A model generated the notes under the pieces. That model worked only from the letters and a program-made list of their open reading frames with translations, was not told the origin of the DNA and did not search any database. This document shows positions 1 to 64,000 of a DNA stretch of 64,000 nucleotides, piece by piece. The stretch covers positions 215,423 through 279,422 of the forward strand of contig DATJQV010000081.1 of the NCBI GenBank assembly GCA_035505375.1, given 5' to 3'. Every line of letters starts with the position of its first letter. Positions within the stretch are counted from its first letter, which is position 1. The translations under genes and the position numbers were made by a program. Origin of the DNA: a bacterium. Lineage in GTDB: Bacteria > Hydrothermota > Tepidihabitantia > Tepidihabitantales > Tepidihabitantaceae.

Positions 1-2
1 AC

Positions 3-599
3 AACCCGACCAGCAACAAGGTGTACTGCGCGAACGCGGGCAGCGGCAACGTGACCGTGATTGACGGCGCGACCGACAGCGTCCTCGCCACCGTAACGGC
101 AGGCAGCTATCCCTGGGCCCTTTGCTATGACCCGACCGACATCGAGGTCTATTGCGCGAACCAATTCAGCGGTGACGTGACCGTCATAGATGGTAAGACC
201 AACGGGGTCATCGTGACCATCGGTGTCGGTGCCGGGCCGTGCGCGCTGGCGCAGAATCCAACTCAGAACCGGGTCTATGTCGCCAATGGCGCTGGGTCCA
301 GCATCTCGGTGCTGCGCGATTTTGTGTCCGGAATCGAGGAGGGCTTCAAGCCTCAAGCCACAAGCTCCAGGCCGATGCCGACCATCATCCGCGGGGTGCT
401 GTATCTAGGAGTAGACAGTAGGCAGAAGACAGGATACAGGGCGAAGCTGCTGAATATCACGGGCCGGAAGGTGCTGGACCTGCATCCCGGCGCGAATGAT
501 GTGCGGGCGCTGGCGCCGGGCGTCTACTTCGTGAGGACAGCCCAAGCACAGGCTCAAGCCCAAGCCCAAGCCATCCGCAAGGTCGTCCTGACGCGCTAG
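3..599 (+). CDS. YncE-like beta-propeller protein with C-terminal sorting domain (5' end outside window)
   Basis: The frame is open to the left edge, so the gene starts upstream. The N-terminal part shows propeller repeats of the surface-protein YVTN/YncE kind, with paired motifs such as VYCANAGSGNVTVIDG and VYCANQFSGDVTVIDG about 43 residues apart. The last 70 residues look like a type IX-secretion-type sorting domain (a KLLNITGRKV strand, then LAPGVYFVR). Two oddities lie inside that tail: a VDSRQKTGYR stretch encoded by short-word repeat DNA near 400-440, and an alternating AQ run near 540-575 just before the terminal IRKVVLTR. Probably secreted or surface anchored. The ligand is unknown. 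Confidence 0.8.
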   Translation, partial: NPTSNKVYCANAGSGNVTVIDGATDSVLATVTAGSYPWALCYDPTDIEVYCANQFSGDVTVIDGKTNGVIVTIGVGAGPCALAQNPTQNRVYVANGAGSSISVLRDFVSGIEEGFKPQATSSRPMPTIIRGVLYLGVDSRQKTGYRAKLLNITGRKVLDLHPGANDVRALAPGVYFVRTAQAQAQAQAQAIRKVVLTR

Positions 600-634
600 C
601 AGACAAGGCTCGAATCGTCGCAGGAGACCCATCT

Positions 635-655
635 AAATGGGGACGCTACCCATTT
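635..655. repeat. REP-like palindrome
   Basis: AAATGGG (635-641) and CCCATTT (649-655) form a perfect 7-bp stem around a 7-nt loop, just downstream of the propeller gene. Similar 'aatggggacg..ccatttt' palindromes are, as I recall, found next to REP-associated tyrosine transposases in several phyla. No transposase is seen here. It could also serve as a terminator for the upstream gene. Confidence 0.45.
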
Positions 656-730
656 TCCGCTCATCTAAAGCTAAGTTATTAAAGCACGATGTGTTAAGCC
701 ACGGCATTGGCTGAAAAGTTAGCGTCGGGA

Positions 731-1018
731 ATCGCCCTGGGAACCGTTCCCGGGACGGTTCGGGGGGTCGTTCGCGTGGCGGTACGCGACGCGGTTCGGA
801 CTGCGATTGACGACGCGATTCTGGCCGGGACTCTCGCGGCGAGATGGTCCGGGGTTGGCAGGAGGACTCGCACACCGACTCTGGCGGCGACTTCTGCCGC
901 GACCCGAAGGGCGACTTGCCGCGCGACCTCCAGGGTGTCTCGCGGTTCGATTCGCGAGGGGACTTGCGGACCGGTTCGCACCGCGACTCTCGCTGCGATT
1001 CGCGCGGTGACACCGACG
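731..1018. repeat. Degenerate 12-nt tandem array 1 (about 24 units)
   Basis: The sequence can be cut into 24 consecutive 12-mers in constant phase, for example gcgattgacgac, gcgattctggcc, gcgacttctgcc, gcgactctcgct, gcgattcgcgcg. The consensus is near gcgacttcgcgn. In the + frame the units read as tetrapeptides of the form x-x-A-(T/V/I), and this frame stays open from about 707 to 1081. The opposite strand is also open. No recognisable protein family is encoded and no good ribosome binding site was seen, so I treat it as repeat DNA that might once have been coding. Confidence 0.75.
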
Positions 1019-1161
1019 CTTTGTTCGAGAGACGGCCTCTGTCGCAACTGCCGCACCGAGGCAGGCTTGGAGCTGGATTGACACGGCTGGCTGTTGCGGC
1101 TATACTTCCGGGCCTTCGACCCGAACCGACACGTCGAGGCGTTTGACTATCATAGGCAATA

Positions 1162-2097
1162 ATGCGAGCGGTACTGGTTTCCTGCGTCCTCATCGCCGGC
1201 TTCGCGGCCGGCGCCACCCTCAGTGATGCCATTGTCAGGGAACAAGTTAACCCGAAGCTGTCGCTCGACATCAACGGCTACGTCTACGATTGGGACAACG
1301 TCGGCCGGTTCGTGCTGCCGGGCGAGACGCTCCGCCTGTCGACTTCCGACCGTGTGAACAGCAGCGGCTGGGTTGCCTCGGCCGGCGAGCTGGTGGACAT
1401 GGGAAACACGACGTGCTGGGTCGCGCCGCAGGAGCCGGGACTTTATCCGATAATCGTCACCAGCGGCACGGCGGTCCGCCGGATCAACGCCTTTGTGATG
1501 ATACCCTTTGACAGCCTCGACAAAAAGGGTTATCTCAAGGGAGTCAAGATCGGAAAGTACCCGAAGCCCATCGCGGCGTTCCCGAACTTCACGAAGCCGA
1601 AAGGGTTCATCGTGACGACACCCGACAACATGAACACGCCGGTGTCGCCGCACTACACGCTCGGCGACTTCGCGCCGCGCTCGATTGATGGGTTCCCCAA
1701 GTATACGGTCCTGCGCGAGGAACTGCTGATCAAGTTGGAGCTGCTCACCGATCTCGTCAAGCGTCACGGGGTCAATTTCGACCGGTTCACGGTATTCAGC
1801 GGCTATCGACCGCCGGCGTACAACTGGCGTCTGGAACGCGGGCTGAACAGCGCCCACATCTACGGCGGCGCCGCCGATATCATCATCGACGCCGACAACG
1901 ATGGCCGGCTGGACGACCTGAATCACGACGGCAACTCGAACCGCAAGGACGCCAAGCTGCTGGCTTCCTGGGCCGAAGAGCTGGAGCAGCAGCACCCTGA
2001 GCTGGCCGGCGGCATCGGCTGGTACAGCCGCACCCGCTGGCGCGGGCCGTTCATCCACGTTGATGTTCGCGGCAAGACTGCCCGCTGGCATCAGTGA
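1162..2097 (+). CDS. M15-family (VanY/DUF882-like) secreted metallopeptidase
   Basis: A 311-residue protein with an N-terminal signal peptide (MRAVLVSCVLIAGFAAG). The C-terminal half carries the zinc-site pattern of peptidase family M15: FSGYRPP near residue 213, SAHIYGGAADI (His and Asp ligands) near 230, and FIHVDVRG (second His) near 300. Members cleave D-Ala-containing cross-links of peptidoglycan. A DADNDGRLDDLNHDGN segment between the motifs looks like a Ca-binding loop. Two YkuD-type proteins follow on the same strand, which fits a cell-wall remodelling group. The substrate is inferred from the family. Confidence 0.8.
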   Translation: MRAVLVSCVLIAGFAAGATLSDAIVREQVNPKLSLDINGYVYDWDNVGRFVLPGETLRLSTSDRVNSSGWVASAGELVDMGNTTCWVAPQEPGLYPIIVTSGTAVRRINAFVMIPFDSLDKKGYLKGVKIGKYPKPIAAFPNFTKPKGFIVTTPDNMNTPVSPHYTLGDFAPRSIDGFPKYTVLREELLIKLELLTDLVKRHGVNFDRFTVFSGYRPPAYNWRLERGLNSAHIYGGAADIIIDADNDGRLDDLNHDGNSNRKDAKLLASWAEELEQQHPELAGGIGWYSRTRWRGPFIHVDVRGKTARWHQ

Positions 2098-2262
2098 AAT
2101 GACGAGTTGCGAATGACGATTGGCGAATAGCGAACGGGAAACGACGAGCGATAGACGACAGGCTATGAGCGCCGAGCACCGTTCCGCGTCCGGCCCGGGC
2201 CGGGAGCCGGGTCGGCGTTTGCCTTCTGAATTCGACATTCGCACTTCGTCATTCGTCAATTC
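2098..2262. repeat. Short-word inverted repeat between M15 and YkuD genes
   Basis: The left half contains gacgagttgcgaatgacg and gattggcgaatagcgaa. The right half contains ttcgacattcgcacttcg and tcattcgtcaattc, so the two flanks are imperfect reverse complements made of the same short words. It fills the whole spacer up to the next start codon. It is one of the interspersed word repeats seen throughout the window. Confidence 0.6.
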
Positions 2263-2265
2263 CTG

Positions 2266-2946
2266 ATGAGTCCGATAAAGTCGCTCGGCATCATCGTCCT
2301 GTCGCTGATGGTGCTGGCCTGGTCGGAGGTCTACTTCCCGGTCAAACAGAGCCTCGGACTGGACATCCTGAATCTGACCTACAACTTGTACAAGACCCGG
2401 GCAGGCACGCTCGCGATGCGGCTGGAGCTGCCGAAGCTCGGACCCGAGATCGAGGCGCTCAATGGTTCGGTGAAGCAACTCGCCGACCAGTTCGCGACCG
2501 CCTTCACCAATGAGCTCTACATTGTTGTCAATCCCAACGGCAACCGGCTCTCCCTGCGCCGCGGCCAGAAGGTGATACTCGAGGCCGCGATATCGACCGG
2601 CAGGAACGACACGCTCAAATACCGGAGCCAGCGGTGGGTCTTTCAGACCCCGCGTGGAATCATGAGCGTCATCCGCAAAGCAAAAGACCCGATCTGGGTG
2701 AAACCGGACTGGGCGTTCCTCGAAAAGGGCGAGTCGATTCCGCCGCTCCGCTCGCCGAAGCGCCAGCAGAAGGGCGTGCTCGGCGCGTTCATGCTCGACC
2801 TTGGCGGCGGAGTGATGATACACGGCACCCCGCAGGAGAACCTGCTCGGCCGGAGCGTAACCCACGGCTGCATCCGGGTCGGGTACAACGACCTGAAGGT
2901 GCTGTACGACTCGGTGCCGGTCGGGACCAAGGTGTTCATATTCTAA
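2266..2946 (+). CDS. L,D-transpeptidase (YkuD domain)
   Basis: A 226-residue protein with one N-terminal membrane segment (about residues 5-22), a short coiled region, and a YkuD domain from about residue 85. The catalytic signature MIHGTPQ...SVTHGCIRV, with His and Cys, is intact near residues 185-205. The family makes 3-3 cross-links in peptidoglycan or attaches proteins to it in the periplasm. The next gene is a paralogue without the Cys. The start ATG at 2266 follows repeat DNA directly, and no strong ribosome binding site is visible. Confidence 0.85.
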   Translation: MSPIKSLGIIVLSLMVLAWSEVYFPVKQSLGLDILNLTYNLYKTRAGTLAMRLELPKLGPEIEALNGSVKQLADQFATAFTNELYIVVNPNGNRLSLRRGQKVILEAAISTGRNDTLKYRSQRWVFQTPRGIMSVIRKAKDPIWVKPDWAFLEKGESIPPLRSPKRQQKGVLGAFMLDLGGGVMIHGTPQENLLGRSVTHGCIRVGYNDLKVLYDSVPVGTKVFIF

Positions 2947-2965
2947 TGAAGGGCCACGAGTCGAA

Positions 2966-3060
2966 TAGTCCAGAATTCAGAATCCAGAGACTAGAATCCA
3001 GAATGTCCCGACACTCTGGATTCTGGACCCAGCACTCTGGGCTCTGGATTGTCCGGTTCC
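2966..3060. repeat. Short-word palindromic repeat
   Basis: Words of the agaatccagaat type on the left (near 2972-3005) are answered by cactctggattctgg and gctctggattgtcc on the right, giving an imperfect hairpin between the two YkuD genes. It could act as a terminator, but no U-tract is present. Confidence 0.6.
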
Positions 3061-3091
3061 GAAATCCCGAGCCCGGCAGCCGACAGCTCAA

Positions 3092-3733
3092 ATGAGAAGT
3101 TTCCTGGCAGTGCTTGCGACCATCATCGGGAGCCTGGCCCTGGTCCGGCTGACCGACGCGGTGGGAAAACGCGAACTGCAGCGCGCGGCCCTGGAGGCGG
3201 ACGCTGAGGCGCGGGCTGTTGCCGGCCAGTATGACAGCCTGCAGGCGGTGAAGGCGAAGCTCGAACAGGATGCGCAGTACCTGAACTACCGCATTGCTTC
3301 CTTGTCGCGGCACGAACCTTATCTCGTCATCAACCGGGGGGAGCGCAAGATCACCCTCGCGGTTCAGGACAAAACGATTCTGGAGGCCAAGTACCAGTTC
3401 CGCCAGATCTTGGAGGAACCGGATGAGTACTCAGCCTTGCCCAAGGCAACGCTCGAAGTCCTGAACAAGCAGGTCCGGACGAGCTGGCGCCGGCCGGACT
3501 GGCTGTACCGGCTCGAGGGCGTCCCGCCGCCGACCGACTCGGCTCAGCGCGTCGTGACCGACGCCTTTGGCGCGGGCGCAGTCTTCCTCGGCGGGGACAT
3601 CGTGATTCATGGCAAGGTCAGCGATGAAGTACCGGCCGAGGCGATTGACCACAACTACATCGAGCTCGACTCCATGCCGCTCAAGACCATTGTCGACGCG
3701 GTCAAGCCGGGGACGCTGGTCCTGATCAAGTAA
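3092..3733 (+). CDS. YkuD-like protein lacking the catalytic cysteine
   Basis: A 213-residue paralogue of the preceding L,D-transpeptidase with a similar layout: N-terminal hydrophobic helix, coiled segment, then a domain starting YLVINRGERKITLAV (the other copy has YIVVNPNGNRLSL). The strand with the first His is kept (DIVIHGKVSD), but the HGC motif is replaced by IDHNYIELDS, so the nucleophile is missing. It probably does not catalyse transpeptidation. A regulatory or peptidoglycan-binding role is inference. Same strand as the active copy and likely co-transcribed with it. Confidence 0.75.
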   Translation: MRSFLAVLATIIGSLALVRLTDAVGKRELQRAALEADAEARAVAGQYDSLQAVKAKLEQDAQYLNYRIASLSRHEPYLVINRGERKITLAVQDKTILEAKYQFRQILEEPDEYSALPKATLEVLNKQVRTSWRRPDWLYRLEGVPPPTDSAQRVVTDAFGAGAVFLGGDIVIHGKVSDEVPAEAIDHNYIELDSMPLKTIVDAVKPGTLVLIK

Positions 3734-3846
3734 CTTCAAGTTTGACTGCCGGGCAGCATCCGCTAAGCTAGCCGGAGCGGCAGTCGCGGATTCGAATATC
3801 TGTCACTGGACCACTTGAATCCTCGACCCCCCGAATCCTTTTCCAC

Positions 3847-3933
<87 letters not shown>

Positions 3934-3957
3934 TTCTGCTGGCTGGTGCCAGCAGAA

Positions 3958-4060
3958 CGGAAACCCGAAGTCCGAAGCACGAATGTCGAATCAAGCTCGA
4001 ATTCCGAGGGCCTGAATCCAATGTCCAAAGTCCATAGTCCATCCCCTCAGCCTGAACCGC
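3958..4060. repeat. Short-word repeat reaching into the next gene
   Basis: Runs of related words (gaagtccgaagcacgaatg, atgtccaaagtccatagtcc) follow the tRNA and supply the first codons of the YdeI-like gene at 4021. Confidence 0.5.
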
Positions 4061-4626
4061 TTGATTTCCGTGGCGCCGCCGAGTGGCGGACGTGGCTCCG
4101 GCGCAATCACGCGAAGTCGCAGGGCGAGTGGGTCTACATGTACAAGAAAGGCGCAAAGGCCGGGTTGCGCTACCTGGAGGCGTTGGACGAAGCGCTATGC
4201 TACGGCTGGATTGACGGCCAGATAAAGGCCGTCGACGCGGAGAAGTTCCGTCAGCGCTGGACGCCAAGGCGGCCAGGCAGTGTCTGGTCTCAATCCAACA
4301 AAGCTCGCGTGAAGCGCCTCGTGGCCGAAGGCAGGATGTGCAAGGCCGGGCTCGAGTCGGTCATGGCGGCGAGAAGGACCGGTAAGTGGCGGCAGGCGTA
4401 CTTCAATCGCCACTCGTCGGCCGTACCGTTGGACCTGGTCGAAGCGCTCAGAGCAGACCCCAAAGCCTGGCAGGGTTTCAACCGATTCGCGCCGTCCTAT
4501 CGCCGTCTCTATGAGCGTTGGGTCGCGGATGCCAAGCGGGCGGAGACTCGGCAACGTCGCATAGCAGCAGTGGTTCACCGCGCCCGCGAGTGCCGTAAGC
4601 CTGGCATCGAGTCATTCTACCAGTGA
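4021..4626 (+). CDS. YdeI/OmdA-like protein
   Basis: A 201-residue soluble protein. It has the conserved features of the YdeI/OmpD-associated group: FRGAAEWRTWLRRNHAKSQG, then a YLEALDEALCYGWIDGQ segment, FRQRWTPRRPGSVWS, and a C-terminal stretch ending in KPGIESFYQ. The biochemical role of this family is poorly known. ATG 4021 is used because upstream codons belong to the tRNA and repeat DNA. The first dozen residues (MSKVHSPSPQPEP) come from short-word repeat sequence and are probably not part of the fold. Confidence 0.75.
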   Translation: MSKVHSPSPQPEPLDFRGAAEWRTWLRRNHAKSQGEWVYMYKKGAKAGLRYLEALDEALCYGWIDGQIKAVDAEKFRQRWTPRRPGSVWSQSNKARVKRLVAEGRMCKAGLESVMAARRTGKWRQAYFNRHSSAVPLDLVEALRADPKAWQGFNRFAPSYRRLYERWVADAKRAETRQRRIAAVVHRARECRKPGIESFYQ

Positions 4627-4661
4627 CGAACCGGAGTGGGACTCCGCCCGTCAAATAGTAG

Positions 4662-7367
4662 ATGAACGGCAAGAAGGCCGCGGTTCACGTTGATCCGGTC
4701 TGCAAGATGGAAGTGGTCGAGGGGCAGGAGGCGGCACAGAGGGAATATGACGGTGTAACCTACTACTTCTGTTCAAAGACGTGCGCCCGCAAGTTCCAGC
4801 AGAATCCCGAGGAATTCGTCTCACCACAAAAACACCAAGACGCCAAGAGCTCGGACCATCTAGAATCTACAATCTACAATCGTCAATCTCACGTTGACCC
4901 GGTCTGCAAGATGGTGGTACAAGAGGGAAGCGAGGCGGGCAAGTGGGATTACAAGGGTGAAACCTACTACTTCTGCAACCCGAACTGCCTCAAGCGGTTC
5001 CAGGCCGAGCCGGACCGGTTCCTCAAGACAGCCGAGTCGGCCGGGATGGAAGAAACAACAGCGCCGGTGTTGCCGGAGCCGGTCATTCTCGAGAAGCCTG
5101 AACTAGGTAAGACAGAGACCGTCACCTTGTCGGTTGGAGGGATGAGCTGCGCAAGTTGCGTGGCCACGGTCGAGAAGGCCTTGAACCGACTGCCGGGCGT
5201 GAAGAATGCGAACGTCAACTTCGCCATTGAGAAGGCGATAGTCGAATTCGACCCCAAGGTCTCGCCGGTACCGGCTCTAGAGAAGGCGGTGGTCGATGTG
5301 GGCTACGATATCATCCACGAGTCCTCCGGCGGCGAGGACCACTCCGCAGTCGAGCTTCATCGTGCCTCCAACCGGCTGGTCTGGGCCTGGCTACTCGGGC
5401 TGGTGCCGATGCTGCTCATGGCGTTACACGGTCTGCATGTGTTTCACATGTCGGGCATGGTCTGGCTCGACGTGATCCTATGCGCCACGGTCCTGTTTGG
5501 GCCGGGCTGGAACGTCGTACGGGGCGCTTTGGGGTCGGTGCGCGCCGGGTCGGCCTCGATGGACGTGCTCATCGTGCTCGGCGTCGCTGCGGCCCTCGGC
5601 TCGGGCATCGCCGTGCTGGCCGGCCTGCCGATAAAGAGCTTTGCCGACGCCGGTGGAATGGTGATGGCCGTGTTCCTGACCGGACGTTACATCGAGGCGA
5701 GAGCCAAGGGTCGGGCTTCTCAGGCCATCAGGAAGCTGGTTGCGCTTGGAGCCAGGACGGCTCGCATACAGCTCGCCGAAGGCGTAGAGAAGGAAGTGCC
5801 GGTGGCACAGCTTGCACCCGGCAATCTGATGCTCGTTCGCCCCGGTGAGAAGATACCGACCGACGGACGAATACTCGAAGGCGAGACCAGCATCGACGAG
5901 TCGATGGCAACGGGCGAATCACTCCCGGTCGAGAAGAAGCCCGGCGACGACGTCATCGGCGCTACCGTGAATGGTAACGGTCTCATCAAGGTCGAGGCGA
6001 CACGAGTGGGCAAAGATACGTTCCTCTCGCAGGTCATTCGGCTGGTTGAAGAAGCCCAGGGCAAGAAGATCCCCATACAGGCATTCGCCGACAAGGTCAC
6101 TGCGAGATTTGTCCCGGTAGTCGTTCTTGTTGCGCTGGCGACATTCGTCGCCTGGCTCTTCCTGGCACCAAGCCTGAAGCCGATGCTCGCATGGGCGGCG
6201 ACGTTTCTGCCATGGGTGAGTCCGAATCTCTCGGTGGTGTCGCTCGCGTTCTTTGCCGGGGTCGCGGTGCTGGTAATCGCCTGTCCCTGCGCCCTGGGAC
6301 TCGCGACACCGACTGCCCTGATGGTCGGCTCCGGCATGGGTGCGGAGCGCGGCATTCTCTTCCGTTCGGGCGAAGCGATTCAGACGCTGAAGGACGTGCG
6401 AGCGGTCGTGCTCGACAAGACCGGCACGATTACCCAGGGCCGGCCGGCGGTGACCGATGTGATTCCGGCGCGGAACACGACCGGATTGGACGTCGATTCG
6501 GATGGTGTCCCAGGCCGAGAGGACGAATTGCTCCGGTTGGCCGCATCGATCGAGCAGGGCTCCGAACATCCGGTCGCAGGTGCAGTGGTCGCAGCGGCCC
6601 AGTCGCGCGGACTGAAGCTGGTGCTACCGACCAACGTGCAAGCAGTGCCGGGCCAGGGTATCAAAGGAATGGTCGACGGTGTTGAAGTACTCGCGGGCAA
6701 GGAACTGCTGCTGACGGAGTGCGGTGTGGATTGCCGTGCACTGAAGCAGGCAGCGACTGACCTGAAGAGACGTGCGCGAACGACTCTTTACGTTTCAGCA
6801 GGGGGCACGCCAGTCGGTGTCATCGGTGTTGCCGACACGGTGAAGCCTGACTCGGCGCGCGCGATTGAGGGACTGAAGGCGCTGGGTATCACGCCGATAA
6901 TGCTGACCGGCGACAATCGTGAGACCGCGACCGAGGTAGGAATTAAGGCCGGCATCAGCCGCGTGGTCGCCGAGGTGCTGCCGGCACAGAAGCAGCAGGT
7001 CGTCAGGGACCTGCAGACGGAGTTCGGCAGCGTAGCGATGGTCGGGGACGGCATCAATGATGCGCCGGCCCTGAAGGCTGCGGATGTCGGCATCGCCATC
7101 GGCACCGGTACCGATGTGGCTATCGAGTCATCCGACGTGACGCTGGTGCGCGGCAGCCTCGCGGGTGTTGTTGCGGCCATCCAGCTCTCACGGGCGACCT
7201 TCGTGAAGATAAGGCAGAACCTGTTCTGGGCCCTCTTTTACAATGTTGTCGCGATACCGCTCGCCATGCTCGGCCTGCTCCATCCCATCATGGCCGAGGT
7301 GGCGATGGCGCTGTCCTCGATCAACGTCGTCACCAACTCTCTCCGGCTACGCCGGACACGGCTGTAG
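4662..7367 (+). CDS. copA: Copper-translocating P1B-type ATPase with two N-terminal YHS domains
   Basis: A 901-residue integral membrane protein. Two YHS metal-binding domains (VDPVCKMEV near residue 10 and VDPVCKMVV near 80, each ending in a YYFC motif) precede an HMA domain with GMSCASCV near 165. The pump core has all landmarks: TGES, CPCALG in the ion-path helix, DKTGTIT with the phosphorylated Asp, a TGDNR segment and [11 protein letters not shown] together with CASC points to Cu(I) export, though Ag is possible. The linker between the YHS domains (4822-4890) is made of word-repeat DNA (KHQDAKSS...STIYNRQS). No copper regulator is adjacent. Confidence 0.93.
4822..4890. repeat. Word-repeat segment inside the Cu-ATPase gene
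   Basis: Contains caccaagacgccaag and tagaatctacaatctacaat, words shared with intergenic repeats elsewhere in the window. It stays in frame and falls exactly between two domains. Confidence 0.6.
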
Positions 7368-7464
7368 CACGGTTCGCCGGCTCTTGGCTCTTGTGCAGGC
7401 CGACCGCAGTCAACAAAGCCTGTATACTGCATACTGTATGCTGTATACTGGGTGCCCAAGCATC

Positions 7465-8466
7465 ATGACTAACTCAGTAGCACAAGGACAACCGATTCCG
7501 CTTCTGGTGGACCTTCACACCGATGCGCTCTACGAGCATATTCGCGGCCGTAAGGATATCACGCAGCGGTCGGACAAGGGTCATCTCGATTTCCCGCGCA
7601 TGAAAGAAGGTGGCGTCAACGGTCAGGTCTTTGCCATTTGGGTCAGTCCGACCGAACTCAAGCCGGGCGAGTATTGTGACTTCGTCCTCAAAGGAGCTGA
7701 CACTTTCGACGAGGTGTGCGCACGCTGTCCGGACCTGGTCACGCCGGCGCTGACACCGGACGAGTTCAGACAGACGACGGCCGCAGGCAGGATTGCTGCG
7801 GTTCTCGGGGTCGAGGGTGGACACGCGCTGGAAGGGAATCTTGAGAACATCGACCGGTTCTTCGAACGTGGCGTGCGCGCGCTCACCATCACATGGTGCA
7901 ATTCCAACGAACTCGGAGACTCAAGCGGTGACGACAACAAACCCAACAACGGGCTGTCGCGACTCGGCCGTCAGGCGATACGCCGAATGAACGAAATCGG
8001 GATGATTGCGGATGTGTCGCACAGCGCCGACAAGACCGTGTTCGACATCCTCGATACCAGCACGTCCCCGGTCATCGCCTCCCATTCCGGAATCCGGGCG
8101 CGGCGCGACTTCAACCGCAACCTCACCGATGAACAGATTCGGGCGATTGCCGCGCACGACGGTGTGATTGGGGTCGTGTTCCTGCCCTACTTCCTGCGCG
8201 ACCGCGAAGCCGACGCGTCAATCGAGGACGTGATCGACTGCATCGACCACATCTGCCAGCTTGTTGGGCCTGACCATGCCGCGCTGGGGTCGGATTTCGA
8301 CGGGTTTGGAGGCGCGCTGCCGGGGCTTGAGGACGTAACCAAGATGGGCGCGATTGGGACCGGGCTGCGCCAGCAAAGATTCCCTGAGGCCGACATCGCC
8401 GGGATTCTCGGCCTCAACTTCGTGCGCGTGTGGGATGCAGTGCGCGCGCGGGCCTCAACAACCTAG
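7465..8466 (+). CDS. Membrane dipeptidase family M19
   Basis: A 333-residue TIM-barrel amidohydrolase. It has the family pattern LVDLHTDALYEH (HxD zinc ligands) at the N-terminus, VEGGHALEGN with the bridging Glu, ADVSHSADKT and IASHSG (His ligands), and GSDFDGFGG. The family hydrolyses dipeptides, often with a D-residue. ATG 7465 is chosen because the frame upstream overlaps the ATPase gene and then word-repeat DNA (tgtatactgcatactgtatg, about 7420-7452). No signal peptide is visible, so the protein is probably cytoplasmic. Confidence 0.9.
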   Translation: MTNSVAQGQPIPLLVDLHTDALYEHIRGRKDITQRSDKGHLDFPRMKEGGVNGQVFAIWVSPTELKPGEYCDFVLKGADTFDEVCARCPDLVTPALTPDEFRQTTAAGRIAAVLGVEGGHALEGNLENIDRFFERGVRALTITWCNSNELGDSSGDDNKPNNGLSRLGRQAIRRMNEIGMIADVSHSADKTVFDILDTSTSPVIASHSGIRARRDFNRNLTDEQIRAIAAHDGVIGVVFLPYFLRDREADASIEDVIDCIDHICQLVGPDHAALGSDFDGFGGALPGLEDVTKMGAIGTGLRQQRFPEADIAGILGLNFVRVWDAVRARASTT

Positions 8467-8558
8467 CCCGACAAGGCCAGCCGCCGCCCATCCAGGACAC
8501 CGGCGTGCTCATGCTGTCCATCCTGCCGCTCCGGCCCCCGTCACCACCATAACAGGAA

Positions 8559-8578
8559 GCGGGAGCGATCGCTCCCGC
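8559..8578. terminator. Perfect 20-bp palindrome between convergent genes
   Basis: GCGGGAGCGATCGCTCCCGC lies between the dipeptidase (+) and the small membrane protein (-). It suits a bidirectional terminator hairpin, although no clear U-tract follows on either side. Confidence 0.5.
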
Positions 8579-8642
8579 ACTCCCAGACAGAGAAATCCGG
8601 TTCTACCCGACGGTACTCCGCAACAACGTATCCAGGTCGTTA

Positions 8643-8957
8643 CTACGCAGACTGCCGCTTCTTGGCGAAGTCGTACAAACCGGTCGCGGAAAAAGCAGTC
8701 AGGATCGCGAGCACCACGACCTCCCAAAGGCCGATGCTGTGGACGTGACCGTTGTATATCTGGAACAGAGCGGACACAATGTAGACCAAGATACGGGCAG
8801 GTGCGCCCTCGAACGGATGCTTGAACAGAGCCTGCCACTCGGCCTTGAACCCCTGCACTGCCGCCGAAATGAGCACAGCCCCGACCAGAACCACGAGCAA
8901 CTGGACCAGACCGGACAGGACAGCGGCCGTCGCGAACGAGCCGCCCATGACGATCAT
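8643..8957 (-). CDS. Small membrane protein (two or three hydrophobic segments)
   Basis: 104 residues, with hydrophobic stretches at about 6-31, 57-67 and 74-90 and a basic tail (YDFAKKRQSA). An ideal ribosome binding site (AAGGAGG, 4 nt before ATG) supports expression. The pattern is holin-like in size, but no phage genes lie nearby and I do not recognise the family. The next gene on the strand, upstream, is the Trp-rich lipoprotein. Confidence 0.65.
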   Translation of the reverse strand: MIVMGGSFATAAVLSGLVQLLVVLVGAVLISAAVQGFKAEWQALFKHPFEGAPARILVYIVSALFQIYNGHVHSIGLWEVVVLAILTAFSATGLYDFAKKRQSA

Positions 8958-9199
8958 GCTGCCTCCTTGGTGCGGGGCGCCGACTTTTCGCCGACCCCCG
9001 CGGCCTTTGCTCTTGCTGGCGTGCCCTCTATCGGACCTAACTTCGAATAAAGATAGCGACCGAGGAAGACTAAGTCAAGGCCGCATTCGTGCCCCGGGAA
9101 CAAGACGTCCTACCGCCACACACAGCGCAAACAAGATGGGCGTGCTCGGAAGCAATGAGGGGTTGTGCACACCTTCGCGGACGCGGCGGCAGCAGGAAC
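8958..9199. other. Intergenic stretch, nothing recognised
   Basis: Lies between the small membrane protein and the lipoprotein terminator. It presumably holds the promoter of the small membrane protein, but no convincing -35/-10 pair was found. Confidence 0.4.
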
Positions 9200-9228
9200 G
9201 GGCGGCGGAGGATCACCCTCCGCCGCCC
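9200..9228 (-). terminator. Strong GC hairpin downstream of the lipoprotein gene
   Basis: GGGCGGCGGAGG (9200-9211) pairs perfectly with CCTCCGCCGCCC (9217-9228) around a 5-nt loop, 36 nt past the lipoprotein stop. No U-tract follows on the minus strand. Confidence 0.6.
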
Positions 9229-9264
9229 GCAGGTTGTCAGTCAGTCTCGTAACCGGCTAGACTA

Positions 9265-10380
9265 TCATGGGTCGACTTCGATGATGCAGAGCTGGACCTG
9301 CACAGGAGTCTCCAGGATTACCGCAATCTGGTCTCCTTTGCTTGCGTACCAGCCCTTGCCATGAGCCAGTGCATCATTGTACATCTGCAGGGTCAGTGGA
9401 GGCCAATCGGGCTGCGGTAGCCAACCAAGTTGACCCCTCAAAGCCCAGATGGCCTCTTGGATATCCCATGCTGTCGCGCCTTGTGCCTTGTGGTTGATCA
9501 AATAGTTGATGTAGCACCACGCGGTATCCTGCAGGCGAGGAGGTAGGTTGGGGTCGATTGACGACCAGAGTCGGACGCGGTAGCTGCTTTCCGCCTTCAT
9601 GCTGGCCATCAGTTGGATGCACCAGCCTCTCCAATCGCCGTTCCACACGTCGTATCCAGATGGTACGTTCGAAAGCGTCACGCGCCAGTAGCAGTCCGCA
9701 CCAGGTGCCCCGTCGAGATAGTGAGGGACCATCGTGACCGTGTCCTTCGGCAGAGTCACGTTCTTGTGGGCACTCTGGAACGCATACTTGAAGTACCGAG
9801 CCCCCTGCTTGCCGCAGCAGGCAAAGCCCCCGTCGCCAGTGAAGAAGTACGGGCCAGCCCAGCAGTTCTCTTGCTGATTTATCCACCCCCATCCTCCTTG
9901 ACCAAGTTTGACTGCTACGCCGTACGCCGCGATGTAGAGCGTGTCGCCGACGCTCCAGCCCGTGTCTTTCGGAATTGCGTACGTGCGGGTCTGAACACGC
10001 GGGAGCAACCTGCCACCATAGGCGAACTGCTCAGGGAGGGGCTGACCGCGCCTCTGGGGGATGTCTTTGAGTGAATTCTCGGCGTCGAGGCGAGCTTCAT
10101 CCAGCCACCAGTTCCCGGCCAGCGCATACGTAACATAGAGCGTGTCCGGCGTGTTCCAGACGCTCACCGTACCGACGCTGTCGCTCGAGCCGCCCCAGCC
10201 ACCCCAACCGCCCCAACCGCCTGCCCCATAGCCCCAGAGAGTGTACACCTTGGGGCTCGACTCCCAATGCCAAGCGATATTGGCATCCGGGTTAAAGCCC
10301 ATTGGTTCCTTGCAGCCGGCAAGTATCAGTCCGGCCGCCGCGGCGATTGCCAGCAACGCCAGCAATCTCGATTTTGTCAT
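9265..10380 (-). CDS. Trp/Gly-rich lipoprotein, possible thioester-type domain
   Basis: 371 residues from ATG 10380, which has GAGGTG upstream. The signal ends in a lipobox (LILAGC). Next come a GGWGGWGGWGG run near residue 60 and a long Trp- and Cys-containing domain. Near the C-terminus WCIQLMAS is followed by AWDIQEAIWALRG. A Cys followed much later by Q-x-A-I-W recalls thioester domains of surface adhesins (Cys-Gln bond), but this is only a motif resemblance. Its 5' leader is a near copy of the leader of precursor peptide 1, so both are probably controlled alike. The upstream start at 10413 is rejected because it lies in that shared leader. Confidence 0.75.
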   Translation of the reverse strand: MTKSRLLALLAIAAAAGLILAGCKEPMGFNPDANIAWHWESSPKVYTLWGYGAGGWGGWGGWGGSSDSVGTVSVWNTPDTLYVTYALAGNWWLDEARLDAENSLKDIPQRRGQPLPEQFAYGGRLLPRVQTRTYAIPKDTGWSVGDTLYIAAYGVAVKLGQGGWGWINQQENCWAGPYFFTGDGGFACCGKQGARYFKYAFQSAHKNVTLPKDTVTMVPHYLDGAPGADCYWRVTLSNVPSGYDVWNGDWRGWCIQLMASMKAESSYRVRLWSSIDPNLPPRLQDTAWCYINYLINHKAQGATAWDIQEAIWALRGQLGWLPQPDWPPLTLQMYNDALAHGKGWYASKGDQIAVILETPVQVQLCIIEVDP

Positions 10381-10634
10381 GTAACACCTCAGCTTTCGTG
10401 CCGTTCCGCGCACGCGCCCTTAGGACGGCACTTGTTGCTTACCGGAAGGGCTCCGGTTCCATGCCTGATGTGGGGTGGTTACTATGAGCGAGGTATCGGA
10501 GAGAGAACGAATCGGTCAGTCTGCCGGGCAGTGAGAACCTCATCACACCGTTGACCGTTCAGAGTGACCGGTCTCACCGGTATCCGCACTCAGCCTCGCG
10601 ATAACACTACCGGCGACGGTTCGCGTGTCAAGGA
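10381..10634 (-). repeat. Duplicated promoter/leader region, copy A
   Basis: About 250 nt, nearly identical to 12970-13232, sitting directly upstream of the lipoprotein start. It contains a minus-strand -35 TTGACA (10631-10626) and about 220 nt of transcribed leader with small hairpins such as ACCGGA-gccct-TCCGGT. Confidence 0.85.
10604..10631 (-). promoter_or_regulatory. Predicted sigma70 promoter of the lipoprotein gene
   Basis: TTGACA, 16-nt spacer, TAGTGT on the minus strand. The same elements recur at 13229-13202 in front of precursor 1. Confidence 0.5.
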
Positions 10635-10832
10635 GAATCTGCTGGGATTTCGTAGACGCGGAACTTAGGGGACAGGTCTTCAGGCAGACTATCTGCAGTC
10701 ATTACTGGGCCAGCGTCTGGCTAATCCTGAACCTGACGCGAGGCGGGGGGATCGAAGCGTGCGGCGCTGCTAGAGGAAGCAGCCAAGCCATTCGCAGACG
10801 GAGCGGGCCAAGTTCTGAGCAGATGGAAGCGG
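10635..10832. other. Intergenic stretch, nothing firm
   Basis: Lies between copy A of the leader and the end of nucleotidyltransferase 1. The phrase ttaggggacaggtcttcagg resembles half of a REP-type element; nothing else was seen. Confidence 0.35.
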
Positions 10833-12062
10833 TCAGGGTTTTCCTGATCCCAGCCATTTGCCCAAGTCGGCAGCGCGGTCGCGGCCATGAGTCCGAAGCA
10901 TCAACCGCGCGCGACGGAAGATGTGGGCCCAGTAGGCTAGGATGACGTCTCTGACTCTTAGCAAGTAGTATGGCCAGAGGTGACTCCTGCCGCGCGACGC
11001 CGGGTACTTCGCCCCCATCTCAGCTCGGGATAGGAACACCCTCTGCCAGGACCGCTTCGCCTTGTCACGAAAGGACCTAGCGCCAAACGCATCGAAGAAC
11101 GGCAACCATCGTACGTAGCTAGCGCGAGCGAGGACGGATTCCCTCGCCGTCTCCAGTATGCGTGCGTCAATGCCACCGGGTACCAACCTCTCAATGACGT
11201 CTTCCGGCACCTCGGCTCCCAACATGCTTTGCGCCAGGCGGAGTGCCAAACCAACGTAGCGCCCTGCGCCCCAATCGCGAGAGCGGTCCACGAATTGAGG
11301 CCAGTCCAGTTCGCCAAAGTGTCGAATGGTCGCAGCAATGTCGCAAAACTGTCGCAGTCCTTCCCCAAGGCCGTGCTCGTAAGAGGTGTGCAGGCAGAGG
11401 TGCAGCAGCAGGTCCTCAGGTGACAGCGCCAGCACCTGTACGCCCGCTGTGGTCGCCGGTTGCGCTCTCTTCCAGAGTCCACCGATATCGACTCTGAGGG
11501 GACTCGTGGGGCTGGCTATGCTCCAGTGGAGGTCCACGCTGGAACCTAACCCTACAAACGGGGTGAGTTCCGAGCTTCTCCGGCACCGGGCATCAATGTC
11601 CTCTCGCTTCTGGGGGCCGTAGCCCATGCCAAGCAGTCTGGCCTGCGCCCTCGGTAGGTCTGCTCTCGCAACCAGGAGATCGACGTCGACCATTGGCCGG
11701 AGTGCGACATTGTCGTAGACACCCTCAGCCAGGTATGCGCCCTTCAAGACGATGACCGGGATATCGGCGTCGCTACAGCACTGGAGCACTGGTCGAAGCT
11801 GCCGAAAGAGGCGCGTGTTCCGCTCGGCGTTGACGAAGTAGACCAGTCGCAGCCGGTCCCAGGAATCGGCCGGGACGCCCGCCTGAACCCCGCTCTCCTT
11901 GAGCCGCCTGTAGAGGAGTGGACCAAGACCGTGGCTCTCTGCTAGCTCCACGACTTCGCCCCACGCAGCCGACGGTTGGCGACTGACTGCGGAACGCTGA
12001 AGCCGGCCAGACAGACAACTGAGTAGCAGTTCGACGGCTGAGGCCCTGTCTGCTATTGCGAT
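10833..12062 (-). CDS. NTP_transf_5-like nucleotidyltransferase, module 1
   Basis: About 409 residues. Conserved with two other copies in the locus: SAVELLLSCLSG at the N-terminus, then VIVLKGAYLAEGVYD...RPMVDVDLLV, a minimal nucleotidyltransferase pattern with an acidic DxD pair. LSPEDLLLHLCLH and a terminal WLGSGKP follow. In phosphorylated lasso-peptide clusters this family accompanies HPr-kinase-like enzymes, so tailoring of a phosphorylated peptide is a reasonable inference. Homology begins at or just after an ATC/ATA pair overlapping the stop of the preceding pseudogene. No ATG, GTG or TTG is close, so the start is uncertain. The same is true of the other two copies. Confidence 0.8.
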   Translation of the reverse strand: MAIADRASAVELLLSCLSGRLQRSAVSRQPSAAWGEVVELAESHGLGPLLYRRLKESGVQAGVPADSWDRLRLVYFVNAERNTRLFRQLRPVLQCCSDADIPVIVLKGAYLAEGVYDNVALRPMVDVDLLVARADLPRAQARLLGMGYGPQKREDIDARCRRSSELTPFVGLGSSVDLHWSIASPTSPLRVDIGGLWKRAQPATTAGVQVLALSPEDLLLHLCLHTSYEHGLGEGLRQFCDIAATIRHFGELDWPQFVDRSRDWGAGRYVGLALRLAQSMLGAEVPEDVIERLVPGGIDARILETARESVLARASYVRWLPFFDAFGARSFRDKAKRSWQRVFLSRAEMGAKYPASRGRSHLWPYYLLRVRDVILAYWAHIFRRARLMLRTHGRDRAADLGKWLGSGKP

Positions 12063-12634
12063 GGTGGATTCGAGGTCGGGGGTTGGGGGGCAGCAGTTGA
12101 GGAAGAGGGACGAGTGACGAAAGACGAAGAGACAGCAGCTAGGAGAACCCGCGCGTCCACAAACAGCCGGAAGGGCCGGCGGATATGCCACTGGTCGCGC
12201 TGGTCGTCGTACTCCCCGACCACCAGACTGCCCATCAACAGCTTCAAGAACACGCGGTAGTGGGCGTCGAACCGTACGAGTCTGGCCAGAAGACTCCGGG
12301 GCAGCAGACTGTCGAGGGGCCCGAGGCGGGCTGCGAAGTCGTAAAGTGTGTGAGGAACAAGACCGGCGTGCTTCCGGACGGCTTGGCCGAGACGCACGCA
12401 GCGAAGATACGCAAGCCCCTGCCACCCGCCGGCGATTGCGCGGCGCCGCGCTCCGCGCTGCTTTGCTGCGACCCGACCGATGATATCAGAACCCACGGGT
12501 CGTCCCGCCCACAGTTGTCCCCACGCGTTCTAATACTGCCGGTCGGTTCCCCGCGCCCATTCCACCCTCGCCCGATGGAAACGACGCGATGCACGATTGT
12601 CCTACCTGCGTCGGATGACTTGAAGTAGACGACG
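12053..12634 (-). pseudogene. Remnant of kinase-S26B fusion, module 1
   Basis: Homologous to the C-terminal part of the fusion at 14266-15891. It starts at VVYFKSSDAGRTIVHRVVS and keeps the catalytic His and RTRGDN. The whole kinase domain and the Ser motif are missing. Near 12484 about 10 nt are lost after DDPWVL, shifting the frame; the remaining 144 codons (IIGRV... to NPPSQ) continue in another frame. The upstream junction at 12630-12634 joins sequence homologous to the spacer after precursor 2 directly to the S26 domain, with CGTCG present at both parental sites. This indicates a deletion with short homology. Confidence 0.8.
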
Positions 12635-12741
12635 GTTCTCGGACTCAGAGGGACATGCTGCTGTTCCAGTCACTCGAGAACCCAGACTGTTCGCCCGCCC
12701 AGACGAAGAAATCGCTGCCCACGACTAGTACGTGGGACCTA

Positions 12742-12969
12742 CTAGAACGTTCCTCCCGAGCTACCACTATAGCAATGGCTGGCACTATTACCTGTGTCGT
12801 GACACCCACCGCCCTGTGCGGACCCTCCGGTGAAGCATAGCCACGTCGCGCCGCTCCCCGTCTGGCAGTTTTGGCCTGCGTCGGCCATGCCGCCTGCCGC
12901 ATCGCGCAGGTGTACTGCACGCGGTGACTCGTACTTCGGGCCCGAAGATGCTGACTTAGACTGTCTCAT
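12742..12969 (-). CDS. Cys-rich RiPP precursor peptide 1
   Basis: 75 residues from ATG 12969 (GAGGTG 4 nt upstream). The leader carries KYESPRAVHLRDAAGG, nearly the same as in precursor 2. The core has four Cys in repeating units: CQTGSGATWLC, CFTGGSAQGGGC, CHDTGNSASHC and CYSGSSGG, i.e. C-x(2,3)-G-x2-A-x(2-4)-C. It is rich in Gly, Ser and Ala with no Lys in the core, as expected of a modified peptide rather than a globular protein. It heads module 1 (minus strand). Its own kinase partner is deleted, so it would depend on enzymes of the other modules. Confidence 0.85.
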   Translation of the reverse strand: MRQSKSASSGPKYESPRAVHLRDAAGGMADAGQNCQTGSGATWLCFTGGSAQGGGCHDTGNSASHCYSGSSGGTF

Positions 12970-13232
12970 GCAACACCTCAGCTTTCGTGCCATTCCCCGG
13001 GCGCGCACGCGCGTACCTTTGGGGCAGCACCATTCCATACCGGAAGGGCTCCGGTTCCATGCCTGATGTTGGGTGGTTACTATGAGCGAGGTATCGGAGA
13101 GACAACGAATCGGTCAGTCTGCCGGGCAGTGAGAACCTCATCACACCGTTGACCGTTCAGAGTGACCGGTCTCACCGGTATCCGCACTCAGCCTCGCGAA
13201 AACACTACCGGCGACGGTTCGCGTGTCAAGGA
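12970..13232 (-). repeat. Duplicated promoter/leader region, copy B
   Basis: About 260 nt, nearly identical to 10381-10634; the longest unbroken identity is in the block from 13040 to 13230. It stops at the start codon of precursor 1, so two unrelated coding sequences share one leader. Confidence 0.85.
13202..13229 (-). promoter_or_regulatory. Predicted sigma70 promoter of precursor 1
   Basis: TTGACA (13229-13224), 16-nt spacer, TAGTGT (13207-13202). It implies an untranslated leader of about 225 nt. Confidence 0.5.
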
Positions 13233-13374
13233 AAACACTTGACCCCTGCCGAGCCACGGGCGAGCGCCCCGGGTACCCTCTTGGACGGCTTCAAGCCGGG
13301 ATACGATACCGTGGGAGTGACCAGCAGACGACGCGCAGCGTCGCCCTGAGGAGAAGACGAATGGTCTCGGAGTC

Positions 13375-13572
13375 ATGGCTACGGATGACGCTGACTACGC
13401 GGCGCGGCCTCTGGGGCCGCTACCGAACCGGATGGAACCGCACATGTACGCGTATGGCGAAGATGCGGGCCTTGGATACCAGGAATCGGAATGCAGAGGT
13501 GCAGACGGGAGTTGTCCGAAGACGGTGCCGAATAGACAGGTGACCGTGTGCGAGGTGAACTTCCGATTCTGA
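13375..13572 (+). CDS. Possible small protein between precursors 1 and 2
   Basis: 65 codons (MATDDADYAARPLGPL... ending VCEVNFRF) with high GC at third positions like its neighbours, an acidic first half and three Cys. CGGAG precedes ATG closely. It lies between two divergent precursor genes. It does not share the KYE(S/A)PRAV leader. It could be a different small peptide of the system, or chance. No family is recognised. Confidence 0.4.
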   Translation: MATDDADYAARPLGPLPNRMEPHMYAYGEDAGLGYQESECRGADGSCPKTVPNRQVTVCEVNFRF

Positions 13573-13582
13573 CTGGGAGAGC

Positions 13583-13623
13583 GGTGTCCACGGAATACGG
13601 TGTCCACGGTGTCCACGGAATAC
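13583..13623. repeat. Three direct repeats of GGTGTCCAC abutting the precursor 2 promoter
   Basis: GGTGTCCACGGAATAC occurs at 13583-13598 and 13608-13623, with an extra GGTGTCCAC at 13599-13607. The last copy ends exactly at the -35 box, a position suited to an activator site. It may equally be a word repeat. Confidence 0.6.
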
Positions 13624-13651
13624 TTGACGTAGAGACCAAGAAGCGTAGAAT
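13624..13651 (+). promoter_or_regulatory. Predicted sigma70 promoter of precursor 2
   Basis: TTGACG (13624-13629), 16-nt spacer, TAGAAT (13646-13651), about 50 nt before the start codon. Confidence 0.6.
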
Positions 13652-13708
13652 CAGCTTAATGTCTTGTAAGGGTACCGTTCCTGCGAATCTAGCGGTGGAG
13701 GTGTGCTC

Positions 13709-13936
13709 TTGAAACCAGCTAATTCAGATCCTTCGGGCCGGAAGTACGAGTCACCTCGTGCAGTACGCCTGCGCGATGCGGCAAGCGGCATAGCCGCAAA
13801 CAACTGCATGTCAGGCAGCAGCGCGTCGACTCTATGCTACGCGCACGGGTCCTCCGCACTGGGCAACGGGTGCAACAGCACAGGTAACAGTGCCAACCAT
13901 TGCTATAGTGGTAGCTCGGGAGGGGCCTTCAGGTAG
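13709..13936 (+). CDS. Cys-rich RiPP precursor peptide 2
   Basis: 75 residues from TTG 13709. This start is preferred over GTG 13703 because GGTGGAG ends 8 nt before it. Leader RKYESPRAVRLRDAASG; core units CMSGSSASTLC, CYAHGSSALGNGC, CNSTGNSANHC and CYSGSSGGAFR. The last 15 residues are almost identical to precursor 1. It opens module 2 and is followed by a hairpin and then the kinase-S26B gene. Confidence 0.85.
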   Translation: MKPANSDPSGRKYESPRAVRLRDAASGIAANNCMSGSSASTLCYAHGSSALGNGCNSTGNSANHCYSGSSGGAFR

Positions 13937-13958
13937 GTCGCACCGGCAAGTCGCGGGC

Positions 13959-14004
13959 GGCGATTCGCACTTCGGGCAAGACAGAATCCGTCTTGCAATT
14001 CGCC
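13959..14004 (+). terminator. Attenuator-like hairpin after precursor 2
   Basis: The inner stem CAAGAC/GTCTTG (13977-13995) sits within an outer GGCGA-TT/AATTCGCC pairing. No U-tract. It could limit read-through so that precursor is made in excess over the enzymes. Confidence 0.45.
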
Positions 14005-14265
14005 AGTGTCTGGAGTAGCAGCGCGCTCCCCTGAGTCCGAGAACCGTCGCCGGACCGCATGGACTATCAGGTGTCAGACAGCAGGGCTGGTACTCAACAG
14101 GGGTCGTCGGACTCCCGTCACAACATAGAGCTGCACGGATCCCTGACTCTTAGAACCTCGGTCACATTTCCTCAGACAGGACGTAACTTCGTAGCTGGTT
14201 TCGGTCCAGTTCGCGTTATTCGTGCCATCGGCGGCGACTTTGGGTCCTGGTAGCGGGCCGAATCG
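14005..14265. other. Spacer between precursor 2 and its kinase gene
   Basis: It contains a 64-codon frame from 14059 to 14253 with no good ribosome binding site and no recognised features, so I do not call it a gene. The first 35 nt align with sequence at the deletion junction of module 1. Confidence 0.4.
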
Positions 14266-15891
14266 ATGCGCAGTCTGAAGCTTGTCCTCGCCGACGGTCG
14301 GCAGTGGGTGATTCACTCGCTCGACGAGGAGACTGCCGCGATAGTCGTCGAACTGGGCAAGGTAATGCGGCTGGGTCCCGTTGTCGGTACGGACCGGCCA
14401 AGCCGGGAAGGACGCGAGTTGTGCGTGTCCCTTGGAGACGAGTCCGTCGAGTCATGCCCGTCAGATGCGGACGTCGGCGGACCGGTTGTTCTTGGTGTTC
14501 ACGCTCCGACCGACCGGGACATGCTGGTTGCCCAGATGATGCGCATCGCAGAAACAATCGCGCGGGAAGCATTGTCTCGCGGGGGCATGTTGCTGCACGG
14601 AGCCCTGGCCGAGCATCGAGGAAACGGCTTCGTTATGGCCGGTCCCGGCACTATCGGCAAGAGCACGGCCAGCCGCCGTCTACCGTTGCCCTGGCATTCG
14701 CTGTGTGACGACACGACGCTGGTCGTGCGGGACGACAAAGGGCAGCACTGGGCACATCCGTGGCCGACTTGGAGTCTCTTCTGGTCTGGCGGGCCCGGAG
14801 GCTCGTGGCCCGTGGAGCAGGCCGTACCCCTTCGGGCAGTTTTCTTCCTTGGCCAAGCACTTGTTGACAAGCTGGAGCCGGTCACCCCCACGCAGGCGAC
14901 CGCCATTCTACTGGAATCCGACATTGGCCTTGTCCGGGCGGCGTCCTCCCCTGTTTCCGACCTCCGGTCATCGGTTCCCTGCGGAATTCGCGCTGCCAGG
15001 TCCCTGGCTGGGGCGGTGCCGGCGTACTCGCTTCAACTGAGCCTTGGCGGCCGGTTCTGGGAGGAAATAGAACGGGTGTTGCCAAAGATCGGAGTCCGGG
15101 GACAGAAGACGGAAGACCGTAGTTGCGTGCCGGTCGTTCAGGAACAGGCGCGGGCCGAGGACTCGCCATCGGAACGTTCCCGGTTCGCAGATGTTTCATT
15201 GCGCATCGTCTGCACCGGGACAAGCATGAATCCGACGCTGCAGGAACGCGACTTGCTCAAGGTCAGGCCGTACGAATCGAGACACGTACGGCGCGGCGAC
15301 GTCGTCTGCTTCAAGTCACGAGACACAGGCAGGATCATCGTGCACCGTGTCGTTTCCGTCGGGCGACGGCGGACGGACGACGAAATCCCGACCGGCAGTA
15401 TCAGAACTCGGGGCGACAACAACCTCACTGAAGACCCGTGGGTGCTGCAGGCCCGTGACGTCATCGGTCGCGTCACCGCATCGCAGCGCGGAGCGCGGCG
15501 TTGGGTAATCGCCGGCGGGTGGTATGGGCTTGCGTATCTCCGTTGCGTGCGTCTCGGCCAGGCTATCCGGAAGCACACCGGTATTGTCCCTCACACGCTT
15601 TACGAGTGCGCAGCCCGTCTTGGACCCTTCACCTACCTGCTGCCCCGGAGTCTCCACCCCAGACTCGTACGGTTCGACGCCCGCTACCGCGTGTTCCTGA
15701 AGCTGCTGATGGGCAGGCGCACGGTGGGGCAGTACGACGACTGGCGCAACGAGTGGCGCATTCAACGCCCGTTCAGACTGTTCGTGCACGCGCAGGCTTT
15801 GCCCGATCCGCTTCACTCGCCCCCGGCCCTTGATAGCTTGCCCGTGTCCGCCGAACCCCAGTCCCCAAACCCGAATCCGCCATCGCACTAG
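14266..15891 (+). CDS. ScmC/HPr-kinase-like domain fused to S26B signal-peptidase-like domain, module 2
   Basis: 541 residues in three parts. Residues 1-270: HPr-kinase-like region with LLHGALAEHRGNGF, P-loop GPGTIGKST (126-134) and HWAHPWPTW, as I recall for the SynChlorMet protein ScmC. Residues about 275-310: variable linker containing word-repeat sequence. Residues 313-400: S26 domain with CTGTSMNPTL (Ser320) and IVHRVV (His360), then RTRGDNN; His rather than Lys is typical of the S26B/ER-type group. The last 100 residues form a conserved tail (LGPF...LLPR...RPFRLF) found in every copy here. Likely cytoplasmic kinase action on the precursor plus leader cleavage (inference). Confidence 0.85.
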   Translation: MRSLKLVLADGRQWVIHSLDEETAAIVVELGKVMRLGPVVGTDRPSREGRELCVSLGDESVESCPSDADVGGPVVLGVHAPTDRDMLVAQMMRIAETIAREALSRGGMLLHGALAEHRGNGFVMAGPGTIGKSTASRRLPLPWHSLCDDTTLVVRDDKGQHWAHPWPTWSLFWSGGPGGSWPVEQAVPLRAVFFLGQALVDKLEPVTPTQATAILLESDIGLVRAASSPVSDLRSSVPCGIRAARSLAGAVPAYSLQLSLGGRFWEEIERVLPKIGVRGQKTEDRSCVPVVQEQARAEDSPSERSRFADVSLRIVCTGTSMNPTLQERDLLKVRPYESRHVRRGDVVCFKSRDTGRIIVHRVVSVGRRRTDDEIPTGSIRTRGDNNLTEDPWVLQARDVIGRVTASQRGARRWVIAGGWYGLAYLRCVRLGQAIRKHTGIVPHTLYECAARLGPFTYLLPRSLHPRLVRFDARYRVFLKLLMGRRTVGQYDDWRNEWRIQRPFRLFVHAQALPDPLHSPPALDSLPVSAEPQSPNPNPPSH

Positions 15892-17105
15892 CAAACACGA
15901 GCCCAGCCGTCGAACTGCTCCTAAGTTCTCTGTCAGGCCGGTTTCAGCGGTCATCCCGACCATCGGCCGCGTGGGGCGAAGTCATAGAACTGGCAGAAGA
16001 ACACAACCTCGCGCCACTCCTGTACCGGCGGCTGAAGGAAGGCGGCGTTCAGACCGACGTCCCGGCCGACTCCCGGGAACGGCTACGGCTGCTCTACTTC
16101 GTCAACGCCGAGCGGAACACGCGCCTCTATCTGGAGCTTCGACGCGTGCTTGAGTGCCTGCTCAGCGACGGTATTCCGGTCATCGTGCTGAAGGGCGCGT
16201 ACCTCGCTGAGGCGGTCTACGACGACCCCGCACTCCGGACGATGAGCGATGCGGACCTGATGGTTCGGAAGACTGAGCTGACAAAGGCCCGGACGATTCT
16301 GCAAGCAATGGGCGGCATTCAGCAGCATCTTGAGGACGTCGAATCGTGCTGCGAGTATGAACCGCACCTTCCAACGATTCTCGTTCGCGAACTCCCGGTC
16401 GATGTCCACTGGACCATAGTCATCCCAAAGGGACCATTCAGGGTAGACAGTTCCGACCTCTGGGATAGGGCACGACCGGCCACGATAGCCGGCGTCGAAG
16501 CGTTGACGCTATCGCCGGAAGACACGCTGTTGCACCTGTGTCTGCATTTCTCCCACAAGCACTACATGTCAGGGCTGCGTTTCCTCTGCGACATCACACA
16601 GGTCATTCAACGCATGCGCCACCAGATAGACTGGACTCAGGTCACGGGGCGAGCCCACGCGTGGGGTGCTGCAAGGCATGTGGGTTTGACACTCCATCTC
16701 GCCCGGAGCATGCTGGGTGCGGGAGTGCCCGATGCGGCCATGGAACAGCTCGTGCCCGGGGGTATTGACCCGCGCATTCTTGAGGCGGCGTTCGAATCTA
16801 TCTTCGAGCTTGGCATGGGCTACGGCCAATGGATGCCGTTCTTCGACCTGCTGGGGGAAGGATCAGTCGTTGGCAAGGCAAGGTTGTCATGGAGGCGGGT
16901 CTTCCTCTCCCGTAAAGAGATGGCTGAGAGGTATCCCATGTCCCGCAATTCACGCCTGCTCTTCCCCTACTACGTGCTGCGAATCAGGGACGGCATCGGA
17001 ACCTACATGTCTCACGTCCGAACGCGACGTCGTCTGATAGCGCAGGGCCGCGAACGCGACGCCAACGCCTTGCTGATTGACTGGCTCGAATCAGGGAAAC
17101 CCTGA
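15882..17105 (+). CDS. NTP_transf_5-like nucleotidyltransferase, module 2
   Basis: About 407 residues. It starts within or at the end of the fusion gene. Homology with the other copies begins at SPAVELLLSSLSG, while the first GTG in frame lies at 16146, far inside the conserved region; ATC 15882 or CTA 15888 are the only codons near the expected start. VIVLKGAYLAEAVYD...TMSDADLMV gives the nucleotidyltransferase acidic pair. LSPEDTLLHLCLHF and the terminal WLESGKP match copies 1 and 3. The preceding in-frame stop is at 15834. Confidence 0.8.
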   Translation: MALANTSPAVELLLSSLSGRFQRSSRPSAAWGEVIELAEEHNLAPLLYRRLKEGGVQTDVPADSRERLRLLYFVNAERNTRLYLELRRVLECLLSDGIPVIVLKGAYLAEAVYDDPALRTMSDADLMVRKTELTKARTILQAMGGIQQHLEDVESCCEYEPHLPTILVRELPVDVHWTIVIPKGPFRVDSSDLWDRARPATIAGVEALTLSPEDTLLHLCLHFSHKHYMSGLRFLCDITQVIQRMRHQIDWTQVTGRAHAWGAARHVGLTLHLARSMLGAGVPDAAMEQLVPGGIDPRILEAAFESIFELGMGYGQWMPFFDLLGEGSVVGKARLSWRRVFLSRKEMAERYPMSRNSRLLFPYYVLRIRDGIGTYMSHVRTRRRLIAQGRERDANALLIDWLESGKP

Positions 17106-17248
17106 CCACTGACTCTGCCCTAGCCCAAGGTGGCACATCGAGCCGCAAGCCCAAGCACGGCTCGCAGTACGGGCATCACGCCAAAGCAGCATCTCAGATC
17201 TCGGTCAACCACTGACTGCTAGCCACAAGCTGCCACGGCAGAATCTCA

Positions 17249-17277
17249 TTGCCAAGGCTGCGACCGATTGCTATAAT
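17249..17277 (+). promoter_or_regulatory. Predicted strong sigma70 promoter for the PqqD/radical SAM operon
   Basis: TTGCCA (17249-17254), 17-nt spacer, TATAAT (17272-17277). It is the best promoter match I found in the locus, with transcription expected from about 17284. Confidence 0.75.
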
Positions 17278-17333
17278 TCGCAGTTAATACTGACATAACC
17301 GTCCCCGGTCGACCGATACCCAATCCGGCGGCC

Positions 17334-17585
17334 GTGGAGGAAGAAGGAACCGATGGTTGGACCCTGCTGGTGAACCCTGATACGGCAGGGGCCATGGCTG
17401 TTAACCACACCGGGGCTTTGGTCTGGAGGCTGGTTGACGGCAGGCGCACGACTGATGAGATTGTTGCGGCTGTACGCAGCCGGTTCCCGGATGCGCCTGA
17501 CTCGGTGGCTGATGACGTACTTGAGATCCTGGCCAAGCTGACTGGCGAAGGGTTCATCGGTCAGGAAATACCGCTGAGGGAGTGA
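17334..17585 (+). CDS. PqqD-like RiPP recognition protein 1 (ScmD-like)
   Basis: At least 83 residues. LLVNPDTAGAMAVNHTGALVWRLVDG followed by TTDEIVAAV is the PqqD fold pattern of leader-peptide recognition elements. GTG 17334 is the first standard start, but residues just before it (RPIPNPAA) also look like PqqD sequence. The frame is open back to 17277 with only ATA/GTT/GTC codons, so the true start may be non-standard. Expected role: binding the KYE(S/A)PRAV leader and delivering it to the radical SAM enzymes. It is followed after 4 nt by a second PqqD gene. Confidence 0.8.
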   Translation: MEEEGTDGWTLLVNPDTAGAMAVNHTGALVWRLVDGRRTTDEIVAAVRSRFPDAPDSVADDVLEILAKLTGEGFIGQEIPLRE

Positions 17586-17589
17586 AAAG

Positions 17590-17886
17590 ATGAGTGATGC
17601 GAAGACCTACCGTGCGAACGAAGTAGTCTCATGCGTTGACGAAGGCGAAGACGGGGCAATGCTCTACAACCCGGACAAGGACGACACCATCCTGCTTAAT
17701 CCGTCAGGACGTGCAGTCTGGTCCTTCATCACCGCCCCTCGAACCCTCGACGACATTGCCGGCCACCTGACCACCGTCTACCCCGGTATTGCACGCGAAC
17801 AGGCTGTTCACGACGCCGAAGAGTTCATCCAGTCACTTCTACCCGACTTCATACTGGTCGAGCAGAAAACCGACGGCGCGGTCTAG
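17590..17886 (+). CDS. PqqD-like RiPP recognition protein 2
   Basis: 98 residues with MLYNPDKDDTILLNPSGRAVWSFI and a helical second half, the same fold pattern as the preceding protein but only distantly similar. GAGGGAG within the end of the previous gene serves as ribosome binding site. Two PqqD proteins next to two SPASM enzymes suggests one adaptor per enzyme or per leader (inference). Confidence 0.85.
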   Translation: MSDAKTYRANEVVSCVDEGEDGAMLYNPDKDDTILLNPSGRAVWSFITAPRTLDDIAGHLTTVYPGIAREQAVHDAEEFIQSLLPDFILVEQKTDGAV

Positions 17887-17896
17887 GGATTCAGCC

Positions 17897-19108
17897 GTGG
17901 CACAGACTTACCCCGAACCCCTCCCGATGCCGGACGTCACCGAGCCGCCGCCGGGCCTGAGCCGTTTTCCGAAGTCGCTCGATCTCTCGCTGACCGGACG
18001 CTGTAACCTCAAATGCCGGTACTGCTTCTACGCCGACGAGATGACTGCACTGAACGACATGCCCGCTGCGCGCTGGCACGCTCTGTTTGAGGAGCTGGGC
18101 AAGCTGGGGGTTCAGAACGTCTCCCTGTCGGGCGGCGAGGTCTTCACCCGGCCCGACCTGTTCGAGCTGATCGACGGTATCATCGCCAACAAGATGCGCT
18201 ATGGCATCCTCACCAATGGGACCCTCATCACCGAGGAGACGATCAAGGAGTTTGCCAAAGGAAAGCGCCGCCTGAGGCTGGATTCGATTCAGGTCTCGAT
18301 CGACGGGTCCTGTGCCGAGATCCACGACCAAAGCCGGCCGCCGAAGAGCTTCGACCGGGCGCTGCGCGGCCTCCGGCTGCTGAAAGAGGCCGGCTTCCCG
18401 GTCGCCGTGCGTGTAACGGTCAACCGGGCCAACGTGAATGACCTGCCGAACGTGGCTCGGCTGCTGATCGAGGATGTCGGCCTCCCCGGCTTCAGCACCA
18501 ACGAGGCGGAGCAGATGGGCTCGGCCCGGTGCTACGGCGAGAACGTGGTTCTTACCAACGCCGAGCGAAAGCAGGCGATGGAAACCCTGACGAATCTCAA
18601 CAAGAAGTACAATGGACGGATAAGCGCGACCGCCGGACCGCTGGCTGCGGCTGCCCACTTCGCCGAGATCGAAAAGGCCTGCGCTGAGGGAAAGACGGGT
18701 ATACCGGGTCGCGGCACCCTCTGTTCCTGCGGAGGGGTCTTCACAAAGCTGGCGATACTGCATGACGGGACCATCGTCCCCTGCAACATGCTGCCCAAGC
18801 TTGTCATGGGTGTCTTCGGCCACCACTCGCTTGCCGAGGTATGGCGCGAAAGCCCGGCAATAAACGCAGTGCGCTATCGCCGCCGGATACCGCTGCAGTC
18901 CCTGCCGTCGTGCAAGGACTGCTCGTATGCGGGTTTCTGCGCAGGGGGCTGCCCGGGGTCAGCCATGGCCCGGTTCGGAAGGTTGAATGTACGTGACCCG
19001 CTGGTTTGCTACCGCGTGTTCAAGGGAGAAGAGAAAGACGAACCTCCATCCGCCGAAGAGCTGAAGGCGGCAGACGCGGGCGGAGGTCGGACCCGGCAGC
19101 AACGCTGA
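17897..19108 (+). CDS. scmE: Radical SAM/SPASM enzyme (ScmE-like)
   Basis: 403 residues from GTG 17897 (AGGGA 8 nt upstream; ATG 17927 is the alternative). LTGRCNLKCRYCFYAD supplies the CX3CX2C [4Fe-4S] ligands (Cys36, 40, 43), and LSGGEVFTRPDL is the GGE motif for S-adenosylmethionine. The C-terminal SPASM region has LCSCGG, VPCNM and CKDCSYAGFCAGGCPGS for auxiliary clusters. Such enzymes install thioether or C-C links on ribosomal peptides. The whole sequence fits my memory of the SynChlorMet ScmE group; the exact reaction is not known from sequence. Confidence 0.9.
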   Translation: MAQTYPEPLPMPDVTEPPPGLSRFPKSLDLSLTGRCNLKCRYCFYADEMTALNDMPAARWHALFEELGKLGVQNVSLSGGEVFTRPDLFELIDGIIANKMRYGILTNGTLITEETIKEFAKGKRRLRLDSIQVSIDGSCAEIHDQSRPPKSFDRALRGLRLLKEAGFPVAVRVTVNRANVNDLPNVARLLIEDVGLPGFSTNEAEQMGSARCYGENVVLTNAERKQAMETLTNLNKKYNGRISATAGPLAAAAHFAEIEKACAEGKTGIPGRGTLCSCGGVFTKLAILHDGTIVPCNMLPKLVMGVFGHHSLAEVWRESPAINAVRYRRRIPLQSLPSCKDCSYAGFCAGGCPGSAMARFGRLNVRDPLVCYRVFKGEEKDEPPSAEELKAADAGGGRTRQQR

Positions 19109-19189
19109 GACCGCCGACGGACTGAGAATGCGGGAAAAGGAACCGCACGCAAGAAATCAGACCTAGGGAACAAGGAGTGAGGACCAGAC

Positions 19190-20407
19190 ATGGCATTGTG
19201 TGAAACCAACACCGACGTCGATTCCCCAGCCACTCGACCGCCGTCATTGCCCGAGGGTGTTCCGCCTCTGGGTGCGTACTACCTGTACCTGTCCAGCAGC
19301 TGCAACCTGCGTTGCCGCCACTGCTGGATTACGCCGGGTTTCACGGCGGACGGCAGGCCTGACCCGGGTAACGTGGTTGACCTGAATGCATTGCGTGAGG
19401 CGGTCCGCGAAGGAAAAACCCTCGGCCTGTGTCATGCCAAGCTCACCGGCGGCGAACCCATGCTGCATCCTCGGTTCCTTGAAATCGTGGACATGCTGAC
19501 CGAGGAGAACATCGGCATGGACATGGAAACGAATGGTACTCTGCTCACTGCCGAGGCCGCCCGCCACCTGCGGGAGAAAACGAAGCTCGCCTTCATCTCG
19601 CTCAGCCTGGACGGCCGTGACGCGGAGACCCACGATGCGTTTCGGCGAGTGCCCGGTGCGTTTGACGCCGTTCTTCGGGGACTCGGGTATCTTGTGAACG
19701 CTGGATATAAGAACTGCCAGGTCATCATGAGCGTGCACCACGGCAACCGCGACCAGATCGAGGACGTCGTGAAGCTGGCCGCCAGTCGCGGTGCAGCCTC
19801 GGTCAAGTTGAATCCGGTCACCATGACCGGCCGAGGGGCGCTGATGCACGAGCAGGGCGAAGGGTTGGGGTTTGACGACTACCTGGCCTTGGCCCGCTGG
19901 GTTTCCGGCGACTTGCGTCCCAAAGCTCCGATTCCAGTAATCCTGGAGATGCCGCCCGGGATGGTATCATTCCGAGAACTCTGGCGGACCCACGGTCGAG
20001 CCGGTGATTGCGGTGTGCTTGGCGTTCTAGGCATCCTCGGCACGGGCGAAATCGCGCTCTGTGGCATCGGCCAGACTCATCCGGAATTCGTCTATGGGCG
20101 ATTGGGTGAAAACCGCATTCGGGACATCTGGCTCTCGAACCCGATAATCCTCGCCTTGCGTCGGGAACTCGAGGCCGCCGATTCGTATCCCGGCATATGC
20201 GGCGAGTGCATTTTCGCCAAGCGGTGCCGGACGAGTTGCGTGGCAGACAATTACATTCACAGCGGCCGGCTTGTCTCCCCTAACTGGCTCTGCGCTGAGG
20301 CGGCACGCCGCGGTGCTTTCCCGTCCGGCCGGGCGCAGAGGAAGCACAAGAATCACGGAACCAAGGGTCCGAGTGACGCCATTGAGCGGGGGCAAGAAAT
20401 ATCTTGA
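19190..20407 (+). CDS. scmF: Radical SAM/SPASM enzyme (ScmF-like)
   Basis: 405 residues. SSCNLRCRHCW gives the CX3CX2C site (Cys38, 42, 45), LTGGEPMLHP the S-adenosylmethionine motif, and MDMETNGTLL and ISLSLDG the following strands. The C-terminal Cys clusters are GDCGVLG, LCGIG, and YPGICGECIFAKRCRTSC. The segments LPEGVPPLGAYYLYLSSS and LGILGTGEIALCGIG match what I recall of ScmF. AAGGAG lies upstream of ATG. The stop codon overlaps the -35 box of precursor 3, so the enzyme and peptide genes are directly linked. Confidence 0.9.
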   Translation: MALCETNTDVDSPATRPPSLPEGVPPLGAYYLYLSSSCNLRCRHCWITPGFTADGRPDPGNVVDLNALREAVREGKTLGLCHAKLTGGEPMLHPRFLEIVDMLTEENIGMDMETNGTLLTAEAARHLREKTKLAFISLSLDGRDAETHDAFRRVPGAFDAVLRGLGYLVNAGYKNCQVIMSVHHGNRDQIEDVVKLAASRGAASVKLNPVTMTGRGALMHEQGEGLGFDDYLALARWVSGDLRPKAPIPVILEMPPGMVSFRELWRTHGRAGDCGVLGVLGILGTGEIALCGIGQTHPEFVYGRLGENRIRDIWLSNPIILALRRELEAADSYPGICGECIFAKRCRTSCVADNYIHSGRLVSPNWLCAEAARRGAFPSGRAQRKHKNHGTKGPSDAIERGQEIS

Positions 20408-20432
20408 CACGATGGCAGGGGGGGGATAAAAT
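20404..20432 (+). promoter_or_regulatory. Predicted strong sigma70 promoter of precursor 3
   Basis: Perfect TTGACA (20404-20409), 17-nt spacer, TAAAAT (20427-20432). The -35 overlaps the stop codon of the ScmF-like gene. Confidence 0.75.
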
Positions 20433-20492
20433 CCAAGTGTCTAATGGCTACACGCGGCAAACAGAATTTGTAAGAGAATAAGGAGTGCTGAG

Positions 20493-20753
20493 ATGGAGAA
20501 AACGCTAGACCCGAAGTACGAAGCTCCGCGGGCCGTTCGTCTTGACGACCGGTCACTGGCCTATGGCGAGTGCCAGAATGGTACTACCGCCACGTCGAAC
20601 TGTGGACCCAGCGGTGGTAGTGCAGTTGCTTGCTTCAACGGTATTTCTGCAGGCGCCTCGTGTCTGAACGACGGAAGCAGTGCGCACGGATGCCAGACTG
20701 GCACGTCGCCGTCATTCAGTTGCACAGGCAACGGCGCCTCGGTTGCCTTCTAG
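20493..20753 (+). CDS. Cys-rich RiPP precursor peptide 3
   Basis: 86 residues from ATG 20493 with TAAGGAG 8 nt upstream. Leader PKYEAPRAVRLDDRSLAYG. The core has six Cys in units CQNGTTATSNC, CGPSGGSAVAC, CFNGISAGASC, CLNDGSSAHGC and CQTGTSPSFSC, then CTGNGASVAF. The spacing alternates between x2-G-x2-A-x3 and x3-G-x2-A-x2, a regular ladder. It has its own strong promoter and a strong hairpin downstream, so it should be the most abundant product. Thioether (sactipeptide- or ranthipeptide-like) links are plausible but not shown. Confidence 0.9.
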   Translation: MEKTLDPKYEAPRAVRLDDRSLAYGECQNGTTATSNCGPSGGSAVACFNGISAGASCLNDGSSAHGCQTGTSPSFSCTGNGASVAF

Positions 20754-20795
20754 TATAGAGGACTTAGATACTAGGGGCATAGCCCGTTACACTAC

Positions 20796-20830
20796 CCAGA
20801 GGCCGTCGAGCTGCGCTCGACGGCCTCTGG
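20796..20830 (+). terminator. 16-bp perfect hairpin after precursor 3
   Basis: CCAGAGGCCGTCGAGC (20796-20811), loop TGC, GCTCGACGGCCTCTGG (20815-20830), then a weak CAATTTG. Likely a partial terminator separating abundant precursor mRNA from downstream enzyme genes, which have no promoter I can see. Confidence 0.75.
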
Positions 20831-20901
20831 CAATTTGAAGGCTCTTTCAGAGAGACAGCCCGCAGACATTTCCGCTGAGTCGATAAGGAGTCACGCGTAT
20901 A

Positions 20902-22518
20902 GTGGACAATACCAGGGAAAGACCCCGGATCGGGGTTCGACTGGCACTTGCGGACGGTCAGCGTTGGGTAGTTCGGCCCGCTGACAGGCAATCGGCGGAA
21001 GCCGTTGCTGAACTCATGCAAGTCATGCGGCTCGACCCGGGAGACCACGGACGTGAGATTCACGTGGCGGTCTGTCGTACGCGAGCCGGTCTATTCGACG
21101 GCGCGACCGACGATTGCGCACCGCTATGCTTTATTCCCTTCCGCCTGAACCGTGAATTAGAGGTCGTCCAAATGGAGATGATCGCCGCTTTCGTCGCGCG
21201 TGCGGCCCTCAGGCGAGAATCCCTGCTGCTGCATGGCGCGCTGGCCGAGTACCGCGGCAGCGGTTTCATCATGGCCGGGCCGGGCGGAATCGGCAAGAGC
21301 ACGGCCAGCCTCCGCCTGCCCTCGCCCTGGCGTACGTTGTGCGACGACATGACGCTGGTCGTGCGGGACGACAACGGCCAGTATTGGGCACACCCATGGC
21401 CGACATGGAGTCGTTTGGCACGAGGCGAAACGGGTTGTTCCTGGGACGTCCAGCGGGCCGTGGCACTCCGTGCGCTGTTCTTCCTCGGTCGAGGGACCAC
21501 GGACATGTTGAGGCCGGTCAGCCCAGTGCAAGCGAGCGCTCTGCATATGGAATCGGCTCTGAATCTGGCCCGAACCCCGTTGTTGCCGGTCCCCGATCCG
21601 ACCTTCCCAGTTTCCACCGGAATCAGGGCTGCCAAGGCGCTGGCACTTGCCGTCCCGGCGTACTCGCTGAAGCTCAGCCTGACTGGCCGATTTTGGGAGG
21701 AGATTGAGCGCGTATTGCCTGCTGCGACCGGGGATCAGGGACCCAACGCTACCGACCGTGTCATGTCTCCAATCCGTGGTCATGTCCCGCACTTGACCCC
21801 GGCGTCATTCTCTCCACCATCCGCGGAGTCCGATCTGCCGTCGCGCGGCGTCACCGACGGTTTGTTGCGTCTGGTCTACACCGGCGTCAGTATGAAACCG
21901 ACGCTTCGCGACCCCGAGTTGGTTGAAGCCGAGCCCTGTGGGACACAACCACTGCGTCCGGGCGACGTCGTGTGCTACGAGTCACCGGTGACCGGTGCTA
22001 CAGTTGTGCGTCGCGTCGTGTCGGTCGAAAGACAAGGGACCGGGGATCGGGGATCGGTCAACGGAATACGGACCCGGGCGGACAACGCCTCCCACGACGA
22101 CCTGGAGACTTTGACTACTGAAGGAATCATCGGACGAGTAACGGGTGCGGGGCGCGGCGTCCGATTTCGAGCAATCCACGGCGGACGCAGGGGCCTGGTG
22201 ACGCTCTGGCTGGCACGCTGGAGAGAACGCATCCTAGGCAGCGCCTATCTCATCCCTCACGCGCTGTATCACTATGTTGCCGGCCTCGGCCCGTTCGACC
22301 ACCTCCTCCCGCGACGTTTGCGGCCCCGGCTAGTGCGCTTCGACGCCCGTGGTCGCGTGTTACTCAGGCTGGTAAATGACCGGCAGACAGTCGGACGATA
22401 CAACGAACTCATGGAACGGTGGTACATCCGACGCCCGTTTCGGCTGTTCGTGGACAAGCGGGCCCTGAGCGACGCATGTTCGCTAGCCTTGGGCAGTGGG
22501 CCGGGGCGAAATCCATAA
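20902..22518 (+). CDS. ScmC/HPr-kinase-like domain fused to degenerate S26B domain, module 3
   Basis: 538 residues from GTG 20902 (AAGGAG upstream). It is colinear with the module 2 fusion: LLHGALAEYRGSGF, P-loop GPGGIGKST at the same residues 126-134, YWAHPWPTW, linker, S26 domain, conserved tail. The Ser of the peptidase motif is kept (GVSMKPTL, Ser330), but the His position reads VVRRVV (Arg370, codon CGT where the others have CAC), and RTRGDN has become RTRADN. Peptidase activity is therefore doubtful while the kinase P-loop is intact. A separate S26B gene lies downstream in the same module. Confidence 0.85.
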   Translation: MDNTRERPRIGVRLALADGQRWVVRPADRQSAEAVAELMQVMRLDPGDHGREIHVAVCRTRAGLFDGATDDCAPLCFIPFRLNRELEVVQMEMIAAFVARAALRRESLLLHGALAEYRGSGFIMAGPGGIGKSTASLRLPSPWRTLCDDMTLVVRDDNGQYWAHPWPTWSRLARGETGCSWDVQRAVALRALFFLGRGTTDMLRPVSPVQASALHMESALNLARTPLLPVPDPTFPVSTGIRAAKALALAVPAYSLKLSLTGRFWEEIERVLPAATGDQGPNATDRVMSPIRGHVPHLTPASFSPPSAESDLPSRGVTDGLLRLVYTGVSMKPTLRDPELVEAEPCGTQPLRPGDVVCYESPVTGATVVRRVVSVERQGTGDRGSVNGIRTRADNASHDDLETLTTEGIIGRVTGAGRGVRFRAIHGGRRGLVTLWLARWRERILGSAYLIPHALYHYVAGLGPFDHLLPRRLRPRLVRFDARGRVLLRLVNDRQTVGRYNELMERWYIRRPFRLFVDKRALSDACSLALGSGPGRNP

Positions 22519-22609
22519 GGTTAGCTCTCACTTTTGACATGACCCGAGAGACTTGGGCAAAATCGGTGCACCAGGTCTCACTGACGAACGAGACCGATCG
22601 GCTGTAAGG

Positions 22610-24595
22610 ATGGCCCACACCGGCGAGCACACCGCAGACAACGCCGTGCCCGGGATTGGCGAGACCTTGAAACAGAGCCTCCACCTTGGCCGTGCGATTC
22701 GCCTGGTCTGGGGCATCGCTCCGGGCTGGACAGTCACGAATCTTGTCATGGTTGTCGTGCAGGGATTGCTGCCCCTGCTTGCACCCTACTTCATGAAACG
22801 CACCATCGATGCCCTTCAGGCCGCCATGACGGTGCACGTCGGGGTTGTCGCCTTTCGCCCGGTCCTGTTCTGGGTCACTCTCGCCGCCGCGGCAGCGTTG
22901 GTTTCGGCCCTGCTTGGTTCATTGGCCGGGCTGTTCGGGCAGTACCAGTCCATGGTCTTTTCCGACAAGGTGACCGACATCGTGCACAGCAAATCGGTTG
23001 CGGCTGACCTTGAGTACTACGAGAATCCCAGTTACTTCGACACGATGCAGCGGGCTCAGATCGAAGCCTCCTCCCGCCCCATTGGCGTGGTCAACCGCCT
23101 CACCGGTATCGGACGGAATGCGGTCTCGCTGGTCGGTATTGCCGGCCTGCTGCTCGCTTTCTCCCCGCTGATCACGCTGGTCCTTTTCTGCGTAGCCCTG
23201 CCCGGTGCTTTGGTGCAGTCACTATACGCCCGCCGCCAGTACCGCCTCGAACTGGAGCAGACGGAAAAGGAACGTCAGGCGTCATACTACCACTTCATGC
23301 TGACTGGTACATGGTTCGCCAAGGAGCTGCGCCTGTTCAACCTCGGGTCTTTGTTCCGGACCCGGTTCCAGGCCCTGCGTCAGCAACTGCGAGGGGTAAG
23401 ACTAGCGCTGGCCCGGCGGCGCACTGTGGCCGGTCTGTTGGCTCAGTCCTTGACCTCAGCCGCCATCTTCGGCTCCCTTGCTTTCATTGCGTATCGGGTC
23501 TACAAAGGGACCACGACCCTCGGCAGTCTGGTGATGTACTACTCTCTCTTTCAGCTGGCGGTTGGCTCGTTCGCAAGCGTCCTAAGCGGAGTGGCCGGGC
23601 TCTACGAAGACAATCTCTTTCTTTCCAACTTCTACAAGTTCCTGGACCTGAAGCCCAAGCTCCTGGCGCCGGCGAACCCGGCGCCGGCCCCGACCAGAAT
23701 CAGCCGGGGCATCGAATTCCACGACGTGCACTTCACCTACCCGAGCGATTCCCGCAAAGTGCTCGAGGCGGTCAATCTGAGCATCGCGCCGGGCCAGGTG
23801 ATTGCTCTAGTTGGTGCCAACGGCTCAGGCAAGACCACGCTCGTGAAACTCCTCTGCCGGCTTTACGACCCGGACTCGGGCAGCATCACGGTTGACGGCG
23901 TTGACATTCGCCGACTCGACCCGGACAAGTGGCGGAGGCGGGTCAGCGTCATTCTCCAGGACTACGTGCAGTACAGCATGACCGCCTGGGAGAACATCTG
24001 GCTGGGTGACGTGGAAAGCGAGCCCGACCGGGGTCGTATTGTCAGGGCGGCCGAACTCTCCGGTTCGGACTCAGCGATCCGTAAGCTACCCCAGGGCTAT
24101 GACACACCGCTGGGCTATCAATTCAAGCATGGCCGGGAACTGAGCATCGGCGAGTGGCAGAAGGTGGCACTGGCTCGCGCGTTTCTGCGGGACTCGGAGC
24201 TCGTCGTTCTTGACGAGCCGACCAGTTCGCTCGACCCGTTGGCAGAATCCGAGGTCTTTGAACACTTCCGCAACATCATCCATGGGAGAAGCGCAGTGCT
24301 GGTCAGTCATCGCTTCTCCACGGTCCGGTTGGCCGACCGTATCTGCGTTCTCGAGCATGGACGAGTCGTGGAATCCGGCAATCACCGGGAACTTCTCGAT
24401 CTCGGCGGCATCTACGCCCGCCTCTATTCGGCACAAGCCGCCCGGTACCAGGATAAACCGAACAGCACGGCCGAATCTCCGCGGCACGGTGTTTCTTCAC
24501 CGGTAGTATTCCCATCAGCGGTTGAGAAGTCGGCGACTGCGGATGGCGATGACCTGCGAAGCGCCGATCGATGGCTGCATCACCATGACCGTTGA
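22610..24595 (+). CDS. ABC exporter (membrane domain fused to ATPase)
   Basis: 661 residues from ATG 22610 (TTG 22553 is an alternative; neither has an ideal ribosome binding site). An N-terminal membrane domain with about six helices is followed by an ATPase with Walker A GANGSGKTT, signature LSIGEWQKVALARAF, Walker B LVVLDEPTSSLD and switch VSHR. There is no N-terminal C39 peptidase domain, so leader removal must come from another protein, presumably the S26B proteins of the locus. Expected to export the matured peptide. It overlaps the start of the next gene. Confidence 0.9.
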   Translation: MAHTGEHTADNAVPGIGETLKQSLHLGRAIRLVWGIAPGWTVTNLVMVVVQGLLPLLAPYFMKRTIDALQAAMTVHVGVVAFRPVLFWVTLAAAAALVSALLGSLAGLFGQYQSMVFSDKVTDIVHSKSVAADLEYYENPSYFDTMQRAQIEASSRPIGVVNRLTGIGRNAVSLVGIAGLLLAFSPLITLVLFCVALPGALVQSLYARRQYRLELEQTEKERQASYYHFMLTGTWFAKELRLFNLGSLFRTRFQALRQQLRGVRLALARRRTVAGLLAQSLTSAAIFGSLAFIAYRVYKGTTTLGSLVMYYSLFQLAVGSFASVLSGVAGLYEDNLFLSNFYKFLDLKPKLLAPANPAPAPTRISRGIEFHDVHFTYPSDSRKVLEAVNLSIAPGQVIALVGANGSGKTTLVKLLCRLYDPDSGSITVDGVDIRRLDPDKWRRRVSVILQDYVQYSMTAWENIWLGDVESEPDRGRIVRAAELSGSDSAIRKLPQGYDTPLGYQFKHGRELSIGEWQKVALARAFLRDSELVVLDEPTSSLDPLAESEVFEHFRNIIHGRSAVLVSHRFSTVRLADRICVLEHGRVVESGNHRELLDLGGIYARLYSAQAARYQDKPNSTAESPRHGVSSPVVFPSAVEKSATADGDDLRSADRWLHHHDR

Positions 24596-25373
24596 ACAGT
24601 GTCGGGTGGAAGACCTCGGCGGCGAATGGTCAGGCGAGACAACCCCGGCCAAACCCAGCGTGGCAATCGACTTTCGCTCAATCGAATCGGTCATTATCAA
24701 GGGAAGACGTTGTGTAGTCTATGCCGGGCCGAGCATGAACCCGACACTCCACGAGCCGGATCTGCTTTGGATTGAGCCCTATTGTGCCGAACGCGTGCGG
24801 CGGGGCGATGTCGTATGCTTCAAGTCCGCCGAGAACGGCAGAACCATCGTGCACCGCGTCGTGTCCGTCAGGCGACGGGAGACCGGGGACGGTGGCCCGC
24901 AGGACGAAATCCGGACGCGGGGAGACAACAACCCAAAGGACGATCTCTGGACTCTGCGGCCCGCTGATATCATCGGCCGCGTTACGATTGCGCAACGAGG
25001 CGCCAGACGCCGGGCCATCTACGGCGGTTGGCGCGGGTTTGCCGCCCTTCGTTGGGTGCGACTTGGTCAGAATCTCTATGGGTTCGGCGGATCTGTTCCT
25101 CGCCGGCTGTACCACCTCGCGGCGGGCCTCGGGCCGTTCGACCGCCTTCTTCCTCAAGCTTGTCGGCCGCGGGTCGTGCGCTTCGTCAGTTCGTCCCACA
25201 CGCACCTGAAGCTCCTGATGGGCAGGTTGCTGGCAGGGCAGTTCGATGCGCACCTCGGGACGTGGCACGTCCGCCCGCCGTTCCGTCTGTTTGTTGATGA
25301 GTACGACCTTCCCGATCCGCGCTCATTGCCCCCTGGTCCCCGAACCCCGACACCTAACTCGACATACCCATAA
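24585..25373 (+). CDS. Stand-alone S26B signal-peptidase-like protein, module 3
   Basis: 262 residues from ATG 24585, which overlaps the ABC gene stop (starts at 24522 or 24546 are possible). The S26 domain is intact: YAGPSMNPTL (Ser50), IVHRVV (His90), RTRGDNN. The same C-terminal tail as in the fusions follows (LGPFDRLLPQ ... RPPFRLFVDE). No transmembrane helix of the usual signal-peptidase kind is seen, so it may act in the cytoplasm or with the exporter. It would supply the activity missing from the degenerate domain of the upstream fusion. Confidence 0.85.
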   Translation: MTVEQCRVEDLGGEWSGETTPAKPSVAIDFRSIESVIIKGRRCVVYAGPSMNPTLHEPDLLWIEPYCAERVRRGDVVCFKSAENGRTIVHRVVSVRRRETGDGGPQDEIRTRGDNNPKDDLWTLRPADIIGRVTIAQRGARRRAIYGGWRGFAALRWVRLGQNLYGFGGSVPRRLYHLAAGLGPFDRLLPQACRPRVVRFVSSSHTHLKLLMGRLLAGQFDAHLGTWHVRPPFRLFVDEYDLPDPRSLPPGPRTPTPNSTYP

Positions 25374-26596
25374 GAAGTCGCACCTCAGCCGCCGAACTGC
25401 TCCTCGGTTGTCTGTACGGTGAAGAACCGGAAGCCGGGGACCGGACCTCGACGACGGCTGACTGGGGCGAAGTCGCTGACACGGCCGTCCGCCACGGCCT
25501 TGCGCCACTGCTTTTCAAGCGCCTGAAGGGACGCACCGCACGGACTCGCATCCCGCCCGCGGTTTGGACGCAGTTGAGCCAGGCCTACTTCATCAGCGCC
25601 GCCAGAAACGGTCGGCTCTATCGAGAGCTCAGGTCCTTGCTTGGCTGCCTGCGCAGTGCGGGCATCCAGGTGATCGTGTTAAAGGGCGCGTTCCTGGCAG
25701 AGGCGGTGTACGGCGACATTGCGCTCAGGCCGATGTGCGACATCGACCTCATGGTTCCGAAAGACGACTTGTCAAAGGCCCAGACCATCCTGATCGCCAA
25801 TGGCGGGGTTCTTCAGCAACGCGGAGACATCGAGCTGTTCCGCGTGGAAAGACATCATCACGTTGCGCCGGTCGTTGTCGGCAACCTCTTTGTGGAGCTG
25901 CATTGGACTATCACGCCCTTCACCGGACCGGTGGAGATAGACGCCGTCGGTCTCTGGGCCCGGGCCCGACCGGCAACGGTGGCCGGTGTGCAGCTAACGG
26001 CTCTCTCACCCGAGGACCTGTTGCTCCACCTCTGTCTTCACTTCGGCCGAGACAACCGCCTCACTGGCCTGCGCTCCTTCTGTGACATCGCGCAGACCAT
26101 CAGCCACTACCGCCGCGAGATGGACTGGCAGCAGGTCGTTCGCCTGGCCCACGAATGGGGAGCGACAAGACATGTGGGCTTGGAACTCCATCTGGCAAGG
26201 CGCATGCTGAACGCGGCAGTCCCCGACTACGTCCTCGAGGGTTTGGTGCCTGGCGGTATCGACCGGCCCATACTTCAGGCGGCGATGCAATTCGTATACA
26301 CCCAGACCGACTACCACCAGTGGATGTCACTGTTCGACATGGAAGGTGCAAGGTCAATCGGAGACAAGGTGAAACTGCTGTGGAGACGGGTCTTCCTGTC
26401 CCGCGACGAGATGGCCGCGGTGTATCCCGCGGCTCGTAACTCGGGGTTTCTCTGGTCTTACTACCTGCTGCGGGTGAGAGACGTCGTCCGTGCCTACTGG
26501 TTCCGGACCGCGAGGCGAGGCCTGCCACTGGTCCGAGGTCCCGAGAAAGACCGGAATGTTTCGCTGGTCAACTGGCTGAAGTCAGGAAAGCCCTGA
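25370..26596 (+). CDS. NTP_transf_5-like nucleotidyltransferase, module 3
   Basis: About 408 residues. Homology to the other copies starts at TSAAELLLGCLYG. The frame opens after a stop at 25355-25357 and contains no ATG, GTG or TTG until 25574, well inside the domain. ATA 25370 overlaps the TAA of the upstream gene (ATAA). VIVLKGAFLAEAVYGD...RPMCDIDLMV is the catalytic pattern; LSPEDLLLHLCLHFG and the terminal WLKSGKP agree with copies 1 and 2. Confidence 0.8.
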   Translation: MRSRTSAAELLLGCLYGEEPEAGDRTSTTADWGEVADTAVRHGLAPLLFKRLKGRTARTRIPPAVWTQLSQAYFISAARNGRLYRELRSLLGCLRSAGIQVIVLKGAFLAEAVYGDIALRPMCDIDLMVPKDDLSKAQTILIANGGVLQQRGDIELFRVERHHHVAPVVVGNLFVELHWTITPFTGPVEIDAVGLWARARPATVAGVQLTALSPEDLLLHLCLHFGRDNRLTGLRSFCDIAQTISHYRREMDWQQVVRLAHEWGATRHVGLELHLARRMLNAAVPDYVLEGLVPGGIDRPILQAAMQFVYTQTDYHQWMSLFDMEGARSIGDKVKLLWRRVFLSRDEMAAVYPAARNSGFLWSYYLLRVRDVVRAYWFRTARRGLPLVRGPEKDRNVSLVNWLKSGKP

Positions 26597-26831
26597 TCGT
26601 CCGCTCCTCGCCCGGCAGCGCGCGAAGCCTGCGGTTACAGGCCGTACAAACGCACGATGACTACCGCCGGTTGCAGAATCCCACTGCGGCGTTCTCGTGC
26701 TGCCCTTGGTGTTGATTGGAGCCTGAGTCGATGCTCAAAACCTACGTCCCTGGCCGACGGCCTCATCACCCTCGCATAGACCGTAGACCACAGACCGGCC
26801 CGAGTCATTAGTCACGGTCTCAGGTCCGATC
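26597..26831. other. Intergenic, end of RiPP locus
   Basis: Lies between convergent genes. Small inverted words only (ccgtagaccacagaccgg); no promoter or gene is seen. Confidence 0.4.
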
Positions 26832-29012
26832 CTAGGTCTTCGTCGTCTGGTCCTGTTCCTTTGCCGCGGCCGCAGCGTGCTTCGAGTACCGATAGTGATA
26901 CTTGTAGTAATAGTAGTAGTAACGGCCATAGCGGCCGGAGCGGTTCACGTCGTTGATCACTACTCCACATACTTGGGCGCCGCTGCCGAGCATTGCTGTA
27001 CGCGCGTGGTCGAGCGCCTCCAGCGCGGTCCGTCCGGCGCGCACCACCATGATGGTAGTATCAACGAGCGCGCCAAGAATCGGGCTGTCAGCCGCTACCA
27101 GGACGGGTGGCGTGTCAATGATGACGTAGTCGTACTGCCCGGCCAGCCGCTTCAGAAGGTCACGGGTGGCGTTTAACGTAAACAGGTCTGCCGGGCTCGG
27201 CGGCGTCGTCCCGCAAGTCAGACAGTAGAGCCCCTCCAGTCCGGTCGCAAAGATGGCCTGGGCCGGGTCTGTATTGAGAACTATGAGGTCGGACAGGCCC
27301 GGCTTCTTGCCGCGTTTGAAGACGTGATGCAGCATCGGATGGCGCAGGTCGGCATCTATGAGCAGGACACGCGAACCGGCCTGGGCCAGAACTGAAGCCA
27401 GGTTGACAGCGACTGTCGACTTGCCTTCGCTCGGACCAGGCGAAGTGACGGCCAGGAGACGCACCGGACGCTCCGCGCTGACGAACGCGAGCGCCGTACG
27501 CAGCATGCGGAAAGCCTCTGCGCCCGAGGACTCCACGTCGGTGTGGGTAATGAGGTGAGAAGATATTTCCTCACGACGCATTCGCCGGCCCCCGGTCAAC
27601 AGCTGAGGTATGCTGCCCAGGACTGAGTATCCGTAGTGCTCCAGTTCGCGCGTGCCGTGGATCGAGTTATCGAGGAATTCCGCCGCCCACACCGAGCCCA
27701 AAGCCATGACCAAGGCCAGCACCAGCCCGAAGCTGAGGCGTGAATGGACGTTTGGCTGGGTCTGATTGGCGCCCGCGGCCCGGTCGATTATCTGGACCGA
27801 CGATATTTTCCCGACCTCCTGAATCCGCGCTTCCTCGAAGCGCTGGGACAGCAGGTTGTGGACCTGGCGTCCGGTTTCTACATCTCGAGTCAGCTTGGCC
27901 AGCTGGCGCTCGGCCTCAGGCAGGCGAGCAATCCGGGCATCGAAGCTGGACCTGGCCGAGTCCAAAGCGGCCTGACGGGCTTTGGACGCAGCCAAGGTCG
28001 TGCCGAGGGTGAGTTCCATCTCGAACAATCCGCTCAGGTGTCCGACCGGGTCGGCCAGTCCCTGCTGGGCAATCAGGACCTGTGTCTGCGCTCGCAGCCG
28101 CGTCCGGGTACTGTCAGTCTGGCGGTCGAGACCCTGGACGCGGTCGGAGTTCTTGTCGAATCCGTGGATCAATAGGTTCGTCTTTTCGACCTCGAGCTGG
28201 TTCAGCGAAGCCTTGAGGTTCGTGACCAGGGGCGACGAAACGGCGTTCGAGTCCGCCATACTCCTGCCCTCCCGCTGAATCTCGTTACGCACCTGTGCGA
28301 GCTGGGCCTCTGTACCCTTGGCCTCGATGATCGCCTCCTGGTATTCGGCCCCGAGCTGGGACTGTCGACCGACCAAGTCCTGAGTTTCCTCGTTTATGTT
28401 CGTGAGTTTGTGCGTCGCCTTGAACTCCGCGAGATTGTGTTCGCTCGAATCCAGATTGTTCCCGAACTGAGCCAACTGAGCCTCGATGAACTGCCGGATT
28501 GCTGTGACGGCAGTCCGGTTCAGGTCCAGGTCGTACTGCTGGTAGGCATCGACGTAGCCGTTTGCCACCTCGACGGCACCGTTTGCCGTTGGCGCCGATA
28601 CCACGACTGAGACGAGGTCGGCGTCCTTCATCGGCGCGGCCCTGACCGCTGCAGCGGGCAAGATTGACGGATCGGGCAGGCTCTTGGCTACTCGGTCGCG
28701 CATGCTCTGACTCTGCAGCAGCATGACGACGTTGCTGATGTTCGGCTGCGTCGGCCAGACGATGGCGCCGCTGCCGAAGATATCGCTCGGGCTGTTCGTT
28801 GACACCATCAGCGTTGCGTGGGCTTCGAAGACCGGCTGGGTACGGACGATGGAGAGAATGACCAGTCCAAGAACCCCCAGAAACACGCCGGCCGCCATCC
28901 ACTTCCATCTTACGAGTATCTCCAGGTAGTCCTGGAAGCTCGTCCGCGCTTCAGGTGCCGGAGCGCTCGGTCCCGTCAAAGGTCCTAATGCGTTGTTGGT
29001 TGGCTCGTTCAT
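26832..29012 (-). CDS. Polysaccharide co-polymerase fused to BY-kinase (Wzz/Wzc-like)
   Basis: 726 residues. The N-terminal Wzz domain has a membrane helix near residue 33-52 and a large periplasmic coiled region. A second membrane helix lies near residue 425. The cytoplasmic tyrosine kinase follows, with Walker A SPGPSEGKSTVAVNLA, Walker A' VLLIDADLRHP and Walker B YVIIDTPPV. The C-terminal tail is Tyr-rich (GRYGRYYYYYYKYHYRY), the usual autophosphorylation cluster, here unusually dense. It controls exopolysaccharide chain length and export. Last gene of the minus-strand EPS operon. Confidence 0.9.
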   Translation of the reverse strand: MNEPTNNALGPLTGPSAPAPEARTSFQDYLEILVRWKWMAAGVFLGVLGLVILSIVRTQPVFEAHATLMVSTNSPSDIFGSGAIVWPTQPNISNVVMLLQSQSMRDRVAKSLPDPSILPAAAVRAAPMKDADLVSVVVSAPTANGAVEVANGYVDAYQQYDLDLNRTAVTAIRQFIEAQLAQFGNNLDSSEHNLAEFKATHKLTNINEETQDLVGRQSQLGAEYQEAIIEAKGTEAQLAQVRNEIQREGRSMADSNAVSSPLVTNLKASLNQLEVEKTNLLIHGFDKNSDRVQGLDRQTDSTRTRLRAQTQVLIAQQGLADPVGHLSGLFEMELTLGTTLAASKARQAALDSARSSFDARIARLPEAERQLAKLTRDVETGRQVHNLLSQRFEEARIQEVGKISSVQIIDRAAGANQTQPNVHSRLSFGLVLALVMALGSVWAAEFLDNSIHGTRELEHYGYSVLGSIPQLLTGGRRMRREEISSHLITHTDVESSGAEAFRMLRTALAFVSAERPVRLLAVTSPGPSEGKSTVAVNLASVLAQAGSRVLLIDADLRHPMLHHVFKRGKKPGLSDLIVLNTDPAQAIFATGLEGLYCLTCGTTPPSPADLFTLNATRDLLKRLAGQYDYVIIDTPPVLVAADSPILGALVDTTIMVVRAGRTALEALDHARTAMLGSGAQVCGVVINDVNRSGRYGRYYYYYYKYHYRYSKHAAAAAKEQDQTTKT

Positions 29013-29076
29013 CGTTGCTTGCCCGTTCTTTCAGCGCTACAAAAGGGAACGAGTCGCAGACCCGCCGGAACCGGGC

Positions 29077-29655
29077 TCATCCGCCCCTCGCCCAAGTCAT
29101 GAATGTAATGGCCAGCGTGGCCAATGAGGCGACCACGGTCACCACGGATATTGCGTCGGTGATGACGTACCAGGCGGAGTTCGGAATCATGACCACGTCC
29201 CCGGGCGACAGCTGAATGACCTGCCCGGAGGCGAGCACCTTCTTCAGGTCGATCCGCGTCCGCGTCTGGGTAATTGCCCGGACCAGGACTATGTGCCTCA
29301 CGTCCGCCGTTGTGGTCGGCCCTCCTGCCGCGGAAAGCAACTCCACCAGGTCCGGATTGACGCTGAGTTGGTATGCGCCGGGCGCCCTCACCTGTCCCCA
29401 CACGTAGTACTTGACAACCGGATTCAGCGGCTGAGTCTGGGCCGGCGTCCGGCCGGCGAATAGCAGCAGCCCGGCGAGAACCGGTACCAGGAACCGTGGG
29501 CCGAGGACTGAGGACGGTGAACCATGGAGACGGAACCGCAGACGTCTCTTCTTGCTGACCGCAGGCGAACCTGATGCGCGCTCTGCTGCGCCCGGCATAC
29601 TGCAAACGGCGAACTGCAAATCGGTCCTCCTTATCGTAGGTCGTGCGTCATTCAT
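29077..29655 (-). CDS. SLBB-domain polysaccharide export-type protein
   Basis: 192 residues as read from 29655. The conserved part starts after a signal-like helix (LVPVLAGLLLFAGRTPAQ, about residue 57-75). YYVWGQVRAPGAYQLSVNPDLVELLSAAGG is an SLBB strand pair, LSPGDVVMIP is typical of the family, and a C-terminal hydrophobic helix follows. It lacks the long outer-membrane Wza body. The first 50 residues are partly encoded by word-repeat DNA (LQFAVCS, SSVLGPR), so the true start may be further in. Between OmpA and the Wzc-like kinase. Confidence 0.75.
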   Translation of the reverse strand: MNDARPTIRRTDLQFAVCSMPGAAERASGSPAVSKKRRLRFRLHGSPSSVLGPRFLVPVLAGLLLFAGRTPAQTQPLNPVVKYYVWGQVRAPGAYQLSVNPDLVELLSAAGGPTTTADVRHIVLVRAITQTRTRIDLKKVLASGQVIQLSPGDVVMIPNSAWYVITDAISVVTVVASLATLAITFMTWARGG

Positions 29656-29815
29656 GTAGTGACCCTTGTCCCGGTCGGCCTTTCCATACTCTGCCCCACG
29701 TCACGCGCTGCGTCCCTCGTGCCACCAGTTGCCGCCGTAGCTCGATTCCGCAGCCATTACCCTGCAACCACGGACATCGAGCTACGACCGATGGACACGC
29801 TTCGCTTGGCTCTAC

Positions 29816-31042
29816 CTATTGCTCCAGTTCAAGCTGGAAGTAGACCGACCGGTGCATCGGCAGCGGCCTGCCCGTCGACACTCCCATGCCCCGTGAGCTC
29901 AGCTTGTCAGCCGGGACACCCAGCGATTTGAGATACGCAAGTGCGGCGTTCGCCCTGCGTTCCGACAGGGGACGGTTATGTTCAATCGTGCCCTCTTCGG
30001 ACGCGTAACCCAGGAGCGTCACCGACTTGATGTTCGGGTGCGACAGGATTACGTCAGCGTTCCTCCGCAGAGTGGCGGCGGCCACCTCCGTGATGTCCGA
30101 CTTGTCCCACATGAACCAGATGGGATATAGCCTGATGACCGGTGCGATCGGCGGCAGAGTCTCAGGCGGCGGAGTCGGCGGAAGCGGTTGCGGCCGTGTC
30201 GGCGGTGTTGGCGCCTTCGGTTGCGCCCATGGGCTGAACTCGTACGTTGCGCCGAGCTCGAAGCGTCCGAACCGGCCTTCGTCCTGGCCGAAGAGCAGAC
30301 CTTCCATCTTGTTCCACGCAATATTCGCGCAGACCGGGCCGAACTTGGCCTTGACTCCGGAGTTCAGGTCGCGGCTTGACCCTTCGAGCACCAGCGCGAC
30401 CTTGGGGCTGACCCACACTTCTCCACCTCCGAACAGGGCGAAGTCCCAGCTGTGGCCCTTGCTGGAGAAGACGCCGGTGTTGAAGTACTTGCTGCGCTCG
30501 GAGTACCCGACGAAGCGCCCGCGGCCGAGACCGACGTGTATCCGGAGTATGCTCGATACCGGGATACTCGTCACGGCGTACGCCGAGAAGTTCTCGGGCT
30601 GGCGATCGTACTGAGGGAGGGCCCGATTATATTTCCAGTCAGGCCAGGCATTCGCGGTGTCGTGGCCGATAGGCGAGATATCGCCGTGAAGCCCTACGTC
30701 AAGGACACCGAGTGCCAGGCCGAATCGGTTGGGATCACCACCGATGATCTGGTACTTTGCGTCAAGGACGTAGTCCGCGAACGTGTAGGCAGTCAACGCA
30801 AAGTCCAGATGTCTGACCGGCGAGAATCGCACGTTGGCGTCGACTTCCGGGTAGTTTGCGTTCATGTCTGTCTTCAGGAGCGGACCCGTCAAATCAGCTG
30901 AAACCGCAAACGTACGCGCCGGCAGTACGTCGGCAGTCGGCGTCTCATACAGAAGCGTCGGGCTGTTGAACCGGGCCGGAGCCGAGCCGGCGAGCACCAG
31001 CAGCGCGAGTACGACCAGGCCCGGCAGATTCTTGGTACTCAT
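29816..31042 (-). CDS. OmpA-family outer-membrane protein
   Basis: 408 residues with signal peptide (LVVLALLVLAGSAPA), a beta-rich middle with alternating hydrophobic strands, a Pro-rich hinge (PTPPTRPQPLPPTPPP) and a C-terminal OmpA peptidoglycan-binding domain (LLGYASEEGTIEHNRPLSERRA, then ALAYLKSLGV). Its start overlaps the stop of the CapD-like gene by 4 nt, showing co-transcription with the EPS genes. Confidence 0.85.
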   Translation of the reverse strand: MSTKNLPGLVVLALLVLAGSAPARFNSPTLLYETPTADVLPARTFAVSADLTGPLLKTDMNANYPEVDANVRFSPVRHLDFALTAYTFADYVLDAKYQIIGGDPNRFGLALGVLDVGLHGDISPIGHDTANAWPDWKYNRALPQYDRQPENFSAYAVTSIPVSSILRIHVGLGRGRFVGYSERSKYFNTGVFSSKGHSWDFALFGGGEVWVSPKVALVLEGSSRDLNSGVKAKFGPVCANIAWNKMEGLLFGQDEGRFGRFELGATYEFSPWAQPKAPTPPTRPQPLPPTPPPETLPPIAPVIRLYPIWFMWDKSDITEVAAATLRRNADVILSHPNIKSVTLLGYASEEGTIEHNRPLSERRANAALAYLKSLGVPADKLSSRGMGVSTGRPLPMHRSVYFQLELEQ

Positions 31043-33219
31043 GATTCCTCCCTTATGTCAATGGAACTCGTGTTCTCCCGGGAATACCGGGACATGACCG
31101 CAACGACACCTGGCGCGGAGTGCGTCGCAGTCGACTCTGCAATTTCGGGGCGTGGCGCCAGCCTCCCGGCACCGGGATCTCCTGTCGGCGTGCTCTGCGG
31201 CTGCGCCGAGGGATCGGTCGGTTTCGCACCGCTTCGCTCAGCGCCAGACACCCTCTGAGCAGTGGGCGGATACTCCGCCACACCCGAGGCAGTTGGCCGG
31301 CCATTCTTATAGCCCGTGTCCGGGCAATAGCTGCTGACTTGCTTGGCGATCTCGGCACGGATCCGCTCCGCGTCCCCGCTCTTGACAACCTGGTCCAGCC
31401 GTCGCAAATCGTCGAGCACTTCCGGATAGCCGGATGGTCTCGAAATGCGGGCCCGATAGATTCGCCGATTCACGGTCGCGGTCGTGCCCTCCTCGGCGGT
31501 CAGCAGCTCTTCGAGCAGCTTCTCGCCCGGACGCCGGCCGGTGTAGACAATTGGTACGTCGACATTTGGCCGCAGCCCTGCATGGCGGATCATCGTCTCA
31601 GCCAAGTCCTTTATTCTGATCGGTTTGCCCATGTCGAGGACGAATACTTCCCCGCCGCGGCCGATCGCCACTGCCTGCATTACCAGCAGGACTGCTTCAC
31701 TTGTGAGCATCACGTAGCGCTTCATCTCCGGGTCAGTGACCGTGACCGGCTCGCGGCGCATGATGGCGTCACGGAAGATGGTCGTGACACTGCCCCGGCT
31801 GTCGAGCACGTTCCCGAACCGCACCGCCAGGAATCGGACTCCGCCGGAGTCGTTCATGGCCGTCACAACCCTCTCCCCGATCCGCTTGCTCGCGCCCATC
31901 ACGCTGCTCGGGTTCACCGCCTTGTCGGTTGAAATGTAAACGAAGCTCTCGGCGCCGTGGTCAATGGCGGCGCGGGCCACGAGGTGGCTGCCGTGTACGT
32001 TGACGCGTATAGCTTCGGCCGGATGGAACTCGAGGATTGGAACGTGCTTGTAGGCGGCTGCGTGGAACACGATGTCCGGCCGGGTCTGCCCGAAGATGCG
32101 GGCGACGTCCGATTCGCGGGTGATATCGCCGAGGAACGGCATCACATGGGTTTTTGGGTAGGACGTGCGCAGGTCTCGTTCGACGTAGAACAGATTTGAG
32201 TCGTCCCGTTCAAAGAGGACCAGTATTGCCGGGTCGAAACGGGCAAGCTGGCGGCAGAGTTCGGACCCGATCGAACCGCCCGCGCCCGTAACCATGATGC
32301 GTTTCCCGCCGAAGACGTGCTGCATCTCGCGCGGGTTGACCCTAACCGGCTGCTGACCGGTCAGTTCGTGGATGGTCTGACGTTCCAGGGCTCCGATGTC
32401 CGCTCGGTCATCGATCAAATCCGCCATGGACGGAACCAACCGCACCTCCAGACCGAGGTCGTTGAGCCGCTGATAGAATTCACCGATTGCGAATGTCGGG
32501 TCGGAACTGAGAAAGACGAACACCGTGTCGATTCGATGCCGGGCCACGACGTTCTCTATGTCATCGTACGTCCCGAGGACCGGAAGGCCCTGGCTGACTG
32601 TGTTCCGATTGTTCGGTTCGGGGTCGATGAAACCGACGACCCGATAGTTGAAACTCGGGGTTCTCCGCAGCGTATCAAGCAGGAAATAGCCCTTGTGCGA
32701 GCACATCACCAGCAGCGCCCGCTTGCCGGACTTCGGACGAATCACCTCGGCATAGAAACGCCGGCTGGCGCGGACGGCGACGACTCCGCAGATACTCAGC
32801 AGTCCCCACGTGACGGCCGGCCACGGAGACAGGCTGCCGAAAACTCGCGCAGCAGAAAGGCCACCAAGCAGAGACGCGGTGCCGATGCTGGGCAACATGA
32901 TCCGCGGCACGTCAACCAGCGAGAAAGTAGACCACCTCAGTCGGTAGCTTGAGAAGAGAAACCCCAGAACTGCCTGGCAAGCTATTGCAGCGGCCGTGAA
33001 TGGCGCCACGCCGTGCTCGTAATAGGCAACACCAGATCCAACGTGGCGGATGACGGCCAGATGGGTCAACACGCTCGCGCAGACGACCACGAGCGCATCG
33101 GTGATGACGTAGAACAGGGTGCGCTTCCAGGTTCTCGGCACGAACAGTGACCGAACCCAGCCTGTTGACCTTCGTTCTCCATACTCGTCCGCACGCTCGG
33201 CGGCGTTGCAGGGTTTCAC
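31039..33219 (-). CDS. CapD/WbpM-like nucleotide-sugar dehydratase
   Basis: 726 residues. Four N-terminal membrane helices, a CoA-binding-like domain (LLVMCSHKG...VGFIDPEPNN), then an extended SDR domain with TGAGGSIGSELCRQL for NAD(P), YKHVPILE and STDKAVNPSSVMGASKR. These are family marks of UDP-GlcNAc 4,6-dehydratase/C6-dehydratase proteins acting at the inner membrane. The last 100 residues are Pro/Ser/Ala-rich and unlike the family, apparently a disordered tail. First gene of the EPS operon. Confidence 0.9.
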   Translation of the reverse strand: MKPCNAAERADEYGERRSTGWVRSLFVPRTWKRTLFYVITDALVVVCASVLTHLAVIRHVGSGVAYYEHGVAPFTAAAIACQAVLGFLFSSYRLRWSTFSLVDVPRIMLPSIGTASLLGGLSAARVFGSLSPWPAVTWGLLSICGVVAVRASRRFYAEVIRPKSGKRALLVMCSHKGYFLLDTLRRTPSFNYRVVGFIDPEPNNRNTVSQGLPVLGTYDDIENVVARHRIDTVFVFLSSDPTFAIGEFYQRLNDLGLEVRLVPSMADLIDDRADIGALERQTIHELTGQQPVRVNPREMQHVFGGKRIMVTGAGGSIGSELCRQLARFDPAILVLFERDDSNLFYVERDLRTSYPKTHVMPFLGDITRESDVARIFGQTRPDIVFHAAAYKHVPILEFHPAEAIRVNVHGSHLVARAAIDHGAESFVYISTDKAVNPSSVMGASKRIGERVVTAMNDSGGVRFLAVRFGNVLDSRGSVTTIFRDAIMRREPVTVTDPEMKRYVMLTSEAVLLVMQAVAIGRGGEVFVLDMGKPIRIKDLAETMIRHAGLRPNVDVPIVYTGRRPGEKLLEELLTAEEGTTATVNRRIYRARISRPSGYPEVLDDLRRLDQVVKSGDAERIRAEIAKQVSSYCPDTGYKNGRPTASGVAEYPPTAQRVSGAERSGAKPTDPSAQPQSTPTGDPGAGRLAPRPEIAESTATHSAPGVVAVMSRYSRENTSSIDIREES

Positions 33220-34114
33220 GATTGCCGATTCTACCGGCTCGCCGCCTCATGTCAAGCGTTCAAGTGTTGCCTTACCCATGCCACTATCTGCACTTAGCTG
33301 ATGACATGCGGCTGGCGAGAGAGGGCCGCTGCACGGAAAGGTGCCGGAACTGCTCAAAGGTCACTCGAATGTCGGTCGGCCATGTCGTCCAGGTTCACGC
33401 AACTGCCCAATCTGAGCGTGCCTACAAGATCCGCCGGCTGTGAGCCGCGGCGATCCGTGACCTCGGGCGGACACCCTTCTCCTCCTCGGGCTGCCGCCAC
33501 GACCGCGCCTGCCGGCCAGCAGGCAAACCATATGTAAGCTCTCCGACCTGGTCTCGTGCCCGCTGCGCTTCGAGATACCCAACCCCATGTGGATGGAAGA
33601 CGCCAAGGCGACGTGAACCGTCCTAACTGGCATCGGGCCAGTCCGTGTGTGAAACGCAGGAAAGAGACCGCTGCGGACACGCATTGAGGAATACTCATGT
33701 GGGCAAGAGGTTGATCCCCGACCGCTTCCATGCTGTTTCGCGCGGTTGTCGTTGTCTGGTCATTGACCGGGAACTGCGAACGGTGACTTGGTTCCGGTCG
33801 GTCGCGTCCACTTGCGGGATTCCTTCTTGACGCACCACATCTCTTCGCCTATCATCCCACCGTGATGAAAGCGGCCGCTGGAAGCGGACGGGCTGACGCG
33901 ACGATGGTGTTGTGTACGGCTGGATCGCTCCACGACCCTCGTAAGGGAACGAAGTGACGTGAATGGTCGGCGACACAATCGCCTGACTGGCCCCGCGTCC
34001 GATGGCGAAGTGCCACCTGTCCAACGTCGGCGGTGGGGCGACGCACTTCGCGGGCTGCCTGCGTTTGCGCGCCCCAACCGCTACGACGGTACGACTTCGG
34101 ACTCGCGCGTGCCG
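33220..34114. other. Long intergenic region, nothing recognised
   Basis: Many short frames on both strands but none with a good ribosome binding site or familiar sequence. It probably contains the EPS operon promoter (minus strand) and decayed sequence. Confidence 0.4.
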
Positions 34115-34486
34115 CTACGGCTCGGGCGCCGGTACACTGAAGACCTGGAAACGTATAGCAGCGAGCACGTTCGGGTCGAGACCGCGACGCTGCCACTTCT
34201 CCAGTAGCACCTGCGCTTCCTTCGCCAACGTCGGGCCGGAGATGGTCCGGCCGTGTGAAAGCCGGAACAACTGCCGGGCGTAGTCGAGGTAGAAGACAAT
34301 GAACATCGTGTCGATGCCGCTTGCGGATAGCACCTGCTTCGTGTCCGTCTCCATGGCGCACAGGGCAATCAACGAAGCCTGGTAGCGTTCGCTCATTTCG
34401 TCATAGATGCGGGCAGTTGTTTGCGCTGCAATCTCGGGCGAGTACTTCGCCTTCCAGCGCGAGAGTCTCCGTGTTACGTCGGACAT
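34115..34486 (-). CDS. Conserved-looking hypothetical protein, helical
   Basis: 123 residues with AAGGAG 8 nt before ATG, supporting real expression. Rich in helix-forming residues: RLSRWKAKYSPEIAAQTTARIYDEMSER, then FIVFYLDYARQLFRL and EAQVLLEKWQRRGLD. No signal or membrane segment and no recognised domain. It stands alone between two repeat-rich spacers. Confidence 0.65.
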   Translation of the reverse strand: MSDVTRRLSRWKAKYSPEIAAQTTARIYDEMSERYQASLIALCAMETDTKQVLSASGIDTMFIVFYLDYARQLFRLSHGRTISGPTLAKEAQVLLEKWQRRGLDPNVLAAIRFQVFSVPAPEP

Positions 34487-34694
34487 AGTGGGTCTCCTTT
34501 CAGGCCGTCAGGCCTGGTTACTGACATCTCGAACCTTCAAGGCCGTCTTGGTCATTGGGACTTGGGCATTAGTCCTTACTCCATGTGGCCCTCACTAGTA
34601 TTAGTGAAACCTGAGAGGCAAAACGCAACATGGAACTTCACAGCGCGGTGCAGTCGGGACTTGAACCGGCATCGAGGGGGTCAATCCGGGGGTG
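34487..34694. other. Intergenic with small palindrome
   Basis: Contains the short palindrome CACTA-gtat-TAGTG and then the start of 12-nt array 2. No gene is seen. Confidence 0.35.
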
Positions 34695-34994
34695 ACTTCG
34701 GTATTCAAAGCCGCACACGATGCGGTTTTCAATGTAGCCGTCAATCAAGGACTTAGCGCGCGTTTCAGCTCCGGGCAGAGCGCCGAACTCAGCGCAGCCC
34801 TCAACGGCGCAATCAAGACTGCGACCAACTTCGCCTAGACTCTGGACCTCAACGCCGCAGTCAGCTTGGAATTGAGTTCCGCGGCGAGTCGCGCAACCAG
34901 CGCCAGCCTGACTTGCGCGCTCAGCCGTGAGTTAGGTGCGGCGTTCAGTTACGGCTTCAGTGTGACTGCCACTGCCGAGTTCAGGATGGCCTAG
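34695..34994. repeat. Degenerate 12-nt tandem array 2 (25 units)
   Basis: 25 consecutive 12-mers in constant phase, for example agcgccgaactc, agcgcagccctc, aacgccgcagtc, agcgccagcctg, acttgcgcgctc. In the + frame they read as tetrapeptides such as SAEL SAAL NGAI NAAV SASL, but stops occur in frame at unit 12 and unit 25, so no intact protein is made from this array now. Confidence 0.8.
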
Positions 34995-35152
34995 AGCCGC
35001 GCAATTCCAATGCGGGTGCTTTGACCCGCCTTGCGAAGTCAGGCCATGCCAAAGCCAGGCCGAGACCAAGGTCGACCCAAATGCGGCCGGTAGCCGGCAT
35101 TCCGAAGGAACGTCTGCACCCCTGGCTTCGGAATCGCGCGGCCCGTAGCGCT

Positions 35153-35464
35153 TCGGGTCTCGCGTCTCACGCGCAGTTGGGCCTCACAAAGCACCCGCCA
35201 AAGCTCGTCGGGAAGTTCGGTTCGAAGCTCGCCGGAGAGCATCGCAGAATGCATACTCGAAAGCTTACTTCATGGCGTCTTCCATCGCTCAGCTCAAACC
35301 TCGTCACATCGCATCAAGCATTGCTCGTCTCAAAGCTCAGCGCATCGCTTGTTAGATTGCTTACTTCAAAGCTCCTTCGAAAGCTCGCGTCAAAGCTCCT
35401 CTGAAAGCTCAACTCAAAGCTCATTTCAAGGCTTGTTTCATGGCTTCTTCGAACGCTCCTTCGA
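35153..35464. repeat. Degenerate 12-nt tandem array 3 (about 26 units)
   Basis: The clearest array: units aagctccttcga, aagctcgcgtca, aagctcctctga, aagctcaactca, aagctcatttca. The consensus is aagctcnnntca, decaying toward the left end, where phase can be followed faintly to about 35030. The minus strand reads as S-F-x-x tetrads (SFEL, SFQR, SFDA, SFRR, SFEV). Stops interrupt all long frames. Confidence 0.85.
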
Positions 35465-35647
35465 GAGCTAGCCCGCAGGCGACCCCTATATGCGGACTTT
35501 CCGCAACACGATAGGGCTTAACCGACCGAGCGTGATGAAGTTATGCTCGGTCAGAGAGAGTCACTAAACCGTCAGTTCTTTTGGGCTTTGTGTGACCCAG
35601 AAATCCGCCCGCGCGGCAGGAAACCGGTACAATTCCAGGCACCTTCT
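35465..35647. other. Intergenic, nothing recognised
   Basis: Follows array 3. A loose inverted pair, accgaccgagcgtg and atgctcggtcagag, could form a hairpin. This is downstream of the minus-strand propeller gene. Confidence 0.35.
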
Positions 35648-37024
35648 TCACCTCGTCCGGTACTTCAGGACGTAGATGCCGCGCACGCGTGATGAGACGC
35701 GGCTGACCCCGATGTCATACGTGGCGCCCTTCTTGTCGAGACCAACTATCGCTCCGGTCCAATCCAAATCGAACAGTCCATCAGGACCCTTGTTCGTCCA
35801 GGGCCGCCTCCTCTCCCAAACAGGTCTTCCTTGAGGGTCGTACTTCACGAGAAAGGCGAAGAGGCTGTCGACAGCGGTGCCTTTCCCGGTTCTGTACTCG
35901 TCAAGGCCGTCCCCTGTGATGTAGATATTTCCTGAATCGTCAACACTCATGGGGCAGAAACCCGGATGATCCTCATCATATCCTTGTCCGTACCCAAGCT
36001 CGAAGTCGCCGTTCCCGTATTTGCTGAGCCAGAGCTGATTGCCCAGGGAGTCGTATTTCACCAGCGTGATCGTGTCCCTGCCGCTGGCGACATAGACACT
36101 CCCCTTGTGAAGCAAGAGGAACCCGTCACCTCCCTCATTGTTCTTGGAGTGCGGATACTCCCTTGTCCACATCACCTTGCCGGACGAATCCATCTTCATA
36201 GTACTGAATCTCTCAGGCCCGTCGTGTGTGTTGGCGTGCCCCGTAGTGTAGATGTTGGCGTTCTCGTCAACCTGGCTCCACTCTATGTCGTCCCACGTGC
36301 TGTCCCCTTCTCTGTAGGTTTTCTGCCAAAGCACTTGGCCTTGACTAGAAAGTCTTACTACCAGCAGGTGGGGAGGCCAGCCTTCGGGGCGGGACGCGAT
36401 GGTCATGGCAAGGTATGCTCCCCCGTCGTTGAGAATGTGGAACCTGCCGCCCCACGACAGGGACGTGGTCTTGCCGGGCGTGTAACTCATTACGTTCGCT
36501 AGCACGCCGTCCGGCCGGTACTTGATGATCCGCACAACCGTGCAGGACGCCGAGTCAGACTTATCACATACGTGGACGTTCTGGCTGTCATCGAGGACTA
36601 TCGATCCGACATAACTGTACTGATACTGAGGCGGCGGTTCACCATAGCTCTTAGCCCATTCCAAATCACCACTCGGCGTGTATTTCAGCGTGTGGAGCCA
36701 ACCATCGGAGGTATCGTCCGAGAAGCCGGTGACATAGATATTCCCGGACTTGTCTCTCGCCGCCCCGACCGCAGTGACACCATCGTACGTCCTCTCCCAG
36801 ACCAGATGGCCGAGTGAGTCAATCTTGAGCAGGAGCAGGTCGGGACGTTCTGGTTTCTTCTGCGACCATCCTGCGACGTAGACGTTGCCCGTATCGTCGA
36901 AAAAGGCGGCCAACGGTTGGGACTCTCCAAACTCGCTGGCCGGATATGTGAACAGCCACGCCGTGTCGGGTTGAGCGAGGGAAACGGCGATGAGTGCGAA
37001 CGCGAGCAGCAGGGATTTGAGCAA
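35648..37024 (-). CDS. Secreted SBBP-type beta-propeller protein
   Basis: 458 residues with signal peptide (MLKSLLLAFALIAVSLAQ). At least six repeats of the form DDTGNVYVAGWS / DKSGNIYVTGFS / DDSGNIYITGDG, each followed by ...LLKIDSLGHLVWERTY, the bacterial seven-blade repeat seen in surface and accessory secretion proteins. No C-terminal sorting domain is visible, unlike the related protein at 58114. The ligand is unknown. Confidence 0.8.
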   Translation of the reverse strand: MLKSLLLAFALIAVSLAQPDTAWLFTYPASEFGESQPLAAFFDDTGNVYVAGWSQKKPERPDLLLLKIDSLGHLVWERTYDGVTAVGAARDKSGNIYVTGFSDDTSDGWLHTLKYTPSGDLEWAKSYGEPPPQYQYSYVGSIVLDDSQNVHVCDKSDSASCTVVRIIKYRPDGVLANVMSYTPGKTTSLSWGGRFHILNDGGAYLAMTIASRPEGWPPHLLVVRLSSQGQVLWQKTYREGDSTWDDIEWSQVDENANIYTTGHANTHDGPERFSTMKMDSSGKVMWTREYPHSKNNEGGDGFLLLHKGSVYVASGRDTITLVKYDSLGNQLWLSKYGNGDFELGYGQGYDEDHPGFCPMSVDDSGNIYITGDGLDEYRTGKGTAVDSLFAFLVKYDPQGRPVWERRRPWTNKGPDGLFDLDWTGAIVGLDKKGATYDIGVSRVSSRVRGIYVLKYRTR

Positions 37025-37025
37025 G

Positions 37026-37526
37026 CTACTGGCCGGTTGCGCCCGTCTTGGGTCCCGGTGTGGCTGGGGCCTGAATCGGCACGCTCTGCGTTTGCTTCTT
37101 CACAGGCTGTATGGGCACAATCGGCGTGACCTTCGGAACAATCTTGCCTTCGGGCAGCCGGACAATCTGTCTTGCATCGCTGACCTTCTGGAGGGTAGCC
37201 TTGAGCGCTTCTCCAGCCGTACCCGTAGAGCCACCTGGGGACTTGGCGAGTGCGACCTGGAGCCCAGCGAGGTCCTGTTGAATGTTGAGCAGGGCATCGG
37301 TCATCTTATCGAGCTTTGCCTCGGCCCGCTGCTGGGCCTGCTCGGCCGCGATAGCCCGGCGTTCCTCCACCTTGCCGCTTTCCTGGACGAGCACGACCGA
37401 GCCGGCGCCGCCGATGATGATGAGTGCGGTGGTCACGAAACGCATCACCGCGTTGCGCTGGCCGAACAGTTTCACTACGCCCAGCAGGCCGGTTGCCGCC
37501 GGGACAGCAATTTTGAGTATTTCCAT
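37026..37526 (-). CDS. Hypothetical membrane-anchored coiled-coil protein
   Basis: 166 residues. A hydrophobic N-terminus with two segments (about 7-20 and 31-48), a coiled-coil (QESGKVEERRAIAAEQAQQRAEAKLDKM) and a Pro/Thr/Gln-rich C-terminus (VPIQPVKKQTQSVPIQ). It ends 1 nt from the start of the propeller gene, so the two are probably co-transcribed. No family is recognised. Confidence 0.65.
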   Translation of the reverse strand: MEILKIAVPAATGLLGVVKLFGQRNAVMRFVTTALIIIGGAGSVVLVQESGKVEERRAIAAEQAQQRAEAKLDKMTDALLNIQQDLAGLQVALAKSPGGSTGTAGEALKATLQKVSDARQIVRLPEGKIVPKVTPIVPIQPVKKQTQSVPIQAPATPGPKTGATGQ

Positions 37527-37702
37527 TATCGCTCCTTGTCTGCCATGGTCTTGAGGATATGCCTGGATTCAGCAACAGTCAAGCCGAGACACAGAAGACT
37601 CTCTTTGTGTCTTTGTGCCTTTGTGGTTAGCTCCTGTTTCGATTCTCGCAAGGACAGATGGAAGTTGCAGGAGTCGTTCGCGGCTGTTAGAATTCGTGTC
37701 TT

Positions 37703-38851
37703 ATGAAGTACCGCACTCTCGGCGCAAGCGGCATCAAAGTGCCGGCACTCGGTTTCGGCTGCATGCGCCTGCCCATGCTCCCCGGCCGGAAGAACTCGAA
37801 GCGCCGCTGCGGCGTTGACGCGGACGAAGCCGTGCGGATGATGCACTACGCCTTCGAGCACGGAGTGAACTACTTCGATTCGGCTTGGGGCTATCACATG
37901 GGCTGGAGCGAACCGGTGCTCGGCAAGGCGCTCGCCGGACTGCCGCGAGACAAGGTGATGGTCACAACCAAGATGCCCGTCTGGCTGGCAAAGAAACCCG
38001 CCGACTTCAGGCGGCTGCTCTCGACCCAGTTGCGCCGGCTCCGCACCGACTACCTCGACTTCTACTTCCTGCACGCGCTCAACGCCAAGTCATTCGAGCG
38101 CGTGCGCCAACTGGGCGTGTTCGACTTTCTGGAGTCAGCCATGCGCGAGGGCCGTGTCCGGCACACCGGGTTCTCGTTCCACGACGGCCCGGCCGCGTTC
38201 AAGCCGATAGTGGACGCCTACAACTGGACCACGTGCCAGATTCAATACAACTTCGTTGACACTCGCTACCAGGCCGGCACGGCAGGACTGCACTACGCTG
38301 CAAAGAAGGGGCTCGGTGTCATTATCATGGAGCCGCTGCGCGGTGGCGACCTTGCCGGGCGTGTTGCGCCGAGCATCAAGGCGCTCTGGGACTCCTCTCC
38401 AGTCAAACGCACGCCGGCCGAGTGGGCGCTGCGCTGGCTCTGGCGCCAGCCTGAAGTGTCGATGGTTCTATCCGGGATGAGCACGATGCAACAGGTGAAG
38501 GATAACGTCCGCTACGCGAGCCGCAGCCGCGTCGGGGCGATGTCGAAGGACGAACTCGCACTGGTGTCCCGGGTCCAGCGTGCCTACCGGAAGCTGCGGG
38601 GCATCCCTTGTACGGGTTGCGAGTACTGCATGCCTTGCCCGTCGGGCGTTGCCATACCGCGCAACTTCGCGCTCTACAACGACTGGACCATGTTCCCAGG
38701 CTCAGACCAGGTGAAGCTCGTCTACCGAACTTGGATGGATGCCGCGAACCGCGCTTCTGCCTGCAAGGAATGCGGCAAGTGCGTATCCAAGTGCCCGCAA
38801 CAACTGCCCATCCCGGAGCTGCTCAAGAAAGTCCACTCGGCGCTGTCGTAG
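37703..38851 (+). CDS. Aldo/keto reductase with C-terminal 4Fe-4S ferredoxin domain
   Basis: 382 residues. N-terminal MKYRTLGASGIKVPALGFGCMRLP, then a barrel with NYFDSAWGYHMG and LDFYFLHALN, the predicted NADPH-binding aldo/keto reductase fold. The C-terminus has CTGCEYCMPCPSGVAIP and CKECGKCVSKCPQQLPIP, two cluster-binding motifs. This fused type occurs in many anaerobes; the substrates are unknown. No operon partner. Confidence 0.9.
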   Translation: MKYRTLGASGIKVPALGFGCMRLPMLPGRKNSKRRCGVDADEAVRMMHYAFEHGVNYFDSAWGYHMGWSEPVLGKALAGLPRDKVMVTTKMPVWLAKKPADFRRLLSTQLRRLRTDYLDFYFLHALNAKSFERVRQLGVFDFLESAMREGRVRHTGFSFHDGPAAFKPIVDAYNWTTCQIQYNFVDTRYQAGTAGLHYAAKKGLGVIIMEPLRGGDLAGRVAPSIKALWDSSPVKRTPAEWALRWLWRQPEVSMVLSGMSTMQQVKDNVRYASRSRVGAMSKDELALVSRVQRAYRKLRGIPCTGCEYCMPCPSGVAIPRNFALYNDWTMFPGSDQVKLVYRTWMDAANRASACKECGKCVSKCPQQLPIPELLKKVHSALS

Positions 38852-39007
38852 CGATTGGCGATCGGCGAATAGCGACTTGGGATCGGTGTTCATCAGTGCT
38901 GGCCTGTGGCTAGTCTCCGGTCCGCTCCGATTCCGGACCATCTGTGCAATCTGCGTAATCTGCGGTTCATCTCCGGTCCGTTCCGAGCCTGGCCTCAGAG
39001 GCCTCGG
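38852..39007. repeat. Short-word repeats between convergent genes
   Basis: gcgattggcgatcggcgaat, then two near copies of the phrase catctccggtccgttccgag (the first as tagtctccggtccgctccga) flanking aatctgcgtaatctgcgg. Fills the spacer between the reductase and BatE. May provide termination. Confidence 0.55.
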
Positions 39008-39793
39008 CTAGCGGGCGAAGATCTGCTCGACTGAGTTCGATTCCACCCAGCCGCCGTCGCCACCCGGAATCTGGATGAGGACGTAGTCCGGTCGCCGCTC
39101 GCGTACCATCACCTCAAGCCCGTCGTGGACGACCGCAATCTCTTTGTAGTCCGGGCCCGGGCCGCTGCGCAAAGTCAGCTCAGGTTGAACTACGACCGCA
39201 TGCGCCGGGTTGGTGACCTCACCCCAGCTTATTGCGGAGATGAAGCAGTAGAGAAAGACGACGCCGAGCCCGATGGCAATCCAGCCGAACAGACGCTGGC
39301 CGCGAATCAGGAGCAAGGCCAGCGCGGCCAACGCCAGGAAGAAGAGAAGGCCAGCGAGCACCCGCGCCGACGCCGCGTCGGGTACGCACAGCAAGGCCGT
39401 GAACATCCTCATGAGCGGGTTGTCGATGGTGAGAGACTTGTCGGGACGGTACTGCCGCGCGAAAGCAAGGTTGTAGCCGATGTCCTTGTCATGCGGTTTG
39501 AGTACGTACGCCCGGTTGTAGTCAGCGATGGCCCGGCCGATTTCCCCGAGTTTGAAATGGGCGTCGCCTCGATTGTACAGCAGTTCCGCGCTGGTCATCC
39601 GCGCGGCCGCGCTGTCGTATAGCGTGACCGCCTGCTGGTAGTTGCCCACCTCGTAGGCCGCGTTCCCTCGGCTGAACAAGTCCGCCGGGGAGGCCGATGC
39701 CACTGCAAACTGCAAGCTGCAAGCTGCAAAGGTCAAGATGCCGAGCCACTTGACCACTAGACCACTGGACCACTGGACCACTTTCCTTCTCAC
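39008..39793 (-). CDS. batE: BatE-like TPR and SH3 protein
   Basis: 261 residues from GTG 39793, which overlaps the BatD stop (GTGA). A TPR pair (ADLFSRGNAAYEVGNYQQAV and YNRGDAHFKLGEIGRAIADYNRAY), two membrane helices near residues 145-190 and a C-terminal SH3-like domain (TLRSGPGPDYKEIAVVHDG). The signal-peptide region is encoded by word repeats: tggtccagtggtccagtgg gives WSSGLVVKW, and cagcttgcagcttgcag gives AACSLQFA. Last gene of the Bat operon. Confidence 0.8.
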   Translation of the reverse strand: MRRKVVQWSSGLVVKWLGILTFAACSLQFAVASASPADLFSRGNAAYEVGNYQQAVTLYDSAAARMTSAELLYNRGDAHFKLGEIGRAIADYNRAYVLKPHDKDIGYNLAFARQYRPDKSLTIDNPLMRMFTALLCVPDAASARVLAGLLFFLALAALALLLIRGQRLFGWIAIGLGVVFLYCFISAISWGEVTNPAHAVVVQPELTLRSGPGPDYKEIAVVHDGLEVMVRERRPDYVLIQIPGGDGGWVESNSVEQIFAR

Positions 39794-41586
39794 AGCCTCT
39801 CCAAAACCGTTCTCGCCTTTTCCAGCGTCTCCTGCGGCGTGCACCGCGTCATGCCGGGCGAGAACCGGGCCGCGTCGCACGAGGCGATCAGGTCGAGCAG
39901 GCTCGAAACCGTGTCCGCGTTGATGTTGCGACTGGACAGCTCTGCCTGAATCTGGTCACCGGTCATGCCGGATGTTTCGAGGTTGAACCGGTCGCCGACG
40001 TAGCGCACCACTGCCCGGTTCAGCGCAGCGTGGAACTCCCGCTCGTTCCCCTGTGCGAGGAGCCTGGTCGCCTCGGCCAAGCCCTTCTTCACCAGCCGGC
40101 TGGAGCGACTGCGCCGCGCGTAGCCGCGGTCCTGTTCGAGACGACGGCGATGCCGGCCCATCATGACGCCGACGCCGAACACGACAATACCGGCCGGGTA
40201 GAAGAACCACCCGAGATTGGCCAATGGCGAATGGCGATTGGCGATTGGCGAGACCGGACCGAGACCGGGCTTGATGTGCAGGATATCGGTGCCCAGTGTC
40301 TTGACGCCGGTCTCGGTTTCCGCGAGCGGCGTCTTGCCGGTGGCGCCGGTCGCCACGAACTCAAGGCGCGGCGTCGTCTGGGTGTAGTAGCTGCCGGTCT
40401 TCGGGTTGAAGAAGCCCATCTCAATCTCGGGAATCACAAACTTGCCGTCCGCGGTCGGAATCAGCGGGTAGTTGAAGATACGTTCGCCGGCAATCCGTCC
40501 GTCCTGTGTGCTCGTGTTCTGCTTCGTCTCCGGACTCAGCACCTTGACGCCGGGAATGGCTGCGAGTTGCGGCTCGCCCACCAGCCCGATGTTGCCGGTG
40601 CCGGTAACCTTGACGGCCAGTGTGATGGGCTCGCCGCCGACCGAACTGTCACCGCTCAAAGAGGCGGCGACCTTGAAGTCACCTACCCCGCCGCTGAAAC
40701 CCTGCGGCTTGCCCGCCTCGGGTAGCGGCTTGACGTTTATCGTAATCGGGTCGGACGACGCCTCGAACGGCTCGGCCGACTGGAAGATGAACCCGCCGAC
40801 GACTACCTGGCCGCTGACCGTCATCTTGTCGACCTTCACCTCGCCGGACTGCGTGGGGAAAAGCGCGACCTGCTTCAGCGTCGCGGCGTTGTAGCGCTGA
40901 CCGTTGTAGGTCGCGGTACGCCAGTTGAGTTCCTTGGCGTCAAAGAGCGGCTCGGTCCAAGTGCCGGTGAAACCGGGCATCGCCTTGACACCGAGGTCAC
41001 CGATCTGGGCCTGCGTGTAGAGGACAAAGGTGACCGTCACCTGCTCGCCCTGATAGACCGTGGTCCGGTCAGTGGATGCCGTCAGGTGGACGCCGCCACG
41101 GCCCGAACTGCTGGGTTCGGGGCTGCCGGGAAAACCGAAGGGCGATTGCTGTTGCTGCTGCTGGCCTGGGGGCGGGGCCTGACTCTCTTTTGTGACCGTT
41201 ATTGAGATGGGCTGCGTCTGGTAGGTCGTTCCTTTGAGGGAAAGTTTGAAAGGCGGGATGGTGAGGCTGCCGACCCGCTTCGGGGACAAAAAGTAGATGA
41301 AGCTGATGCTGTTCTGCTGGCTCATTCGTCCGTTCACGAACGAGATGTTGGTGGACTGGGACGACGTGCTGCCGAGTTGGTCGAAGTCATCAAGCGCAGG
41401 GACCTCCGGACGCGGTGCGCCGATGTTCGTGCCCTCAACCGTTACCGTAAGCTGGAACTGCTCGCCCAGGCCGACCGTGGTCCGGTCAGCTTCAGCGGAG
41501 AAGTTAAGTTCTGCGGCAACTGTCGCCGACAATAGGACCGATAGGACCAATAGGACGGATCCGACCGAGAACCAGCGACTCACCAA
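39790..41586 (-). CDS. batD: BatD-like protein
   Basis: 598 residues with signal peptide (VLLVLSVLLSATVAA), repeated beta-rich modules (DRTTVGLGEQFQLTVTVEG, DRTTVYQGEQVTVTFVLY), a membrane helix near residue 462 and a cytoplasmic helical tail. This is the BatD layout. The segment just before the helix (GPVSPIANRHSPLANLGW, DNA 40218-40262) is built of gcgattggcga words. Overlaps the TPR gene upstream by 7 nt. Confidence 0.85.
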   Translation of the reverse strand: MVSRWFSVGSVLLVLSVLLSATVAAELNFSAEADRTTVGLGEQFQLTVTVEGTNIGAPRPEVPALDDFDQLGSTSSQSTNISFVNGRMSQQNSISFIYFLSPKRVGSLTIPPFKLSLKGTTYQTQPISITVTKESQAPPPGQQQQQQSPFGFPGSPEPSSSGRGGVHLTASTDRTTVYQGEQVTVTFVLYTQAQIGDLGVKAMPGFTGTWTEPLFDAKELNWRTATYNGQRYNAATLKQVALFPTQSGEVKVDKMTVSGQVVVGGFIFQSAEPFEASSDPITINVKPLPEAGKPQGFSGGVGDFKVAASLSGDSSVGGEPITLAVKVTGTGNIGLVGEPQLAAIPGVKVLSPETKQNTSTQDGRIAGERIFNYPLIPTADGKFVIPEIEMGFFNPKTGSYYTQTTPRLEFVATGATGKTPLAETETGVKTLGTDILHIKPGLGPVSPIANRHSPLANLGWFFYPAGIVVFGVGVMMGRHRRRLEQDRGYARRSRSSRLVKKGLAEATRLLAQGNEREFHAALNRAVVRYVGDRFNLETSGMTGDQIQAELSSRNINADTVSSLLDLIASCDAARFSPGMTRCTPQETLEKARTVLERL

Positions 41587-42266
41587 TCCTGCTCCACCTG
41601 CTTCTTGCCGCCGGCCTGGTGCTGCTTCTTCTGCTGGTCCTTTTCCTTGTTCTCGACTGCCTGGACGATGCGTTCGGCCTGATTCCGGTCCATGCCTTGC
41701 TTCGGCTGCTGTTGTTGCTGGTTCTGCTGTTGTTGCTGTTGCTGTTGTTGGTTCTGCTGTTGCTGCTGATTCTGCTGCTTCTGTTGGGAGCTATCCGGCT
41801 TGTTCTGCTGTTCCTGCTTCTTCTTCAGGCAGAACTCGAGGTTCTGTTTTGCCTGCCTGTCGTTCGGGTTGATGGCAAGGGCGCCGGCGTACGCCTTGAT
41901 TGCCGGGTCGAGCTGACCTGCTTTGAATGCCACGTTGCCGGTATTATACATCGCATTTGCCCGGCGTTCAGGTTTCTTGTCGATCATCACCAGCTCAAGC
42001 TCGCGTGCAGCATCCTGATAACGGCCGAGCCGGAAGAGGGCGTTGCCCAGGTTGAAGTGAATGGCGGTCGCGTCCGGCACCAGCACCTCGGCCATCTGAT
42101 AATGAGAAAGCGCCTCGTCGTATTTGCCGCGGTTGTACAGACCGTTTCCCTGCCGCATGAGGCCACCGACATCAGCCGCGTGCGCGGCAAGGACAAAGGA
42201 CAAAGTACAAAGGACTAAGAACCGAAGCCTATGCTGCTTCTTCATCTTGCATCTTGCCTTTTGCAT
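41580..42266 (-). CDS. batC: BatC-like TPR protein with Gln-rich tail
   Basis: 228 residues (ATG 42242 is also possible). Signal peptide, then TPR units (MRQGNGLYNRGKYDEALSHY, HFNLGNALFRLGRYQDAA, MYNTGNVAFKAGQLDPAIKAY), then a low-complexity tail of about 50 residues that is mostly Gln with Asn and Lys, ending in a charged helix. Its first codons are the word repeat gcaagatgcaagatgaag, which also encodes the end of the preceding gene in another frame. Confidence 0.8.
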   Translation of the reverse strand: MQKARCKMKKQHRLRFLVLCTLSFVLAAHAADVGGLMRQGNGLYNRGKYDEALSHYQMAEVLVPDATAIHFNLGNALFRLGRYQDAARELELVMIDKKPERRANAMYNTGNVAFKAGQLDPAIKAYAGALAINPNDRQAKQNLEFCLKKKQEQQNKPDSSQQKQQNQQQQQNQQQQQQQQQNQQQQQPKQGMDRNQAERIVQAVENKEKDQQKKQHQAGGKKQVEQDW

Positions 42267-43311
42267 CTTGCACCTTGCCCTTTGCGCGTAGCCATTTGAC
42301 CTGCGCCCACGCTCCTCTACGGTTACTCAGCCCGAGCCCCGCGATGAAGAGGACGAACGCCACCATGAGGAACAACTGGTAACGCTCAACGTAGTCGGTG
42401 AACTGGCCGCCGCCGATATCTTTCTTACGCATCTGGTCGAGTTCGGCAAGGAGTCGGTCGCTCGAGAACCCTTCAACCCGCAGGAACCGGCCGCCGGTCG
42501 CCTGCGCCATCACGATGAGCTCGCGCTCGTTCATCCGCGACATCACGACCTGCCCGTTCTTGTCCTTCTTGTACGCGGTGAGATTGCCCTGCGCATCGTA
42601 GTCGGGAATCGGCGAGCCCTCGGCGGTGGCGAAGGCAACGGGGAATATCCGCACATGCTGCTCGGCCGCCCTTTGGATTGCCTGTGCCGTGTTCTTGCCA
42701 AGGTCCTCGCCGTCGGTCACCAGCACCAGCGCCTTGTAGTTATTCTCTTTCGGGTTCAGGAGCGAGAGCGAAGCGTCGATCGCCTTGCCGAAATCGGTAC
42801 CGGGCACGGGCATCATGTCCGGGCCGATGATGTCGAGGAAGAGCTTGGCCGCATCCGCGTCCGTAGTCAGCGGGCACATGACGTAGGCGTCCCCGGCGAA
42901 TCCGACCACGCCGATGGCGTTGCCGGTCAGGCCATCGATAAAGGATTCGAGTTCGGTCTTAGCCCGGACCAGCCGTGAAGGCTTCACGTCCTGGGCCAGC
43001 ATGGACTGCGAACCGTCCAGAGCAATCACGACGTCAATGCCCATGCCCTGGTACATCTGCAGCTTCTCTCCCCACTTGGGTCGGGCCGCGGCCAGCAACA
43101 GGAACGCAAGCGCGGCGAGCAGGAGCAACTGTTTGAGCGTGGCCAGGCCCGGGGACAGGGACGGCGTCAGCCGGTCGACCAGTTCTGCGTCAATCGCCCG
43201 CGACAGGACCCGCCGCCGGTTCACCCCGCGGAAGATGAGCAATGAAATCCCCAGCGGGACCGCGAGCAGGAACCAGAGGTAGATGGGCTCGCCCCACTTA
43301 ATCACAGGCAC
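42229..43311 (-). CDS. batB: BatB-like von Willebrand A membrane protein
   Basis: 360 residues. Two N-terminal helices, a VWA domain with MIDAS motif ALDGSQSMLAQDVKPSR and a CPLTTDADAA segment, and a C-terminal helix near residue 315-330. The final residues (AKGKVQDAKGKMQDEEAA) come from word-repeat DNA. The domain order is that of BatB in aerotolerance operons. Confidence 0.88.
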   Translation of the reverse strand: MPVIKWGEPIYLWFLLAVPLGISLLIFRGVNRRRVLSRAIDAELVDRLTPSLSPGLATLKQLLLLAALAFLLLAAARPKWGEKLQMYQGMGIDVVIALDGSQSMLAQDVKPSRLVRAKTELESFIDGLTGNAIGVVGFAGDAYVMCPLTTDADAAKLFLDIIGPDMMPVPGTDFGKAIDASLSLLNPKENNYKALVLVTDGEDLGKNTAQAIQRAAEQHVRIFPVAFATAEGSPIPDYDAQGNLTAYKKDKNGQVVMSRMNERELIVMAQATGGRFLRVEGFSSDRLLAELDQMRKKDIGGGQFTDYVERYQLFLMVAFVLFIAGLGLSNRRGAWAQVKWLRAKGKVQDAKGKMQDEEAA

Positions 43312-43322
43312 CCCCGGATAAT

Positions 43323-43410
43323 GCAGAAGTCAGAATGCAGAAACCAGAAGTCAGAAAGTCCGGAGCCCGAATTCTGCATTCTGGTCTCTGACTTCTGAAT
43401 TCTGATTTCT
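43323..43410. repeat. Short-word palindrome between batA and batB
   Basis: cagaagtcagaatgcag and ccagaagtcagaaag on the left are answered by attctgcattctgg and ctgacttctgaattctg on the right, forming a long imperfect stem around a ccggagcccg loop. Confidence 0.7.
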
Positions 43411-43420
43411 CCGGTTCCGC

Positions 43421-44398
43421 TCATGGCAGCCTCCGGAATACGGTCATCGCCAGCGCGGCTCCTGCACCAAGGGCAAGGACGGAGAGCAGCAGCCAGAGGC
43501 CCGCGAGTTCATTGTACACGGTGTACTGCTTGACCTTGAATGTGGTCGGCTCCATCCGGTCGATCGCGTCGTATATCTGCCCGAGCGCCTGGGCATCCGA
43601 GGCAAGGAAGCTCTTGCCTCCGGTCATGTCAGCTATCTGCTGTAGGGTCTGAGTATCAAGGTCAATCTGCACCTGCACGTAGCGGCGGCCAAACATCGGG
43701 TCATTCACCGGGTATGGCACGAGCCCCTTGCTGCCGACGCCGATGGTGTAGACCTTGATACCAAAACTGGCCGCGGTTTGGGCCGCGGTAATCGGGTCGA
43801 TGTCGCCCGTGTTGTTGACGCCGTCGGTCAGCAGGATAATCACGCGGTCCTTGGCCTTCGAGTCCTTGAGCCGCGCCACGGCGCTGGCAAGCCCGAGACC
43901 GATGGCTGTGCCGTCTTCGAGCATCCCGAAGTCAACGCGGTCAATAAGGTTCTCGACTATCTGGTGGTCGTTGGTCAACGGGCACTGGGTCAGGCTGGTC
44001 GCGGAGAAGATGACAAGGCCGATGCGGTCGCCATTGCGCTTCTCGATGAACTCCTTCGCGCGCTGCTTGGCCACGGCCAGACGATTCTGGGGCGAAAAGT
44101 CCTCGGCCTGCATCGAGCCCGAGATGTCGAGGCAAAGCATGATATCGATGCCACGCGTTTCGACCTCCTGGAACTGGCGGCCACGCTGCGGCCGAGCCAG
44201 AGCGATTGTCATAGTTACCAGCGCAAGCGAGTAGAACGTGTGGACGATGATTCGCCCGTAACTGCCGCGCGGCGTTGAGCTGCGCAGGAATCCGATGTCG
44301 CTGAACACCACTGCGGCGCGGCGCTTGATCAGTTGCCACCAAACGTAGGCCGGCACCAGCAGCAGGAGCAGGAAGAACCAGGGATGGGCGAATCTCAT
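43421..44398 (-). CDS. batA: BatA-like von Willebrand A membrane protein
   Basis: 325 residues: N-terminal helices at about 8-22 and 55-70, MIDAS CLDISGSMQAEDFSPQNR, FSATSLTQCPLTNDHQ, LLTDGVNNTGDIDP, and a C-terminal helix. It starts 4 nt inside the end of the preceding gene (44395-44398 overlap), so translation is coupled. Confidence 0.88.
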   Translation of the reverse strand: MRFAHPWFFLLLLLVPAYVWWQLIKRRAAVVFSDIGFLRSSTPRGSYGRIIVHTFYSLALVTMTIALARPQRGRQFQEVETRGIDIMLCLDISGSMQAEDFSPQNRLAVAKQRAKEFIEKRNGDRIGLVIFSATSLTQCPLTNDHQIVENLIDRVDFGMLEDGTAIGLGLASAVARLKDSKAKDRVIILLTDGVNNTGDIDPITAAQTAASFGIKVYTIGVGSKGLVPYPVNDPMFGRRYVQVQIDLDTQTLQQIADMTGGKSFLASDAQALGQIYDAIDRMEPTTFKVKQYTVYNELAGLWLLLSVLALGAGAALAMTVFRRLP

Positions 44399-45489
44399 GG
44401 CTTGACGTTCTGACTGGTCTGACCCGTCGGACTTGTCTGACTGGGCTCGGGCTTCGGAGTGGTGACTTTGACCAGCTCGCGCGCCGTGGCGATGACCTCC
44501 GCTGCCTCCGTGGCGGGCGGCACGAACTTGGCGTACTTCACCATGTCCGCTCGCTGGAAGAAGTCGCCGAAGCCCTCGCGCTCCGGTGTTTTCGCTGCCT
44601 TCATCGCCCGCAGAATCTCGGTGGTCGTCTGGTCGAGGGCCGGGAATCCGAACCGGCGGGTCAGGTAGCGCTTCAACACTTCCGAAACCGTATAGTAGTA
44701 GCGCTTGAAGTGACCTGACGCAAGCCAGTCGTCGGCCGGCACCTTGTCGAGCGCGGCCAGCGCCTCAACCCAAGGGTCGGGTAGCGGCGTGCCGTACAGC
44801 TTTATCCGGCGGTAGCGCTGGTAAAGACGCCAACCCACGTAGCCCAGACCGGCCGCCGCTAGTATCCCCAGGATAATCCATATCGGCAGGAAGTTCGGGA
44901 ACTGCACCTGCGGCTTCAGGTCGTTGATGTCCTTCATGTCCTTGGGCATCACGCTTGCGACCTTGACCGGTATCGAATCCGAGGCAGCGGCGACGACTTC
45001 GCCCTCTGCCGGGTAAGGCACGATGAACGGCGGCATCTTGGGCTCGCCGGTCGCGAACGCCGCCATCGTCAGCGTGTGGACATCGACAATCGTGTCGCCC
45101 ACGTACCGGGTGATGCTCTTCCGGTCGAGAATCATGAACGGGTCCAGGTTCGAGCTGAACGGCTCGCCGACCTTGGTGTTGCGGTAGTGCCGGACTGTCA
45201 GCTCCAGCTTGAACCGGTCCCCGACGGTCAGGTCCCGCTTGGGTCGGGGCAGAAGCTTCGCGCTCACTGACACCGGCCCGCCGGCAACAATGCGGTATGT
45301 AGGCGTGGTATCGCGAGCAACGGTATCACGGACGGTCGTGTCCCGCGCCGCAGCAGAGTCAGGCGCAGGCTGCGCCAGGGTCGGTCCGGGAATCAACCAC
45401 AAAGACACCAAGACACTAATAGTCCAGAATCCGACTCGGACTTTGTGCCTTTGTGTCTTAGTGGTGAGATTCCGTGCCGGTCTGTGCAT
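44395..45489 (-). CDS. Bat-operon membrane protein (DUF4381/BatD-tail-like)
   Basis: 364 residues from ATG 45489 with GGAGAG upstream. A periplasmic beta domain (VGDRFKLELTVRHYRN..., GEPKMPPFIVPYPAEG), a membrane helix near 200-220 (FLPIWIILGILAAAGLGYVG), then a cytoplasmic helical region (WVEALAALDKVPADDW...YYYTVSEVLKRYLTRRFG). The signal-peptide region (NLTTKTQRHKVRVGFWTISV) is encoded by a palindromic word element. Between DUF58 and BatA genes, as expected for this operon type. Confidence 0.8.
   Translation of the reverse strand: MHRPARNLTTKTQRHKVRVGFWTISVLVSLWLIPGPTLAQPAPDSAAARDTTVRDTVARDTTPTYRIVAGGPVSVSAKLLPRPKRDLTVGDRFKLELTVRHYRNTKVGEPFSSNLDPFMILDRKSITRYVGDTIVDVHTLTMAAFATGEPKMPPFIVPYPAEGEVVAAASDSIPVKVASVMPKDMKDINDLKPQVQFPNFLPIWIILGILAAAGLGYVGWRLYQRYRRIKLYGTPLPDPWVEALAALDKVPADDWLASGHFKRYYYTVSEVLKRYLTRRFGFPALDQTTTEILRAMKAAKTPEREGFGDFFQRADMVKYAKFVPPATEAAEVIATARELVKVTTPKPEPSQTSPTGQTSQNVKP
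45397..45468. repeat. 'TTKTQRHK' palindromic word element
   Basis: Left arm accacaaagacaccaagac and right arm tgcctttgtgtcttagtgg are imperfect reverse complements around agtccagaatccgactcgg. The element lies inside the coding sequence and forms its signal-peptide region. A related single arm lies at about 37590-37640. Confidence 0.75.
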
Positions 45490-45499
45490 TCGACCTCTC

Positions 45500-46444
45500 C
45501 TACCTGTATCTCCGCGCCCGCTTCTGGAAGAACTGGTGCAGCTTCTTGGTGAAGTCCTCGGCAGTCGAGACCGGAATGTGGTCGATGCCGAGCTGCCGGA
45601 ACAGCTTCTCCGCCGCCTCCTGCCGCGAAGCCTGAGCTGCGGCAAAGCGCTTCCGGAGTACGGGGTCGGATGTATCCACAGTGGCGAGCTCGCCCGTCTC
45701 GGCATCCTCCATCTCAACGAGCCCCAGTTTGGGCAACTCCTTCTCAGCCGGATCGCTGACTGAGACCACGACGAGGTCGTGTTTGCGGGCGACGATGCCG
45801 AGCGGCTGCCGGATTGTCTCGGGTCGATATGATTCTCCCATCAGGTCGGAGATCAGAAAGACAATCGACCGGCGCTTGAGTACGTGCATCAGGAATTCGA
45901 GAGCCTGTTTGGCGTCCGTGCCGCAGCGTTCCGGCTCAAAGTAGAGGATGTCACGAATCAAACGGAGAACGTGAACCCGGCCCTTCTTGGGCGGCACGTA
46001 CTTCTCGATATGGTCGGTGAAGAAAACCAGCCCGACCTTGTCGTTGTTGCGGATGGCGGAGAAAGCAAGCGTGGCCGCCACCTGCGCGGCCTGCTCCAGC
46101 TTGAACAGCCGCTTCGTCCCGAACCGGTCCGAGCCCGATGCATCCACGAGCAGGATGACAACCAGCTCGCGTTCCTCGGCATACTTCTTTACGTAGGGCC
46201 GGCCGAATCGCGCCGTCACCTTCCAGTCTATCGTCCGCACGTCATCTCCGGGCAGGTACTCGCGCACGTCGAGGAACTCGATGCCCCGGCCCTTGAAGGA
46301 TGACTTGTAGTCGCCGGAGAAGAGAGTATTGACCAGCCGCCGCGTACGTATCTCTATCTGGCGAATATGCGAGCGACCAGCAGTATCCGGCCGCTTCACG
46401 TTACGGCCGGTCTGCTTTGTTGGTTTTCCTGGGCCGGGCCTCAC
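45500..46444 (-). CDS. DUF58 protein
   Basis: 314 residues, soluble. Conserved blocks FKGRGIEFLDVREYLPGDDVRTIDWKVTAR and LLVDASGSDRFG (VWA-like) identify the DUF58 family that accompanies MoxR ATPases. Its start overlaps the MoxR stop by 4 nt. Confidence 0.9.
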   Translation of the reverse strand: MRPGPGKPTKQTGRNVKRPDTAGRSHIRQIEIRTRRLVNTLFSGDYKSSFKGRGIEFLDVREYLPGDDVRTIDWKVTARFGRPYVKKYAEERELVVILLVDASGSDRFGTKRLFKLEQAAQVAATLAFSAIRNNDKVGLVFFTDHIEKYVPPKKGRVHVLRLIRDILYFEPERCGTDAKQALEFLMHVLKRRSIVFLISDLMGESYRPETIRQPLGIVARKHDLVVVSVSDPAEKELPKLGLVEMEDAETGELATVDTSDPVLRKRFAAAQASRQEAAEKLFRQLGIDHIPVSTAEDFTKKLHQFFQKRARRYR

Positions 46445-47439
46445 GGCACTTCGACGCCTTCGAGCACCCGCTTCACGACGTCGTCGGTCGTCAGTTCCTC
46501 GGCCTCGGCCTCGTAGCTCAGAATCAGGCGGTGCCGGAGGACATCCGGCGCCAGTTCCTTGATGTCCTCGGGAATCACGAACCCGCGCCGGCGCAGGAAC
46601 GCCATTGCCCGGGCGGCGGTCAGCAGGTAGATTGAAGCCCGGGGCGAAGCACCATACCGAAGCAGCGGCGCGAGGTCGGCGAGGTTGTAATCCTTCGGCT
46701 GCCGGGTCGCGAAGACGATGCTCAGTATGTAGTCCTTCAGCTTCTCATCCACGTATATCCGCGTGCAGAGCGACCGGGCGCGGATGATGGCGGCCGGCTC
46801 GACAACGGGCGATGCCGTCGGCTCTACGCCGGTTGTCATCCGGTCAACGATCTGCTTCTCTTCTTCCTTGCTCGGGTAGCCGACGCGCAGCTTCAGCAGG
46901 AACCGATCCGTTTGTGCCTCAGGGAGCGGATAAGTGCCTTCCTGCTCGATCGGGTTCTGGGTAGCCAGCACGAGGAACGGATCCTCAATCTTGAACGTGT
47001 CTTCACCGATCGTGACCTGACGTTCCTGCATCGCCTCCAGCAAAGCGCTCTGCACCTTGGGCGGGGCGCGGTTGATTTCGTCTGCCAGCACGAGGTTGGC
47101 GAACACCGGACCCTTGCGCGAGGTGAACTCGCCGGTGCGCTGGTTGTATATCTGGGTGCCGGTGATATCGGCAGGAAGCAAGTCGGGTGTGAATTGTATC
47201 CGGTGGAACGTGGTGGCAATCGCTCGGGCCAGCGTCTTTACCGCGTAGGTCTTCGCCAGTCCCGGCACGCCCTCGATGAGCACGTGACCATTCGCCAGCA
47301 GCCCAACCAAGAGCCGGTCGACCAGATACTTCTGGCCGACAATCACTTTGCCGACCTCGTTCGTGATTGCCTGGACGAAGAGGCTCTCGCGCTCAATCTC
47401 TTCGTGCACTCGCTTGATGTCGTCTTTCAATTCTTCCAT
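46441..47439 (-). CDS. moxR: MoxR-family AAA+ ATPase
   Basis: 332 residues. Walker A EGVPGLAKTYAVKTLA, LPADITGTQIYNQ, Walker B NLVLADEINRAPPKVQSALLEAM, sensor ATQNPIEQEGTYPLPEAQ. A chaperone-like ATPase thought to act with VWA proteins; first gene of the Bat operon. Confidence 0.93.
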   Translation of the reverse strand: MEELKDDIKRVHEEIERESLFVQAITNEVGKVIVGQKYLVDRLLVGLLANGHVLIEGVPGLAKTYAVKTLARAIATTFHRIQFTPDLLPADITGTQIYNQRTGEFTSRKGPVFANLVLADEINRAPPKVQSALLEAMQERQVTIGEDTFKIEDPFLVLATQNPIEQEGTYPLPEAQTDRFLLKLRVGYPSKEEEKQIVDRMTTGVEPTASPVVEPAAIIRARSLCTRIYVDEKLKDYILSIVFATRQPKDYNLADLAPLLRYGASPRASIYLLTAARAMAFLRRRGFVIPEDIKELAPDVLRHRLILSYEAEAEELTTDDVVKRVLEGVEVP

Positions 47440-47620
47440 AGACTCAGGTTCCTTTCGGGTTGCGCATTAACATAGACTTCGCACCCGCTCTTGGGGTTGC
47501 AGGTAGTCGTGCGGTGCCGGGCATCCATAAATCACTAGACACCACAACCGGCAGAGCACCTCGCCGACCGGACAACGCTCCAGGCAACAGCGCTCTCGGC
47601 GACCTCGCTAGCGACGTCGG

Positions 47621-48151
47621 TCAGCGGTTGAGCGTCCGGAGCGGCATCAGGTCTTGCTCGTGGTTCTTCACTATCTCCTTGTTTGCAGCCGGCACGCTGG
47701 CGCACACCGCCTTTATGTTCAGCATGTCCGGATAGGCCTTCTTGGCGCCCGCGCTTGTGTCCTTCTTCACTTGGTCAAGAAAACCCGGGGGCCATGCGTC
47801 AACCGCCGAAGCGGTATGTGCGGCCATTATCTTGTACAGAATCAGTCGCACCGACTTCCAGTCCGAGCCAACCTTCTTCAACGACTCATCCATGCCCGCC
47901 ACGTTCATGCCCTCGACCAAGGGAGCGAGCAAACCGACTGCGCCCTCGTTCCCCTTGGCGGGCGGCTTCCAAGCCGCCGCCTTCGCGGCGGCGCTGAACG
48001 TCGGCAGAATCTTGATAAACTGGGCCATTTCGGCCTCAGTCAAGTTACCGTATGCCTCAGCCGGCCACTTCGCGGACGAAGTCGTCGCCTTGCGAGCACA
48101 GCCGAAGAGCGTAAGGACCGCGGCTAACGTAAGTAGTGTTGCTTCTCGCAT
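47621..48151 (-). CDS. Lipoprotein of unknown function, paralogue a
   Basis: 176 residues with lipobox LFGC and AAAGGAG before the start. Shares KWP(A/K)EA, LT..E(M/L)AQFIK(I/A)LP(T/A)FS, VEGMNV-G--(E/D)SL and a basic C-terminus with the gene at 48710, showing a paralogous pair. All-helical prediction; no named family. Confidence 0.75.
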   Translation of the reverse strand: MREATLLTLAAVLTLFGCARKATTSSAKWPAEAYGNLTEAEMAQFIKILPTFSAAAKAAAWKPPAKGNEGAVGLLAPLVEGMNVAGMDESLKKVGSDWKSVRLILYKIMAAHTASAVDAWPPGFLDQVKKDTSAGAKKAYPDMLNIKAVCASVPAANKEIVKNHEQDLMPLRTLNR

Positions 48152-48709
48152 TGTTACTCCTTTCTAACAAACCGGACAGGATAGAGGGATTCCGGCCACT
48201 GTCAAATCGCTGCGGACGAGCCAAGTCGAGACAGATCGATCACGAGCCGACCGGACCAAGCAAACTGCCCCCAGCGGCCGCGCCCGGCCGAGTGCGAGCT
48301 GGTGCAGGGACCCCGCGTAGGGGGGCGTTCGATCGTTCTGCATGCGCGCAGTAGCACACAGCATGTTCTTCGAGTTGTCAGGCAGAGGCATAACGATGCC
48401 GAGACCGAGTCAGTTCCGGGATGAGGCACTCGGTTGGAATCCAAGGCCCGCAATGGCGGCTACGCGATTGCTGCACGACGCGCATTCTAGTTCTGGCCCA
48501 AGTGTAACCTTCTAGAATTGCCGGTCGGCTTCTTTCGTGTTACGCAATAACGACCGGAGTGGGTACTCGCCATCAAGCCCGCAGCCATCACCGCGCAGCT
48601 AGTATCTATAAATTACTAGACCCTATCTATAACAACCCTTTGCTGCTGCCACTATTGACGGGCCAGCTTGAGATTCTGCTGCTGGTTTGGTGGTTGGCGT
48701 GACTTACTC
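48152..48709. other. Intergenic between lipoprotein paralogues
   Basis: 558 nt with only short shadow frames and no clear repeat. Should contain the promoter of paralogue a. Confidence 0.4.
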
Positions 48710-49252
48710 CTAGTTGCCAAGGGAACCCAAAGGTTGCAGATCATTCTGGTGCTGAGCTACCAGCTGCTTGTTTGACTCGGGTATCTGCGCACAAACGGTC
48801 TTGAAGAACTCGAAGTTCTTGAGAGTGTGCCTGCCGCGCTCCGTGGTGTCCTGCTTCAACCCTTCTATGAATTGGGGCGATTGTCGACCAACAAAGACCG
48901 CAGCCGTTGCCGCGAATACCTTGTAGAGCGTCGGGCGGACCTTAGTCCAACCTCCGTATGGCCTGAGCGAGTCGTTGATGCCAGGCACGTTCATGCTCTC
49001 TACCATCCTGCTCAGGGTGCCGAGCTGGTCATCGACTTCCTTGGTATTAGGGTTCGACCACTTCGCGGCCTTCAGGGCCCCGCTGAATGCCGGCAAGGCC
49101 TTGATGAACTGCGCCAACTCGTCCGGAGTCAGAGTTTCCAGCGCTTCCTTCGGCCATTTCGTATTTGTCGTCGACGTCTGCACACGCGCGTGGCCGGCGC
49201 AGGACAAGCTGGCAAGGGCCACAATCACCGTGACTAACGCTACCGTTCTCAT
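48710..49252 (-). CDS. Lipoprotein of unknown function, paralogue b
   Basis: 180 residues, lipobox SLSC. TPDELAQFIKALPAFSGALKAAKW aligns with paralogue a, as do MVESMNVPGINDSL and the terminal HQNDLQPLGSL. Function unknown. Separate transcription is likely given the long spacer. Confidence 0.75.
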   Translation of the reverse strand: MRTVALVTVIVALASLSCAGHARVQTSTTNTKWPKEALETLTPDELAQFIKALPAFSGALKAAKWSNPNTKEVDDQLGTLSRMVESMNVPGINDSLRPYGGWTKVRPTLYKVFAATAAVFVGRQSPQFIEGLKQDTTERGRHTLKNFEFFKTVCAQIPESNKQLVAQHQNDLQPLGSLGN

Positions 49253-49345
49253 TCGTGTCTCCTGTCGTCTAGATGGATAGGATAGGTGGCTTTTCCGAGA
49301 TTGTCAAGTCATTGCATCCAAGGCAGCGACCGGACGTGTCTGGTC

Positions 49346-50188
49346 TCAGTTGTGCAGGACGAAGAAGGTCTGTCCACCGTGAACCGATAGCGGTTCAGCG
49401 GTACTGCGGCCGTAACCCACAATGGCATACTCGGTCGGCGAGCCCCGCTCCTCAGGCGGTGACCAACCCAGGACAATAATGGTACCCGGCACGCCGCCGG
49501 GCGCGGCCATTCCGACGTACGGGCAACCGGAGTCGGTGCGTGAGACTGCCGCACCCAACCCGGCTTCGGTCAGGCTTTCGGGCCAGTAGAAGAAGTCTTT
49601 GCCTTTGCGATAGCGCTCGTGGGTGTAGGGGTTGAACGGAATGCCGCTGAGAAGCCCGCTGCGGGCCTTGAAGTGCAGTACCATCCCGTCCTCGTCCTCC
49701 TTTTCCCATGAGATGCCCGACTTCGGATAGCCCCCGTCATTCTTGGCGGCGTAGTCTTCCAGCGCGGCCCGATAGGACTGCATGTTCTGTTCCAGCACGG
49801 CAATCCGGCGAAGCCCACGCTGCCAGGCTAATAGGGGCGGCAGCATCACGAACGTGAGTATCAGCGTCCCGATCGCGCCGGTTACCAGTCCGGTGTAGGC
49901 CCTTCCACGGCCGGGCATGCGCAACCTGAGCGCAAGAGTGGACATGATAATCGCAGGTATCCCGGCTACGAATGTCGCCGGCGTGAGAGATAATAGACCG
50001 AGGACAAGGCCGATGGTGCTGGGAGTCTTGGTCTGTGGCCTGGGCTGAATGGGCGCAGGCCGGGCGCGCCGGAGGACCTGCCGCTCGTACCTGAAACGGC
50101 TCCTGCGTAAATCGGACAGAGCGGCCCCGCACGTACGGCAGAACCGCGCCATGCGGGGATTGGGCGAGCCACACGCGGGACAAACCAT
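49346..50188 (-). CDS. Zinc-ribbon membrane protein with pseudopilin-like C-terminal region
   Basis: 280 residues. N-terminal zinc ribbon (CPACGSPNPRMARFCRTCG), a DUF4190-like pair of helices (IGLVLGLLSLTPATFVAGIPAIIM and YTGLVTGAIGTLILTFVML), then MQSYRAALEDYAAKNDGGYP, typical of pseudopilin-like domains that carry a substrate-type fold. Composite proteins of this kind are common in this sort of genome; the role is unknown. Confidence 0.7.
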   Translation of the reverse strand: MVCPACGSPNPRMARFCRTCGAALSDLRRSRFRYERQVLRRARPAPIQPRPQTKTPSTIGLVLGLLSLTPATFVAGIPAIIMSTLALRLRMPGRGRAYTGLVTGAIGTLILTFVMLPPLLAWQRGLRRIAVLEQNMQSYRAALEDYAAKNDGGYPKSGISWEKEDEDGMVLHFKARSGLLSGIPFNPYTHERYRKGKDFFYWPESLTEAGLGAAVSRTDSGCPYVGMAAPGGVPGTIIVLGWSPPEERGSPTEYAIVGYGRSTAEPLSVHGGQTFFVLHN

Positions 50189-50300
50189 CCTGGTCGCCCT
50201 TCTAGTGCGCCTGGATTGGAACTTGATACGACCGGATCATACGTAGTCCACCGACAGCTCTATTAGAACACGAATCCGGCACTGGGTCAAGCACGGAAAC

Positions 50301-50329
50301 GGTGCGGCCCACGTTACGCGGACCGCACC
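50301..50329 (-). terminator. Hairpin downstream of Hsp20
   Basis: GGTGCGGCCC pairs with GGACCGCACC (one mismatch) around acgttacgc, 16 nt past the stop of the Hsp20 gene. Confidence 0.6.
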
Positions 50330-50345
50330 CTCGACTAAGTCGTTA

Positions 50346-50795
50346 TCAGTCCTTGCTTTCGACTGTGATTTCGCGCGTCTTGACCCTCTCCGCTTTGGGC
50401 AGGTTGAGTTCTAGGACGCCGGACTTGTAGCTGGCCGCGGCCTTGTCGCCCTGCACGCTTACCGGCAGCACGATCGTACGCTGGAATGAGCCGTATGCAC
50501 GCTCAATGCGGTGGAACGTACGGTCTTTCTGCTCAGCCTCATACTTCCGCTCGCCGCTGATCGTCACCGTATCTTCCGCGACCCTCACCTTGATGTCTTC
50601 CCGTTTCATGCCGGGAAGCTCGGCGCGGACGATCACGGCTTCGCTTGTTTCCTCGACGTCCACGGCGGGCGCCCACAGCGCCTGCTCGCGTTCACGAGGA
50701 TAGCGGCCCAGCATCGAGTCGAATAATCGTTCCATATCTTCCCGCATCGTGCTGACTTCACGAAGGGGATCCCACGTCGTTATGTTTCTAGCCAT
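50346..50795 (-). CDS. Small heat-shock protein Hsp20
   Basis: 149 residues with TAGGAGGT before ATG. Alpha-crystallin domain: VDVEETSEAVIVRAELPGMKREDIKV, then GERKYEAEQ, RAYGSFQRTIVLPVSV and the closing GVLELNLPKAE. ATP-independent holdase in the cytoplasm. Confidence 0.95.
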   Translation of the reverse strand: MARNITTWDPLREVSTMREDMERLFDSMLGRYPREREQALWAPAVDVEETSEAVIVRAELPGMKREDIKVRVAEDTVTISGERKYEAEQKDRTFHRIERAYGSFQRTIVLPVSVQGDKAAASYKSGVLELNLPKAERVKTREITVESKD

Positions 50796-51066
50796 ATTTA
50801 CCTCCTAAGCGCTAGCTATGATTTGCTGTATTAGACGCCGTGAACCGACGGACGTTTCAGGTCCTGACGGATGCCAACGACTTGACTTGGCCTTCTTCAC
50901 CACATATGCTCAGACACCTTGGACAGACTGCGACCACGCACATCCACACCGAAGGCGCTGAGCACGAAGCGGCCATTGCCGGCCCTATCCTTTCTGGCAG
51001 CGACTCCGCACCCCGCACTTCGTCACCTGATTCCCCGAACTCTTGAGTCATTACGGTGAGGTGTCG

Positions 51067-51639
51067 ATGCGCTTGATTACTACCCTGTCGCCGTTCGCGC
51101 TTCTGCTCGCTGGCTTTGTCGTCTGCTTCTTCGGGTACCGGCTGCTGCGACTCACGCTCGCGCTGGCCGGGTTCGGGGTCGGACTCGTGCTCGGTCTGTC
51201 AGTCGCCAGGCTCATGCCCCACACGAGCCACGTCTTTGCCGTCGTTGTCGGCGTGGTGTGCGGGGTACTTTTCGCAGTCCTGGCGACTGCGGTCTACAAG
51301 TTCGGCGTATTCCTGCTCGGCGCAGGCGCGGGAGCGCTGCTCGCGGGTGTAATTATCACCGCAGCCGGTTGGCACCACCCGATGCTCATACGCGTGATCG
51401 CCGCGATGGTCGGTGGCATCCTGACCCTCCTGCTTGAACGGCCGCTGGTTTCCATCCTCTCGGCTCTTGTCGGCAGCTGGGGCATCGTTTTCGGGGCGGC
51501 CGAGCTGCTCAAGTTTCACCACCGCACCGCCGGAGCCGGAAGGCCGTCGGCACTCTACGGCCTGATGATTGTCTGCTGGCTGGTGCTCGCGGTGATCGGG
51601 GCCGGAGCACAACTGCGGTCGGACGGAAAGCACCGATGA
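51067..51639 (+). CDS. Multi-pass membrane protein (DUF4203-like)
   Basis: 190 residues from ATG 51067 (GAGGTG upstream). About seven hydrophobic helices with GFVVCFFGYRLLRLTLALAGFGVG and LLGAGAGALLAGVI, as in the TMEM198/DUF4203 group. Small Gly-rich helices; transport or structural role unknown. Confidence 0.75.
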   Translation: MRLITTLSPFALLLAGFVVCFFGYRLLRLTLALAGFGVGLVLGLSVARLMPHTSHVFAVVVGVVCGVLFAVLATAVYKFGVFLLGAGAGALLAGVIITAAGWHHPMLIRVIAAMVGGILTLLLERPLVSILSALVGSWGIVFGAAELLKFHHRTAGAGRPSALYGLMIVCWLVLAVIGAGAQLRSDGKHR

Positions 51640-51733
51640 CTCTGCTCCGGGCCGCGCCAGCGCGCCCGGTTTGACACCAGCCCCCGCGCAATTGATAATC
51701 TCTGGTCCAATCTCACCGAAGGGAGCATGTCCG

Positions 51734-52318
51734 ATGACTGGAAGATCAATGAACCTCGGCGCGCTGTTGCTGCTTGCCGCGGCGGCTGCCGGCTGCAGCT
51801 CCGCGACGATACAGCAGATGCAGCAAGCCAACCAATCCTACAGCATTGCGCCCGATTTCAAGCTCGACCGCACATGGCGCATAGCCGTCCTGCCTCCGCA
51901 CAACGGCGACGAAGAGCTGTCCAGCCTCTACGACCGCGCCGGGCTCCTCATGATGAAACCCGGCTGCTTCGTTCTCATCGATCGCACCGAGGTCATGCGG
52001 ATTCTGCAGGAACAGTGGTCCGGCGGCCCCCGCATCCTGGAACCACGTGACGTGCGTCGTCTTGGCCAATCGATGGGCGCCGAGGCAGTTGTGACGGTCG
52101 ACGTAACCAGGCTCGAACACAACGACTTCTTCAAAGACAACCCAGAACAGCGCGAGGCCAAGCTCTTCGTGAAAATCATATCGGTCAGGAATGCCGAAGT
52201 GCTTTACTATGCGGAGGGCCAGGGATCGAGCTTTGACGGGCCGGACGCAGCGCTCTCCGGCGCTCTCGACATGGCACTTGCGCCGCTCATCCAGAACGGA
52301 AAGGGTCAGTCCCGCTAA
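51734..52318 (+). CDS. Lipoprotein, CsgG/GNA1162-like
   Basis: 194 residues, lipobox AAAAAGC. The body (WRIAVLPPHNGDEELSSLYDRAG...FVLIDRTEVMRILQEQ...MGAEAVVTVDVTRLE) follows the pattern of CsgG-type outer-membrane-associated lipoproteins. Followed after 3 nt by the next gene, forming a three-gene envelope group. Confidence 0.75.
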   Translation: MTGRSMNLGALLLLAAAAAGCSSATIQQMQQANQSYSIAPDFKLDRTWRIAVLPPHNGDEELSSLYDRAGLLMMKPGCFVLIDRTEVMRILQEQWSGGPRILEPRDVRRLGQSMGAEAVVTVDVTRLEHNDFFKDNPEQREAKLFVKIISVRNAEVLYYAEGQGSSFDGPDAALSGALDMALAPLIQNGKGQSR

Positions 52319-52321
52319 GAC

Positions 52322-53299
52322 ATGAACCCCGAACACCTCTTCCCGCGCCGACGATTCCTGCTTCCCTGCCTGGCACTGCTGGTTCTGGCCAGCCCTGCAA
52401 CGAGAGCTGCCAGCGTCCCGCCCGGAGCTATCGCCACCGCAGCGACTCCCGCAGCCAAGGCCAGGTTCGAAGCGCCCACGCCGGTCGGCCAGGTCTCCGT
52501 TCCGGGAGAAGTGGAGGAACTTGTACCGGGCGGCGCCGTCGACTGGTCCGGCATGACTGTCCGTGCCCGGGGAGCCGGCGTACTCGACCCGGGCAACCCC
52601 GACCGAAACCAGGCGTGGCAGACGGCCGAGCAAGCCGCAGTCACCGTCGCTCAACGCAACCTGCTCGAGATTGTCAAAGGCCTCCGGGTTGACTCCGACA
52701 ACCGGCTCCAGGATCTCATGGCCGAACACGACACCGTGTCCTGGCTCGTTGGAGCCATCGTCAAGGGTGCACGCCCGGGCGGCCCGGCCACCTACGATTC
52801 CACGGGCGGGACCGTCGAAGTCGAGCTTGAGTGCGACCTGTATGGCGCGGTCGGCATTGAGAACGCACTCACCTCATTGCCCGCGGCGGACACGCCGGCA
52901 GGCGCAGCCGACACCGGAGAAGTCTCCGACTCGTCGCAAGATTTCCTGCGTCGATATTCCGGCCTGGTCCTCGACGGTGCAAACACCGCCCTCAAGCCGT
53001 CGCTCTCCCCCAAGATATACGACGAGAGCGGAAACCTGCTGCTCGACCTGCGCGACTGCCTGACAAACCCGGATGTGTCCGGAAACTACGTGGTGCAGTA
53101 TGTCGCCAAGCTTGAGCAGGTTCTTTCCAGACCCGACTTCGCCCGCCCACCGCTGGTGCTCAAGGTCAAAGGAGTACGCGGCAAGCTCGGCACGGACATC
53201 GTCCTCGGCAAGACGGACGCGGACAAGGTGATGTCGTTTAAGAACGCCATCCAGTTCCTGGTCGGCACGGGCCGCGTTCTCGTCAGGCTGGCAATGTAG
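52322..53299 (+). CDS. Secreted protein, LPP20-like
   Basis: 325 residues with a signal peptide (FLLPCLALLVLASPATRA). RNQAWQTAEQAAVTVAQRNLLEIVKGLRVDS is the LPP20-type helix found in outer-membrane-associated proteins that travel with CsgG-like lipoproteins. Function unknown. Confidence 0.7.
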   Translation: MNPEHLFPRRRFLLPCLALLVLASPATRAASVPPGAIATAATPAAKARFEAPTPVGQVSVPGEVEELVPGGAVDWSGMTVRARGAGVLDPGNPDRNQAWQTAEQAAVTVAQRNLLEIVKGLRVDSDNRLQDLMAEHDTVSWLVGAIVKGARPGGPATYDSTGGTVEVELECDLYGAVGIENALTSLPAADTPAGAADTGEVSDSSQDFLRRYSGLVLDGANTALKPSLSPKIYDESGNLLLDLRDCLTNPDVSGNYVVQYVAKLEQVLSRPDFARPPLVLKVKGVRGKLGTDIVLGKTDADKVMSFKNAIQFLVGTGRVLVRLAM

Positions 53300-53356
53300 C
53301 AGGGCTCCATGACGCGCAAGACGCATAGTGAAGGACGCAGGAATACTGGAGTCCGA

Positions 53357-54304
53357 ATGCGAGCCGGCGCTGTCGGCGTACTATGTGCCGTCTGCTGCGT
53401 CGTTCTTGTCTCCGCCTGCATGGCCCCGCCCGCGTCCCAGAGCCCGGCGCGGACTCAGCCCGTTCCCCCGACCATGACCGGACCGCAGACGTCCCCCGGC
53501 GCGCCGGAAACCGAGCAACTCCCCGTTGGTCTCAGCCGACCGACCATCGTAGTCCTGGTCAGGGACATCCCCAAGGAAGGCATCGTTGCCGTCACCGACG
53601 AGATGCTCCGGCCCGGGGTGACCGAGGCGCTGACCTCACAAGCATTCCACTCCCGCGGCTTCCCGGTTGTGGACGAGGCCACAGTGATGCAGGCGCTGAA
53701 CAAAGACGAACTGCTCCGAATCCTCCAAGGCGACGACCCGGCCGCGAGCAAGGTCGGGCGTCGCTCCGGTGCGGAGGTAGTTGTAGCCGGTACGGTGCAG
53801 CAGTCGAGCGAACACCGGACCGCGGGCAGCAAACCGACCGATGTCTTCAGAATCGAGCTTTCGGCCCGGGCGGTAGACGCCGCGACCACCAGAGTTCTGG
53901 GTTCGAGCGAGATGCTTGTCGAGTCCCCGTCTGGTGCGGATTCCGTGCGTAAGCGCGCCGCCGACTCAGCCGCGGCCGAACTGGCGGCGAGAATACTCGA
54001 CAACTGGAAGGCCCCGTCAACTATCACCGAGATTCACGCCGACAACGCCGACTACCAGCGCGTCGAGCTGTTCAAGTCGATCATACGGAGCGAGGCCCCC
54101 GGAATCGACTCGGTGGTGACCAGCTCACTCGACGGACAATCGGCGGTGGTCGAGGTGATATCGGAAGAGTCATCGCAGCAGCTGCTTGCCCGGATTGACC
54201 GATGCACAACCTCGATACCATTCACGGTCAAGAGCATTTCGGGCAACCGGATTGACATTCGGTTCCTGGACGCACCGGAAAAGTGCGAGCCGGACCTGAA
54301 GTGA
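53357..54304 (+). CDS. Lipoprotein with CsgG/FlgT-like features
   Basis: 315 residues from ATG 53357 (GGAG 6 nt upstream; ATG 53309 is an alternative). Lipobox VSAC, a Pro-rich linker, then VLVRDIPKEGIVAVTDEML...VVDEATVMQALNKDE...GAEVVVAGTVQQSSE, the same general fold as the gene at 51734, and a final domain of about 90 residues (HADNADYQRVELFKSII). Confidence 0.72.
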   Translation: MRAGAVGVLCAVCCVVLVSACMAPPASQSPARTQPVPPTMTGPQTSPGAPETEQLPVGLSRPTIVVLVRDIPKEGIVAVTDEMLRPGVTEALTSQAFHSRGFPVVDEATVMQALNKDELLRILQGDDPAASKVGRRSGAEVVVAGTVQQSSEHRTAGSKPTDVFRIELSARAVDAATTRVLGSSEMLVESPSGADSVRKRAADSAAAELAARILDNWKAPSTITEIHADNADYQRVELFKSIIRSEAPGIDSVVTSSLDGQSAVVEVISEESSQQLLARIDRCTTSIPFTVKSISGNRIDIRFLDAPEKCEPDLK

Positions 54305-54442
54305 GATGGTCAAACTGCAAGCATGAAAGGCAGAGTCCCAGGGACAAAGCCAGACGGACAGGTCAGTAAATCACCACGTCTGACCCAGGACTTTGGACTT
54401 ACGGCTTGATACGTCCATGGTCCTTACAACTTCGACCTTCTC

Positions 54443-55258
54443 TTACCTGACGATTCGGCCGATGCGGCTGAACCGGATGGCCCACGGCGAGAGAATTACG
54501 CGGGCGATGTTCGGTGCCGCGTCGGACGAAAAGTAGATTACCAGCGGCTTGCCGCGCAGGTAGCGAAGGTCGAGCGGACCCCAGAACCGGGCGTCCTCGG
54601 AATTGTCGCGATTGTCACCCATAGCAAAGACGTGCCCGGCCGGCACTACCACCGGCCCGAACTGGTCTCGCACGTAGGCGGAATAGTCGGACTCGTAGAA
54701 CCCCCGTTCCTCCCAGGCTCTTTGGAAATCGGCTTGCGGCGGTGTGGGTTCGAAACCGGGCAGCGTCCGAGAGTCCGTGTGCACTGCGTACGGCTCGGCC
54801 TGCAGCCTGCCGTTCACGTATAGCTCCTTGTTCCGGTACTCGACCGTGTCGCCGGCGACGGCGATGCAGCGCTTGATGAAATTGCGGGGCACGTACCATG
54901 TGAAAAAGTGAGCCCGACTGTCCCAGAAGAGCGGCAGCAGCGGCAGCCAGCGGGGAAACAGCCTTGCGTAGCGCTCCGGCGGCTGCGGGTCGTCGGTGTC
55001 GACCGGGAAACGGAACACGATGATGTCCCCCCGCTTCGGACTCGAAACCGGGATAATGGTCTTGTCGGTGAACGGCAGCTTCACCCCGTAGACGAACTTG
55101 TTCACGAGCATGAAGTCGCCGATGAGAATGGTGTTGAGCATCGAGCCGGTCGGCACCATGAACGCCTCGACCACGAACGAGCGGATGAGCAGGACCGCGA
55201 TGATCACCGGCGTCCACTCGCGGCCGAGATTACGCAGCCAGCCGAGCCCGCCCTTCAC
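54443..55258 (-). CDS. lepB: Signal peptidase I (copy 1)
   Basis: 271 residues. One N-terminal helix, VPTGSMLNTILIGDF (Ser nucleophile), KRCIAVAGDTVEY (Lys base) and GDNRDNSEDARFWG. A complete S26A enzyme removing Sec signal peptides at the inner membrane. Confidence 0.93.
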   Translation of the reverse strand: MKGGLGWLRNLGREWTPVIIAVLLIRSFVVEAFMVPTGSMLNTILIGDFMLVNKFVYGVKLPFTDKTIIPVSSPKRGDIIVFRFPVDTDDPQPPERYARLFPRWLPLLPLFWDSRAHFFTWYVPRNFIKRCIAVAGDTVEYRNKELYVNGRLQAEPYAVHTDSRTLPGFEPTPPQADFQRAWEERGFYESDYSAYVRDQFGPVVVPAGHVFAMGDNRDNSEDARFWGPLDLRYLRGKPLVIYFSSDAAPNIARVILSPWAIRFSRIGRIVR

Positions 55259-55408
55259 AGCTTAGCGCCTGGGTCAGTTGTCAGCACAGACGGTCAGTAT
55301 AGGACAGGAGGGGTCAAAGTGCAAGGTGCAAGACACAAGATGCAAGATGGCAGACCGTCGTGGCAAGCACATTGAGACTTGCTTGCGTCGATTGCGCGCC
55401 TGAGGGCG
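55259..55408. other. Spacer with word repeat
   Basis: gtgcaaggtgcaagacac and aagatgcaagatggcag (about 55318-55360) lie between the two signal peptidase genes. Confidence 0.5.
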
Positions 55409-56203
55409 TTAACGAACGAGCCGGCCGATGCGGTTGAACCGGATGGCCCACGGCGAGAGCGCCATCTTTGGAATGTTTATGGGATACCCGGCCGCGGCCG
55501 TGGACATGTACATGACCAGCGGCTTGCCCCGGATGTGGCGCAGATCGAGCGGGCCGAAGAACCGCGCGTCCTCCGAGTTGTCTCGATTGTCACCCATGAC
55601 GAAGATACACCCCGATGGAACCACGATCGGGCCGAACTGGTCGCGGACATAGGCGGAAAGCTCGGTACGGAAGAAATCGTGCCGCTCCCATCGTCGCTGG
55701 TAATCGCTGAGCTTAGGCAGACCGGGGAATGTCCTTCCATCAACGTGCTGCACGTAGGGCTCGACCTGTTGCTTGCCGTTCACGTAGAGCTGTTTGTCCC
55801 GGTACTCGACCGTGTCGCCGGCTACCGCGACGCAGCGCTTAATCAGGGAGAGCGGCGTGTACCACTGGAAGAAACCTTTGGAGCTGTTCCAGAACAAAGG
55901 CAACAGCGGAAGCTGGGCGGGGAAGATGCGGCTCGCCCCCGGCGGCACGTCCGGGTCCAGCGGGAACCGAAAGATAACAATGTCCCCGCGCTTCGGGCTC
56001 GACACATGCACGATCGTCCTGTCGGTGAAAGGCAGCCTCACTCCGTAGACGAACTTGTTCACGAGCATGAAGTCGCCGATGAGAATGGTGTTGAGCATCG
56101 AGCCGGTCGGCACCATGAACGCCTCAACCAGGAAGGAACGGATGAGCAGGACAGCGATGATTACCGGGCCCCAGTCGCGGACGAGGTTACGAAGCCAGCG
56201 CAT
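55409..56203 (-). CDS. lepB: Signal peptidase I (copy 2)
   Basis: 264 residues, colinear with copy 1: VPTGSMLNTILIGDFMLVNKF identical over the Ser box, KRCVAVAGDTVEY for Lys, GDNRDNSEDARFFG. Differences cluster in the periplasmic insert. A tandem duplicate; possibly different substrate ranges. Confidence 0.93.
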   Translation of the reverse strand: MRWLRNLVRDWGPVIIAVLLIRSFLVEAFMVPTGSMLNTILIGDFMLVNKFVYGVRLPFTDRTIVHVSSPKRGDIVIFRFPLDPDVPPGASRIFPAQLPLLPLFWNSSKGFFQWYTPLSLIKRCVAVAGDTVEYRDKQLYVNGKQQVEPYVQHVDGRTFPGLPKLSDYQRRWERHDFFRTELSAYVRDQFGPIVVPSGCIFVMGDNRDNSEDARFFGPLDLRHIRGKPLVMYMSTAAAGYPINIPKMALSPWAIRFNRIGRLVR

Positions 56204-56251
56204 AAGTTCTGTTTGACGCAGCTAGTAGAGCCGCGGTTGGCCGGCCATGGC

Positions 56252-56761
56252 TCATTCGGTAAACAGATCCTCCAGCCGCCGTCGGGCGAACTCGCGCCCC
56301 AACCGGGCCGCTCCGGCCATTCCCTCATCCGGCCCAGCGTGAAGCTCCTCCCACACCTCAGGCCGCAAGGTCAGGTGAATTCGTCCCGCTCCACACTTCT
56401 GACTTCTGCCATCTGACTTCTGACCTCTGACTTCGGTTGTGCGTCGAACCCCGCTTCCCTCTCCGTCGCGCATGAACTCGACCCTGCAGCCCTTCGCTCG
56501 GACGTGGCTGATGTTCCCCTTGCCCATAGTGCAGCCGGAACTGAACTGGACGCCGTCCACGAAGCAGGTGTACGGAGTACCGGCGGGGCAAGAAACCCGG
56601 GCTCTCAGCTCGAACGGCGAGGCCGCCAGCTTCCGCCGGGCGTAGGTGCCGGCCTTGAGGCCGAGCACCAGCCATGGCCCCAGATGGCCATGAAAACGGG
56701 TGGCCTGCCTGAGCACATTGGTGGGAATCACGCGCCCAATATACCCGAACCCGGACGACAT
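56252..56761 (-). CDS. FmdE-like protein
   Basis: 169 residues. FHGHLGPWLVLGLKAGTYA and CFVDGVQFSSGCTMGKGNI are the family signature of FmdE (formylmethanofuran dehydrogenase subunit E-like), including the metal-binding Cys/His residues. Between residues 106 and 126 an insert (TEVRGQKSDGRSQK) encoded by cttctgacttctg words interrupts the domain without breaking the frame. The role in bacteria is unknown. Confidence 0.75.
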   Translation of the reverse strand: MSSGFGYIGRVIPTNVLRQATRFHGHLGPWLVLGLKAGTYARRKLAASPFELRARVSCPAGTPYTCFVDGVQFSSGCTMGKGNISHVRAKGCRVEFMRDGEGSGVRRTTEVRGQKSDGRSQKCGAGRIHLTLRPEVWEELHAGPDEGMAGAARLGREFARRRLEDLFTE

Positions 56762-56986
56762 GCAAGCCGGCCAGCCGGAACAAGAAGACTACCGCCAAGG
56801 ACGCCGAGAGCGCCAACTACGGGAAGGATGAAGGCTGAGGGATGAAGGATGAGCGCCAGCTCCGGCTTCCTGGTTTGGCCCTTCGGGCTTCAGCCCTTCC
56901 TGTTTCATCCCTTCGTCTTCATGTCTCGGTGTTCCTGGCCGACCTTCCCGCGCTTGACGCGCCAACCGCGGCGAGGATACTTCCCC

Positions 56987-58057
56987 GTGGTCTATCTCCT
57001 TTTCAAGGTCGCGTCGGCGGTCGGCATGGGACTCGTGCTCAAACGGGCAGACGCCCTCTCGCTCGAGCGCCTGAGTCTTATCCGCATCAACTACGCGGTC
57101 GCGGCAGTTATCGGATTCTTCGCCACAGTCGCGCTCGGACAAGCCCACATCTCGGGTCCCGCAGCAATGCTTGCGGCCGTCACCGGCATTCTCTTCGTTG
57201 CCGGCCTCCTCATCTGGGCTCGCGCGATACAGGCAGCCGGGCTTGCCCATTCAGTTGTGGCGATGCGCACGGCCGTTGTCATCCCGCTCCTCGCGGCCGT
57301 GTTCATCTGGCACGAACAACCCTCAATGCTCGAGATAGCCGGCAGCTTCGTGGCCCTGCTTGCGCTCGCGCTCGTCCTGTACGATGTCGCCAGGCGTGAA
57401 ACGCCCGTCGGAGAAGAGACAACCGCCAAGGACGCCAAGACCGCCAAGGTTTCGAACTCCGGAATTCCGACTCCTCCCCAGTCTCTGACCCCTGACCCCC
57501 AATCCCTGAACTCAACCACCAGGACACCCAGACACGCAGGGGCCGAGGGCGGGGACATGACCGGATTGTCCGACAATCCGGATCGTGTCCCAAGCCCGGC
57601 AATCTCCAACCTAGAATCTAGAATCTCAAGTCTCCCTTCCCGGCTCTGGCTCGTGCTGCTCTTTCTTGTCGAGGGGCTCACGATGATCCCGGCGCTCGTC
57701 TTCAGCAAGGGAATGCCCACAAACGAAACCATGCCGTTCCAGACGGTTATCTTCGTATCCGCATTCTTTGTCACCACGCTGCTCTACTACGTACGCCGGC
57801 CAGGGCTGCAGAGAGATACGCTCAAATGGGGTACCCTGCTCGGCTCAGCCAATTTCGGCAACTACCTCTTCCTCGTTCTGGCGCTCTCGAGCCTGCCCGG
57901 GCTCGTGGTCTACCCGGTGATTGCCGCCGGTGAGGTCGGCCTGCTGGCCGTGGCCGGTGTGGTCTTGTGGAAAGAGAAGGTCGGCGTCCGCAGTTGGCTC
58001 GGTATCGCCCTGACCGTCATTTCTGTCGTCCTCATCCAGCTCGGCAAATCGGCCTGA
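56987..58057 (+). CDS. EamA-family transporter with repeat-derived linker
   Basis: 356 residues from GTG 56987 (GAGGAT upstream). The longer frame from 56849 begins in word-repeat DNA and is rejected. Ten predicted helices in two EamA halves (VYLLFKVASAVGMGLVLKR..., LLFLVEGLTMIPALVFSKG...). The halves are joined by a hydrophilic linker (57400-57645) consisting almost wholly of word repeats (TTAKDAKTAKV, SLTPDPQSLN, ISNLESRISS). Drug/metabolite exporter superfamily; substrate unknown. Confidence 0.85.
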   Translation: MVYLLFKVASAVGMGLVLKRADALSLERLSLIRINYAVAAVIGFFATVALGQAHISGPAAMLAAVTGILFVAGLLIWARAIQAAGLAHSVVAMRTAVVIPLLAAVFIWHEQPSMLEIAGSFVALLALALVLYDVARRETPVGEETTAKDAKTAKVSNSGIPTPPQSLTPDPQSLNSTTRTPRHAGAEGGDMTGLSDNPDRVPSPAISNLESRISSLPSRLWLVLLFLVEGLTMIPALVFSKGMPTNETMPFQTVIFVSAFFVTTLLYYVRRPGLQRDTLKWGTLLGSANFGNYLFLVLALSSLPGLVVYPVIAAGEVGLLAVAGVVLWKEKVGVRSWLGIALTVISVVLIQLGKSA

Positions 58058-58113
58058 CCCGCCGCATCAATCTACAGACGTCAATCTCCAATCAACTAAC
58101 GGCCGGGCGGATA

Positions 58114-59550
58114 TCAGAAGGCCGTCTTGACGATAGTCGCGGTAGCCGACGTGCCGGCCCTCGGGCCGGCTGGTGACAAGAAGTAGACTCCGGGCCGGAG
58201 GCCGGCACCAATTCTGTCGCCATTGCACACAGCGACCTGCCGGCCGGTGACGTCCGACAGAGTGAAGAGTTCGGTCTCATGCCCCGGGACTCGGGCAAAG
58301 GAAGTGAACGGATTGGGCCGAACCAGAAAATGAGTTGGCCTCAAGGCGTGCCCGGTCAGAGGCTCCGCGACGCCGACGTTGCCCAGCGAATCGGTCTTGA
58401 TGAGATAGACATCATCGCCGTCTGGCGCGCTGTCCTCGTACGTGCCACTGACTATGTAGCCACCATCCAAGGTCTGTTGGACGGAGCGGGCCTCGTCATA
58501 TCCCGTCCCACCATAGGTTCTGGTCCAGAGTGTGTCGCCTTGAGAATTGGTTTTGATGAGATAAACGTCGTGCCCTTGACCGAGGGACGAGTAGGCATAA
58601 CCTGCGACGATGTAGCCGCCATCAGTCGTCTGTTGGACGGAGTTGCCTGCATCGTACAGCGGTCCGCCGTAGGTTCTGGTCCAGAGCGTGTCTCCTTGAG
58701 CATCGGTCTTGATGAGGAAGACGTGGTCGTAGACCCCTGAACCAAAGGAGGCCGTGAAGCCTACAATGATGTAGCCTCCGTCAGTGGTTTGTTGAACGGA
58801 GCAACCGCAATCGTTACTTGTCCCGCCATAGGTTCTTGTCCAGAGTGTCTCACCCGAGACGTTGGTCTTGACGACGTAGATGTCAGAATACCCAGCGCCG
58901 AAGGAATTGGTTGTGCCCGTGATGACATAGCCTCCGTCGGTGGTCTGTCGGATGGAGCTGGCCTCGTCGTAGTCTGTTCCACCGTAGGATCTGGTCCATA
59001 GGGTGTCGCCTTGGGAATTGGTCCTGATGACGTAGAAGTCCCCGCCGCCTGCGTCGTATGAGCAGGTATAGCCGGCGATGACGTAGCCACCATCGACGGT
59101 CTGTTGGACTGAGTTGCCCCAGTCATCGACATACCCGCCATAGGTTCGCGTCCAGAGTGTATCGCCAGATGCACTAGTCTTGACGAGATAGACATCTTTA
59201 AACTCGCTCTTGGAATACTCGACATAGCCGGTGATTACGTAGCCACCGTCGCTAGTCTGCTGACCTGACAAGCCAGCGCAGTATCCTGGGCCGACGTACA
59301 TTCTAGACCACAGCATGTTACCGTGAGCATTAGTCTTGATGAGATAGAAAGCGCCGCTGTCGGCACCGAAAGACCACGTGGCGCCCGCAATCATGTAGCC
59401 ACCGTCGCTAGTCTGCTGTACCGAGTTGCCGTAGTCAGTGCCTGCCCCGCCATAGGTTCTCCACCAACTCGTCTGGGCGGAGGCAATTGAGGTAAGGCAG
59501 ACAGCGGACAGGAGAATGATCAGGTCAGGAGCGTAGACCTTCTTTGTCAC
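58114..59550 (-). CDS. Secreted beta-propeller protein with type IX-like sorting domain
   Basis: 478 residues with signal peptide. About seven repeats of 49-50 residues: GNSVQQTSDGGYMIAG ... LIKTNAHGNMLWSRMYVG. The C-terminal domain PNPFTSFARVPGHETELFTL...GAGLRPGVYFLSP is the type A sorting-domain pattern (NPF, then LRPGVYFL). Predicted to be secreted through the type IX route and surface attached. Confidence 0.85.
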   Translation of the reverse strand: MTKKVYAPDLIILLSAVCLTSIASAQTSWWRTYGGAGTDYGNSVQQTSDGGYMIAGATWSFGADSGAFYLIKTNAHGNMLWSRMYVGPGYCAGLSGQQTSDGGYVITGYVEYSKSEFKDVYLVKTSASGDTLWTRTYGGYVDDWGNSVQQTVDGGYVIAGYTCSYDAGGGDFYVIRTNSQGDTLWTRSYGGTDYDEASSIRQTTDGGYVITGTTNSFGAGYSDIYVVKTNVSGETLWTRTYGGTSNDCGCSVQQTTDGGYIIVGFTASFGSGVYDHVFLIKTDAQGDTLWTRTYGGPLYDAGNSVQQTTDGGYIVAGYAYSSLGQGHDVYLIKTNSQGDTLWTRTYGGTGYDEARSVQQTLDGGYIVSGTYEDSAPDGDDVYLIKTDSLGNVGVAEPLTGHALRPTHFLVRPNPFTSFARVPGHETELFTLSDVTGRQVAVCNGDRIGAGLRPGVYFLSPAGPRAGTSATATIVKTAF

Positions 59551-59983
59551 ATCTCCGCCCTTAATGTCTGTGGTTCGTGGCGTTCCGCGGACTTCGGGAA
59601 TTCCGCACGATCGATGAGTCGATTGTAAGTCGCGCGGGGGAGCGAGTCAAGAGGATGCGAACGAACGGTTGGTGATAGGCAGGCGAACGCCAAACGCGCG
59701 CGTTGCTCATCGACGGTGCCCCAAGTCCGGTGACGAAACGGCGATTCTTGACGCGCGGGCACCTGACCGCTCGCCGCCTACAGCCGACGGCAGAGTGCCG
59801 CCGGCGGGCGGGAACCGACTTCGGAGCCGATGAGACAAATCCGTATCATTCGCCGGGAGCTGGTCTTTGAGGTTATCTGCTTGCGGCTTGTGGCTTTAGG
59901 CCTGAAGCCGAGAAACTGACACCCCCACCTAGGGGATTGCCCCGCAGATAGTAGACAGGATTCAGTAGGCAGTAGACAGGGGG
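59551..59983. other. Intergenic before array 4
   Basis: Contains the words gtagacaggattcagtaggc and cagtagacagg at 59950-59980, related to the segment at 405-440. No gene is seen. Confidence 0.45.
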
Positions 59984-60247
59984 GTTACCTCCACAGCAAT
60001 TCCCGGGTGAACCTCCACCGGAATTCGCCGGGTTGGTCTACCGGTTGCCCTCCAACTTGCTCTCAGGGTTAGTCTACGGGTTGCTCCACCGGTTCCTCTC
60101 CGGGTTGGTCGGAGCGTTGCGGCCCGACCAACCCTGCGGGTTCCTGTCCGGGTTGATCCCGAGGTAGCTCCGGCCGTTGCTCTCCGGATTGCTCCGAGGC
60201 TTATCTCCCGAGTTGTTCCTCCCGTTGCTGTCCGGATTGTCGAGTCA
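59984..60247. repeat. Degenerate 12-nt tandem array 4 (22 units)
   Basis: Units gttgctctccgg, gttcctctccgg, gttggtctaccg, attgctccgagg, gttgctgtccgg in unbroken phase. The minus strand reads as x-x-A-T tetrads (RRAT AGAT SGST RTGT RAAT) in a frame open from 60303 to 59962. No homology to a protein family; kept as repeat. Confidence 0.85.
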
Positions 60248-60349
60248 ATGCGGTCGGACGCAGCCATTCGGAGGGCCTTGGCGCCCTCATGTCGGCTCTC
60301 CACCGGCGCAATGCGGTCCGTGGCCCGCTGTCGGTCGCCTCGGAGTTAG

Positions 60350-60378
60350 TTGACGTATTTCCAGGGTTCAACTAGGAT
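60350..60378 (+). promoter_or_regulatory. Predicted sigma70 promoter of the papain-like gene
   Basis: TTGACG (60350-60355), 17-nt spacer, TAGGAT (60373-60378), about 128 nt before the start codon. Confidence 0.55.
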
Positions 60379-60505
60379 ATTAACGTGACGAAATGTCCGT
60401 GTACGCGGACTGCTGTCGGCCAGTTGGCGCTGCCGCCACACTGGGAGGTGATTCTTTCCGTTTTAGTTACAGCCATAGTCTCTTCCCTGGTCGGGAGGTA
60501 ATCAC

Positions 60506-63500
60506 ATGAAACCCAATGTCTGTTTTCGCCGGCTCCTGGTGTTTGCCGCCGTGTTTATCGGCCGGGCCGTGGCGCAGCCTCAACTGCCCACGAATCTGCC
60601 GCCCGGCAATGGCTCGGCCGGCTCGTCGGCCGCGACTCGCCAATCGCCGATTCCCCAATACCCGCTGCACCCGTGCGGCCTGATTCGTGAGGATCCGCGC
60701 ACGATTCCTTGGCTCATCCAGGACAAGCCCCATCCGGGCGGCGCCCGCACCTTCTCGGTTTCGGGCGACATCTCCAGCCAGATGCCGCCGGTCGGCGACC
60801 AGGGCCAACAGGGCTCCTGTACCGCTTGGGCGGTCGGATACTACCAGAAGACTCACTACGAGTGGCGCGAATACCATTGGAACGACTCCACGACCAGCCA
60901 CGAGTTCAGCGCCGCGTTCGTCTATAACCAGATTGACGGCGGCGCGGACCAGGGGTCGAGCTTCTCCGATGCGTTCTCTCTGATTGCCGACCAGGGCTGT
61001 GCGAGCGTAGCCGATTGTCCCTACAACCAGAACGACTACACGTCGTGGCCGTCGGAATCGGCCTACGCCCACGCCATCCCAAACCGGGGCAGCACCGGTC
61101 ACTGGTTCTGGATGAAGGACACGAACGGCATCAAGACGGCCAAGCAGCGCATCGACAGCGGGCTGACGACGGTCATCGGCATCTCGGTCTACCACAACTG
61201 GGACAGGATTGACAGCTTCGGCTACAAGTACTGCGTGGCCGACACTCCCGCGGGCAGCTACCGGGGCGGACATGCGATAACCATCGTCGGCTACAACGAT
61301 ACTCTGACCACGCACGACGGCCCGGGCGCCTTCCGGATAATCAACTCCTGGGGCACAGGCTGGGGCCAGTCCGGATACGCCTGGATGTCGTACAAGGCGG
61401 CCATCGACTCGGTGCTCTCCCAGCAGTCCGGCTGGTATCTCGACGACCTCGTTGGCTACACCCCGACCATGATCGGCCGGGTGAAAATCACCCACCCGGC
61501 CCGCGACAAGATCGGCATCCGCATGGGGGTGGGCCGTCCGTCGGCGCCGAAGTGGACGAAGGACTTCCGCGCGTGGCGGTACCCGCGAACCGACCAGTCC
61601 TTCCCGAACCACAACATCGTCTTCGACATGACCGAAGGCGAGCCGTACGTCACTGACGGCCAGACCGACACGGTCTTTGTGCGGGCGATAGACGACGTCT
61701 CCGACGGCAAGACCGGCACCATCAACTACTTCGCGGCCAAACACCTGGTCTGGAACGCTACCGCCGTGTCGCCCGACACGCCGGTCAGCATCCCTGACTA
61801 CAACGTCGGCGTCTATGCCCGGGCCAAGATGGTCCGGCCGCATGACGTGGGCGTGACCGTGATTCTCGCCCCGACCGGCACGGTCGACTCCGGCTCGACC
61901 ATCACCCCACAGGCAAGGGTGAAGAACTTCGGCATCGACACCACGACGTTCCCGGTTACCTTCCACATCGGCTCGGGCTACACCAACACCCAGACCGTCT
62001 CGAACCTCAAGAACGGCGACTCGGTTGTTGTCAGCTTCGCCAATTGGACCGCGGGCCAGCGCGGCACCTACGCTACGCGCTGCTCTACCGCCCTCACCGG
62101 CGACCAGAACCACGCCAACGACACGCTGGGCGGCTCGGTGACGGTACGGGTGACTGATGTCGGCGTCAGGACGATCATTGCCCCGACCGGCACCGTTGAC
62201 TCCGGCACCGTCATTACACCGCAGGCCCGCGTCAGGAATCTCGGGACTCAGGCCGCGACCTTCCCGGTCACCTTCCGCATCGGCGGCAGCTACACCAACA
62301 CCCAGACCGTTACCAACCTTGCATCCGGTGACTCGATTCTGGTCAGCTTCGCCAACTGGAGCGCGTCTCCCCGCGGCGTGCTGGCCACGCGCTGCTCCAC
62401 CGCCCTTACCGGGGACCAGGTTCACTCCAACGACACGCTGGGTGGCACGGTCACGGTGCGGGTCACCGATGTCGGGGTCAAAGCGATTATTGCCCCGACC
62501 GGCACCGTTGATTCCGGCTCGAGCGTCACCCCGCAGGCCCGGGTCAAGAACTACGGCACGGTTGCAGCGACATTCCCGGTGACGTTCCGTATCGGCTTAT
62601 CCTACAACAACACACAGACCGTCACGAGCCTCGCCGCCGGTGACTCCGTGGTCGTGTCGTTCAGTTCCTGGACCGCGGGCCAGCGCGGCACCTACGCCAC
62701 ACGCTGCTCGACCGGCCTTACCGGCGACCAGGTACACACTAACGACACACTGTCCGGTTCGGTGACCGTGCGAGTGACCAACGTTGGTGTGACCGCAATA
62801 CTCGTACCTCCCGACACCGTCGACTCCGGAGCGACCATCACCCCACAGGCTCGGGTCAAGAACTACGGCACCGATGTCGTAACATTCCCGGTAACCTTCC
62901 GTATCGGTACGACCTACAACAACACCCAGACCGTCACCAACCTCGCATCCGGTGACTCGGCGCTCGTGTCCTTCTCCACCTGGACCCCGACACAGCTCGG
63001 CACGTTCGCAAAGCGCTGCTCGACCGGGCTAACGGGCGACCAGGTACACACTAACGACACGCTCTCGGGCACCGTGACGGTACAAGTGACCAATGTCGGA
63101 GTGACCGCGATTGTCGCGCCGACCGGCACAGTGGACTCGGGGACCGTCGTCGCGCCGCAAGCGCGGGTCAAGAACTACGGAACCCACGCCGCGACCTTCC
63201 CGGTTACCTTCCGCATCGGGGCCTTATACACCAACACCCAGACCGTGACCAGCCTGGCGGCCGGCGATTCGGCTCTGGTCAGCTTCACCAACTGGACCGC
63301 AGCCCCACGCGGCTTGCTGGCCACGCGCTGCTCCACCGCCTTGGTGAACGACCAGAACCACGCCAACGATACTCTGTCAGGCACGGTGACGGTGCGGGTT
63401 ACAGATGTCGGCGTCAAAGCGATTATCGCCCCGACCGGAACAGTGGATTCGGGATCGACCATCACCCCGCAGGCCCGCGTGAAGAACTGCGGGACTAACA

Positions 63501-64000
63501 CCGTGACATTCCCGGTCACCTTCCACATTGGTGCCGGGTACAACAATACCCAGACCGTCACCAACCTTGCATCCGGCGACTCGGCTCTGGTCAGCTTCGC
63601 CAACTGGACCGCAGGGCAGCGCGGCACCTATGCCACACGCTGCTCGACCAACCTGACCGGCGACCAGGTCCACACTAACGACACGCTCTCGGGCACCGTG
63701 ACGGTGCGGGTAATCGATGTGGGCGTCACGGCGATTGTCGCGCCGCCCGATACCGTAGATTCGGGTGCCGTCTTAGCTCCACAGGCGCGGGTGAGAAACT
63801 ACGGCACGGGTGCCGCGACGTTCCCGGTCACCTTCCGCATCAGTTCCGGCTACTCCAACACCCAGACGGTAACGAGCCTCGCGGCCGGCGACTCCATCAT
63901 GGTCAGCTTCGCCAATTGGACCGCGGTGCAGCGCGGCAGCTTCGTCAAGAGCTGCTCCACTGGTCTCACCAGCGATGCTGTACCGACCAACGACACCATG
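60506..64000 (+). CDS. Secreted papain-like (C1) peptidase with CARDB-like repeats (3' end outside window)
   Basis: 1165 codons to the window edge without a stop; GGGAGG is 6 nt before ATG. Signal peptide (LLVFAAVFIGRAVA), a C1 domain with the Cys site GQQGSCTAWAVGYYQ, His site GGHAITIVGYND and Asn site INSWGTGWGQSG, then, from about residue 449, tandem units of 103-104 residues. Each unit has DVGVxxIxAPTGTVDSG, TPQARVKNxG, TFPVTFxI and LTGDQxHxNDT; starts at 61850, 62159, 62468, 62780, 63092, 63404 and 63716. The repeats resemble CARDB adhesion modules. Likely a large surface or secreted protease. Confidence 0.9.
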   Translation, partial: MKPNVCFRRLLVFAAVFIGRAVAQPQLPTNLPPGNGSAGSSAATRQSPIPQYPLHPCGLIREDPRTIPWLIQDKPHPGGARTFSVSGDISSQMPPVGDQGQQGSCTAWAVGYYQKTHYEWREYHWNDSTTSHEFSAAFVYNQIDGGADQGSSFSDAFSLIADQGCASVADCPYNQNDYTSWPSESAYAHAIPNRGSTGHWFWMKDTNGIKTAKQRIDSGLTTVIGISVYHNWDRIDSFGYKYCVADTPAGSYRGGHAITIVGYNDTLTTHDGPGAFRIINSWGTGWGQSGYAWMSYKAAIDSVLSQQSGWYLDDLVGYTPTMIGRVKITHPARDKIGIRMGVGRPSAPKWTKDFRAWRYPRTDQSFPNHNIVFDMTEGEPYVTDGQTDTVFVRAIDDVSDGKTGTINYFAAKHLVWNATAVSPDTPVSIPDYNVGVYARAKMVRPHDVGVTVILAPTGTVDSGSTITPQARVKNFGIDTTTFPVTFHIGSGYTNTQTVSNLKNGDSVVVSFANWTAGQRGTYATRCSTALTGDQNHANDTLGGSVTVRVTDVGVRTIIAPTGTVDSGTVITPQARVRNLGTQAATFPVTFRIGGSYTNTQTVTNLASGDSILVSFANWSASPRGVLATRCSTALTGDQVHSNDTLGGTVTVRVTDVGVKAIIAPTGTVDSGSSVTPQARVKNYGTVAATFPVTFRIGLSYNNTQTVTSLAAGDSVVVSFSSWTAGQRGTYATRCSTGLTGDQVHTNDTLSGSVTVRVTNVGVTAILVPPDTVDSGATITPQARVKNYGTDVVTFPVTFRIGTTYNNTQTVTNLASGDSALVSFSTWTPTQLGTFAKRCSTGLTGDQVHTNDTLSGTVTVQVTNVGVTAIVAPTGTVDSGTVVAPQARVKNYGTHAATFPVTFRIGALYTNTQTVTSLAAGDSALVSFTNWTAAPRGLLATRCSTALVNDQNHANDTLSGTVTVRVTDVGVKAIIAPTGTVDSGSTITPQARVKNCGTNTVTFPVTFHIGAGYNNTQTVTNLASGDSALVSFANWTAGQRGTYATRCSTNLTGDQVHTNDTLSGTVTVRVIDVGVTAIVAPPDTVDSGAVLAPQARVRNYGTGAATFPVTFRISSGYSNTQTVTSLAAGDSIMVSFANWTAVQRGSFVKSCSTGLTSDAVPTNDTM

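Follow-up and report, generated by a model that had tools for sequence, protein, structure and literature searches.

A gene cluster at about 10833–26596 of the window (the whole 64-kb stretch of bacterial DNA analysed here, on contig C81 of genome G000) is a divergent lineage of SynChlorMet (Scm), a named, apparently uncharacterised cassette for ribosomally made and modified peptides (RiPPs). Its genes suggest that it probably makes small cysteine-rich peptides that are cross-linked, phosphorylated, perhaps sugar-bearing, trimmed and exported. We regard it as likely that the locus is biosynthetic, of the SynChlorMet type, and follows the pathway set out below, in which every chemical step, including the cross-links, the phosphate and the sugar, and the order of the steps are predictions. 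Most likely, leader binding would be followed by radical cross-linking, then by phosphorylation, decoration of the phosphate, leader removal and finally export.

The cluster goes beyond a chance assembly of genes, because curated models match its proteins, its gene order recurs in relatives (the initial annotation had suggested looking for the same gene set in other genomes) and its precursor repeats occur far above their frequency in shuffled cores. Scm cassettes are named in databases; our literature search returned nothing on SynChlorMet and nothing relevant on ScmE or ScmF, and it likewise found no described product. To our knowledge, this locus has the clearest anatomy of any Scm cassette, with a precisely defined leader, a repeat unit, a probable site of cleavage and a signal-peptidase-like protease that is soluble and tied to a kinase, and this anatomy turns an old annotation into testable predictions. 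New features are the broken inverted module, fused peptidases that have lost catalytic residues beside an intact separate one, and the S26B peptidase without a membrane segment. What surprised us was how widely the family is spread, the link of a kinase to a soluble Sec11-like peptidase, and the loss of residues from fused copies where a separate peptidase exists.

Identity of the locus

NCBIfam and Pfam searches recovered every gene of the initial annotation in its place. Scm models were the top match for the core enzymes except the second PqqD-like protein, for which a lasso PqqD model was slightly ahead. Both fusions of an HPr-kinase-like domain with an S26B domain exceed the curated ScmC cut-off of 125 bits (TIGR04249): ScmC1 (14266–15891, plus strand, as are all further genes of the cluster unless stated) scores 156.3 bits and ScmC2 (20902–22518) 143.9 bits. 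The two radical SAM/SPASM enzymes, ScmE (about 17921–19108) and ScmF (19190–20407), reach 393.4 bits (TIGR04250) and 334.6 bits (TIGR04251), below the cut-off of 400 for each, yet the Scm models are their best matches by far. The first PqqD-like protein (17334–17585; PF05402, 58.8 bits) scores 54.1 bits with the ScmD model (TIGR04248; cut-off 100), and precursor 3 scores 7.4 bits with the ScmA model (cut-off 35). The initial annotation had likened the locus to SynChlorMet; by the curated rule ScmC alone qualifies, since ScmA, ScmD, ScmE and ScmF fall below their cut-offs.

Phylogenetic trees place the ScmF of the window in one clade with that of a Desulfomonile cassette (L083; support, 100/100) and group the ScmE proteins of the two loci with moderate support (92/93). 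In the Desulfomonile cassette, ScmC, ScmD, ScmE and ScmF are all above the curated cut-offs; its candidate precursor scores nothing with the ScmA model either, although the other Scm proteins pass, and shows repeats of the type described below for the window. The window thus shares with SynChlorMet (TIGR04248–TIGR04252) the ScmC-D-E-F set and short Cys-repeat precursors, and adds a second PqqD-like protein, the kinase–peptidase fusion, NTP_transf_5 proteins and satellite precursor–kinase modules. Cys-rich precursors and SPASM radical SAM enzymes are also found in sactipeptide and ranthipeptide loci; unlike these, the window combines two radical enzymes with a kinase and a peptidase, and its scores with the AlbA, SkfB and PapB models are far under those with the Scm models.

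To the left of the cluster, a lipoprotein (9265–10413) is represented in the genome by further related and broken copies, one of which lies beside a second RiPP-like locus on contig C60. We dropped it from the cluster: a relative lies beside an Scm locus in one genome (G007), but another occurs in a genome without ScmC (G005), and the lipoprotein is probably unrelated.

Precursor peptides and predicted radical chemistry

The cluster encodes three precursors: peptides 1 (12742–12969, minus strand) and 2 (13709–13936, with a TTG start preceded by GGAGG), each of 75 amino acids and 62% identical, and peptide 3 (20493–20753), which has 86 amino acids and six Cys units. They have a common leader motif, K/R-Y-E-x-P-R-A-x-x-L, in which Y, P, A and L are invariant among 11 sequences of the WOR-3 family. 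Precursors were gathered partly by motif, so the leader statistics are biased towards it; the core and pre-Cys patterns were not selection criteria beyond a minimum Cys/Gly count. The distance from the leader Tyr to the first core Cys is 17–20 residues in 28 of 30 peptides, and a small-x-Gly motif stands 0–2 residues ahead of this Cys in 24 of the 30 (4.4 ± 1.9 in shuffles). Core units fit C-x2-3-G-x2-[AP] in 82 of 117 cases, compared with 9.1 ± 2.8 in shuffled cores (maximum, 21). The initial annotation had named the absence of precursors from enzyme-bearing relatives as evidence against its reading; all six such relatives searched have precursors, and none was found in G005, a genome of the same genus in which the enzymes are absent. 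Conservation and repeat statistics together rule out chance open reading frames.

The two PqqD-like proteins (the second at 17590–17886; PF05402, 41.3 bits) are predicted to bind leaders and would hold the common motif. ScmE and ScmF each have a CxxxCxxC motif and seven SPASM-type Cys, and they would introduce radical cross-links, most likely Cys thioethers, into each repeat unit. It is also conceivable, though on present evidence fairly unlikely, that these enzymes make carbon–carbon links, epimerised residues or thioether-free oxidation products, with the Cys residues forming disulfides. The acceptor residue is indeed not fixed, given that the unit varies after the Gly and that Ala or Pro occupies the G+3 position in 72% of units. 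However, a Cys stands at the head of each unit, with units spaced 9–12 residues apart, and it is the sole fully kept residue, which speaks against this alternative.

Predicted leader removal, phosphorylation and decoration

The cluster contains a separate S26B peptidase (24522–25373; TIGR02228, 57.6 bits, above cut-off) that has Ser71, His111 and Asp135. The fused S26B domain of ScmC1 (TIGR02228, 54.8 bits; cut-off 51.85) also has all three residues (Ser320, His360 and Asp384), and ScmC2 has Arg370 where the catalytic His is expected. The closest solved relatives of S26B are human SEC11C (7p2q) and SEC11A, to which the Ser, His and Asp align. A fold search with the kinase–S26B fusion found PEPCK/HprK folds and SEC11C; the AlphaFold model used was middling (mean pLDDT of 64, nine sequences) and served solely to support these two folds. 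The Ser-His-Asp layout is like that of the Sec11/SipW signal peptidases (S26B). Unlike these, the S26B of the window has no membrane anchor, and most copies here are fused to a kinase. No membrane segment was predicted in the S26B protein or the fusions, whereas an ordinary signal peptidase at 54446–55261 has one. The latter is one of two adjacent signal peptidases of the ordinary, membrane-anchored kind that closely resemble each other (54446–56221), about 30 kb from the cluster.

As S26B lacks a membrane segment, we infer that the leader is cleaved in the cytosol. Signal peptidases prefer small residues at positions −3 and −1, a preference that the small-x-Gly pattern before the first Cys fits; S26B would cut after this motif. 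No protease other than S26B was recognised in the cluster. The ABC protein (22553–24595), predicted to export the product, has six membrane segments and lacks an N-terminal C39 peptidase domain, its matches to NHLP-type exporters starting at profile position 193.

An alternative that we consider improbable is that the S26B domain has only a regulatory or leader-binding role, the leader being removed by another protease of the cell. Fused domains that have lost catalytic residues are retained not only in ScmC2, which lacks the His, but also in the relatives L025 and L028, in which Ser is replaced by Ala and His by Arg. All three clusters with dead fusions nevertheless have an intact separate S26B, and the fused domain is intact in the six loci in which no separate gene was seen (L023, L024, L049, L054, L056 and L060). 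The window, L025 and L028 clusters come from one genus, so the residue losses may represent one or two events. The pairing of dead fusions with an intact separate gene argues against the alternative.

The kinase domains of ScmC1 and ScmC2 both have His111, Lys132, Asp148 and Asp149, and would phosphorylate core Ser/Thr. According to a review, lasso-peptide kinases have His-Lys-Asp-Asp residues. The site used in lasso peptides is the C-terminal Ser. In pseudomycoidin, PsmK phosphorylates the peptide and PsmN, annotated as a nucleotidyltransferase, adds hexoses to the phospho-Ser; the review does not settle whether PsmN itself is the glycosyltransferase. Rumen bacteria commonly have lasso clusters that include genes for HPr-kinase-like, PqqD and nucleotidyltransferase proteins, and the link of the kinase and nucleotidyltransferase to lasso clusters made in the initial annotation is documented in the literature. 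The cluster resembles the loci for phosphorylated lasso peptides (paeninodin and pseudomycoidin) in its His-Lys-Asp-Asp kinase, with the motif as quoted in the review, and in a nucleotidyltransferase-like protein, PsmN being compared to NTP_transf_5 by annotation; it differs in that its precursors are built of Cys repeats and lack a C-terminal Ser, a point against the proposed pathway. By analogy with PsmK and PsmN, the NTP_transf_5 protein may attach a sugar or nucleotide to the phosphate.

Three NTP_transf_5 proteins (PF14907) are encoded: protein 1 (10833–12056, minus strand; 213 bits), protein 2 (15888–17105, approximate start; 162 bits for the shortened open reading frame and 219.6 for the full domain) and protein 3 (about 25370–26596; 186 and 221 bits, respectively). 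Where their conserved part begins, none of these genes carries ATG, GTG or TTG, and each starts upstream of the first such codon. The start is probably ATA for protein 1 (12056, minus strand, overlapping the stop of the adjacent gene remnant) and for protein 3 (25370, plus, overlapping the S26B stop); protein 2 has an unusual start codon, with CTA at the corresponding site (15888, plus). Each of the three codons overlaps the upstream stop by two bases. At the same site, the NTP_transf_5 gene of a relative (L030) has an ATG that overlaps the upstream stop. Translation may possibly be coupled on an unusual codon.

Quite improbable, in our view, is a scheme in which the kinase and NTP_transf_5 protein act on a sugar or carrier, so that the peptide becomes linked to an exopolysaccharide or to the cell envelope. 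The cluster does border a polysaccharide operon on its right, with a Wzc-like gene (26832–29012), an SLBB protein (29080–29700) and a polysaccharide synthase-like protein (31042–33246), and three relatives (L024, L026 and L029) likewise have Wzc-like genes close to their Scm genes. In most distant Scm loci, however, no Wzc-like gene is nearby, and in lasso clusters the HPr-kinase-like and nucleotidyltransferase genes act on peptides, as we propose for this locus. A lasso-peptide locus was rejected, as no lasso cyclase and no partner lasso leader peptidase was found among the cluster proteins scanned with NCBIfam and Pfam.

Distribution of the cassette and its modules

ScmC is above cut-off in 7 of 61 genomes around the window, all 7 within one family; the relatives of the window at the family and genus levels belong to candidate division WOR-3 and are classified in Caldifarciminota. 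NTP_transf_5 is present in all seven family genomes with Scm-type genes and in none of the seven without. A scan of 84,980 species genomes found ScmE relatives at 43–84% identity in WOR-3, Chloroflexota, KSB1, Desulfococcaceae, Methanothrix (an archaeon), Acidobacteria, Verrucomicrobia and others. Sequences from WOR-3, Chloroflexota, KSB1, Methanothrix and deltaproteobacteria form one well-supported clade in the ScmE tree, and this mixture points to transfer between lineages.

The initial annotation took S26B and the nucleotidyltransferase to be additions that make the pathway a hybrid. We rejected S26B as an add-on, because it occurs across phyla in 30 of the 35 ScmE loci with at least 4.5 kb downstream, including the Desulfomonile cassette, where its gene adjoins ScmC and the Scm proteins pass their cut-offs. 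The kinase is likewise present in 30 of these 35 loci. No S26B was detectable in five ScmE loci of Verrucomicrobia/Kiritimatiellae. Among the 17 ScmE loci with two long flanks, NTP_transf_5 is frequent and not universal (11 loci), and 11 have an ABC protein. Two PqqD units are commonly present, as two genes or a single open reading frame of about 220 residues; in Verrucomicrobia-like loci, the first is fused to ScmE. The S26B–kinase fusion is confined to the branch of the window and is present in WOR-3, Methanothrix and three deltaproteobacterial or other loci.

Of the three modules around an Scm-like core described by the initial annotation, the core and the modules stand, and the first module is not a working copy. 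Modules A and B mirror each other in inverted orientation: the stretch 12630–12959 aligns to 13719–14049 with 75% identity, and 10828–12634 aligns to 15300–17110 with 70% identity over 1.8 kb. Module A is missing some 1.25 kb in which the kinase would lie, and what remains of its kinase–S26B gene (12056–12634, minus strand) matches the S26 part of ScmC1 in two frames (tblastn). The first module is a broken inverted copy of the second, with the kinase deleted and the S26B frame broken. Its NTP_transf_5 gene has kept an open frame, in which silent changes outnumber amino-acid changes relative to the module B twin (dN, 0.34; dS, 0.94); for precursors 1 and 2, the values (dN, 0.25; dS, 0.33) come from 73 codons, too short for a firm reading. 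In relatives, additional precursor or kinase modules lie apart from the core (L026, L029, L030, L032 and L146–L150), which suggests that one core may serve several precursors in trans. At L149 (8177–9000) and L150 (7054–7756), away from the core cluster, a precursor of the same type adjoins a lone PqqD gene.

We tentatively propose, as a reading that is possible and still short of probable, a widespread peptide class, found in bacteria and one archaeon, in which Cys-repeat peptides would be radically cross-linked, phosphorylated and glycosylated, and then released in the cytosol by a Sec11-like peptidase that has no membrane segment and is fused to the peptide kinase, with precursor–kinase–nucleotidyltransferase modules multiplying around one shared radical SAM core. 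If this is true, a single peptide would combine radical cross-links with phosphate and sugar, and an enzyme of the Sec11 type would function away from any membrane.

The genome of the window contains another RiPP-like locus (L151, G000:C60:1-12230), which has genes for PqqD, S26B, a radical SAM–kinase fusion, two more radical SAM proteins and NTP_transf_5, and L148, L152 and L153 are similar loci. A precursor that matches those of the Scm cluster in leader and repeats is present in the corresponding locus of genome G003 and, among the three similar loci, in L148. Together, the precursor class, S26B, kinase and NTP_transf_5 may thus constitute a family larger than the Scm cassette.
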